A stretch of DNA of 38,053 nt from Comamonadaceae bacterium (GTDB taxonomy: Bacteria; Pseudomonadota; Gammaproteobacteria; Burkholderiales; Burkholderiaceae_C), in contig CANFQF010000008.1 of the NCBI GenBank assembly GCA_947449025.1, positions 1-38,053 of the forward strand. The letters run 5' to 3'. Both the position numbers and the translations under genes were made by a program. Shown one piece after another: positions 1 through 38,053 of this stretch (position 1 is the stretch's first letter; each line of letters starts with the position of its first letter). A model generated the notes under the pieces. The model was not told where the DNA came from. It saw nothing but the letters and a program-made list of their open reading frames with translations, and ran no database searches.

Positions 1-9
1 GCTGGCCAT
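1..9 (-). CDS. Start of a further operon gene, cut by the window edge
   Basis: Only three codons (M-A-S) are inside the window. I call a start because the minus strand has a strong ribosome binding site, AAGGGGAG at 16-23, six bases before the ATG at 9-7. It begins 34 bases after the stop of the CoA-transferase gene on the same strand, so it probably continues the catabolic operon. Its product cannot be read. By pathway logic a CoA-ester hydratase or lyase would fit, but that is only inference. Confidence 0.5.
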
Positions 10-43
10 CAGGCACTCCCCTTCTTGCAATGGTGTGTGGTTA

Positions 44-1285
44 TCAGGTCAGCGCGCCATCGGCCGCGAGTGCCGCGATGTCCTCCGGAGACAGCCCCAG
101 CAGCTCGCGGCAGACCTCCTGCGTATGCTGGCCCAGCAAGGGCGCGGGTTGCCGGCCGCCCGGTGGCGCGTTCTTCATCCGAAATGGCTGCGCGTTGTAA
201 AGCGAGGGGCCCATTTCGGGGTGGTCCAGTGTGAGCCAGTGACCGCGGTGGGCCAGTTGGGGGTCCTCGATCACATCGGCAGCAGTGCTCACGCGGGCGG
301 CGGGGATACCGGCAGCCTGCAGAGTCTGAGCCAGCGCGATCGCATCAAAGCCGGCTGTCTGCTTCGCCAGAAGTGCATCGAGGTCAGCGCAATGCGCGCG
401 GCGCCCTTCGGCGCTCGCGAAGACCGGCTGGGTCGCCCAATCCGGGCTTCCGAGTGCGTGAACCAGCCGGGCCCACTGGCCGTCATCGTGCACGCCGATC
501 GCGATCCAGCGGTCTTCGCCGGCGCAAGGGTAGGCGCCGTAGGGCGCAGCCTCGTCCGAGCTGGCATTGCCGCGCGCGCCGGCGTTGATGCCATTGACGG
601 TGTAGTCCATCACCTGCGGTCCGAGCAGGGCAATCGTCGGCTCGGTCTGGGCCATGTCGATGTACTGGCCCTGGCCGGTGCGGCGCCGGTGCCGCAGTGC
701 GGCGAGCACCGCGAAGGTTGCATGGCAGGGGTTGGGCAGGTGGTCGGGGTAATTGGTGCCCGTGCCTGCCGGTTCACGCCCGGGCAAGCCGGTGAGGTGC
801 TGGATACCGGTGACGGCGGCCATGGTGGCGCCGTAGCCCAGATAGCCGCTCTCCGGCCCGGTGGCGCCTTGCATCGACATGGCGAGGTAAATGATGTCGG
901 GCTTAATCCGACGCACCGCCTCGTAGCCCAGACCGAAGCGGTCCATCACACCTGGGGTGAAGTTGTTGGCGATCACATCGCTTTGCACGATCAGGCGCGA
1001 GACCAGCTCGATCGCGCGCGGATGCTTCATATTGAGAGTGAGGCTGCGCTTGCTGGAGTTGCGGTCCGCAAAATAGCCGCTGCGGTTGACACCCTTGATG
1101 CCGTCTTTGTAGGGCGCTGCCAGGCGCAGCGAGTCGATACGGTCCGCGCTTTCGATCTTCACCACGTCGGCGCCGGAGTCGGCCAGCATCTTGGTGGTGT
1201 AGGAGCCCGCACCGATCCAGGTGAAGTCCGTGACGCGGATGCCCGCCAGGGGTTGGGCGGCGGCGCCTTGCCTTGCCTCGGTCAT
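44..1285 (-). CDS. CaiB/BaiF family CoA-transferase (subunit with Asp)
   Basis: A 413-residue family III CoA-transferase, which moves CoA between carboxylic acids through an aspartyl thioester. The N-terminal motif LAGIRVTDFTWIGAGSY and the segment KIESADRIDSLR are typical of the family, and the length is normal. Asp181 in NYPDHLPNPCHATF lies where the catalytic Asp is expected. I chose the ATG at 1285 because it overlaps the upstream stop as TGATG; a TTG codon just before it is less likely. It is the last complete gene of the operon in the window. Its neighbour is a second, divergent CaiB paralogue, so the two may form one heteromeric enzyme, as in benzylsuccinate-type CoA-transferases. The acid substrate is unknown. 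Confidence 0.9.
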   Translation of the reverse strand: MTEARQGAAAQPLAGIRVTDFTWIGAGSYTTKMLADSGADVVKIESADRIDSLRLAAPYKDGIKGVNRSGYFADRNSSKRSLTLNMKHPRAIELVSRLIVQSDVIANNFTPGVMDRFGLGYEAVRRIKPDIIYLAMSMQGATGPESGYLGYGATMAAVTGIQHLTGLPGREPAGTGTNYPDHLPNPCHATFAVLAALRHRRRTGQGQYIDMAQTEPTIALLGPQVMDYTVNGINAGARGNASSDEAAPYGAYPCAGEDRWIAIGVHDDGQWARLVHALGSPDWATQPVFASAEGRRAHCADLDALLAKQTAGFDAIALAQTLQAAGIPAARVSTAADVIEDPQLAHRGHWLTLDHPEMGPSLYNAQPFRMKNAPPGGRQPAPLLGQHTQEVCRELLGLSPEDIAALAADGALT

Positions 1286-2577
1286 CAAATCACTCCTTCA
1301 CTGGCCAGTTGTGCGCGCCGCGTGGCGTCCACGCCCAGAGCCTCATAGACCTGCGCACTGTCCTGGCCGAGCGCAGGCGCCGGGTGGCGCAGCTGCCAGG
1401 GTGTGGCTGCCAGGCGGTACGGTGCGCCCGGCATGCGCAGTGGGCGGGTGGTGGCCGGGTGCGCCACTTCGACGAAGTAGCCGCGGGCCTCGAGCTGCCG
1501 GCTCACCGCCAGATCGGCCGGCGTCTGGATGGCAGCGACCGGCACATGGCGACGCTGACCCTCCGCATAGAGCTGGGCCTTGGTCTGGGTCTGGGCCCAG
1601 GCGCCAAAGACCTCCATAAAAATTTGCTTGGCCTCATCGGACTGGAGGTACTCGGTGCGCGTCCACTCCTCGCCCAGCAGGCGCTCGCGCCCGGCCACGC
1701 CCTCGTCGGCGAACCACTCGAGGGTGAGCCCCCAGAAACGGTTGGCGCCAATCCCCCCGGCCATCATGTAGACATGGCCGTCGGCGCAGGCATAGACACC
1801 GGTGCCGGCAAAGCGTTGCTGGCCCGCGGTTCGCTTGCGCACCGTGTTCTCGAGGTCATAGAACTGGACCGCGTTTTCCATCGCCAGCACCATGCATTCC
1901 TGCATCGAGACGTCCACATGGTCGCCCTGGCCCTGGAGCTCGGCCCGGGTCAGTGCAAGCATCGAAGCCACTGCACCGAACATCGACGCACCGGCGTAGC
2001 CCTGCTCGCCACAAGCCCCCACGGGGGCGCTGTCCGGGTAGCCACCGAGGTACAGAAACCCACCAGAGGCAATGCCGGTGAGGTCATCGGCCTCATCGTC
2101 CGCGTAGGGACCGGTCTGGCCGAAGCCAGTGACGCTGGTCATGACGAGGGTGGGGTGTGCCGCCGACAGCGTCTCCCAGCCGCAGCCGGCAGCCGCCAGG
2201 CGGCCTGGCTTTTCGGCCTCGAGAAACAGGTCGCTGCCCGCCACCAGCGCACGAAGCAAACGGGCACCCTCTGGCTTGCGCCAGTCGAGGGTGATGCTGC
2301 GCTTGCTGGTGTTGAGATAACTGAAGGACAGGCTGTGCGACGCGCCATCGGTGCTGCCAGGCATGCCGCCGATGTGCGGGCCCGCGCTGCGGGTGGCGCT
2401 GCCGCCGGGGGGCTCCACGAGAATGACCTCGGCGCCCAGTTCGGCAAACATCTTGCCGCAGTAATGCGTGAGGGGGCTGGCCAGTTCGATCACGCGCAGG
2501 CCGCTCAGTGCCTGCGGTGTTCCGGAGTTGACGGCGACCGGGGTGCCCCCCGTGACGGGGTTGGAGGCGCCTGTCAT
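1285..2577 (-). CDS. CaiB/BaiF family CoA-transferase paralogue, Asp apparently missing
   Basis: A 430-residue family III CoA-transferase homologue. Family features are LSGLRVIELASPLTHYCGKM near residue 25, a VILVEPPGG segment near 51, and TSVTGFGQTGPYADDEADDL near 147. Where the family normally has its catalytic Asp, before an alanine-rich helix, this protein reads GEQGYAGASMFGAVASM (about 190-206), with no Asp at the aligned place. It may therefore be a structural or regulatory partner of the CoA-transferase encoded next. The ATG at 2577 overlaps the upstream stop by four bases (ATGA); an in-frame start further upstream would run deep into the MmgE/PrpD gene and is unlikely. Family assignment is firm; loss of activity is inferred by eye. 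Confidence 0.88.
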   Translation of the reverse strand: MTGASNPVTGGTPVAVNSGTPQALSGLRVIELASPLTHYCGKMFAELGAEVILVEPPGGSATRSAGPHIGGMPGSTDGASHSLSFSYLNTSKRSITLDWRKPEGARLLRALVAGSDLFLEAEKPGRLAAAGCGWETLSAAHPTLVMTSVTGFGQTGPYADDEADDLTGIASGGFLYLGGYPDSAPVGACGEQGYAGASMFGAVASMLALTRAELQGQGDHVDVSMQECMVLAMENAVQFYDLENTVRKRTAGQQRFAGTGVYACADGHVYMMAGGIGANRFWGLTLEWFADEGVAGRERLLGEEWTRTEYLQSDEAKQIFMEVFGAWAQTQTKAQLYAEGQRRHVPVAAIQTPADLAVSRQLEARGYFVEVAHPATTRPLRMPGAPYRLAATPWQLRHPAPALGQDSAQVYEALGVDATRRAQLASEGVI

Positions 2578-4022
2578 GCGCGTCCCCCGTGGTGGAGGAT
2601 GTTCACCAGCTGTGACACATCGGGGCAGGTCTCGAGCGCGTGGAGCTGGGCGAGTGCTTGATCGGCCACGCCCGGGGCCAGGCGAGCGGCCTGTGCGCAG
2701 TCGGCGAACTTGGCTTCGATGGCCGCCCAATCGAGTTCACGTGAGGGGTGACCCGGCGCCTTGTCCACGCGCAGGGACGCGCGGCGCCCGTCGCGCAGCT
2801 CCATCTCCACCGTGACCCAGCCACGACTGCCGGAGCTGCGGCTTTCGTATTGGGGGTCTTCCAGGTCGCGGCAGGACTCGTCTTCGCGGGCGTCGATGCG
2901 GTCATACAGCGCCGCGATCTCGGGGCGGTTCACCGCTTCGTCGGTGAAGGACCACAGGGTGAAGCGTCCATCCAGCAGGCCCGCTGCCAGCGGGTAGTGC
3001 AGGCTGAACTTGCCTTCCAGGCCAGTGACTGGGCGCGGATAGGTGAGCACCAGCATGCCGCCGGGCGGCATGCGGCAGGTCAGGCGGGTCACGTCGTCGG
3101 CGCTGGCGCCGAGCTCCTCGCGCAGGCGAATGACGGCATCCATGGCCCGGTGCGAGGCATAGCAGCAGGCAAACTTCTTGAGCGCGATGCCCGGGTCGCT
3201 GATGACCCAGGCCGGGGACTCGAGCGCGTCGATGGCCACCTGGGGGTTGGAGCCCGGCACGCCATACGAAGCATAAAAGCCCGACTTGGCCTCCAGCGAG
3301 TCCTGCGTCGCTTCGAACCCGGACAGCGCCAGGCGCAGGGCCTGCACGGCATTGCGCGCGGCGAGGCCGGTGTGCAGGGGCTTGGTCATGGTGCCGAAAT
3401 TGCGCCGCACGCCGCTGGCCATGGAGGAGGCGATGCCCATCGCCACACGGGTGTGCTCTTCATCGAGCTTCCAGGCCTTGGCTAGAGCGGTGAGAGCTGA
3501 GAACATGCCCAGCGTGCCGGTTCCGTGAAACCCTCGCTGGTAGTGACCGACCGTGATGCCCTGGGCGATGCGGGCGCCAGCCTCGATGCCCACCACATAG
3601 GCTTCGACGAACTCGGCACCGGTCAGCGGGTGCGCGCCCAGGTCGGCGATCAGTGCGGCGACGATGATCGCGCTGGGGTGCGCCGGCATCATCGAGAGCA
3701 CATCGTCAAAGTCGAGCGCGTGACCGAAGGTGCCGTTGATCAGGGCCGCCGTCTCCGGCGAGGCGGCGCGGTCGGTGCCCAAGATCGGCGAGTGACCGCC
3801 GCTCTCGAGTGCCAGGTAGCGCATCAAGGGCTCGGTCACTTCGCTGTCGGCGCCCGACAAAATCACCGCAAAGGTGTCGGCAATGACCTTGCGCGCCTTG
3901 TCGAGTGCGTCAGCCGGAAATTGGTCGGCGCTGGCCTGCACCACGAACCGCGCGACATGCGCGGTGAGGGCCGGGGGGAGCGGGGCGGAGTGGGCGTCGT
4001 GGCCGTGGGAAGGAGCGCTCAT
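2574..4022 (-). CDS. MmgE/PrpD family protein
   Basis: A 482-residue member of the family that holds 2-methylcitrate dehydratase (PrpD) and cis-aconitate decarboxylase. Typical signs are KARKVIADTFAVILSG near the N-terminus, INGTFGHALDFDDV near 95-110, and the central block KKFACCYASHRAMDAVIRLR. Members dehydrate, hydrate or decarboxylate branched di- and tricarboxylic acids; the exact reaction here cannot be read. The start at 4022 forms an ATGA overlap with the preceding Ldh-family gene and the stop forms another with the next CoA-transferase, so it is tightly coupled inside the operon. With a PrpF-type isomerase in the same operon, an aconitate-like or methylitaconate-like intermediate is plausible. 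Confidence 0.9.
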   Translation of the reverse strand: MSAPSHGHDAHSAPLPPALTAHVARFVVQASADQFPADALDKARKVIADTFAVILSGADSEVTEPLMRYLALESGGHSPILGTDRAASPETAALINGTFGHALDFDDVLSMMPAHPSAIIVAALIADLGAHPLTGAEFVEAYVVGIEAGARIAQGITVGHYQRGFHGTGTLGMFSALTALAKAWKLDEEHTRVAMGIASSMASGVRRNFGTMTKPLHTGLAARNAVQALRLALSGFEATQDSLEAKSGFYASYGVPGSNPQVAIDALESPAWVISDPGIALKKFACCYASHRAMDAVIRLREELGASADDVTRLTCRMPPGGMLVLTYPRPVTGLEGKFSLHYPLAAGLLDGRFTLWSFTDEAVNRPEIAALYDRIDAREDESCRDLEDPQYESRSSGSRGWVTVEMELRDGRRASLRVDKAPGHPSRELDWAAIEAKFADCAQAARLAPGVADQALAQLHALETCPDVSQLVNILHHGGRA

Positions 4023-5089
4023 GTGGGAAGACTTTCGGGAAGGCGTTCGGAAGGACTGGTCGAAACTTCGGGCGTGGCGGCGACTTGGCATGCGGGTGCC
4101 AGCCGTGACAGTGCGTCAAACACCAGCCGGTCGATGACCACGCCTTCACGCAGGTGGCGCGCGCGCAGCTGGCCCGCGCGTTCGGAAGGAATTCGAACCG
4201 GGTGGTCGCTGTCCACCGCGGGGGTCGCGCGGATGCGATCGACCTCCTCGCGCAGGTGGGTTTCGAAGGTGTGGTTCGGGATCAGCAGGTCGGGCCGCAT
4301 GGCCAGGAAGAAGTAGCCATAGTCTTTGTCGGCGGTAAAGCCTGAGCCGGCGAACACGCCCAGCGCCTGCACCGCTAGCGCCAGGGCGTAGCCCTTGTGG
4401 CCGCCATAGGGCAGCAGCGCACCAGCGCGCGCGGCGTGCGGGTCGGTGGTGGGATGACCCTGCGGGTCGATGGCCACGCCTTCGGGCAGCGGCCGATTCA
4501 GTCGCTCAAAAAGCGAGAGCTCGCTCGACATGAAGGCGGCGGTGCCGAAGTCGATCACCAGCGGTTCGCCGCCCGTCGGGAATCCGAACGACACCGGGTT
4601 GGTGCCCAGCATCTTCTGGGCACCGCCAAAGGGCGCCACATGACGCGCCGAGCTCACCGTGTGCAGGCCGATGAAGCCGGCACGGGCGATGCGCTCCACA
4701 TAGTAGGCGCCGCGTCCGCTGGTCCAGGTGTTGGTCATGCCCACCACCGCGATGCCCAGCGCCTGCGCCTTCTCGATCGCCACGTCGGTGGCCCGCCGCA
4801 GGGCGAGCATGCCGGTGTTGTTGCCGCCATCGAGCAGCGTCGACACCGGCGTTTCATGAATCGCCGCGATCGGCTGGCGCGGGCGGGTCGCCTTGGCCTT
4901 TTCCAGCACATTGAGAATCTTGGGCAAGCCCGAATACTCATAGCCGCACAGGGCCGCGTCCACCACGTGATCCGCGATGGCCGCCGACTCCGCCGGGTCG
5001 TAGCCGTTGGCGGCGAGGACCGCCTCACTGAGCGCGCGGGCGTCCGCCACGGTCAGTCGGACACGACTGACGCCTGCCGCCATCGTCAT
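4019..5089 (-). CDS. Ldh-family (malate/L-lactate dehydrogenase type) oxidoreductase
   Basis: A 356-residue protein of the NAD(P)-dependent Ldh_2 family, whose members oxidise 2-hydroxy acids (malate, sulfolactate, ureidoglycolate) or reduce cyclic imines. Family signs are GTNPVSFGFPTGGEPLVIDFGTAAF (about 162-186) and LPYGGHKGYALALAVQAL towards the C-terminus. Two places where I expect conserved histidines are changed: the usual SHG near residue 50 reads GYEYSGLPK, and the usual SNHxG near 120 reads TNTWTSGRG. This points to altered chemistry or another substrate class. ATG 5089 overlaps the upstream Bug gene stop as ATGA; ATG 5083 is an alternative. The next gene again overlaps by four bases. 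Confidence 0.88.
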   Translation of the reverse strand: MTMAAGVSRVRLTVADARALSEAVLAANGYDPAESAAIADHVVDAALCGYEYSGLPKILNVLEKAKATRPRQPIAAIHETPVSTLLDGGNNTGMLALRRATDVAIEKAQALGIAVVGMTNTWTSGRGAYYVERIARAGFIGLHTVSSARHVAPFGGAQKMLGTNPVSFGFPTGGEPLVIDFGTAAFMSSELSLFERLNRPLPEGVAIDPQGHPTTDPHAARAGALLPYGGHKGYALALAVQALGVFAGSGFTADKDYGYFFLAMRPDLLIPNHTFETHLREEVDRIRATPAVDSDHPVRIPSERAGQLRARHLREGVVIDRLVFDALSRLAPACQVAATPEVSTSPSERLPESLPT

Positions 5090-6066
5090 TCGGCGGTGGC
5101 TCCGGTGTCCTTGACCACCTTGGCCCACTTGGTCACTTCGGTCTGGATGAAGGTACGAAATTCGGCCGGCGTGGAGCCGCGCGGCTCGGCGCCCGCATTG
5201 GCCAGCTGGGTGCGAATCTCCGGCGAGTCCAGAGCTTTGCGCACTTCACGACTGAGCAGGTCGGCGATGGCCGGCGGCGTGCCCTTGGGCGCGACGATGC
5301 CCCACCACACCGTGGCATCGAAGCCAGGCACCGTCTCGGCGACAGCGGGCAGCTCGGGCAGCAGCGTCGAACGCTTTTGCGTGGTCACCGCCAGCGCCAC
5401 CAGCTGGCCCGTCTTGATGTAGGGGCCCACGCCAATGATGTTGCCAAAGCTCATGACGGTCTGGCCGGCGAGCAAGTCAGTGGTCATCGGGCCGGTCCCG
5501 CGGTAGGGGATGTGGGTCATCTCGATGCCGAAGGCGCTGGCAAACAGGGCGCCGGCCATGTGCTGCGAGCTGCCGGTGCCGTTGGATCCATAGGTCAACT
5601 TGCCCGGGTTGGCCTTGCCGTAGGCCACCAGCTCGGCGAGGCTGCGCACCTTGAGCGAGGGATGGACCACCAGCACATTGGGCGAGCTGCCCACTTGGGA
5701 GAGCGGCGTGAAGTCCCGCAGCGGGTCGTAGCCGACCTTTTTGTACAGCGAGGGGTTGATGCCGTGGCTGCCGACGTTGGCCATCATCAGCGTGTAGCCG
5801 TCACCGTCGGCCTTGGCGACGAACTCGGTGGCGATGATGCCGTTGGCGCCCGCCTTGTTCTCGATCACGACCGGGGTCTTGAGTTGCTCGGACAGCTTTT
5901 GGCCGACCGCGCGCGAGAGCGTGTCGTTACCACCCCCCGGCGGGAAGGGCACGATGAACTTGATCGGCTTGTCCGGAAACTTGCCGACGCCCTGCGCGAG
6001 GGCCGTGCCGCCCAGAAGGGTGGCGACGAGGGCGGCGCAGGTGAGGGTGAGTAGGCGAATTGTCAT
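5086..6066 (-). CDS. Bug/TctC-type tripartite tricarboxylate transporter receptor
   Basis: A 326-residue periplasmic solute-binding protein. Residues 1-25 form a Sec signal peptide (MTIRLLTLTCAALVATLLGG then TALA, cleaved before Gln). The mature part begins with the family motif KFPDKPIKFIVPFPPGGGNDTLSR, and GSNGTGSSQHMAGALF and MTHIPYRGTGPM are standard pocket-forming segments. These receptors bind carboxylates, and the Burkholderiales have many copies, often without their own TctAB membrane subunits; none is seen here. Its place inside the operon makes it the likely scavenging receptor for the acid that the operon degrades. The gap to the upstream PrpF gene is 39 bases; the stop overlaps the next start. 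Confidence 0.93.
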   Translation of the reverse strand: MTIRLLTLTCAALVATLLGGTALAQGVGKFPDKPIKFIVPFPPGGGNDTLSRAVGQKLSEQLKTPVVIENKAGANGIIATEFVAKADGDGYTLMMANVGSHGINPSLYKKVGYDPLRDFTPLSQVGSSPNVLVVHPSLKVRSLAELVAYGKANPGKLTYGSNGTGSSQHMAGALFASAFGIEMTHIPYRGTGPMTTDLLAGQTVMSFGNIIGVGPYIKTGQLVALAVTTQKRSTLLPELPAVAETVPGFDATVWWGIVAPKGTPPAIADLLSREVRKALDSPEIRTQLANAGAEPRGSTPAEFRTFIQTEVTKWAKVVKDTGATAE

Positions 6067-6105
6067 GGATGCTCTCTGGAGGTGTCGGGCGGCGGGCAGA
6101 TGGGA

Positions 6106-7263
6106 CTAGCGCGGCGCCAGGCGTACATAGGCCGTGCCGTCCATGATGCGACGTGCGGTGCGGGAGTACGAGGCCTCATGCAGCGTACCGTCGGCGTCCA
6201 TCCGAATACGCACCGGGAAGATGCCGGTCGGGTGGCCGATGCGCACGATGCCGTCGCCAAAGTCACGCGCCACCTGGTGAACGACAGTGCCGGGCAGGAA
6301 GGCAGCGACCGCGGTGCACACCGCGCCGGTCGCGGCAAAGGCCCGATGCAGGCGCGGCGGCGGACCGCCAACACGCCGGGCCACGAAGCTCACGTCCTCG
6401 GCCCGCACGGTTTCCTTGGTCATGTAGTCGATGTAGTCGGCCGGCTCGCACACGGCCACCGGATGCGGCAGGCGCGACTCGGGGGCGAGGCCCACATGGG
6501 CGGCAGCGGCGTTGCGCACCGCCCAGAAGCGATCGAGGATTTCGGGCGTGAACTGGTCCGGGCCTTCGGTGCCTTCAATGCCGACGTCGCGGGCGCGAAA
6601 GTAGCAGGTGGCCTTGGCCACGTCGACGATGGAAACCTCAATGCTGCGCCCGAGTTCGGGAACGAACAGCATGTCGCTGGCGTTGCCACTGGGCAGCACC
6701 TTCCCGGTACTCGCGCCACTGGTGGCGGCAAAGTCCAGCCGGATCTCGGCAGAGGTTCCCGGCACGCCGGCGATCGCGTAGTCGCCCGTGGCGCAAGGCG
6801 TGCCATCGGCCTCCACCGGCACATAGGCCACCAGCAGCTGCTTCGTGTTGGTGTTGTAGATGCGGACCCGGGTCTCGGGCGCCACCGGCTCGACCAGGCC
6901 CTCTTCGATCGCAAAGGTGCCCACGCCCGCCGAAAGGTTGCCGCAGTTGGCCGAGTAGGACACATAGCCCTGCTCGATGCCGACCTGGCCGAAGGTGTAG
7001 TCGACGTCCGCATCCGGGCGCTCACTGCGGCGCACGATCACGATCTTGCTGGTGAGGGTGTCGGCACCGCCCAGGCCGTCGATCTGGCGCGGGTCCGGGC
7101 TGCCGATCACCTGCAGCAGGACGCTGTCACGCTCGGCCGGATCGCTGGGCAGATCGTCGGCATGGAAGTAGATACCGCGGCTGGTGCCGCCGCGAATGAC
7201 CGCGCAGTGGACCGCGCGCTGGCGCGCCAGGCGGGGCGCAGCGACTTTGACTTTCTGAAGCAT
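6106..7263 (-). CDS. PrpF-family isomerase (aconitate/itaconate-type)
   Basis: A 385-residue PrpF-family protein. The family includes 2-methylaconitate cis-trans isomerase, 3-methylitaconate isomerase and 4-oxalomesaconate tautomerase, all of which move a double bond in unsaturated di- or tricarboxylates by proton transfer. The N-terminal AVIRGGTSRGIYFHADDL (21-38) is the family signature. Lys73 in TLTSKIVIV and Cys107 in SANCGNLSAG agree with the Lys/Cys acid-base pair I recall for PrpF. ATG 7263 has AAGGGGA about nine bases upstream. It is the second gene of the operon, 20 bases after the enolase-superfamily gene. There is no prpC or prpB nearby, so this is not a methylcitrate operon, and I give no gene symbol. 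Confidence 0.88.
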   Translation of the reverse strand: MLQKVKVAAPRLARQRAVHCAVIRGGTSRGIYFHADDLPSDPAERDSVLLQVIGSPDPRQIDGLGGADTLTSKIVIVRRSERPDADVDYTFGQVGIEQGYVSYSANCGNLSAGVGTFAIEEGLVEPVAPETRVRIYNTNTKQLLVAYVPVEADGTPCATGDYAIAGVPGTSAEIRLDFAATSGASTGKVLPSGNASDMLFVPELGRSIEVSIVDVAKATCYFRARDVGIEGTEGPDQFTPEILDRFWAVRNAAAAHVGLAPESRLPHPVAVCEPADYIDYMTKETVRAEDVSFVARRVGGPPPRLHRAFAATGAVCTAVAAFLPGTVVHQVARDFGDGIVRIGHPTGIFPVRIRMDADGTLHEASYSRTARRIMDGTAYVRLAPR

Positions 7264-7283
7264 GGCGTGGTTCCCCTTTGAAT

Positions 7284-8390
7284 TCACCAGTCCAGCCGGT
7301 ACATGGCCAGCTTGTCGGCGTCGATCTCGGCGCCGGCACCGGGCACATCGGGCACGTGCAACTTGCCGTCGCGAATGTCGATGGGGTGGGCCAGCAGGTC
7401 GTCTTGCTGCTTGAGCGGGGTCGACAGGTCGGCCGGGTAGGTGACGCTGCGGAAGGCAGCGGCAAACTGGGCGCTCGCCACCGCGCCAATGCCCGAGACG
7501 CCCTGCGATCCGATCCAGCAAGGCAGGCCGAAAGCCTCGGCGGCATGGGCGATGCGCATGGACTCGTACATGCCGGTGCGGGCGATCTTGATGCCCATGA
7601 CACCGATCGCGCCGTCTTGCAATTCGCGCCGGGCTTCCGGCAGAGAGAAGACGCTGTCGTCGGCCAGGATCGGGGTGGAAATGGCGTCGGCCACCTTCTT
7701 GCGCCAGCTGCCCAGGGTGATGGCCACCGGCTCTTCGGCCATGGCCAGGCCAAAGTGCTCCATCGCGCGGATGGTGCGAATGGCCACGTCGGGGGAATAG
7801 AGCTGATTGGCGTCGATGAACAAGAGCGCATCGTCGCCGAGCGCGCGGCGCAGCATCTCCATGCGGCGAATGTCACCCGCGGGGTCGGAGCCGGCCTTGA
7901 TCTTGAAGGCGCGAATGCCATAGCGCTCTCGGACGTCCATCGCCTCGCGCACGAACTCCGTGTCGTCGTTGAAGTTCAAACTGAGCATCCAGCTCACTTC
8001 GACCGGCTTAAGCTGGCCGCCGAGCAGGCGGGCCAGGTTCACGCCCAACTCCTGCGCCGCCAGGTCATGCAGCGCGGTATCGATGGCGGCCTTGGCGGTG
8101 GGGTTCCAGGGCACGGCGCCGAGCTTGTCCTGGTAGGACTCGCGGTCCAGGGGGTCGCAGCCCATCAGCATCGGGGCAATCGTGTCGCGCACGATGTGCA
8201 CGATCGAGCGCTGGGTCTCGCCGTAAATCGAGGGGCGCGCGGGCGCCTCCCCAATACCGACCTTGCCGCTCTCCGAGGTGATGCGGACCACCACATGGTC
8301 CTGCGCATCCCGCTTGCCGTGGGCGCCCCAGCGAGAGGCTTTTTTAAGCGGAATCCGGAAGGGAATCGCTTCGATCTGAATCACTTTCAC
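7284..8390 (-). CDS. Enolase superfamily, mandelate racemase/muconate-lactonizing type
   Basis: A 368-residue enolase-superfamily enzyme, of normal length, with a capping N-domain and a C-terminal barrel. The muconate-lactonizing subgroup pattern is visible: Lys163 and Lys165 (FKIKAG), metal ligands Asp193 (FIDANQ), Glu219 or Glu220 (MAEEP) and Asp244 or 245 (LADDS), and Lys268 (GIKIARTG). Such enzymes abstract a proton next to a carboxylate and then racemise, cycloisomerise or dehydrate. I chose the GTG at 8390 because AGGAGA lies eight bases before it and MKVIQIEAIPFRIPL matches family N-termini; a TTG at 8444 lacks these. It is the first gene of the catabolic operon, so it may catalyse the first committed step. 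Substrate unknown. Confidence 0.9.
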   Translation of the reverse strand: MKVIQIEAIPFRIPLKKASRWGAHGKRDAQDHVVVRITSESGKVGIGEAPARPSIYGETQRSIVHIVRDTIAPMLMGCDPLDRESYQDKLGAVPWNPTAKAAIDTALHDLAAQELGVNLARLLGGQLKPVEVSWMLSLNFNDDTEFVREAMDVRERYGIRAFKIKAGSDPAGDIRRMEMLRRALGDDALLFIDANQLYSPDVAIRTIRAMEHFGLAMAEEPVAITLGSWRKKVADAISTPILADDSVFSLPEARRELQDGAIGVMGIKIARTGMYESMRIAHAAEAFGLPCWIGSQGVSGIGAVASAQFAAAFRSVTYPADLSTPLKQQDDLLAHPIDIRDGKLHVPDVPGAGAEIDADKLAMYRLDW

Positions 8391-8434
8391 GACAAAGGTC
8401 TCCTGCGGGTGCGGGCGCGCGATGCGCCCTGGAA

Positions 8435-8450
8435 GTTCATCCAATGGAAC
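8435..8450. promoter_or_regulatory. Candidate IclR-type operator 1
   Basis: Imperfect palindrome GTTCATCCAATGGAAC. Read on the minus strand it contains GTTCCA-N4-ATG, which occurs a second time at 8519-8531 on the plus strand. Its size and its place just downstream of the candidate operon promoter suit an IclR-family repressor. No binding data are implied. Confidence 0.4.
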
Positions 8451-8470
8451 GAAAAAAATGGACTCGGGCC

Positions 8471-8498
8471 ACTCTATTCCCTGCTAAGTTCGCGTCAA
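8471..8498 (-). promoter_or_regulatory. Candidate sigma-70 promoter of the catabolic operon
   Basis: Minus strand: -35 TTGACG (8498-8493, five of six), 16-base spacer, -10 TAGAGT (8476-8471, four of six). Transcription would begin near 8464 and leave a leader of about 75 bases before the GTG at 8390. A palindromic candidate operator lies within that leader, where a bound repressor would block transcription. Confidence 0.5.
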
Positions 8499-8518
8499 AT
8501 AGCCCTCCACTGCTTTTT

Positions 8519-8535
8519 GTTCCACGACATGGGAA
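8519..8535 (+). promoter_or_regulatory. Candidate IclR-type operator 2
   Basis: GTTCCACGACATGGGAA shares GTTCCA-N4-ATG with operator 1 on the other strand and has TTCC/GGAA half-sites. It spans the regulator's own start codon, which would fit autoregulation. Confidence 0.33.
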
Positions 8536-9338
8536 AAGTTGAAGCCACCGCCCACGTGCCGGGCACACAGCTGATTGCCCGCATCGCGTCGCTGCTGCGG
8601 GTCCTGGCGATCCGCAACCGGAGCGGCGCCCGCCTGATCGAGCTGTGCCGCGACACCGGCCTGGAGCGCTCCACGGTGCACCGCGTCTTGCAGGGCCTGG
8701 TTGCCGAGGGTCTGGTGATGCAGGAGCACAAGTCCAAGCGATACCGCCTGGGCAATTCGATTTACGAGCTGGGGCTGGCGGCCGCGCCGCGCACCCAGCT
8801 GCGGGATCTGTGCCAGCCCATGCTGACCGCCGTCGCCGAGCAGACCGGTGACACCGTCTTTTTGAGCGAGCGTGTCGGCTTCGACGGGGTCTGCCTCGAT
8901 CGCAAGGATGGCAGCTACCCCATCAAGGCCTTTGTCCTGGAGCCGGGGCGCCGGCGTCCGCTGTTGGTGGGTTGCGGCAATCTGGCGATGCTCAGCGCCA
9001 TGGACGACGACGAAGTGGCGCGCATCTGCCGCGCCACCGCCTCCCAAGTGGCCGAGCGCTATGCGCGCCTGACACCCGAGGTGCTGCAAGAGCGCATCGC
9101 CACCACCCGCAAGAACGGTTTTGCCTACACCGACGTGCTGGAAACCAGCGGGGTGAGTTCCGTCGCGGTGTGCATCCGCGACCCCTCTGGCCGGCCCCTG
9201 GCGGCTCTCAGCGTGTCCAGCATCACGCCGCGCCTGTCGGGCGCCCGAGTGGCCGAATGCGTGGAGTCATTGCGCGAAGCCGTGCGGGAGATCGAGCTGC
9301 GGCTGCCGCTCACATCCTTGGCGCCGACACCGCCCTGA
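8529..9338 (+). CDS. IclR-family transcriptional regulator
   Basis: A 269-residue IclR-family regulator. Residues about 15-75 form the winged helix-turn-helix (IARIASLLRVLAIRN, LIELCRDTGLERSTVHRVLQ, KRYRLGNSIYELG). The rest is the GAF-like effector domain, with LSERVGFDGVCLDRKDG, a central glycine-rich turn, and the C-terminal GVSSVAVCIRDPSGRPLAALSVS. Length is normal. It is divergent from the seven-gene catabolic operon, with 138 bases between the start codons, the usual place for a local regulator whose effector is the pathway substrate or an early product. The ATG at 8529 is the first plausible start before the DNA-binding domain. It ends 19 bases before the convergent ruvB stop. Confidence 0.92.
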   Translation: MGKVEATAHVPGTQLIARIASLLRVLAIRNRSGARLIELCRDTGLERSTVHRVLQGLVAEGLVMQEHKSKRYRLGNSIYELGLAAAPRTQLRDLCQPMLTAVAEQTGDTVFLSERVGFDGVCLDRKDGSYPIKAFVLEPGRRRPLLVGCGNLAMLSAMDDDEVARICRATASQVAERYARLTPEVLQERIATTRKNGFAYTDVLETSGVSSVAVCIRDPSGRPLAALSVSSITPRLSGARVAECVESLREAVREIELRLPLTSLAPTPP

Positions 9339-9357
9339 TCGCCCTGCCCCCGGTGCC

Positions 9358-10419
9358 TTAGTTGCCGGCGCCGAACAAGCCGCCCACGGCCGTGGGGGGC
9401 GTCACGCCCAGGTGACGAAAGGCCGCCAGCGTGGCGATCCGTCCGCGCGGGGTGCGCTGCAGATAGCCCTGCTGAATGAGGTAAGGCTCGATCACATCCT
9501 CGATCGTCCCCGACTCTTCGCCGATGCTGGCGGCGATGTTGTCCAAGCCCACCGGTCCGCCATCAAAGCGGTGAATCACCGCTTCGAGCAGCTTGCGGTC
9601 CATCAGATCAAAGCCCTGCGGGTCGACATCGAGCATGGCCAGGGCCTTTTGCGCAATCTCTTGAGTGATGCGGCCGTCGCCCTTGACCTCGGCGTAGTCA
9701 CGCACACGGCGTAGCAACCGGTTGGCGATACGCGGTGTGCCGCGCGAGCGGCGGGCGATTTCCTGGCCGCCGGCCTCGTCCATCGGCGCGCCCAGCAAGC
9801 CGGCGCTGCGCCAGACGATGCGGGCGAGTTCTTCTGGCGTGTAGAACTCCAGCCGGGCAACGATGCCGAAGCGGTCCCGCAGCGGATTGGTGAGCATGCC
9901 GGCGCGGGTGGTGGCGCCCACCAGGGTGAAGGGCTGCAGGTCGAGCTTGATCGAACGGGCAGCCGGCCCCTCACCGATCATGATGTCGATCTGGTAGTCC
10001 TCGAGCGCCGGGTAGAGAATTTCCTCGACCACCGGCGAGAGCCGGTGAATCTCGTCGATAAAGAGGACGTCGTTGCGCTCGAGGTTGGTCAAAAGCGCGG
10101 CCAGGTCCTTGGGTTTTTCGAGCACCGGGCCCGAGGTCTGGCGCAGGTTCACTCCCAGTTCGTGGGCAATGATGTGTGAGAGGGTGGTCTTGCCCAGGCC
10201 AGGCGGGCCAAAGAGCAGCACATGGTCCAGCGCTTCGCCGCGCCGGGTGGCAGCGCCGATGAAAATTTCGAGTTGCTCACGGGTCTTGGCCTGACCCACA
10301 TACTCTTGGAGCAGCTTGGGTCGCAGGGCCCGCTCGATCGCCTCCTCGCCGGGCGAAGTGGGTGCGGCCGAGACCATGCGGGCGGGCGCGGGAGCGAAGT
10401 CGTCGGTCTGGATGGTCAT
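9358..10419 (-). CDS. ruvB: Holliday junction branch-migration helicase RuvB
   Basis: A 353-residue AAA+ motor that, with RuvA, drives branch migration of Holliday junctions. Walker A is [10 protein letters not shown], Walker B DEIHR, sensor 1 TTRAGM, and the arginine-finger segment NPLRDRFGI. The C-terminal winged-helix domain reads [21 protein letters not shown] and the [18 protein letters not shown] segment. Length and order are standard. The unusual point is context: a protease gene of about 1.5 kb stands between it and ruvA on the same strand, whereas these genes are commonly adjacent. The start ATG at 10419 agrees with family N-termini. Confidence 0.98.
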
Positions 10420-10486
10420 GGATGTCAGCTATGGTACTGCGCCTACCGCTGGTGCCAGGACCGCTCTCCGGATTGCCCGAGGCCGC

Positions 10487-12034
10487 TCAGCTGCCAGGCA
10501 CCGACCCCAGCCAGGACCGAAGGAGCGGGTAGGCCCGGTCCATGCGGCCGAAGTAGTCGTTCGCAGTGGGGTCGCTGCAGCTCGATGAGCCTGCGAACAG
10601 GTGGCCGACGACATAGCGGCGGCTTCCCACCTGGGCAAAGATCGGCGAGCCGCTGCTGCCCTGGGCGGTAACGCCCCGCGTCCAGCGCAGCACCAGGTAG
10701 TTGCCATCAGAAGCGTCGTCGGCCTGGCAGAAATTGCCGATGCAGCTGCCATAAGCATTCACTCGGCCTTCGCTGAACTTGAGGGTCGTCCCGCCGGGGT
10801 GATGCAGGGCGCCCACGGCCACGCCCAAGGCCGGCTGCCCCACCAGGGAGCCTGCATGAACGGCGCCCGTTGGCGGCCGCCCCGCCAAGCGCAGAAAAGT
10901 CAGATCGGAATCGGCCGAGACCAACAGCAAGGCGGCCCCTCCCTGCAGTTCCACCGCGTCAGGGCTCACGGAGCTGCTGTTACAGGTCCCGGTGCGGTAG
11001 AACCAGTAGGTTGCCACCGTAGAGGCCTCGGTCTGGGTGCCGACACAGTGGTTGGCGGTGAGGAAATAAGGTGTGCCGCTCACCGCGGTGTCGGCCATCA
11101 GCGTGCCGGTGCAGAAGTAAGAGTAGTTGGCGTCCCCGTCCCGCAGGTATTCCAGACGCGCCACCGCTCGCGCCTCATAGGAATAGGCGGACTCGCAGGT
11201 GGCGTCGATGTGGCAGGTGCCGATGTCGAGACCCGGCGCCGCTGCACGGCGCTGCGAGTCCAGGTTGGCCGCGTGGGTCCACCACAGGTGGGACAGCCGC
11301 GGCACGGCCAAGGCCAATTCAGCGGGAGACACACCCGCCGGCAACTCGATCTGGAGCGTCGCCTCCTCACCGGCGACCGTCGGTGTCCAAAACAAGGGGG
11401 CTGGGAGCGCCGATGGGGGCGAGGTGCGAACACCCGCCTGCCCATCACGCGCCAGACTGCCCACCACTTCCGAACCCAGAAGTCGAACAGGCGGGCCCGC
11501 GGTCCCAAACACGCGCAGCGCGGCCTGGGCAGGCAGTCGGTCCACCGCCAGGCCGAGCCGCAGGCCGGCCGCCCCCTCGGAACGAAAGGTCACGGCCGCC
11601 ACCAAGCCGCCCGACGCCGAGGGCTCCCATTGCAGCAACGCTCCCAGGCGCTGGTTGTCTGCTGCGATGGGCACCGCTCGGCCCTGGCCAATGCGCACGG
11701 GCTGGCCCGAAGCACGCGGACCAGCCTCGACCGCCGGATCGACCAAAAGAGGGAGCACCACCCGCGCCGGCACCACCGCCGGCACCGAGGGTTCAGAGGA
11801 AACGCTGCGCAACTGCACCAGAGACATGCTGGCAGTGCGCTCGTAGGGCTCGATTCGGGCCACACCGTCGTTGGTAGGCGGGCCGGGGTCGGGTTGAACG
11901 CCACCGCCGCCGCAAGCTGCCAAGGCCAGGGCAGCGCTGCAAGCCAGAAGGCCGAAGGGCGCGCGCAAGGCCTGCAGCTTTGGCCAATAGAAGGAGCGCG
12001 CAAAGCGCTGTGCGAGACGAGAGGCGGTCGGCAT
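10487..12034 (-). CDS. Trypsin-like serine protease lipoprotein
   Basis: A 515-residue predicted exported lipoprotein. A long basic N-region is followed by a hydrophobic stretch and the lipobox ALALAAC with Cys41, then GGGG. The C-terminal half is an S1-type protease: His329 in FLTANHCVG, Asp377 in SDLTFLRL and Ser461 in QGSSGSP form the triad. The segment GTCHIDATCESAYSYEARAVARL before it resembles lysyl-endopeptidase-like proteases. Residues about 50-290 form an uncharacterised region that could be a propeptide or binding domain. It probably sits on the outer membrane or periplasmic face. The ATG at 12034 is preferred over an upstream GTG because it gives a cleaner signal peptide, though its ribosome binding site is weak. 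It lies between ruvA and ruvB with no functional link to them. Confidence 0.85.
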   Translation of the reverse strand: MPTASRLAQRFARSFYWPKLQALRAPFGLLACSAALALAACGGGGVQPDPGPPTNDGVARIEPYERTASMSLVQLRSVSSEPSVPAVVPARVVLPLLVDPAVEAGPRASGQPVRIGQGRAVPIAADNQRLGALLQWEPSASGGLVAAVTFRSEGAAGLRLGLAVDRLPAQAALRVFGTAGPPVRLLGSEVVGSLARDGQAGVRTSPPSALPAPLFWTPTVAGEEATLQIELPAGVSPAELALAVPRLSHLWWTHAANLDSQRRAAAPGLDIGTCHIDATCESAYSYEARAVARLEYLRDGDANYSYFCTGTLMADTAVSGTPYFLTANHCVGTQTEASTVATYWFYRTGTCNSSSVSPDAVELQGGAALLLVSADSDLTFLRLAGRPPTGAVHAGSLVGQPALGVAVGALHHPGGTTLKFSEGRVNAYGSCIGNFCQADDASDGNYLVLRWTRGVTAQGSSGSPIFAQVGSRRYVVGHLFAGSSSCSDPTANDYFGRMDRAYPLLRSWLGSVPGS

Positions 12035-12131
12035 GAATGGCTGGGTTTGCGGCTCTGGAGTGTCGACGGTCGGGCGAGCGCCCGATGTCAGCGCGCACGC
12101 CACAGGAGGGTCGGACGCAGGCCCAGGCCTT

Positions 12132-12707
12132 TCACTTGGCCAGCGCCTTGAGCGCCGCCTTGATGCCCTCGCTCACGCCCACGCCCTCGGGCAGTGCCTT
12201 GAGCGCCGCACTGGCTTCGCGGTCACTGTAGCCCAGGGCCAGCAAGGCCTGCAGGATGTCGGCCTGGGCGTCGCTGCGCGGGCCGCCGCCCACCGGGCCC
12301 AGGTCGGCCCCCAGCTTGCCTTTGAGTTCAAGCAGCAGGCGCTCGGCGGTCTTTTTGCCGATGCCCGGCACCTTGACCAGCCGGCCTGCGTCCTGGGCGG
12401 TGATCGCCTGGGCGATCTCGGTGACGCTCATGCCGGAGAGTACCGAGAGGGCAGTGCGCGGGCCCACGCCAGAGATCTTGATCAACTGCCGGAAAGTCTC
12501 GCGCTCGCCCACGGTGAGAAAGCCATAGAGGATTTGCGCATCCTCGCGGACCAGGAAGTGGGTCAGGAGCGAGACTTTCTCGCCCAAGGCCGGCAGGTTG
12601 TAGAAGCTGCTCATGGGGACATCGACCTCGTAGCCGACGCCATAGCAGTCGATCAGCACCTGCGGTGGGTTGCGATCGACCAGAGTTCCGGTGAGTTTGC
12701 CTATCAT
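12132..12707 (-). CDS. ruvA: Holliday junction DNA helicase subunit RuvA
   Basis: A 191-residue tetrameric DNA-binding subunit of the RuvAB complex. It begins with the typical [31 protein letters not shown] (OB domain, shown here only as a reference to residues 1-31). Two helix-hairpin-helix motifs follow, [15 protein letters not shown] and [20 protein letters not shown], and then a small C-terminal domain [20 protein letters not shown] that contacts RuvB. AGGA lies five bases before the ATG at 12707. It is divergent from phoH with only 51 bases between the starts. The next gene on the strand is the protease lipoprotein rather than ruvB. Confidence 0.98.
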
Positions 12708-12758
12708 GGGGGTCCTGGGGCCACTTCAGACAGGCCCTGCATCCTGGAAATTATCAGC

Positions 12759-13706
12759 TTGATCCTGCGCCACACATTTTCACCGCCCAACAACACCCGC
12801 CTGGCTCACCTGTGCGGCCCCACCGACGAGCACCTGCGAACGATTGAGGCGGCGCTGCAGGTTTCCATCGCTCACCGGCACGAGCAGTTCAAGGTCGATG
12901 GCCCCAAAGCCCGGGCCCAGCGCGCACTCGAGTTGCTCCAGGCCCTGTACGAGATTGCGGCCCGCCCGATCGCGGCGGAAAAAGTCCAGATCATGCTCGC
13001 CGGCGACGCGTCCATGGACTCAGCGCCCGATGGTGCGCCCGTGCTGCAAACCCGGCGCGCGGACCTGCGTGCGCGCACACCCAACCAGACCGTCTACCTG
13101 GACAACATCGCCCAGCACGACATCACCTTCGGCATCGGCCCCGCTGGGACCGGCAAGACCTACTTGGCGGTGGCCTGCGCGGTGGATGCACTCGAGCGTA
13201 GCGCGGTGCAACGCATCATCCTCACTCGACCCGCAGTAGAGGCTGGCGAGAAGCTGGGCTTTTTGCCCGGCGATCTGGCGCAAAAGGTCGACCCCTACCT
13301 GCGCCCCCTGTACGACGCGCTTTACGACCTCATGGGGTCCGACCGCGTCGCCAAGGCCTTCGAGCGCAACGCGCTCGAAATTGCGCCCCTGGCCTTCATG
13401 CGCGGGCGCACCTTGAACAACGCCTTTGTCATCCTCGACGAGGCGCAAAACACCACGCCCGAACAGATGAAGATGTTCCTCACCCGCATTGGCTTCGGCA
13501 GCAAGTGCGTGGTCACGGGAGACGTGAGCCAGATCGATCTGCCCAAGGGCCAACTGTCGGGACTGATCGAGGCCGAGCACATTCTCAAGCGGGTCAAGGG
13601 CATCGCCCACACCCGCTTCACCAGCGCCGACGTGGTCCGCCACCCCCTGGTGGCGCGCATCGTCGACGCCTACGACGCGGCCCGGAAGTCCGATGCCGGT
13701 CGCTGA
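12759..13706 (+). CDS. phoH: PhoH-family ATPase
   Basis: A 315-residue PhoH/YbeZ-type P-loop ATPase, thought to act in RNA metabolism and often next to ybeY, as here. Walker A is FGIGPAGTGKTYLA, Walker B FVILDEAQN, with the conserved IILTRPAVEAGEKLGFLPGD and VVTGDVSQIDLPKG. I chose the TTG at 12759 because MILRHTFSPPNNTRLAHLCG matches the N-terminus I know from betaproteobacterial homologues; longer reading would run through the divergent ruvA gene. The ribosome binding site is weak. ybeY follows after a repeat-bearing gap of 127 bases. Confidence 0.92.
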   Translation: MILRHTFSPPNNTRLAHLCGPTDEHLRTIEAALQVSIAHRHEQFKVDGPKARAQRALELLQALYEIAARPIAAEKVQIMLAGDASMDSAPDGAPVLQTRRADLRARTPNQTVYLDNIAQHDITFGIGPAGTGKTYLAVACAVDALERSAVQRIILTRPAVEAGEKLGFLPGDLAQKVDPYLRPLYDALYDLMGSDRVAKAFERNALEIAPLAFMRGRTLNNAFVILDEAQNTTPEQMKMFLTRIGFGSKCVVTGDVSQIDLPKGQLSGLIEAEHILKRVKGIAHTRFTSADVVRHPLVARIVDAYDAARKSDAGR

Positions 13707-13810
13707 CCCCCCCGAAGCGCCTGCGGTGCCTCCCCCCAGGGGGCGCCACGCGCGAGTTGTTGCCCCCCCCGAAGCGCCTGCGGCGCCTCCCCCCAGGGGG
13801 CGCCACGCGC
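13707..13810. repeat. Two tandem copies of a GC-rich palindromic repeat (57-bp period)
   Basis: Each unit is a run of seven or eight C, then a 40-base core starting GAAGCGCCTGCGG and ending GGGGGCGCCACGCGC (cores 13714-13753 and 13771-13810). The cores differ at one base (GGTGCC versus GGCGCC). Each can fold through CCCCC-A-GGGGG and GGCG/CGCC pairings. The period of 57 is a multiple of three, so the repeat reads as 19-residue peptide units in frame with ybeY. From memory, such elements are scattered through Comamonadaceae intergenic regions; I could not compare. Confidence 0.8.
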
Positions 13811-13833
13811 AGACCGGCAAAGCCGGATCCGCG

Positions 13834-14292
13834 GTGGCCCTGGCTGCTTCGTCGCTCGATCTGAGCTTGCAATTCGGCGAGTTTCCCGGCGCCGCGGTCC
13901 ATCGCGCGCTGCTTCGGAAGGCACGCGTCCGGCGCTGGATGGCGATGGCCCTGCAGCATCCCGGCGAGATGGCGGTGCGCATCGTCGGTGAGGACGAAGG
14001 GCGAGCCCTCAACCGCCAGTACCGCCGCAAGGACTACGCGACCAACGTGCTCACCTTCGACTACCAGCAAGCGCCCGTGGTGCTGGGCGACCTGGTGCTA
14101 TGCGGTCCGGTCGTCGAGCGCGAGGCGAGGGAACAAGGCAAAACACTCGAGGCCCACTACGCCCACCTGCTGGTCCACGGCACGCTGCACGCCCAGGGCT
14201 GGGACCACGAAACCAATGAGCAGGACGCGCTGGCGATGGAGACGGCAGAAATCCTGCTGATGGGGGCCCTGGGGTTTCCCGATCCCTACTGA
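13834..14292 (+). CDS. ybeY: Endoribonuclease / rRNA maturation factor YbeY
   Basis: A zinc-dependent endoribonuclease for 16S rRNA 3'-end maturation and ribosome quality control. The metal motif HGTLHAQGWDH (H-x3-H-x5-H) is complete, and DYATNVLTFDY and the C-terminal MGALGFPDPY are family hallmarks. The start is the main question. An ATG at 13693 would overlap phoH by 14 bases and add 47 residues, of which 38 come from the two repeat units. The GTG at 13834 gives MALAASSLDLSLQFGEF and 152 residues, close to the usual length, so I prefer it. If the longer form is made, the repeats encode a Pro/Ala/Arg-rich extension. Adjacent to phoH as usual; convergent with the CDF gene. Confidence 0.9.
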   Translation: MALAASSLDLSLQFGEFPGAAVHRALLRKARVRRWMAMALQHPGEMAVRIVGEDEGRALNRQYRRKDYATNVLTFDYQQAPVVLGDLVLCGPVVEREAREQGKTLEAHYAHLLVHGTLHAQGWDHETNEQDALAMETAEILLMGALGFPDPY

Positions 14293-14329
14293 GTCCGGCA
14301 AGGCAGCAAGGCGACTCGCCCCCCGCGCC

Positions 14330-15241
14330 TCAGCGCGGGTCCATCCTGTCGTCGAAGTGCGCTTCCACGTCACTGGGCAGCAGCTGAATGCTGGCGCGCA
14401 GCCCCGGCACCGCGGCCATGAGGGCCTGTTCCACCGAGGTGCGCAGGGCGGCGGCCCGGCGCAGCGTCCAGTCGGCCGGCATGTGCATGTGCAAGTCGAC
14501 GAAACGTCGCTGCCCGGCCTTGCGGGTGGTCACGTGATCGAAGCGGATGGTGGCGTGGGCGAAGCCTTCCAGCGTGCGCTGAATCTCGGCCTGCACCTCG
14601 GGCTCCAGGGCTTCGTCCATCAGCCCCTGCGATGACCGGCGTAAGAGCGACACGCCCTCGCGCAGGATGTTGAGCGCCACCCCCATGGCCACCAGGCCGT
14701 CGAGCCAGAGCCATCCGGTGACGGCGGCCAGCGACAGACCGGCCACCACGCCTGCCGAGGTCCAGACGTCGGTGACCAAATGCCGGGCGTCGGCTTCCAG
14801 AGCGATCGAGCGATGCGCATGGGCCGCCTGAAACATCACCCAGGCGAGCAGCCCATTGAGCGCCGAACTGGCCACCGCCAGGCCGAGGCCCCAGCCGACC
14901 TGCTCGATCGGCTCGGGGTCGAGCAGCCGATGGCCAGCCGCCCAGAAGATGCCCACCGCCGCACCGATGATCAGGATGCCCTCGAAACCCGAGGAAAAAT
15001 ACTCGGCCTTGTGATGGCCATAGGGATGGTCTTCGTCGGGCGGTGCCTCGGCGACCGTCACCATGACCAGGGCAAACAGGGCGCTGGCCAGATTGACAAA
15101 AGACTCCAGGGCATCCGAGAGCAGCCCCACAGAGCCTGTCAGCTGCCAGGCCAAAGCCTTCAGCGCGATGGTGACCACCGCTACCAGCGCCGAGACCAGC
15201 AGCAAGCGGCGAGGGGTCAGGTGGTCCAGCAGGCGGCGCAT
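14330..15241 (-). CDS. Cation diffusion facilitator (CDF) metal transporter
   Basis: A 303-residue inner-membrane exporter of divalent cations by proton exchange. The N-terminal part carries about six membrane segments, followed by a cytosolic C-terminal domain rich in His and Asp (FDHVTTRKAGQRRFVDLHMHMPADW). The family block DHPYGHHKAEYFSSGFEGILI follows the second membrane helix. The metal site in helix 5 is intact (HLVTD, HxxxD). In helix 2 the paired ligands read Glu46-x3-Asn50 (LESFVN) rather than the usual Asp or His with Asp, so metal choice (Zn, Fe, Co, Mn) cannot be stated. ATG 15241 has GGAAGG five bases upstream. It follows tyrS, 13 bases after that stop. Confidence 0.9.
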   Translation of the reverse strand: MRRLLDHLTPRRLLLVSALVAVVTIALKALAWQLTGSVGLLSDALESFVNLASALFALVMVTVAEAPPDEDHPYGHHKAEYFSSGFEGILIIGAAVGIFWAAGHRLLDPEPIEQVGWGLGLAVASSALNGLLAWVMFQAAHAHRSIALEADARHLVTDVWTSAGVVAGLSLAAVTGWLWLDGLVAMGVALNILREGVSLLRRSSQGLMDEALEPEVQAEIQRTLEGFAHATIRFDHVTTRKAGQRRFVDLHMHMPADWTLRRAAALRTSVEQALMAAVPGLRASIQLLPSDVEAHFDDRMDPR

Positions 15242-15254
15242 GTCGCCTTCCAAT

Positions 15255-16490
15255 CTAGGCCAGGGTGACCCGGGCAAACTTGCGCTTACCCACCTGAACC
15301 ACGTAAGTGCCGGCGCCGAGCTTGAGTCCCTTGTCGCTGACGACGCTGGAATCGATCCGCACGCCGCTGCCGTCGATCAGGCGGTTGGCCTCCGAACTGG
15401 AGGGCGCCAGACCCGCCGCCTTGAGCAGGGCGGCAATGCCCATGGGCGCGCCGGCCAGCTGCACCTCGGGGATCTCGTCGGGAATTCCGCCCTTGCTGCG
15501 ATTCACGAAATCCTGCTCGGCGCCATCGGCCGCCTTGGCATCGTGGAAGCGGGCGGTGATTTCCTTGGCCAGCATCACCTTGGCGTCACGCGGGTTGCGG
15601 CCGCCCTCGACCTCGGCGCGCAGAGCCGCAATCGCAGCCTCGGACTGGAAGCTCAGGAGCGTGAACCAGCGCCACATCAGCGTGTCGGAGATCGACATCA
15701 CCTTGGAGAACATGGTGTTGGCGTCCTCGCTGATGCCGATGTAGTTGTTCTTGCTCTTGGACATCTTGTCGATGCCGTCGAGCCCCTCCAAGAGCGGCAT
15801 GGTCAGGATGCACTGAGGCTCCTGGCCCCACTCCTGCTGCAGGTGCCGGCCCATCAGGAGGTTGAACTTCTGGTCGGTGCCGCCGAGCTCGAGGTCGGAC
15901 TTCAGAGCCACCGAGTCGTAGCCCTGCATCAGCGGGTAGAGGAATTCATGCACCGAGATGCTCTGGCCCTGGGTGAAGCGCTTGTGAAAGTCGTCGCGCT
16001 CCATCATCCGGGCCACGGTGTACTTGGCGGCCAGTTGAATCATGCCGGTGGCGCCCAGGGGCTCACACCACTCGCTGTTGTAGCGGATCTCGGTGCGGGC
16101 CGGATCAAGCACCATGCTGGCCTGGCGGTAGTAGGTCTCGGCGTTGGCCTTGATTTGCTCGGGCGTGAGCGGCGGCCGGGTGCTATTGCGGCCCGAGGGG
16201 TCACCGATCAGGGAGGTGAAGTCGCCAATCAAGAAAATGACCTGGTGCCCGAGGTCCTGCAGCTGGCGCATCTTGTTGAGAACCACCGTATGCCCCAGGT
16301 GGATGTCGGGCGCGGTCGGGTCCAGGCCCAGCTTGATCCGCAGCGGCACGCCCGAGGCCTCGGAGCGCGACAACTTTTGTTCCCATTCACCCCGTGGAAG
16401 CAGCTCTTCGCATCCACGCAGGGACACCGCCATGGACTCAAGGACCCGGTCGGATACTGCTGGGCTTTCTGTTACAGCTGCTTGATTCAT
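15255..16490 (-). CDS. tyrS: Tyrosyl-tRNA synthetase
   Basis: A 411-residue class I aminoacyl-tRNA synthetase that charges tRNA(Tyr). The HIGH-type motif is [13 protein letters not shown], the KMSKS loop [10 protein letters not shown], and tyrosine-pocket segments include [22 protein letters not shown]-terminal S4-like RNA-binding domain is present ([13 protein letters not shown] to the end). Length and motif spacing fit the short bacterial TyrRS type common in betaproteobacteria. I took the ATG at 16490; longer in-frame reading crosses the intergenic promoter region. It is divergent from the M23 peptidase gene, a familiar betaproteobacterial arrangement. Confidence 0.97.
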
Positions 16491-16505
16491 AAGGCTTTTT
16501 CTTGA

Positions 16506-16534
16506 TTGGACGGCGCTGCGCGAGCAGCTATACT
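16506..16534 (+). promoter_or_regulatory. Candidate promoter for the M23 peptidase-anmK operon
   Basis: -35 TTGGAC (16506-16511), 17-base spacer, -10 TATACT (16529-16534). The -10 is strong (five of six) and the spacer ideal; the -35 is weak. A perfect inverted repeat, GCGCGAG-N8-CTCGCGC (16518-16539), overlaps the -10 and could be an operator. The region lies between the divergent tyrS and M23 genes. Confidence 0.45.
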
Positions 16535-16709
16535 CGCGCCAGAACAAGGGTAGACTGATTCTAGATCGCGACCGCTGGTGCCCTGCGCCATCCGGTTCTG
16601 GTCGGGCCAGCTGCCCCCTGTCCCTTTTCACCCCGTGTCTGCGCTTGCACCGCGCAGGACAGAACGACTCGGCTTGCCAGCATGGGCGGGCCGACTTCAG
16701 GAGCCCTGT

Positions 16710-18062
16710 TTGAGCCCTCGTCTCGTGGCCGCCAGCCAGCGCATCGCAGCCCGTGTGGCCCTGGTGCTGGAGCATCACCCCAAGCAGGTCACGGCCTTGC
16801 TGGCGGCGGTGCTGCTTGGGGGCGGTGGCGGTGCCTTGGCGGTGGCCAGCTTTGGCCCCGACGCGGCCGAGGTGCCGGTGCGCCAGGTGACCGAGGACGT
16901 GCAGCCTCTGGCCGCAAAGATCGAGGCCTTGGACCTGCAGGCGCTGCGCCTGTACCGCTCCGATACCGTTCGAGGCAATGACACGGTCGAAACCCTGTTC
17001 GCCCGCCTGGGCCTGGTCGATGCTGCGGCCGCGGCCTTCGTCCGCAACGATCCGGTCTTTCGCACCAAGGTGCTAGGCCGCAATGGCCGCAACCTCACCG
17101 CTGAGGCCGACGGCCAACAGGCCTTGCGCAAGCTGGTCGCACGCTGGGTGGCCGACGACAGCGGCACCTTTCGCCGGCTGGTGATCGAGCGCGGCGCAGA
17201 CGGTCATCTGAGTTCTCGCGTCGAAACCGCGCCGCTGGTGGCCACCTCCCGCTTGGGTGGCGGCACCATCCGCAGCTCCTTGTTCGGGGCGGTGGACGAC
17301 GCCCGCATCCCCGACGACATCGCGGTGCAAATGGCCGACCTGTTCGGTGGCCGGATCGACTTTCACCGTGGCCTGCGCAAGGGAGACCAGTTCCGCGTGG
17401 TCTATGAAACGCTTGAGGCCGACGGCGAACCGATGCGATCGGGCCGCGTTCTGTCCGCTGAGTTCGTCAATGCAGGCAAAACCCACAGCGCCGTCTGGTT
17501 CCAGGACCCGGGCCGCAAAGGCGCCTACTACTCGCTGGACGGCAAGACGCTGGCCTCGCAGTACCTCGCCTCGCCGATGGAGTTCTCCCGCGTGACCAGC
17601 GGCTTTGCCATGCGCATGCACCCGATCCTGCAGCAAATGCGGGCCCACCTCGGTGTGGACTACGGTGCGCCCACAGGCACCCCGGTGCGCGCCGTCGGTG
17701 AGGGCTCGGTGGAATTCGCCGGCTGGCAAAACGGCTACGGGAATGTCATCCACGTCAAACACAGCGGCAGCGACACCACCGTCTACGCTCACCTGAGCCG
17801 CATTGATGTGCGCAAGGGCCAGCGGGTTTCCCAGAGCCAGCGCATCGGCGCGGTGGGGGCAACCGGCTGGGCCACTGGGCCCCACTTGCACTTTGAGTTC
17901 CGCATCAACGGCGTCCACAAAGACCCGCTGACCATCGCCCGCAATGCCGAGGGCGTGCCCTTGCTTGCCGAGTCCCGGCCCGCCTTTGAGAAGCTGGTAG
18001 CTGCGATGCGCCCGCAGCTCAATGCCGCGTCCGCCCTGGCCACCACGGCCAGCGCCGAGTAA
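16710..18062 (+). CDS. M23-family murein endopeptidase, membrane-anchored
   Basis: A 450-residue LytM-type peptidoglycan endopeptidase. After about 25 basic and polar residues comes one membrane segment ([20 protein letters not shown]), which would place the enzyme in the periplasm, anchored to the inner membrane. A middle region of OapA/Csd3-like type (about 60-290) precedes the catalytic domain. The zinc site is complete: His313 and Asp317 in RAHLGVDYG, and His392/His394 in GPHLHFE. I chose the TTG at 16710 because AGGAG lies six bases before it and [19 protein letters not shown] suits homologues. Fifteen bases separate it from anmK, so cutting and recycling of cell-wall material are encoded together. 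Confidence 0.93.
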
Positions 18063-18077
18063 GCGGCCGGGCAGCCC

Positions 18078-19232
18078 ATGGCGGCGGGGCTGCAGCAGGT
18101 TCACCCCAGCAACCTCTTCATCGGCCTGATGTCCGGCACCTCGCTAGACGGGGTAGACGGGGTACTGGCCGACTTCGGGAGTCAGCCGCCCCGGATCCTC
18201 GCCCACGCCAGCGCACCGTTCCAGGCAAACCTGCGCCAAGCCCTGCTGGACCTCAATTCCCCCGGCGACAACGAACTGCACCGCGCCGCCCTGGCAGGCA
18301 ATGGCCTGGTCCGCGTCTATGCGCAGGTCGTGCAGTCGCTGCTGCAGCAGTCGGGCGTGTCGGCTGAGGCGGTGCGGGCAATTGGCGCGCATGGCCAGAC
18401 GGTGCGCCACCGCCCGGGCGAGTTTGACGGCACCGGCTACACCCTACAGCTCAATCAGCCGGCCCTGCTGGCCGAATTGACTGGCATCAAGGTGGCGGCC
18501 GACTTCCGCAGCCGCGACGTCGCGGCCGGTGGCGAGGGCGCTCCGCTGGCACCTCTGTTCCATCGGGCCTGGTTTGGCAGGCCGGGCCAGGGCGAAGCCC
18601 TGCTCAATCTGGGTGGCATCGCCAATCTGACCCTGCTGCGCGCAGACGGCGGCTGCACCGGCTTCGATTGCGGCCCCGCCAACGTGCTGATGGACGGCTG
18701 GATCGCGCGCCACCTTGGCCAGCCCTATGACGCCGGCGGGGCCTGGGCCGCCTCGGGGCGCGTACTGCCGGAACTGCTCGCGCGGCTCAAAGCCGAGCCC
18801 TTCTTCCAGCGCTTGCCGCCCAAGAGCACCGGACGCGACCTGTTCCATCTCGCCTGGCTCGATGCGGAACTCTTGGCCAGCGGGTTGCGACGCATCGACG
18901 AGACACTTGCCGCCGATGTGCAGGCGACCCTGGCCGAGCTCACCGCCAGCACCTGCGCCGACGATCTACGGCGCCACGGTGGCAGCGGGAGTGGCCGGCT
19001 GGTGGTCTGCGGCGGCGGTGCGCTCAACGATTACCTCATGTCGCGGCTGGCAGCCTGCCTTCCAGGCGTGCAGGTGATGGGGTCCAGCGACTTGGGCTTG
19101 CCCCCTCTGCAGGTCGAGGCTGCCGCCTTCGCCTGGCTGGCTTGGCAGGCGGTGTTGGGCCAGGCGCAGTCACTACAAAGCATCACGGGCGCCAAAGGCG
19201 CCCGTGTTCTGGGATGCATTTACCCGGCCTGA
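18078..19232 (+). CDS. anmK: Anhydro-N-acetylmuramic acid kinase
   Basis: A 384-residue cytosolic kinase that opens and phosphorylates 1,6-anhydro-MurNAc from cell-wall turnover, giving MurNAc-6-phosphate. The N-terminal FIGLMSGTSLDGVDGVL is the ATP-binding signature; IGAHGQTVRHRPGE, DFRSRDVAAGGEGAPLAPLF, LNLGGIANLTLL and FDCGPANVLMD are family blocks in the usual order. Length is typical. It follows the M23 endopeptidase in one operon. The last 50 bases of the coding sequence contain a perfect 10-bp hairpin (19184-19206) that looks like a terminator. The ATG at 18078 has a weak ribosome binding site, but the motif spacing supports it. Confidence 0.97.
   Translation: MAAGLQQVHPSNLFIGLMSGTSLDGVDGVLADFGSQPPRILAHASAPFQANLRQALLDLNSPGDNELHRAALAGNGLVRVYAQVVQSLLQQSGVSAEAVRAIGAHGQTVRHRPGEFDGTGYTLQLNQPALLAELTGIKVAADFRSRDVAAGGEGAPLAPLFHRAWFGRPGQGEALLNLGGIANLTLLRADGGCTGFDCGPANVLMDGWIARHLGQPYDAGGAWAASGRVLPELLARLKAEPFFQRLPPKSTGRDLFHLAWLDAELLASGLRRIDETLAADVQATLAELTASTCADDLRRHGGSGSGRLVVCGGGALNDYLMSRLAACLPGVQVMGSSDLGLPPLQVEAAAFAWLAWQAVLGQAQSLQSITGAKGARVLGCIYPA
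19184..19206. terminator. Bidirectional terminator-like hairpin inside the anmK 3' end
   Basis: CACGGGCGCC-AAA-GGCGCCCGTG is a perfect 10-bp stem with a 3-base loop, followed on the plus strand by TTCT. It is within anmK, 26 bases before the end of the gene, and also lies downstream of the convergent erpA gene on the minus strand. It may end both transcripts. The U-tract is poor, so strength is uncertain. Confidence 0.5.
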
Positions 19233-19266
19233 GCCCGGTCAATGCAGAAATTCAGATCGAAAAACT

Positions 19267-19632
19267 TCAGACTGAAAAGCTCGAACCGCAACCGCAGGTC
19301 GACTGCGCGTTCGGGTTCTTGATCACGAACTGCGCACCCTGCAGGTCTTCCTTGTAGTCGATCTCGGCACCGATCAGGTACTGGTAGCTCATCGCGTCGA
19401 TCAGCAAGGACACACCGTTCTTGCTCATGATCGTGTCGTCTTCGTTGCTCACCTCGTCGAAGGTGAAGCCATACTGGAAGCCAGAGCAGCCGCCGCCCTG
19501 AACAAACACACGCAGCTTGAGTTCGGGGTTGCCCTCTTCGGCGATCAAATCGGCCACCTTGGCCGCGGCGCTGTCGGTGAAGACGAGCGGCGCGGGCATG
19601 TCGTTCTGGATGTTTTCGGCTACTGCGCTCAT
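19267..19632 (-). CDS. erpA: A-type iron-sulfur cluster insertion protein ErpA
   Basis: A 121-residue A-type carrier that passes Fe-S clusters to target proteins. The three ligand cysteines are present: Cys49 in [12 protein letters not shown], and Cys113 and Cys115 in [11 protein letters not shown]. The segment [24 protein letters not shown] is close to other ErpA proteins (here [14 protein letters not shown]). Length is standard. ATG 19632 has AAGGAA seven bases upstream. It is convergent with anmK and separated from rpsI by a repeat-rich gap. That placement in the rplM-rpsI-erpA group is common in betaproteobacteria and supports the name over IscA. Confidence 0.94.
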
Positions 19633-19730
19633 GGGAATTCCTTCTAGATTGCCCCGATATTAGGCCATACGCGGACCGCCTCAAGAGCGAGCGGGCATGG
19701 CCCGAGTAGGGACATTGACCTCACAGTGCC

Positions 19731-19780
19731 AGCACTGGCCAGCACTGGCCGGCACTGGCGACCACTGGCGACCACTGGCA
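19731..19780. repeat. Five tandem 10-bp repeats (xxCACTGGCx)
   Basis: Units of ten bases: AGCACTGGCC twice, GGCACTGGCG, then ACCACTGGCG and ACCACTGGCA. The core CACTGG is constant. A degenerate unit (CACAGTGCC) precedes. The period equals about one DNA helical turn, so any bound protein would sit on one face. It lies between erpA and the rpsI terminator. Confidence 0.85.
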
Positions 19781-19854
19781 GGTGGGGAGGATGCCCCTTG
19801 CCAAACAGGGGCAAGGCCCCTCCGGGGTGACAGACATGGGTCTTATGCAATGAG

Positions 19855-19887
19855 AAAGGCCGCGCCGGCGAACCGGAGCGGCCTTTT
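19855..19887. terminator. Strong bidirectional rho-independent terminator after rpsI
   Basis: AAAGGCCGC (19855-19863) pairs with GCGGCCTTT (19878-19886); inside, CCGG-CGAA-CCGG extends the stem with a tetraloop. The outer A and T runs serve as U-tracts on either strand. It lies about 50 bases after the rpsI stop on the minus strand. Confidence 0.8.
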
Positions 19888-19894
19888 GGCCGGC

Positions 19895-19924
19895 ATGCGA
19901 GCGGCCCAAAGGGCCTTCTCGCAT
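19895..19924 (-). terminator. Second hairpin directly after rpsI
   Basis: ATGCGAG-C-GGCCC-AAA-GGGCC-TT-CTCGCAT: seven plus five paired bases around a 3-base loop, starting 14 bases after the rpsI stop. No U-tract follows directly, so it may protect the 3' end or act together with the terminator 8 bases further on. Confidence 0.55.
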
Positions 19925-19937
19925 GACAGCGGCAGAA

Positions 19938-20330
19938 TCAGCGCTTGCTGAACTGCTTGCGACGGCGAGCAGAGTGCAGGCCGACCTTCTTACGCTCGAC
20001 CTCACGGGCGTCGCGGGTCACGAAGCCGGCTTGCGACAGCGCGGGCTTGAGGGTCGCGTCGTAGTCGATCAGGGCGCGGGTGATGCCGTGACGGGTGGCA
20101 CCGGCTTGGCCGGATTCACCGCCGCCGTGGACGTTGACCTGAATGTCGAAAGTCTCGACATGGTTGGTCAGCACCAGAGGCTGCTTCACGATCATGATCG
20201 AGGTCTGGCGGCCGAAGAACGCTTCAATGTCCTTGCCGTTGACCGAGATCTTGCCGGTTCCCTTTTTCAGGAAGACACGGGCCACACTGCTCTTGCGGCG
20301 GCCGGTGCCGTTGTTCCAATCACCAATCAT
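19938..20330 (-). CDS. rpsI: 30S ribosomal protein S9 (uS9)
   Basis: A 130-residue ribosomal protein of the small-subunit head, whose C-terminal tail reaches the P-site t[22 protein letters not shown] near the start and the basic tail [15 protein letters not shown] are diagnostic, as are [19 protein letters not shown] and ALIDYD. Length is standard. It follows rplM by nine bases, the universal bacterial L13-S9 operon. Two strong hairpins follow its stop. Confidence 0.99.
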
Positions 20331-20339
20331 GTCAGCTCC

Positions 20340-20771
20340 TTAGATCTCGAGCGGCTTGGGCTGCTGCGCGGTGTGAGGATGCTCGGCACCCCCGTACACC
20401 TTGAGCTTCTTGATCATGGCGTAACCCAGGGGACCCTTGGGGAGCATGCCCTTGACCGCCTTTTCCAGCGCGCGGCCGGGGTGCTTGGCCTGCATGTCGC
20501 GGAAATTGGTCTCGTAGATGCCACCGGGGAAGCCGGAGTGACGGTAGTACTTCTTGTTCAGCTCTTTCGTGCCAGTGACACGGAGCTTGGAAGCGTTGAT
20601 GACGACGATGAAGTCGCCGGTATCGACGTGAGGCGTGTAAATGGCCTTGTGCTTGCCGCGTAAACGGAGGGCTGCTTCGCTGGCAATCCGTCCGAGCACC
20701 TTATCGGTGGCGTCAATCACAAACCACTCGTGCGTCACGTCAGCGGGTTTCGCGCTGAACGTCTTGGTCAT
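20340..20771 (-). CDS. rplM: 50S ribosomal protein L13 (uL13)
   Basis: A 143-residue early-assembly protein of the large subunit. Family blocks are [50 protein letters not shown] and [23 protein letters not shown] chose the ATG at 20771; reading further upstream would enter the leader. The first gene of the rplM-rpsI operon. A perfect -10 (TATAAT, 20922-20917) implies a leader of about 140 bases, long for a simple operon and a possible site of L13 autoregulation as known in other bacteria. Confidence 0.98.
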
Positions 20772-20916
20772 ATTGACCCTTTCGAGATGGTTTGGCGGTC
20801 CTTTTCCACGGTCGGTGTCCCTCTTTGATGGGGACCTCTTAGGTGGGGTTTTGGCGCGGCACCGAAGCACCTCACCGTATCTGCCGCGGGACCACGACGA
20901 CGCTGCAGAGCCCGCC

Positions 20917-20922
20917 ATTATA
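20917..20922 (-). promoter_or_regulatory. Candidate -10 box of the rplM-rpsI operon
   Basis: Perfect TATAAT on the minus strand in the 217-base divergent gap between rplM and rlmJ. The -35 region at 17 bases is poor (CTGGGC), so an activator or another start cannot be excluded. The leader would carry a small hairpin GTCCC-N9-GGGAC at 20835-20817. Confidence 0.45.
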
Positions 20923-20988
20923 CGAATTCCGCTGGCTCGGCCCAGCCCTTTTGCGAGGGATGGGGCCAGGGGCGGCTACCATGGCTAC

Positions 20989-21906
20989 ATGTTCAGTTAC
21001 CGCCACGCATTCCATGCCGGCAATCACGCCGACGTGCTAAAGCATCTGGTGCTGGTGGCCACCCTCCAGCACCTGCTGCAAAAACCTGCCGCCCTGATGG
21101 TGGTGGACACCCACGCCGGTACAGGTCTTTACCGGCTGGATGACGACTATTCGGCTACATCCGGCGAGGCCGACGAGGGAATTCTGGCGCTTATGAAGTA
21201 CATGGCGGCCACGCCGCCGGAGCGCCCCGCTACCGCCCTGACCGACTACCTGGACCTGGTGCGCAGCTTCAACCGGGACGGCGCGCGCCTGCGCCTGTAC
21301 CCCGGCTCGCCCTTCGTCACCCAGCATTTCCTGCGGCAAGAGGCGCGCGACAAGCTCAAGCTGTTCGAGTTGCATCCGACCGACAGTCAGGCCCTGGTCG
21401 CCCATGTGGCCCAACTCAAGGCCGGCCGGCAGGTGAGCGTGGCCCGGCAAGACGGCTTCGAGTCATTGCGCGCCCTGCTGCCCCCGCCATCGCGGCGCGG
21501 CCTGGTGCTGATCGACCCCAGCTACGAGATCAAGAGCGACTACCCCAAAGTGGCCGACTGCCTGCAAGACAGCCTGGAGCGCTTCGGGACCGGTTGCTAC
21601 GCCATCTGGTACCCCATCATTCCGCGGCCTGAAGCGCATGGACTGCCGCGTCGACTCAAGACATTGGCACAGCAGGCCAAGCGCCCCTGGCTGCACGCCA
21701 CCCTGGCGATCGGCCAGCGCGAAGAGGGCGTGCAGGCCCGCATGCCCGATGAAGCGCGCCGGCGCCCCGGCCTCACCGCCAGCGGCATGTTCCTGGTCAA
21801 TCCGCCGCACACGCTCAAGCCCGTGCTGGCCGAAGCCTTGCCCCAGGTGCTGGCGGCACTGGGCCGCGGGCGCGGTCAGGGCTTTGAGCTGGAATCGGGC
21901 AACTGA
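20989..21906 (+). CDS. rlmJ: 23S rRNA (adenine-2030-N6)-methyltransferase RlmJ
   Basis: A 305-residue SAM-dependent methyltransferase that modifies A2030 of 23S rRNA. The N-terminus MFSYRHAFHAGNHADVLKHL is diagnostic; VVDTHAGTGLY is the SAM-binding motif; the catalytic motif IV reads LIDPSYE, where DPPYE is common in other families. Later blocks CYAIWYPII and ASGMFLVNPPHTL match the family. It is about 20 residues longer than the Escherichia coli protein, mainly at the C-terminus. The ATG at 20989 gives the conserved N-terminus. It is divergent from rplM and convergent with metF. Confidence 0.95.
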   Translation: MFSYRHAFHAGNHADVLKHLVLVATLQHLLQKPAALMVVDTHAGTGLYRLDDDYSATSGEADEGILALMKYMAATPPERPATALTDYLDLVRSFNRDGARLRLYPGSPFVTQHFLRQEARDKLKLFELHPTDSQALVAHVAQLKAGRQVSVARQDGFESLRALLPPPSRRGLVLIDPSYEIKSDYPKVADCLQDSLERFGTGCYAIWYPIIPRPEAHGLPRRLKTLAQQAKRPWLHATLAIGQREEGVQARMPDEARRRPGLTASGMFLVNPPHTLKPVLAEALPQVLAALGRGRGQGFELESGN

Positions 21907-21998
21907 AAAACTGGTGCCGCGAAGTTGCGGCGACGGCCTTGCAGATCGAGGCTGAGCGATCGAAAGTGATCGAGCGAAGGTGAACGATCGACGGCGAA

Positions 21999-22826
21999 TC
22001 AGGCGCTCTTGATGCGCGCATGCAGGCCGAGCACCGCCTCGGCCTGGTTCATTGTGTAGAAGTGCAGCCCTGGCACGCCCCCGTTGACCAATTGCTCGCA
22101 TAGATCGGCCACCACGTCGAGGCCGAAGGCCTTGATCGAGGCGGTGTCGTCGCCGAAGGACTGCAGGCGCAACCGGATCCAGCGCGGAATCTCGGCGCCG
22201 CAGGCATCGGAAAACCGCATCAACTGCGTGCTGCTCGTGATCGGCATGATGCCCGGCACGATGGGCACATCGACACCCATCTTGTGCAAGTCGTCGACAT
22301 GGCGGAAATAGGCGTCGCTATTGAAGAAGTACTGGGTGATGCCTGCGTTGGCGCCGGCCCGGACCTTGGCCGCAAAGGCCTCCAGGTCGGCCTGCGGTGA
22401 GCGCGCCTGGGGATGGGTTTCGGGATAGGCGGCGACCTCCAGGTGGAAGTGATCGCCTGTCTCTGCGCGGATGAAGGCCACCAGGTCACTGGCGTAGCGG
22501 AACTCGCCACTGGCGCCATAGCCGCTGGGCAGATCACCTCGCAAGGCCACGATGCGGCGGACGCCCGCCGCCCGGTAGGCCGCCAGCCGCTCGCGGATGC
22601 TCGCCTGGGTCTGGCCGATGCAAGACAAATGGGGCGCCGCGGGTTGGCCCTCGGCCATGATCTCCACCACCGTCTGGAGGGTGCCGTCCTGGGTCGAGCC
22701 GCCGGCGCCAAAGGTGACCGAACAGAACTCGGGCCCCAGCGCATAGAGGCGCTGCCGCGCGGCACGCAGTTTGGCGGCGCCCTCGGGGGTCTTAGGCGGA
22801 AAAAATTCCAGGCTGATGGGGACCAT
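21999..22826 (-). CDS. metF: 5,10-methylenetetrahydrofolate reductase
   Basis: A 275-residue FAD-dependent reductase that makes 5-methyl-THF for methionine synthesis. ISLEFFPPKTPEG at the N-terminus, SVTFGAGGSTQDGT, SCIGQTQASIRERL, ALRGDLP, EVAAYPETHPQ, and ITQYFFNSDAYFRHVD appear in the usual order; HFYTMNQAEAV closes the protein. AAGGAGCG stands six to seven bases before the ATG at 22826, which fixes the start. It is the third gene of the ahcY-tlyA-metF group on the minus strand, 62 bases after tlyA, and may share the SAH-sensing promoter region of ahcY. Confidence 0.97.
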   Translation of the reverse strand: MVPISLEFFPPKTPEGAAKLRAARQRLYALGPEFCSVTFGAGGSTQDGTLQTVVEIMAEGQPAAPHLSCIGQTQASIRERLAAYRAAGVRRIVALRGDLPSGYGASGEFRYASDLVAFIRAETGDHFHLEVAAYPETHPQARSPQADLEAFAAKVRAGANAGITQYFFNSDAYFRHVDDLHKMGVDVPIVPGIMPITSSTQLMRFSDACGAEIPRWIRLRLQSFGDDTASIKAFGLDVVADLCEQLVNGGVPGLHFYTMNQAEAVLGLHARIKSA

Positions 22827-22888
22827 GTGTCGCTCCTTGCCGATGTCGTTTTTGTGCGTGCGGGACTGGCCGTCCGGCGCGCGCGGGC

Positions 22889-23644
22889 TCAGGGCCGGAC
22901 CGCTTGCGGCGGCCGGGCGTGGATAAAGAATTCGCGGTTGCCGTCGCCCCCGGCGATCGGGCTGTCGAGCCATCGCAGGACTGCGAGATCGCAGGCAGCG
23001 CAGGCAGCGCGGATACGGGCCTCGACCTCGGGGTAGCGCGCAGGGTCGCGCACGATGCCGCCCTTGCCCACCTGCCCTGGCTGCAGCTCGAACTGCGGTT
23101 TGACCAGCATCAGCAAATCGCCTCCGGGCGCCAGCAGCGGCGCGAGCGCCGGCAGCACCAGGGCGAGCGAAATGAAGGACAGATCACCCGTCACCAAGCC
23201 ATACGCCGGCAATGGCAGGTCGGCGGCCTTGAGCTGCCGAGCGTTGACGCCCTCTAGCGCCGTCACTCGCGGGTCGAGGCGCATGCGTGCATGCAACTGC
23301 CCGTGGCCCACGTCCACCCCCACCACCTGCGCGGCGCCCGCCTGCAGCAAGCAGTCGGTGAACCCTCCGGTCGACTGGCCCACATCCAGGCAGTCACGCC
23401 CGCGCGGGTCGATACCCGACGCATGCAAGGCGCCCTCGAGCTTAAGGCCGCCGCGCGAGACGTAGCGCGCCTCGTCGGCATCGAGCAGTTCGATCTCGGC
23501 CTGCGCAGGCAGCTCGTCGCCGTTCTTGGCGACCGCCTGCCAGCCGCGCGGCCCGCGCCAACGCATACCAGCGGCGATGAGCCGCTGGGCCTGCGAGCGC
23601 GAGGCGGCGAGGCCTCGGTCGACGAGAAGTTGGTCTGCGCGCAT
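22889..23644 (-). CDS. tlyA: TlyA-family rRNA 2'-O-methyltransferase
   Basis: A 251-residue protein with an N-terminal S4 RNA-binding domain (MRADQLLVDRGLAASRSQAQ) and a FtsJ-like SAM-binding domain (CLDVGQSTGGFTDCLLQ, LVTGDLSFISL, LLMLVKPQFE). In mycobacteria TlyA methylates 16S and 23S rRNA; older annotations call it hemolysin A. The start ATG at 23644 gives the conserved MRADQLLVDRG; earlier in-frame codons add an unlikely leader. It lies between ahcY and metF, so all three genes concern SAM-dependent methylation. A stable hairpin (23700-23725) lies in the 115-base gap after ahcY and could lower expression of the two distal genes. Confidence 0.9.
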   Translation of the reverse strand: MRADQLLVDRGLAASRSQAQRLIAAGMRWRGPRGWQAVAKNGDELPAQAEIELLDADEARYVSRGGLKLEGALHASGIDPRGRDCLDVGQSTGGFTDCLLQAGAAQVVGVDVGHGQLHARMRLDPRVTALEGVNARQLKAADLPLPAYGLVTGDLSFISLALVLPALAPLLAPGGDLLMLVKPQFELQPGQVGKGGIVRDPARYPEVEARIRAACAACDLAVLRWLDSPIAGGDGNREFFIHARPPQAVRP

Positions 23645-23759
23645 AGAACGCAAAAGGCCGCTAGGGGGCAAGACCGGACCGCACTACCGGAAGGCGGAAG
23701 AGGGTCCCTCCGGCGGGACGCCCTCTCGTCCGCCCTCGCCAACAGGCGGGAGCCAAGCC

Positions 23760-25196
<1,437 letters not shown>

Positions 25197-25282
25197 GCGT
25201 GCTCCAAAATCAGGTGGGTGGACCAGAAATCCACTGCAGCCTGGGAAGCACCGGGGTTAGGGGCTCACCACACGGAAACAGT

Positions 25283-25348
25283 GGGTGAGCGTCGTTGCGG
25301 ATGAAAGCCCGAGCCTCGCACATGGTGTGCTGCAACGCTCCTCGGGAC
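25283..25348 (-). ncRNA. SAH riboswitch upstream of ahcY
   Basis: Read on the minus strand, the RNA begins CCCGAGGAGCGTTGC, continues to GAGGCTCGGGC, and ends CGCAACGACGCTCACCC. CCGAG pairs with CTCGG (outer stem), and GAGCGTTGC pairs with GCAACGACGCTC to form the long-range helix and pseudoknot of the SAH riboswitch class. The conserved GAGGAGCG and GCTC-ACC elements are all present. It starts at the predicted transcription start and lies 87 bases before the ahcY ATG. In this class, SAH binding turns expression on. Confidence 0.92.
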
Positions 25349-25354
25349 GGCCGG

Positions 25355-25384
25355 ATTATAGGTTCTCCGATAAACGCCCCGCAA
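25355..25384 (-). promoter_or_regulatory. Promoter of ahcY
   Basis: -10 TATAAT is perfect (25360-25355); -35 TTGCGG (25384-25379) keeps TTG; spacer 18. Predicted start about 25348, exactly at the riboswitch 5' end, which supports both calls. The -35 begins only 20 bases after the stop of the upstream lipoprotein gene on the same strand. Confidence 0.8.
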
Positions 25385-25403
25385 AGAACCCTGCAAAACG
25401 CCT

Positions 25404-27101
25404 TCAACGGGACGGGAAGATGGAAACGCGAAAGCCGTTGGGAACCAGCAGTGCCTCACGGGTGAAAAGAACGCCTGTCGGGAAGTACAGGGTGCTCGCG
25501 CCCTTGGGCTCGGCTAGGCGCTCGGTGAAGGTGGCCTGCCCCAGGACGATGTCCGCTGCTTGGCCGTTGCGCATGGGAAAGTCGTTCCAGAGCAGGACGC
25601 GGCAGTCGAAGGTGTCGGCGATCGCCAACTGCACCCCATTAGAGGTGACTTCACCGTAGAGGTTGCCTCCACCCGCTCCGCGCGCGACAGTGGAGGCAGA
25701 GGGCGCGGGGGCGTTGCTGTTGGTGGTGAAGTCCGGCTGCCCCAAAACCCGGTCAGCAGGCGCGAAGCTGGCCTGGGGAAAGCTGTTCCAGATCAGGGCG
25801 CGGTGGTTACCGGCGTCCACCACGACCAGCCGGGTGCCGTCGGTCCACAAGCCGACAGGAGCATTGAGGGAGCGAGCGCTCACGGCGCTGGCTTCGCCTG
25901 ACGTGGCGGTCGCATTGGGGTCGCAGGTGTTCATGCCAGACTGACCCAGGACAAGATCAGCCGGCGTGCCCGAGACTGTCGGCACCCTGTTCCAGATCAG
26001 GACCCGGTGATGCCCACTGTCCGCGACAAGCAGTCGCCCGTCGGGCGTCACCGCAACACCTGTAGGGCGCAAAAGCCGGGTGGCGTCGCAGGTTGGGGCG
26101 TTGATCAGTTGGCGGGTGTCCGTGCCAAAAGCGGGAAGACCCAGCACCACCGTCGGCAGGGTGGATGTGCCGCCCAGGGGCGACTCCGGGTAGATCGCGA
26201 CACGGTCGGCGAAATGCTCACTCACGATGAACCGGTCGCCCCATGCCGCCATACCGCGCGGCGTCAAGCGGTGGGCGGCGTCGACGAGGTAGGCATTGCT
26301 TGATAAGTCTGGCTGTCCGACGACCGCCACGGCCGAAGCACCCGAAGCCGTGGGGACGCCGTCATAGACCAAGAGCCGATTGTTTCCCGAATCGGGCACC
26401 ACCAAGCGCCCTTGAGGCGACAGGTAGGGGTTGCCGGTGGGGTAGACCAGGTTGCTGGCGGTTGGAACGCCCTGGGGCTGGTTGCCGTGAATACCGGAAA
26501 AGTCCGTCTGGCCGATCACGGCCAAGGCCGGCTGGTTGGTGCGCAAATCAAGTCGGACCAGAAACTCCGCCTGCAAGGGCGCGAGGGCGTTGCCCGCCTT
26601 GTCACGGGCTTCGAGGGCGATGCGCAGAGCCGAACCCAGGGGCCAGCCGGCCGGCCCGGGAGTCAGGGTGAGGGTATCGCTGCCCGCGTTCCAGCCGGGT
26701 GTGGCCACCACGGCCAGGTCGCCCGTGAGCACCAAGGTGGAAGGGTCCATGGGTTCGCTGAAACCGACCACCAGGGCCTCGGACTTGAACAGGGCGGGCG
26801 GTCGCGTCAAGAAGCCGGCTGTGGGGGGCACCGTGTCCGGCACCGCCACCCCGCCCGGATCCGTACTTGGGTTAATGGCTGGGTTGGCTCCTGGGTCCGC
26901 CCCTGAAGAGGGGCCCACAGATGCGCCCGGATCTACGACCGGTACGACGACCGGCCCTCCTGAACCCGCAGCCCCGGCTTGTCCACCGGCCGGCACGGAC
27001 GCCGGCCCGCCGCCACCGCCACATGCGGCCAGCACCAGACACAACGCGGCAAGTGCCAGCCGGAACAGACCGGCCTTTTTGCAAAGTGCGCGAGACGCCA
27101 T
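25404..27101 (-). CDS. NHL-like beta-propeller lipoprotein
   Basis: A 565-residue predicted lipoprotein, function unknown. The signal ends in LCLVLAAC with Cys27, then GGGGG. A Gly/Pro/Asp-rich linker (about 33-90) leads to an Ig-like domain (VPPTAGFLTRPP to LQAEFLVRLD, Big_5-like). From about 185 come five or six repeats of roughly 65 residues with the pattern hydrophobic-D-S-G-N-x-R-hhhW-N-x-hP ... VLGQ, for example LLVADSGHHRVLIWNRVP and VVVDAGNHRALIWNSFP. This is typical of NHL propellers, often protein- or glycan-binding. A Cys pair in some blades may form disulfides. The start ATG at 27101 gives a clean signal peptide. The 261-base gap to prfC is AT-richer near 27130-27180 and holds two TTTGCA repeats. 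Confidence 0.82.
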   Translation of the reverse strand: MASRALCKKAGLFRLALAALCLVLAACGGGGGPASVPAGGQAGAAGSGGPVVVPVVDPGASVGPSSGADPGANPAINPSTDPGGVAVPDTVPPTAGFLTRPPALFKSEALVVGFSEPMDPSTLVLTGDLAVVATPGWNAGSDTLTLTPGPAGWPLGSALRIALEARDKAGNALAPLQAEFLVRLDLRTNQPALAVIGQTDFSGIHGNQPQGVPTASNLVYPTGNPYLSPQGRLVVPDSGNNRLLVYDGVPTASGASAVAVVGQPDLSSNAYLVDAAHRLTPRGMAAWGDRFIVSEHFADRVAIYPESPLGGTSTLPTVVLGLPAFGTDTRQLINAPTCDATRLLRPTGVAVTPDGRLLVADSGHHRVLIWNRVPTVSGTPADLVLGQSGMNTCDPNATATSGEASAVSARSLNAPVGLWTDGTRLVVVDAGNHRALIWNSFPQASFAPADRVLGQPDFTTNSNAPAPSASTVARGAGGGNLYGEVTSNGVQLAIADTFDCRVLLWNDFPMRNGQAADIVLGQATFTERLAEPKGASTLYFPTGVLFTREALLVPNGFRVSIFPSR

Positions 27102-27362
27102 CGCCAGGAACCCCGTTGAACAGAAGGCTCAGTTTGCAACCCTAAATAACTACTTGTTTGCACCTTTGTTGAATACAGGTCGGGCGAGTTCCCCTTGGAT
27201 CACATCGGTGCCCGCGGGCCTTCGAAAGGAGGCGCACCGGGGCTGAGGCAGCGCCACCGATGTCGGCAGCCCGCGTCAAAGGCAAAATAGAGAGCTGCCT
27301 GGGCCACGAATGACCACGCCAGCCATTTCGGCGGCGGGGCCTGCCCTCCCCTGGAGCCTTTC

Positions 27363-28997
27363 TTGTCCTCTCCCGACTTCGCCGCCGAAACCCGGCGACG
27401 GCGCACCTTCGCCATCATTTCGCACCCCGACGCGGGCAAGACCACGCTCACGGAAAAGCTGCTGCTGTTCTCTGGCGCGATCCAGATCGCCGGCAGCGTG
27501 AAGGCGCGCAAGGCCTCGCGCCATGCCACCTCCGACTGGATGGAAATCGAGAAGCAGCGCGGCATCTCGGTGGCCTCCTCGGTGATGCAGATGCTTTACC
27601 GGGACCATGTGATTAACCTGCTGGACACACCCGGTCACAAGGACTTCTCCGAGGACACCTACCGGGTGCTCACAGCGGTGGATTCGGCGCTGATGGTGAT
27701 TGATGCCGCCAACGGCGTGGAAGCACAGACCCGCCGCCTGATCGAGGTCTGCCGCCAGCGCAACACGCCCATCATCACCTTCGTGAACAAGATGGACCGG
27801 GAGGTGCGCGAGCCGCTGGACATCCTCGACGAGGTCGAACGGGAACTAGGCATGCCCTGTGTGCCGATGACCTGGCCGGTGGGCAAGGGCAAGTTGTTCG
27901 GCGGCATCATGAACCTACGGACCGAGGCGATGACGGTGTTCGAGTCAGGCAGCGAGCGCCGGCCCCAAGACTTCGAGGCGATTGCGCTGTCGGACCGCGT
28001 CGCCCTGGAGGGCCGCTTCGGCGCGGAGTTCGAGGCCGCGGCCGACAGCATGGAGCTGGCCGTCGGCGCCTCCCCCGCCTGGGACCACCAGGCCTTCCTG
28101 GAGGGCCGGCAGACCCCCGTCTTTTTCGGCTCGGGCGTGAACAACTTCGGTGTGATGGAGGTGCTCGACGCCCTGGTGGACCTGGCACCCGCGCCCCAGC
28201 CCCGCAAGAGCTCACTCCTGGTCAACAAGCAGCCGCAGGAAAAGACCATCCAGCCGGAAGACAACGCCTTTTCGGGCGTGGTGTTCAAGGTCCAGGCGAA
28301 CATGGACGCCAACCACCGTGACCGCATCGCCTTCGTGCGCATGGCTTCGGGCAAATACACACCTGGCATGAAGCTCAAGGTGCAGCGCACTGGCAAGGAG
28401 CTACGGCCGACCTCGGTCGTGACCTTCCTTTCCCAGCGACGCGAGGCGGTGGATGAAGCCTATGCAGGCGACATCATCGGTTTCACCACCCACGGCGGCG
28501 TGCAACTGGGCGATACCATCACCGACGGCGCCAACCTGCAGTTCACTGGCCTGCCCTTTTTTGCGCCCGAGCTGTTCATGACGGTGCTGCTGCGCAACCC
28601 CCTGCGCACCAAGCAGCTCCAGCAGGGCCTGGCTCAACTCGGTGAGGAAGGTGCGATCCAGGTCTTCAAGCCCGAGGCTGGCGGCGCGATGCTGCTGGGG
28701 GCCGTGGGCCAGCTGCAGTTCGAGGTGGTGCAGCACCGCCTGAAAGCCGAATACGACGCCGACATCCGGCTCGAGGGCTGCCAGTACACCGGCGCGCGCT
28801 GGATCACGGCCGACACGCCCGCCGAGCTGCGCACCTTCGTCGACGCCTATCCCCAGCGCATGTCGCGCGATGCGGCCGACGCGCTGGCATTCCTGTGCAC
28901 TTCGCCCTACGACGTGCGGCTGGCGCAGGAGCGCTTTCCCAAGATCCACTTCCACCCGCTGCGTGAGCATGCGGGCTTGGCTCTGCAAGGCAGCTGA
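27363..28997 (+). CDS. prfC: Peptide chain release factor 3
   Basis: A 544-residue translational GTPase that recycles RF1 and RF2 after peptide release. GTPase motifs are complete: G1 SHPDAGKTTLTEK, switch region EKQRGISVASSVM, G3 LLDTPGHKDFSED, G4 FVNKMDRE. The RF3-specific blocks MTWPVGKGKLFGG and VFFGSGVNNFGV follow, with domains 2 and 3 to the end. The start is TTG at 27363, with TGGAG about six bases upstream, giving MSSPDFAAETRRRRTFAIISHPD as in homologues (residues 1-23). An HAD phosphatase gene follows 31 bases later in the same direction. Confidence 0.97.
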   Translation: MSSPDFAAETRRRRTFAIISHPDAGKTTLTEKLLLFSGAIQIAGSVKARKASRHATSDWMEIEKQRGISVASSVMQMLYRDHVINLLDTPGHKDFSEDTYRVLTAVDSALMVIDAANGVEAQTRRLIEVCRQRNTPIITFVNKMDREVREPLDILDEVERELGMPCVPMTWPVGKGKLFGGIMNLRTEAMTVFESGSERRPQDFEAIALSDRVALEGRFGAEFEAAADSMELAVGASPAWDHQAFLEGRQTPVFFGSGVNNFGVMEVLDALVDLAPAPQPRKSSLLVNKQPQEKTIQPEDNAFSGVVFKVQANMDANHRDRIAFVRMASGKYTPGMKLKVQRTGKELRPTSVVTFLSQRREAVDEAYAGDIIGFTTHGGVQLGDTITDGANLQFTGLPFFAPELFMTVLLRNPLRTKQLQQGLAQLGEEGAIQVFKPEAGGAMLLGAVGQLQFEVVQHRLKAEYDADIRLEGCQYTGARWITADTPAELRTFVDAYPQRMSRDAADALAFLCTSPYDVRLAQERFPKIHFHPLREHAGLALQGS

Positions 28998-29028
28998 GCG
29001 CGGCCGCTGTGTCGCGCCTGCCCACGCC

Positions 29029-29877
29029 ATGCGCCCGCTCTCGTCCTGGCCATTGGAAGACCGCCGGCGAGTGCGCGGCGTGTTCACCGATATCGACGAC
29101 ACCCTGACCACCGAGGGCGCGATCACGCCTGAGGCCCTCACGGCCCTGGTCGCGCTGCAGACAGCCGGGCTGCCGGTCATCGCGGTCACTGGCCGGCCAT
29201 TGGGCTGGAGCGAACCCTTCGCGCGGGCCTGGCCGGTGCAGGCCATCGTGGCGGAAAACGGTGCGGTGGCCCTGGTGGGCGAACAAGAGGTCCACGACGC
29301 CGGCTTTACCGGCGCGGGGGATGCACCTGCCAACGGCCATCCCAGCGGCAAGAAGATCAAGAAGCTCTACCTGCAGGACAGCGCCACCCGGGCGGGCAAC
29401 TTCGCGCGCATGCAGGAAGTTGCCCGTCGCATCGTGACGGAAGTCACCGGCGCCACGCTGGCCCGAGACAGCGCCGGGCGCGAGACCGACATCGCCATCG
29501 ACCACAGCGAGTTCAGCCACCTGCCCGCGTCCGCTATCCATCAGGTGGTGGCCACGATGCAGGCTGCCGGTATGCAGGCCACGGTGAGCTCGATCCACAT
29601 CAACGGCTGGTTTGGCGAGCATGACAAGCTCGCCGGCGCGCGCTGGATACTGCGCGCGCTCACCGGTCGCGATCTGGACGACGAGATCGCAACCTGGGCC
29701 TATATCGGCGACTCCACCAATGACCAGCGCATGTTCGAGCACTTCCCGCAGTCGGTCGGCGTGGCGAACATTGCCCGCTTCGTGCCTCAGCTCGCCCACC
29801 TGCCTCGCTACGTGACCGAAGCCGAGCGGGGCGAGGGTTTTGCCGAGATGGCGCAGTCCCTGCTGGCCGCGCGCTAA
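29029..29877 (+). CDS. HAD-superfamily (class IIB) phosphatase
   Basis: A 282-residue HAD hydrolase. Motif I is FTDIDDTLTTEG with Asp21 as nucleophile and Asp23 as acid-base; motif II is VIAVTGRPLGW; the Lys of motif III is in EHDKLAGARWIL; motif IV is YIGDSTNDQRMF. The C2-type cap lies between motifs II and III. The family removes phosphate from sugars or cofactors such as trehalose- or mannosylglycerate-phosphate; the substrate cannot be told. The ATG at 29029 gives a sensible N-terminus; an in-frame GTG slightly upstream is possible. It is probably cotranscribed with prfC. It is convergent with uvrA, with a gap of seven bases, so no separate terminator fits between them. Confidence 0.85.
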   Translation: MRPLSSWPLEDRRRVRGVFTDIDDTLTTEGAITPEALTALVALQTAGLPVIAVTGRPLGWSEPFARAWPVQAIVAENGAVALVGEQEVHDAGFTGAGDAPANGHPSGKKIKKLYLQDSATRAGNFARMQEVARRIVTEVTGATLARDSAGRETDIAIDHSEFSHLPASAIHQVVATMQAAGMQATVSSIHINGWFGEHDKLAGARWILRALTGRDLDDEIATWAYIGDSTNDQRMFEHFPQSVGVANIARFVPQLAHLPRYVTEAERGEGFAEMAQSLLAAR

Positions 29878-29884
29878 GACGGCT

Positions 29885-32800
29885 TCACGCCCGCGCCAGC
29901 ACTGGCGCCAGCGCAACGCCCGTGTGGGTGCCCAGGCGCACCACCTCCTCGGGCGGTGCGCTCGCCACCACCTGGCCACCGGCATCGCCGCCCTCGGGTC
30001 CGAGGTCGACGATCCAATCCGCTTCGGCGATCAAATCGAGATCGTGCTCAATGACAACCACGCTGTGCCCGCCGTCCACCAAACGGTGCAGCACGCGAAT
30101 GAGCTTTTCCACGTCGGCCATGTGCAGGCCCACCGTCGGCTCGTCCAGCACATACAGCGTGTGCGGCGCCTTCTGGCCGCGGCGAGTCACGTCGTCGCGC
30201 ACCTTGGACAGCTCGGTCACCAACTTGATCCGCTGCGCCTCGCCGCCGGAGAGCGTGGGTGATGGCTGGCCGAGGGTGAGGTAGCCCAAGCCCACGTCTT
30301 TGAGCAACTGCAGCGGGTGGCTGATATTCGGCATGGAAGCGAAAAATTCCACCGCCTCGTCTACCTCCATCTGCAGCACGTCGCCGATGCTCTTGCCGCG
30401 CCAGGTCACGGCCAGGGTCTCGGGATTGAATCGTGCGCCATGGCAAGACTCGCACAGCACCTTCACGTCGGGCAAAAAGCTCATCGCGATGGTGCGCAGG
30501 CCCTGGCCTTCGCACGTGGGGCAGCGACCCTCGCCGGTGTTGAAGGAGAAGCGCCCGGGCCCATAGCCGCGGGCCTTGGCCTCCAAGGTGTCGGCAAAGA
30601 GCTTGCGCACCGTATCCCAGAAGCCGATGTAGGTGGCGGGGCAGGAGCGCGGCGTCTTGCCGATGGGGGTCTGGTCGACCTCCAGCACCCGGTCGATGCC
30701 CTGGTAGCCGGTGAGCGAGCGGCAGTCCACCCACTCCGGATGCTGGCCGCGCTCGTCGGCCTCGCGCCCGGCCTTGGTGGAGCGCTGTTGAACGCCGCGC
30801 TGCACGTTCTCCAGCAGCACGTCACGCGCCAGCGTGGACTTGCCCGAGCCCGAGACGCCCGTCACCACCACCAGCCTTTGCAAAGGCACATCCACGTCAA
30901 CGTCGCCCAGGTTGTGCAAACTGGCGCCGCGCAGCTGCATCCAGGCGTCGCCGGGACCACGCCGGGCTTTGAGCGGGTGCTTCATCGCGTGCAGCAGGTA
31001 GCGGCCGGTGATGGAGTCTGCGCTGGCGGTGACATCAGCCACCGAGCCCTGGGCCACCAACTGGCCCCCGCGCTTGCCGGCGCTGGGGCCGATGTCGATC
31101 ACATGGTCAGCACGGCGGATGGTGTCCTCGTCATGCTCCACCACCACCAGGGTATTGCCCTTGTCGCCCAGCTTGTGCAGGGCATTGAGCAGGATCTGAT
31201 TGTCGCGAGCGTGCAGGCCGATGGTGGGCTCGTCCAGCACGTAGCACACGCCCTGCAGGTTCGAGCCCAGTTGGGCCGCGAGTCGAATGCGCTGGGCCTC
31301 GCCCCCTGAGAGGGTTGGCGCGCCACGGTCCAGAGTGAGATAGCCCAGGCCCACTTCCTCCAGGAACTCAAGCCGGCTGCGGATCTCGGGGATCAGGTCG
31401 CGGGCGATGCCCTGCTCGCGCAAGCTCAGGCTGCCTTCGACCTGCAGGCCCTCAACCCAGCGCCGCAGGTCGGTCACCGACAGGGCCGCCACGTCGGCGA
31501 TGCCCACGCCGCTGAAGCGGACCGCGCGCGCCTGGGCGTTGAGCCGACTGCCTTCGCAGCCGGGGCAGGTCTCGTCACTCACATCTTCCACATCGACCTC
31601 GGCAAAGGTCTGCTCCCGCCCCTTGTTGTCCTCGTCCATCACGGAGTCGTCCAGGACCTTGCGCTGGTCGCGGGTGAGCTTGACTCCGGTGCCGACGCAG
31701 TCCGGGCACCAGCCGTGTTTGCTGTTGTAGGAGAACAGGCGCGGGTCCAGCTCGGCGTAGGAGGTGCTGCACACCGGGCAAGCCCGGCGGACCGAGAAAA
31801 CCTCCACCTGACCAATGTGGTGGTGACGGCCCAGGCCCAGGTCCATCGCCTCATGCAGGCCGTCGAGTGGCGCCAGCAGATGCAGGACCCCCTTGCCATG
31901 CTCGAGGGCGATGGTAATGAGCTCGCGCAGCGCGCCTTCCGTGTCCGGGCCCACCTTCAGATCGCCGACCGGCAGCTCGATGGAGTGTTCCTTGAATCGA
32001 TCCAGGCGGGGGAAACCGGTGGTGGGCAAAAAGTCGCCGTCGACTCGCAGGTGGGTGTAGCGCCGGGCCCGGGCCCAGTCGGCCAGCTCGGTGTAGACCC
32101 CTTTGCGATTGAGCACCAGCGGCGCGAGCAAGCCCACATGCTGGCCGCGCCAGCGCCGCATGATCTGGGCCGCGATGCTGTCGGGCGTTTGCGGACGCAC
32201 CTCGGCGCTGTCCTTCACACAGTGCTGGATCCCCAGCTTCACATACAGCAAGCGCAGGAAGTGCCAGACCTCGGTGGTCGTGCCTACCGTGGACTTGCGG
32301 CCGCCGCGCGAAAGGCGCTGCTCGATGGCCACCGTCGGGGGTATGCCATAGACCGCGTCGACCTCCGGCCGGCCAGCCGGCTGCACGATGCTGCGGGCGT
32401 AGGCGTTGAGCGATTCGAGATAGCGGCGCTGCCCCTCGTTGAACAAGATGTCGAAGGCAAGCGTCGACTTGCCCGAGCCCGAGACACCGGTCACCACGCT
32501 GAACTTGCCGTGCGGGATGTTGACCGAGAGCGACTTGAGGTTGTGCTCGCGGGCGTTGACGATCTCGATCGCGTCCGCGCGGCGCGCCCGCACCACGGCC
32601 TGCAAGGGCCGGCCCTCCTGGGCCAGCACGGCGCCCTCGCCGAGGGCGTGGTCGTACTCGCGCAGGGCGCGGGCCGTGTGCGAGGTGGGGTGCTGCTTCA
32701 GGTCCTCGGGCGAGCCTTCGGCCACCAGCAAACCACCGGCGTCGCCACCCTCGGGCCCGAGATCGATCAACCAGTCGGCGGCGCGAATCACGTCCAGGTT

Positions 32801-35596
32801 GTGCTCGATCACGACCAAGGAGTGGCCCGCTTCGAGGAGCTTGCGCAACGCTCGCATCAGCTTGGCGATGTCGTCGAAATGAAGCCCCGTGGTGGGCTCA
32901 TCGAACATGAACAGCGTGCCCTTGGTGGCCAGGGGTTGGCTGGATCGGCGTCCAGCCGCCTGGGCGAGGAAGCCGGCCAGCTTGAGGCGCTGCGACTCGC
33001 CGCCCGAAAGCGTGGGCACCGGCTGCCCCAGCTTCACGTATTCCAGGCCCACGTCGACGATCGGCTGCAGCGCGCGCAACACCTCGCGGTCATGCGCAAA
33101 GAGTTGTACCGCCTCGCTCACGGTCAGCCCCAGGACATCGGCCACCGTCAGCGCCCGCGGACGCAGGTCGCCGAGCGCCTGGCGCTCAATGGTCACCTCG
33201 AGGATTTCTGGTCGGTAGCGCTTGCCGTCGCAATCCGGGCAACGCAGATAGACGTCCGAGAGGAACTGCATTTCCACATGCTCGAAGCCGGAGCCACCGC
33301 AGGTGGGACAGCGGCCGTCGCCGCTGTTGAAGCTGAACTTGGAGCCGGTGTAGCCCCGCTGGCGGGCGAGCGCCGAGGTGGCGAAGATCTCGCGTATCGC
33401 GTCCCAGGCGCCCACATAGCTCACCGGGTTGGAGCGGGCGGTCTTGCCGATGGGGGACTGGTCAACGAAGACGACGTCACCAATGTGGTCGGCCCCCAGC
33501 AGACGGTCGTGCTTACCAGGGGTCTCGGTGGCCTTACCAAACTGGCGCAGCAGCGCCGGCGCCAGAATGTCCTGCACCAGGGTGGACTTGCCCGAGCCGG
33601 AAACGCCGGTGACCACCACCAGGCGCTGCAGGGGAAATTCGACCGCGAGGTTTTGCAGGTTGTGCTCGCGCGCGCCTTCGAGCACCAGGCGCGGAGTGGC
33701 GTCGGTCACCGCCCGCTTGAAGCCCATGCCCACCTGCTTGCGCCCGCCCAGGTAGGCGCCGGTGAGGGTGTCGGCGTGGCGCAGTTCGGCCACGGTGCCG
33801 TCGAAAACGATCTGACCGCCCTTCTCGCCCGGCGCAGGGCCCATGTCAATCACCCGATCGGCAGCCAGCATGACCGCCGGGTCATGCTCGACCACCACCA
33901 ATGTGTTGCCAGCGTCGCGCAGCCGGCCCATGGCCTCGGTGATGCGGTGAATGTCGCGCGGGTGCAGTCCGATGCTGGGCTCGTCGAGCACGAAGAGCGT
34001 ATTGACCAGGGAGGTGCCCAAGGCGGTGGTCAGATTGATGCGCTGCACCTCACCGCCGGACAGCGTTCGGCTCTGGCGGTCGAGCGTGAGGTAGCCAATG
34101 CCCACGTCCACCAGGTATTTGAGCCGGGTGTTGATTTCCTCGAACAGCAGCTTGAGCGCCTGTGCGTCATCTCCCGTGGGCAGGGCCAGGCGCTGAAAGA
34201 ACTGGCGCAGCCGGTCGATGGGCATCAGCATCAGGTCATGCAATGAGAGGCCCGGCAAGGCCTCGAGCTGTGCCCGCGTCCAGCTTGCTCCCACGGGTAG
34301 CGAGCGCTTTTCTGGCGCCAGCACCGCGTCGGCGTCTTCGCGCGCGCCCAGTCGCCACAACAGGCTCTCGGTCTTGAGGCGAGCCCCGCCGCAGTCGCCG
34401 CAGGGTGTGTAACTGCGGTACTTGGACAGCAGCACCCGGATATGCATCTTGTAGGACTTGCTCTCGAGGTACTTGAAGAAGCGACGGATCCCGTACCACT
34501 GCTTGTTCCACTGCCCCTCCTTGAAGGTGGGCGTGCCCTCGATCACCCAGGTCTGCTGCTCGGGGGTGAGCTTGTACCAGGGCGTGTCGCGCGGGATGCC
34601 AGCCGTCTCGGCATGGCGCATCAGGTCGTCCTGGCATTCGGCCCAGGCGGGGGTCTGGATCGGCTTGACCACGCCGGCACGGAGCGTGAGCTTTTCATTG
34701 GGAAAGACCAGACCCCAGTCCACCCCGATCACCCGGCCAAAGCCCCGGCAAGCCTCGCACGCCCCCACCGCGCTGTTGAAGGAGAACATCGAGGGCACCG
34801 GATCGGCATAGCGGATGTCGCTGTCCGGACAGTGCAGCCCGGTCGAAAACTTCCAGGCGTCAAAGGTGGCCTGACCTTGCGCATCCTCGCCGGTCTGGGC
34901 GTAAACCGTAAGCCGGCCCGCGCCGCGCTTGAGGGCGATCTCTATTGCCTCGATCGCACGCACTTTTTCCACGCCCTGGGCGCGAAAGCGGTCAGCGACG
35001 ACATCGAGCACCTTCCGTGGCCCCGTGGGCGTGGCAACCTCCCGCTGGCCCTGCACCCGGGTGAAGCCGCTGGCGGCCAGCCACTGCTCCACCTCCTCGG
35101 CGGTGGTGGAGGCGGGCAGTTCGACCGGGAAGGTGACGACCAGACGCGGGTCCTGGGCCTGGGTGCGCGCCATCAACTCGGCGTAGATGGTCTCGGGTGT
35201 GTCGTGCCGAACGCCTTGAGCCGTCTGGCGGTCAAACAGGTGCGCCGCGCGGGCGAAGAGAAGCTTGAGGTGGTCGTTGAGCTCCGTCATCGTCCCCACC
35301 GTGGACCGGGAGGACCGCACCGGGTTGGTCTGGTCGATCGCGATCGCGGGCGGTACCCCGTCGACCCGGTCGACTGCCGGCTTGTCCATCCGGTCCAGGA
35401 ACTGGCGGGCGTAGGCGGAGAAGGTCTCGACGTAGCGGCGCTGGCCCTCGGCGTAGAGCGTGTCAAACACCAGGCTGGACTTGCCAGAGCCGCTGGGGCC
35501 GGTGACCACGGTGAGCTCGCCCGTGCGCAGGTCGAGGTCGAGGTTCTTGAGGTTGTGCTGCCTCGCGCCGCGGATGCGGATCAATCCCTGGGTCAT
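29885..35596 (-). CDS. uvrA: Double-length UvrA (two fused UvrA units)
   Basis: A 1,903-residue protein with two complete UvrA-like halves in tandem, twice the usual size (about 940). Four ABC ATPase modules are visible: Walker A near residues 33, 664, 1037 and 1579; LSGGE signatures near 512, 862, 1429 and 1780; Walker B (DEPxxGLH) near 538, 897, 1453 and 1816. The second half keeps a normal UvrB-binding-like domain (LLAPLVLNRKGVYTELADWA) and intact CxxC pairs. In the first half that domain is divergent, and the first zinc motif has lost a cysteine (Cys256-Pro-Asp-Ser259). Fused UvrA forms are known in proteobacteria; a normal uvrA is probably elsewhere in the genome. The role in excision repair is inferred from the family. 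Confidence 0.93.
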   Translation of the reverse strand: MTQGLIRIRGARQHNLKNLDLDLRTGELTVVTGPSGSGKSSLVFDTLYAEGQRRYVETFSAYARQFLDRMDKPAVDRVDGVPPAIAIDQTNPVRSSRSTVGTMTELNDHLKLLFARAAHLFDRQTAQGVRHDTPETIYAELMARTQAQDPRLVVTFPVELPASTTAEEVEQWLAASGFTRVQGQREVATPTGPRKVLDVVADRFRAQGVEKVRAIEAIEIALKRGAGRLTVYAQTGEDAQGQATFDAWKFSTGLHCPDSDIRYADPVPSMFSFNSAVGACEACRGFGRVIGVDWGLVFPNEKLTLRAGVVKPIQTPAWAECQDDLMRHAETAGIPRDTPWYKLTPEQQTWVIEGTPTFKEGQWNKQWYGIRRFFKYLESKSYKMHIRVLLSKYRSYTPCGDCGGARLKTESLLWRLGAREDADAVLAPEKRSLPVGASWTRAQLEALPGLSLHDLMLMPIDRLRQFFQRLALPTGDDAQALKLLFEEINTRLKYLVDVGIGYLTLDRQSRTLSGGEVQRINLTTALGTSLVNTLFVLDEPSIGLHPRDIHRITEAMGRLRDAGNTLVVVEHDPAVMLAADRVIDMGPAPGEKGGQIVFDGTVAELRHADTLTGAYLGGRKQVGMGFKRAVTDATPRLVLEGAREHNLQNLAVEFPLQRLVVVTGVSGSGKSTLVQDILAPALLRQFGKATETPGKHDRLLGADHIGDVVFVDQSPIGKTARSNPVSYVGAWDAIREIFATSALARQRGYTGSKFSFNSGDGRCPTCGGSGFEHVEMQFLSDVYLRCPDCDGKRYRPEILEVTIERQALGDLRPRALTVADVLGLTVSEAVQLFAHDREVLRALQPIVDVGLEYVKLGQPVPTLSGGESQRLKLAGFLAQAAGRRSSQPLATKGTLFMFDEPTTGLHFDDIAKLMRALRKLLEAGHSLVVIEHNLDVIRAADWLIDLGPEGGDAGGLLVAEGSPEDLKQHPTSHTARALREYDHALGEGAVLAQEGRPLQAVVRARRADAIEIVNAREHNLKSLSVNIPHGKFSVVTGVSGSGKSTLAFDILFNEGQRRYLESLNAYARSIVQPAGRPEVDAVYGIPPTVAIEQRLSRGGRKSTVGTTTEVWHFLRLLYVKLGIQHCVKDSAEVRPQTPDSIAAQIMRRWRGQHVGLLAPLVLNRKGVYTELADWARARRYTHLRVDGDFLPTTGFPRLDRFKEHSIELPVGDLKVGPDTEGALRELITIALEHGKGVLHLLAPLDGLHEAMDLGLGRHHHIGQVEVFSVRRACPVCSTSYAELDPRLFSYNSKHGWCPDCVGTGVKLTRDQRKVLDDSVMDEDNKGREQTFAEVDVEDVSDETCPGCEGSRLNAQARAVRFSGVGIADVAALSVTDLRRWVEGLQVEGSLSLREQGIARDLIPEIRSRLEFLEEVGLGYLTLDRGAPTLSGGEAQRIRLAAQLGSNLQGVCYVLDEPTIGLHARDNQILLNALHKLGDKGNTLVVVEHDEDTIRRADHVIDIGPSAGKRGGQLVAQGSVADVTASADSITGRYLLHAMKHPLKARRGPGDAWMQLRGASLHNLGDVDVDVPLQRLVVVTGVSGSGKSTLARDVLLENVQRGVQQRSTKAGREADERGQHPEWVDCRSLTGYQGIDRVLEVDQTPIGKTPRSCPATYIGFWDTVRKLFADTLEAKARGYGPGRFSFNTGEGRCPTCEGQGLRTIAMSFLPDVKVLCESCHGARFNPETLAVTWRGKSIGDVLQMEVDEAVEFFASMPNISHPLQLLKDVGLGYLTLGQPSPTLSGGEAQRIKLVTELSKVRDDVTRRGQKAPHTLYVLDEPTVGLHMADVEKLIRVLHRLVDGGHSVVVIEHDLDLIAEADWIVDLGPEGGDAGGQVVASAPPEEVVRLGTHTGVALAPVLARA

Positions 35597-35709
35597 GGAC
35601 GCGTACTTCTCGGTTGGGGACTAGGAGGGCAACCATTCTAGGGATCGGACCCGCCCGAATGGCAGGGGGCGGGCATTGACCCTCCGCCAGTCCAGGGACC
35701 GGACAGGCG

Positions 35710-35742
35710 AAAAAAAAACCGCGGCCCTGCTTGGGACGCGGT
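35710..35742 (-). terminator. Rho-independent terminator of the small membrane protein gene
   Basis: Minus strand: ACCGCG-T-CCC-AAGCA-GGG-C-CGCGGT followed by nine T. Six outer and three inner base pairs with a full U-tract make this a textbook terminator. It lies 23 bases after the stop at 35765 and insulates uvrA from this gene. Confidence 0.92.
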
Positions 35743-35764
35743 CTGGCAGTGGAAACCTCCGGGC

Positions 35765-35932
35765 TTATTTGGCCGCGGAGGCGCCGGAAGCTGGCGCCGA
35801 AGCGGCGGGGGCCGCGCGGCTTTCACCGGTCTCGTGCTTTTCGCCGCTCATGTCCAGCTTGTTGCCACCCTTGACGATGACAAACATGGCCAGGGCTGCA
35901 AAAACAACGAAGCCAACAACGATCTTCCACAT
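35765..35932 (-). CDS. 55-residue single-pass membrane protein
   Basis: A small unrecognised protein. Residues 3-20 form one membrane helix (WKIVVGFVVFAALAMFVIV), followed by KGGNKLDMSGEKHETGES and an Ala/Pro/Ser-rich tail. The charge pattern suggests a short N-terminus in the cytoplasm or a signal anchor with the tail outside. It is real rather than chance: AGGAGAG precedes the ATG at 35932, the codon use fits, and a perfect terminator follows. The 82-base gap after the MFS transporter terminator (35985-36012) shows it has its own promoter, which I could not pinpoint. Function unknown. Confidence 0.8.
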   Translation of the reverse strand: MWKIVVGFVVFAALAMFVIVKGGNKLDMSGEKHETGESRAAPAASAPASGASAAK

Positions 35933-35979
35933 AACTCTCTCCTGTTTGAATGGGTGAATACGGTCTGAAACAACTTCCC

Positions 35980-36012
35980 AAAAAGCCACCGGGGCTCAAG
36001 AGCCCCGGTGGC
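35980..36012 (-). terminator. Rho-independent terminator of the MFS transporter gene
   Basis: GCCACCGGGGCT-CTTG-AGCCCCGGTGGC: a perfect 12-bp stem with a 4-base loop, followed on the minus strand by TTTTT. It lies 26 bases after the stop at 36039. Confidence 0.93.
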
Positions 36013-36038
36013 ACTTCAGGCAGTAGCCTCAGGCGCGA

Positions 36039-37706
36039 TTAGTCGCCAGCGTAGATATCCACGTCCTTGGTCTCGCGCACGAAGAGCAAGCCAATGACGA
36101 AGGTCACCGCAGCAATCACGATCGGGTACCACAGGCCGTAGTACATGTCGCCGTTCTGGGCCACCATCGCGAACGAAATGGTGGGCAGCAGGCCGCCGAA
36201 CCAGCCGTTACCAATGTGATAAGGCAGGCTCATCGAGGTGTAGCGGATACGGGTCGGGAACAGTTCGACCAGCATCGCTGCGATCGGGCCGTACACCATG
36301 GTCACGTAAATCACCAGAATGGTGAGGATGATGACGATGGTGAACTGGTTCACCTTGGCCGGATCGGCCTTGGACGGATAGCCAGCCTCCTTCAGTGCCT
36401 CGCTCACTTCCTTCTTGAAGGCGGCGATTGCCTTACCGCTTTCCTCGTCGAACTTGGAGTTCACCACCTTGGCGACGGGGGCCACGATTTCCTTCTCGCC
36501 GATCTTGATCTTGGCGGGGCCGGCTTCGGTAACAGTGGCGTTGTCGTAGCTGACCGAGTTCTGCGCCAGGAAGCGCTTGGCGATGTCGCAGGACTTGGTG
36601 AAGTCGATCTCGCGCGCCACCGGGTTGCCCTGGAAGGAGCAGTCACCAGCAGGAGCCGACACCACGATCTTGTTCTTGACTTGCGCAGCAGCCAGGTCGG
36701 GGTTAGCGGCCTTGGTCAGCATGCCGAACAGCGGGAAGTAGGTCACGATTGCCAGCAGCATGCCCGCCAGGATGATCGGCTTGCGACCGATCTTGTCGGA
36801 CAGCGTACCGAAGATCACGAAGAAGGGCGTGCCGAGAATCAGCGAGATGGCCACCAGAATGTTGGCAGTTGCACCGTCGACCTTCAGGACCGAGGTCAGG
36901 AAGAACAGGGCATAGAACTGGCCCGAGTACCAGACCACGGCCTGGCCAGCCACCAGACCGAACAGGGCCAGCAGCACAATTTTCAGGTTCTTCCACTGGC
37001 CGAAAGATTCCGACAGAGGTGCCTTGGAGGTCTTGCCCTCGGACTTCATCTTCTGGAAAGCAGGCGACTCATTCATCGACAGCCGGATCCAGACGGAAAT
37101 GCCCAGAAGCAGGATGGAGACGATGAAAGGAACGCGCCAGCCCCAGTCGGCGAAGGCCGCTTCGCCGATGGCGGTGCGGGTGCCCAGAATCACGATCAGC
37201 GACAGGAACAAGCCCAGGGTCGCGGTGGTCTGGATCCAGGAGGTGTATTCGCCGCGACGGCCTTGCGGCGCGTGCTCGGCCACATAGGTCGCAGCGCCGC
37301 CGTACTCACCCCCGAGGGCCAGGCCCTGGAGCATGCGCAGCGCAATCAGAATCACCGGCGCGGCCACGCCGATGCTGGCGTAGGTCGGCAGGATGCCCAC
37401 GATGAAGGTGGACAAGCCCATGATCAGGATGGTCACCAAGAAGGTGTACTTGCGACCGATCATGTCGCCCAGGCGGCCGAACACCAGCGCGCCGAAGGGG
37501 CGCACGATGAAGCCGGCGGCAAAGGCCAGCAGCGCGAAAATGAACGCAGCGCTGGGGTCCAGACCCGAGAAGAACTGCTTGGCGATGATCGCTGCGAGCG
37601 AACCGTAAAGGTAGAAGTCGTACCACTCGAACACGGTGCCCAGCGAAGAGGCGAAGATCACCTTCTTCTCTTCAGCGGACATCGGTCGGACGTCAGAACT
37701 AGCCAT
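36039..37706 (-). CDS. MHS-type MFS metabolite:H+ symporter with large periplasmic insert
   Basis: A 555-residue, 12-helix transporter of the metabolite:H+ symporter group (ProP/KgtP/ShiA-like), which import carboxylates or betaines with protons. Family signs are SSLGTVFEWYDFYLYGSLAA (helix 1), VFGRLGDMIGRKYTF (loop 2-3), RMLQGLALGGEYGGAATYVAEHAP (helix 4) and SDKIGRKP (loop 8-9). Typical members have about 430-450 residues. The excess is an insert of about 120 residues (332-454) between helices 9 and 10, which is periplasmic by topology and carries Cys356 and Cys373, a possible disulfide. AGGAGA precedes the ATG at 37706. The substrate is not determinable from sequence. A 21-bp-spaced direct repeat lies upstream. 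Confidence 0.93.
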   Translation of the reverse strand: MASSDVRPMSAEEKKVIFASSLGTVFEWYDFYLYGSLAAIIAKQFFSGLDPSAAFIFALLAFAAGFIVRPFGALVFGRLGDMIGRKYTFLVTILIMGLSTFIVGILPTYASIGVAAPVILIALRMLQGLALGGEYGGAATYVAEHAPQGRRGEYTSWIQTTATLGLFLSLIVILGTRTAIGEAAFADWGWRVPFIVSILLLGISVWIRLSMNESPAFQKMKSEGKTSKAPLSESFGQWKNLKIVLLALFGLVAGQAVVWYSGQFYALFFLTSVLKVDGATANILVAISLILGTPFFVIFGTLSDKIGRKPIILAGMLLAIVTYFPLFGMLTKAANPDLAAAQVKNKIVVSAPAGDCSFQGNPVAREIDFTKSCDIAKRFLAQNSVSYDNATVTEAGPAKIKIGEKEIVAPVAKVVNSKFDEESGKAIAAFKKEVSEALKEAGYPSKADPAKVNQFTIVIILTILVIYVTMVYGPIAAMLVELFPTRIRYTSMSLPYHIGNGWFGGLLPTISFAMVAQNGDMYYGLWYPIVIAAVTFVIGLLFVRETKDVDIYAGD

Positions 37707-37781
37707 GGAATTTGTCTCCTGTATGAGCAGCACCTGACAGAGGCGCCTACTACGATTGTTCGGGGCCGCTCTGACCAGCCC

Positions 37782-37819
37782 CTTGCGTCAAACCAACCGA
37801 GACTTGCGTGAAACTGACC
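37782..37819. promoter_or_regulatory. Direct repeat, 21-bp spacing, upstream of the MFS gene
   Basis: CTTGCGTCAAACCAACC (37782-37798) and CTTGCGTGAAACTGACC (37803-37819) match at 14 of 17 bases. Starts are 21 bp apart, two helical turns, as expected for a dimeric regulator bound on one face. They lie 76-113 bases before the transporter ATG. A palindrome CTAATTAG follows at 37829-37836. Confidence 0.5.
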
Positions 37820-37936
37820 CAAGCCTGACTAATTAGGTGGTAACCCGACGGGGTCATTTCATATGCCGCCATTTGCATGCTGCGGCGCAGCAACGACGCC
37901 GGCCCCGGTTGAGCCGCTCCCCTCGCATGGAGGCGC

Positions 37937-38053
37937 TCAGTTCCCCTCGTCCTCGCGCTGGCGTTTCTCCAGGCGGTTCATGCTACGAGCATAGACCGCG
38001 GTGATGAACCAATAGGTCACCAGGGCACCTTGGGCTCCCACCCAGAAACTGAA
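37937..38053 (-). CDS. C-terminal part of a small membrane protein, possibly symporter small subunit (DUF4212-like)
   Basis: Only the last 38 codons lie in the window. They read FWVGAQGALVTYWFITAVYARSMNRLEK then a charged end (REDEGN, stop at 37937). A single membrane helix followed by MNRLEK resembles the C-terminus of the small subunits (DUF4212) of sodium:solute symporters, and less well the DUF485 partners of ActP. Those small proteins usually accompany a large SSS-type subunit; none is downstream, where the MHS transporter begins 230 bases later. A large subunit could be upstream, outside the window. The reading frame is certain; the family name is tentative. Confidence 0.55.
   Translation of the reverse strand, partial: FSFWVGAQGALVTYWFITAVYARSMNRLEKRQREDEGN

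Follow-up and report, generated by a model that had tools for sequence, protein, structure and literature searches.

A twelve-gene operon of a Comamonadaceae bacterium with a probable role in the catabolism of 2-substituted succinate or itaconate-type acids

Contig CANFQF010000008.1 of a Comamonadaceae bacterium, analysed here as one window of 38,053 nucleotides, begins with a run of carboxylic-acid genes, and the question raised by this locus is which acid they would degrade and by which route. All seven genes are intact, lie on the minus strand and are arranged as first described, with a divergent IclR-family gene beside them, and each of the families assigned (MR_MLE, PrpF, TctC for the Bug protein, Ldh_2, MmgE_PrpD, CoA_transf_3 twice, and IclR) scores above its Pfam cut-off, confirming the gene set and order given in the initial annotation. 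That annotation also expected at least one gene beyond the left edge, where the operon leaves the contig; five further co-directional genes are located on contig C182 (locus L009), bringing the operon to twelve. The reverse-complement end of C182 equals window bases 1-149, and the joint is backed by locus L032 (Ramlibacter sp. B02.bin.21), which is contiguous over it, with nucleotide identities of 92, 90 and 90% in the three longest blocks and 86% in the fourth.

Window:
1..149, unstranded: exact overlap of 149 bp with contig C182
44..1285, minus strand: CaiF, CaiB-family CoA-transferase subunit, BbsF-like, 413 aa (PDB 9fn0_B)
1285..2577, minus strand: CaiE, CaiB-family CoA-transferase subunit, BbsE-like, 430 aa (PDB 9fn0_A)
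2574..4022, minus strand: MmgE/PrpD-family protein, epimerase type, 482 aa (PDB iminodisuccinate epimerase)
4019..5089, minus strand: Ldh_2-family oxidoreductase, 356 aa (Pfam Ldh_2, 274 bits)
5086..6066, minus strand: Bug (TctC) solute-binding receptor, 326 aa (Pfam TctC, 246 bits)
6106..7263, minus strand: PrpF-family isomerase, 385 aa (Pfam PrpF)
7284..8390, minus strand: MLE-like enolase-superfamily enzyme, muconate-lactonizing type, 368 aa (Pfam MR_MLE N and C)
8391..8545, unstranded: intergenic region between regulator and operon, carrying two IclR-type palindromes, 8435-8449 and 8520-8534
8530..9338, plus strand: IclR-family regulator (Pfam IclR_C 79.9 bits, HTH_IclR 36.2)

Contig C182 (L009 coordinates, families by Pfam):
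141-923: ECH (enoyl-CoA hydratase)
964 or 973-2109: putative Ltp2-like aldolase (thiolase-like protein)
2115-2546: DUF35 protein
2543-3529: D-2-hydroxyacid dehydrogenase
3575-4549: second Bug receptor

The MLE and PrpF genes are separated by 20 bp and the PrpF and Bug genes by 39 bp, while 4-base overlaps join Bug to Ldh_2, Ldh_2 to PrpD and PrpD to CaiE; CaiE and CaiF overlap by 1 or 4 bases, depending on the start chosen, and on C182 the D-2-hydroxyacid dehydrogenase gene overlaps the DUF35 gene (2543 versus 2546). The grouping is taken to be beyond chance because the named isolate Paracidovorax cattleyae (L035) holds the set from MLE through D-2-hydroxyacid dehydrogenase collinear and in the same order, and the overlaps together with this relative favor the single transcription unit that had been proposed at the outset.

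The operon is predicted, as part of the best model, to be IclR-controlled. An IclR gene adjoins the cassette also in L033, L035, L036, L037, L039, and L042; its start codon in the window is uncertain, an operator-like palindrome covering the ATG at 8530. The motif TTCCAYNNNRTGRAA, with at most one mismatch, has three distinct sites in the window (four rows, one site being on both strands), two of them intergenic, against 0.51 expected, yet four were reached in 3 of 100 shuffles. It recurs at the same stringency in the equivalent intergenic region of five of seven other loci, an enrichment that is partly circular because the motif was first read off these intergenic regions and then counted.

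It appears probable that the operon serves the catabolism of a 2-substituted succinate or itaconate-type acid by way of a retro-aldol cleavage, this class of acids being suggested by the BbsE/F match of the transferase, the Ltp2 tyrosines of the aldolase, and the closeness of the PrpD-like protein to iminodisuccinate epimerase and of the PrpF protein to 3-methylitaconate isomerase. From the gene content, order, families, and active-site residues observed, we infer each reaction and its place in the pathway as follows. The acid would be bound by the Bug receptors, following which its lactone could be opened via β-elimination by the MLE-like enzyme, C2 epimerized by the PrpD-like enzyme, and the double bond moved by the PrpF-like enzyme to give an alkylidene-succinate. 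The BbsE/F-type transferase would then pass CoA from succinyl-CoA to the alkylidene-succinate, the crotonase would add water to form 2-(1-hydroxyalkyl)succinyl-CoA, and the Ltp2-like/DUF35 pair would release an aldehyde or 2-oxoacid together with succinyl-CoA, which would regenerate the CoA donor; Ldh_2 and the D-2-hydroxyacid dehydrogenase may process a hydroxy or oxo acid, either ahead of the cleavage or following it. An acyl-CoA dehydrogenase would be superfluous for an acid that is already unsaturated on arrival, and no such family is found by Pfam among the twelve genes, but the same premise means that the epimerase has to precede double-bond formation, which counts against the model.

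Activation is assigned to CaiE and CaiF, which are adjacent and each nearest to its own counterpart in benzylsuccinate CoA-transferase (BbsE and BbsF), the enzyme by which (R)-benzylsuccinate receives CoA from succinyl-CoA: CaiE matches 9fn0_A at 240 bits (next 133; 9fn0_B 62) and CaiF matches 9fn0_B at 366 bits (next 194; 9fn0_A 112), a comparison among PDB entries in whose lists other two-subunit CaiB transferases have no entry. Asp D181 of CaiF is kept in 38 of 38 relatives, and both crotonase Glu residues of ECH, to which we presume catalytic roles, are conserved in 39 of 39. The CoA activation expected initially is thereby supported at the level of prediction. A lack of any overlap with the benzylsuccinate set is not supported, given that the BbsE-/BbsF-type pair is followed by ECH and thiolase-fold/DUF35 genes, as in bbs.

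The same likeness would also fit a benzylsuccinate-style β-oxidation, in which hydration and a dehydrogenase lead to a 3-oxoacyl-CoA that is thiolyzed by a BbsAB-type thiolase, and weak NCBIfam matches of the aldolase to BbsB (113 bits, cut-off 750) and of the DUF35 protein to BbsA (44 bits, cut-off 250; its sole match) agree with it. Such a route is nevertheless unlikely, since the BbsG (acyl-CoA dehydrogenase) and BbsCD (short-chain dehydrogenase) families are absent among the twelve genes, the aldolase scores higher with Ltp2 (213 bits) than with BbsB (105 bits), and the positions aligned with BbsB (7pxp_C) hold Gly85, YDNF, and SESY as against Cys, HDAF, and GHP. On these residues, with neither the nucleophilic Cys nor the thiolase His motifs in place, BbsAB-type thiolysis was rejected.

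The retro-aldol model, in turn, draws on the tyrosines of the aldolase, of which Y279 and Y329 align with Tyr294 (in YDHF) and Tyr344 of Ltp2, residues given catalytic roles in a passage of PMC12329534. In an alignment of 54 aldolase sequences, which includes the operon's own protein and its own paralogue, Cys is absent from the thiolase nucleophile position in all 54, Gly85 occupying it in the operon protein, and 5 of the 54 have a Cys two residues past it. The motif YD[NS]F is present in all 53 sequences untruncated there and the second Tyr in 45 of 53, with Phe replacing it in the C39 paralogue and four other loci and His in three sequences. Against this model, the highest PDB score of the aldolase (225 bits) is with 4u4e, named only "Thiolase", ahead of Ltp2, and BbsA is the sole NCBIfam family matched by the DUF35 protein. 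It also counts against the model that the oxyanion His of Ltp2 (YDHF) is Asn in the operon aldolase (Asn in 44 of 53, Ser in 9 of 53), and Ltp2 with that His replaced is described, in the same passage, as losing 14-fold in efficiency (PMC12329534). The DUF35 protein, with Pfam OB_ChsH2_C and zf-ChsH2 domains and a Cys4 zinc ribbon (C-x2-C-x10-C-x2-C) in its translation, has as best PDB matches 9myr_B and 6ok1_B (ChsH2-DUF35), partner chains in two aldolase-type entries, and is predicted to be the partner of the aldolase, so that the cleavage initially attributed to a product encoded off the window would fall to this pair on C182. An AlphaFold prediction for the aldolase, based on 11 sequences, had a mean pLDDT of 41 and was unusable.

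The Ldh_2 protein is closest in the PDB to L-sulfolactate dehydrogenase (141 bits). For the D-2-hydroxyacid dehydrogenase, the top NCBIfam models are glyoxylate reductase and phosphoglycerate dehydrogenase, and enzymes of these kinds also rank high in its PDB comparison, among the best matches. These similarities of the D-2-hydroxyacid dehydrogenase, and the overlap of its gene with the DUF35 gene, would suit a tricarboxylate substrate, a special case of the retro-aldol model with R = COOH, in which aconitate or isocitrate lactone is converted through aconityl-CoA to isocitryl-CoA and cleaved to glyoxylate and succinyl-CoA, the glyoxylate being reduced by the D-2-hydroxyacid dehydrogenase. Isocitrate lyase, however, cleaves isocitrate without CoA activation and would render that step unnecessary, and the score with the glyoxylate reductase model is far short of the cut-off (185 against 455 bits), leaving this version improbable.

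As for the enzymes placed at the start of the retro-aldol model, the MLE-like enzyme has a muconate cycloisomerase as its best PDB match (3dg3, 242 bits) and conserves K163, K165, D193, E219, D245, and K268, which we take to be catalytic, in three of three close relatives, and K73 and C107 of the PrpF protein are present in 16 of 16 relatives. The top NCBIfam models of the two, muconate cycloisomerase (TIGR02534) and 4-oxalomesaconate tautomerase (NF033377), as well as homogentisate-type genes seen by eye next to the cassette in two MAGs (L037 and L039), could speak for ring fission, with MLE acting on a (carboxy)muconate derived from an aromatic acid and PrpF as a 4-oxalomesaconate-type tautomerase, but this is very unlikely, as both scores are under the cut-offs (194.8 against 334.95 and 318.1 against 440 bits), PrpF is closer to 3-methylitaconate isomerase (330 bits) than to 4-oxalomesaconate isomerase (227) or PrpF (216), a ring-cleavage dioxygenase is absent among the twelve genes, and MLE is absent at E≤1e-40 in four of eight cassette-bearing genomes (G689, G690, G691, and G692).

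The PrpD-like protein is nearest to iminodisuccinate epimerase (232 bits, versus 22-27 bits for 2-methylcitrate dehydratase in the PDB), and its H115 and Y161 align with the His and Tyr two-base pair of that enzyme (2hp0). The His is kept in all 30 homologues encoded near cassettes, the Tyr in 26 of them. Dehydration or decarboxylation by this protein is consequently less likely; of the rearrangement followed by oxidation or dehydration that had been envisaged, proton transfer is upheld as a prediction, PrpD-type dehydration less so, and the import of a carboxylic acid is likewise supported as a prediction. The methylcitrate cycle was rejected, PrpD and PrpF being far under the curated model scores (for the PrpD-like protein, 21.9-38.6 bits with 2-methylcitrate dehydratase models whose cut-offs are 458-950).

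The core cassette occurs rarely and patchily, in scattered genera. A scan seeded with two short peptide patterns returned 131 stretches and 50 confirmed loci, which is a lower bound because of these seeds. Presence was counted in those 28 of L032-L078 that span 17 kb or more and whose aldolase scores above 300 bits, leaving out shorter loci and, despite their length, L075 (weaker aldolase) and L080. Counted without regard to kinship, DUF35 is present in 27 of these, CaiE and CaiF in 26 each, ECH in 24, and PrpD in 22. An acyl-CoA dehydrogenase is found in 15, its matches being partly locus-edge fragments or weak (104-188 bits: L055, L056, L059, and L065), a D-2-hydroxyacid dehydrogenase in 6, and both together in none; outside the 28, weak homologues of the latter (26-28%) adjoin an acyl-CoA dehydrogenase in L076-L078. 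PrpF co-occurs with acyl-CoA dehydrogenase in 5 of the 28 and is therefore no simple stand-in for it.

MLE and Ldh_2 are dispensable for the core cassette, another point against the model: besides the four genomes without MLE, Ldh_2 is absent in G690 and G691 among the cassette-bearing genomes examined, and the best Ldh_2 of G687 and G693 (54%) is encoded far away from the operon. The enolase-type gene was rejected as a tracer of the operon. It was found at 14 places in 13 genomes of the order, of which seven regions were inspected besides its own. Next to a 62% relative in G584 lie Bug genes, other CaiB genes (26-31%), and a 36% PrpD, with PrpF, Ldh_2, and the aldolase cassette all absent from that region, and near 36-40% relatives the only operon homologues are Bug genes, once with a PrpD fragment; five plasmid matches (37.5-40.1% identical) are all actinobacterial. 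Conservation in relatives, the check suggested with the initial annotation, gave a divided result: the enolase-type gene was found at E≤1e-80 in 0 of 298 other family genomes searched, while the operon recurs in scattered genera.

A bolder reading, put forward tentatively, is that of a new pathway class, joining benzylsuccinate-type CoA activation to steroid-type retro-aldol cleavage, for lactonized or unsaturated 2-substituted succinates, in which succinyl-CoA would both donate the CoA and be released by the cleavage. Examples of such substrates would be the paraconic and alkylitaconic acids of fungi or lichens, and saturated succinates would fall to the sister versions that carry an acyl-CoA dehydrogenase. 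If true, retro-aldol side-chain cleavage, known from steroids, would extend to small branched dicarboxylates, a conserved cassette that profile naming labels "acetyl-CoA acetyltransferase" and "CoA transferase" would gain a testable function, and a new carbon source, possibly fungal or plant-derived, would be predicted for scattered bacteria.

The enzyme types are known, and their combination is without a description in the literature searched: no published account of this gene set was found in open-licence PubMed Central by titles and abstracts, and thus no characterisation of an identical operon, the other finding that would have refuted the initial reading. The closest solved relative of the PrpF protein, 3-methylitaconate isomerase (Mii, PDB 3g7k), belongs to nicotinate fermentation, genes for which are not seen among the twelve. 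With the Ltp2-ChsH2(DUF35) and Sal-Shy steroid aldolases, as partly described in PMC12329534, the operon aldolase shares a Cys-less thiolase fold, YDxF, a second Tyr (as in Ltp2), and an adjacent DUF35, but it has Asn for the oxyanion His, a crotonase instead of a MaoC hydratase, and surroundings of dicarboxylate rather than steroid genes. Common to the bbs operon are the two-subunit CaiB transferase, the hydratase, and the thiolase-fold protein with its DUF35 partner, and succinyl-CoA, donor and product there according to a section of PMC10818641, would play both parts here as proposed; the operon differs in having no BbsG- or BbsCD-type gene among its twelve and in the Ltp2 Tyr pair replacing thiolase residues. 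The itaconate/methylsuccinate cluster of Pseudomonas and Cupriavidus (Ict, Ich, Ccl, Mcd, Msi), in the portions of PMC12290011 and PMC9875883 that describe it, likewise combines a CoA-transferase, a hydratase, a C-C cleaving enzyme, and an MmgE/PrpD epimerase (a methylsuccinate isomerase, PMC12290011) around a dicarboxylate with a branched C4 backbone, and in P. aeruginosa includes a lactonase gene. It cleaves, however, by citramalyl-CoA lyase, whereas the operon would do so by the Ltp2-like/DUF35 pair, has a two-subunit, BbsE/F-type transferase, and adds MLE, PrpF, Ldh_2, and D-2-hydroxyacid dehydrogenase, with neither Ccl (citramalyl-CoA lyase) nor Mcd (acyl-CoA dehydrogenase) found by Pfam among the twelve genes. 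Judged by its sequence, the operon as modelled resembles the itaconate/methylsuccinate and benzylsuccinate pathways in logic and is a member of neither.

The window covers bases 1-38053 of C8, a contig of a draft assembly with 304 contigs. Its left end shares an exact 149-bp overlap with contig C182 of the same genome, and the joint is unbroken in the related Ramlibacter locus L032; the operon therefore comprises twelve genes and spans about 13 kb. The genes are arranged as follows, together with those of a paralogous cassette on contig C39 of the same genome.

8390 to 44, minus strand: MLE-like enolase-superfamily protein, PrpF, Bug solute-binding receptor, Ldh_2, PrpD, and CoA-transferase subunits CaiE and CaiF, in that order
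8530-9338, divergent from the operon: IclR gene
Contig C182, co-directional with the operon: enoyl-CoA hydratase (ECH), Ltp2-like thiolase-fold protein (Thl), DUF35 protein, D-2-hydroxyacid dehydrogenase, Bug
Contig C39, 7288-14837 of locus L010: paralogous cassette ECH-CaiE-CaiF-Thl-DUF35 and a double CaiB protein

On C182, a convergent Bug gene comes after the co-directional five. Adjoining the operon in locus L009 of C182 (4622-6599) and in L032 (8544-13755) are genes for a Bug receptor, an N-terminally extended CaiB protein, a further PrpD and a further Bug, which may make up a second, small operon for an acid. Next to the IclR gene (9358-12707), a trypsin-like secreted protease gene was noticed by eye between ruvB and ruvA, and an ORF of 1903 aa lies at 29885-35596 of the minus strand.

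The closest PDB relatives of CaiF and CaiE are, by wide margins, two different benzylsuccinate CoA-transferase subunits. CaiF has an Asp, which we take to be the catalytic one, conserved in 38/38 relatives; CaiE has Tyr at the position taken as equivalent, and none of 37 relatives has an Asp among the five residues around it. The PrpD protein has iminodisuccinate epimerase as its nearest relative (232 bits), and its similarity to 2-methylcitrate dehydratase is very slight (22-27 bits); it conserves a His/Tyr pair, exactly the aligned residues that we assume to be catalytic in the epimerase. The MmgE/PrpD epimerase class is described as using a catalytic His and an additional catalytic Tyr, and its member in the itaconate cluster was shown to be a methylsuccinate isomerase (PMC12290011). 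PrpF is nearest to 3-methylitaconate isomerase. The MLE-like protein retains the enolase-superfamily catalytic residues, falls below the muconate cycloisomerase cut-off, and might act on a lactone, a loose precedent being the 2-hydroxyparaconate lactonase, unrelated to it, reported in the P. aeruginosa itaconate cluster (PMC9875883).

The best PDB match of the thiolase-fold protein is 4u4e, an entry with no name beyond "Thiolase" (225 bits), followed by the steroid side-chain retro-aldolase Ltp2 (6ok1_A; 213); BbsB scores 105. The NCBIfam models that come closest are acetyl-CoA acetyltransferase, with 316 bits against a cut-off of 421, and lipid-transfer protein, with 298 against 469, so that neither cut-off is reached. 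Where BbsB carries the thiolase residues Cys, HDAF and GHP, profile alignment places Gly, YDNF and SESY in the operon's protein, whose Y279 and Y329 align with Ltp2 Tyr294 and Tyr344, reported as catalytic (PMC12329534). Of 54 aldolase sequences, a set that counts the operon's own protein and its paralogue, not one carries Cys at the thiolase nucleophile position; YD[NS]F occurs in all 53 complete there, and the site of the second Tyr holds Tyr in 45/53, Phe in 5 and His in 3. The C39 paralogue (75% identical) has Phe in place of the second Tyr, as do loci L051, L052, L063 and L064. Both Tyr are present in L080 (Candidimonas nitroreducens), whose operon-adjoining aldolase is only 40% identical.

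A pattern-led aldolase scan of one genome per species (84,980 species) returned 50 loci. The operon is full or near-full in L032, L033, L035-L039 and L080. L035 (Paracidovorax cattleyae) matches the gene order of the window operon collinearly from MLE through D-2-hydroxyacid dehydrogenase; downstream (14619-17546), in the same direction, are a further thiolase-like gene and two genes for class I CoA-transferases. L036 (a Comamonadaceae MAG) lacks MLE, and in L032 MLE and Ldh_2 lie on another contig end of that genome, hence not demonstrably contiguous with the rest. The MAG loci L037-L039 have PrpF nearby and convergent; MLE and Ldh_2 were not found in the genomes of L037 and L039. In L033 (Bordetella sp. 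BOR01) the operon is split and divergent, with Ldh_2 elsewhere, and L080 has another aldolase, with Ldh_2 elsewhere. Directly adjoining the operon in L037 and L039 (2-4338), phenolic monooxygenase-, homogentisate dioxygenase- and fumarylacetoacetase-like genes were seen by eye.

Among the 28 loci that hold the aldolase and are 17 kb or longer, the core comprises DUF35 (27), CaiE (26), CaiF (26), ECH (24) and PrpD (22), accompanied by acyl-CoA dehydrogenase (15), PrpF (12), D-2-hydroxyacid dehydrogenase (6), Ldh_2 (4) and MLE (2). The two dehydrogenases for acyl-CoA and D-2-hydroxyacids never occur together in these 28, seven have neither, and five have PrpF with acyl-CoA dehydrogenase; L076-L078, which are not among the 28, combine acyl-CoA dehydrogenase with a weak D-2-hydroxyacid dehydrogenase homologue (26-28%). 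The aldolase was found at E<=1e-110 in 2/399 genomes of the order, own included, and MLE at E<=1e-80 in 1/299 family genomes, the own one only, so that the cassette is rare and patchy at these thresholds. Sister cassettes (L049, L053-L059, L075-L078) have genes for iron alcohol dehydrogenase or for aldehyde dehydrogenase nearby, as would be expected were an aldehyde the product, and most also have acyl-CoA dehydrogenase.

The 155-bp gap between the IclR gene and the operon holds two IclR-type palindromes, and sites with at most one mismatch occur in the equivalent gaps in L033, L035, L036, L042 and L080, and in neither of those in L037 and L039. Because 3/100 window shuffles held as many matches, and the motif was first read from the same regions in which it was then counted, the palindromes are only suggestive as candidate regulator sites.

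For the transferase (BbsE/F), PrpD and PrpF alike, the closest relatives point to a 2-substituted succinate or itaconate as the probable substrate class, and the hydratase and Ltp2-type aldolase would fit cleavage of the CoA ester of such an acid; the reactions, their order and the substrate are proposals. The overall plan resembles that of the itaconate/methylsuccinate cluster, but here an Ltp2-type aldolase replaces its lyase, and its dehydrogenase is not among the twelve genes.
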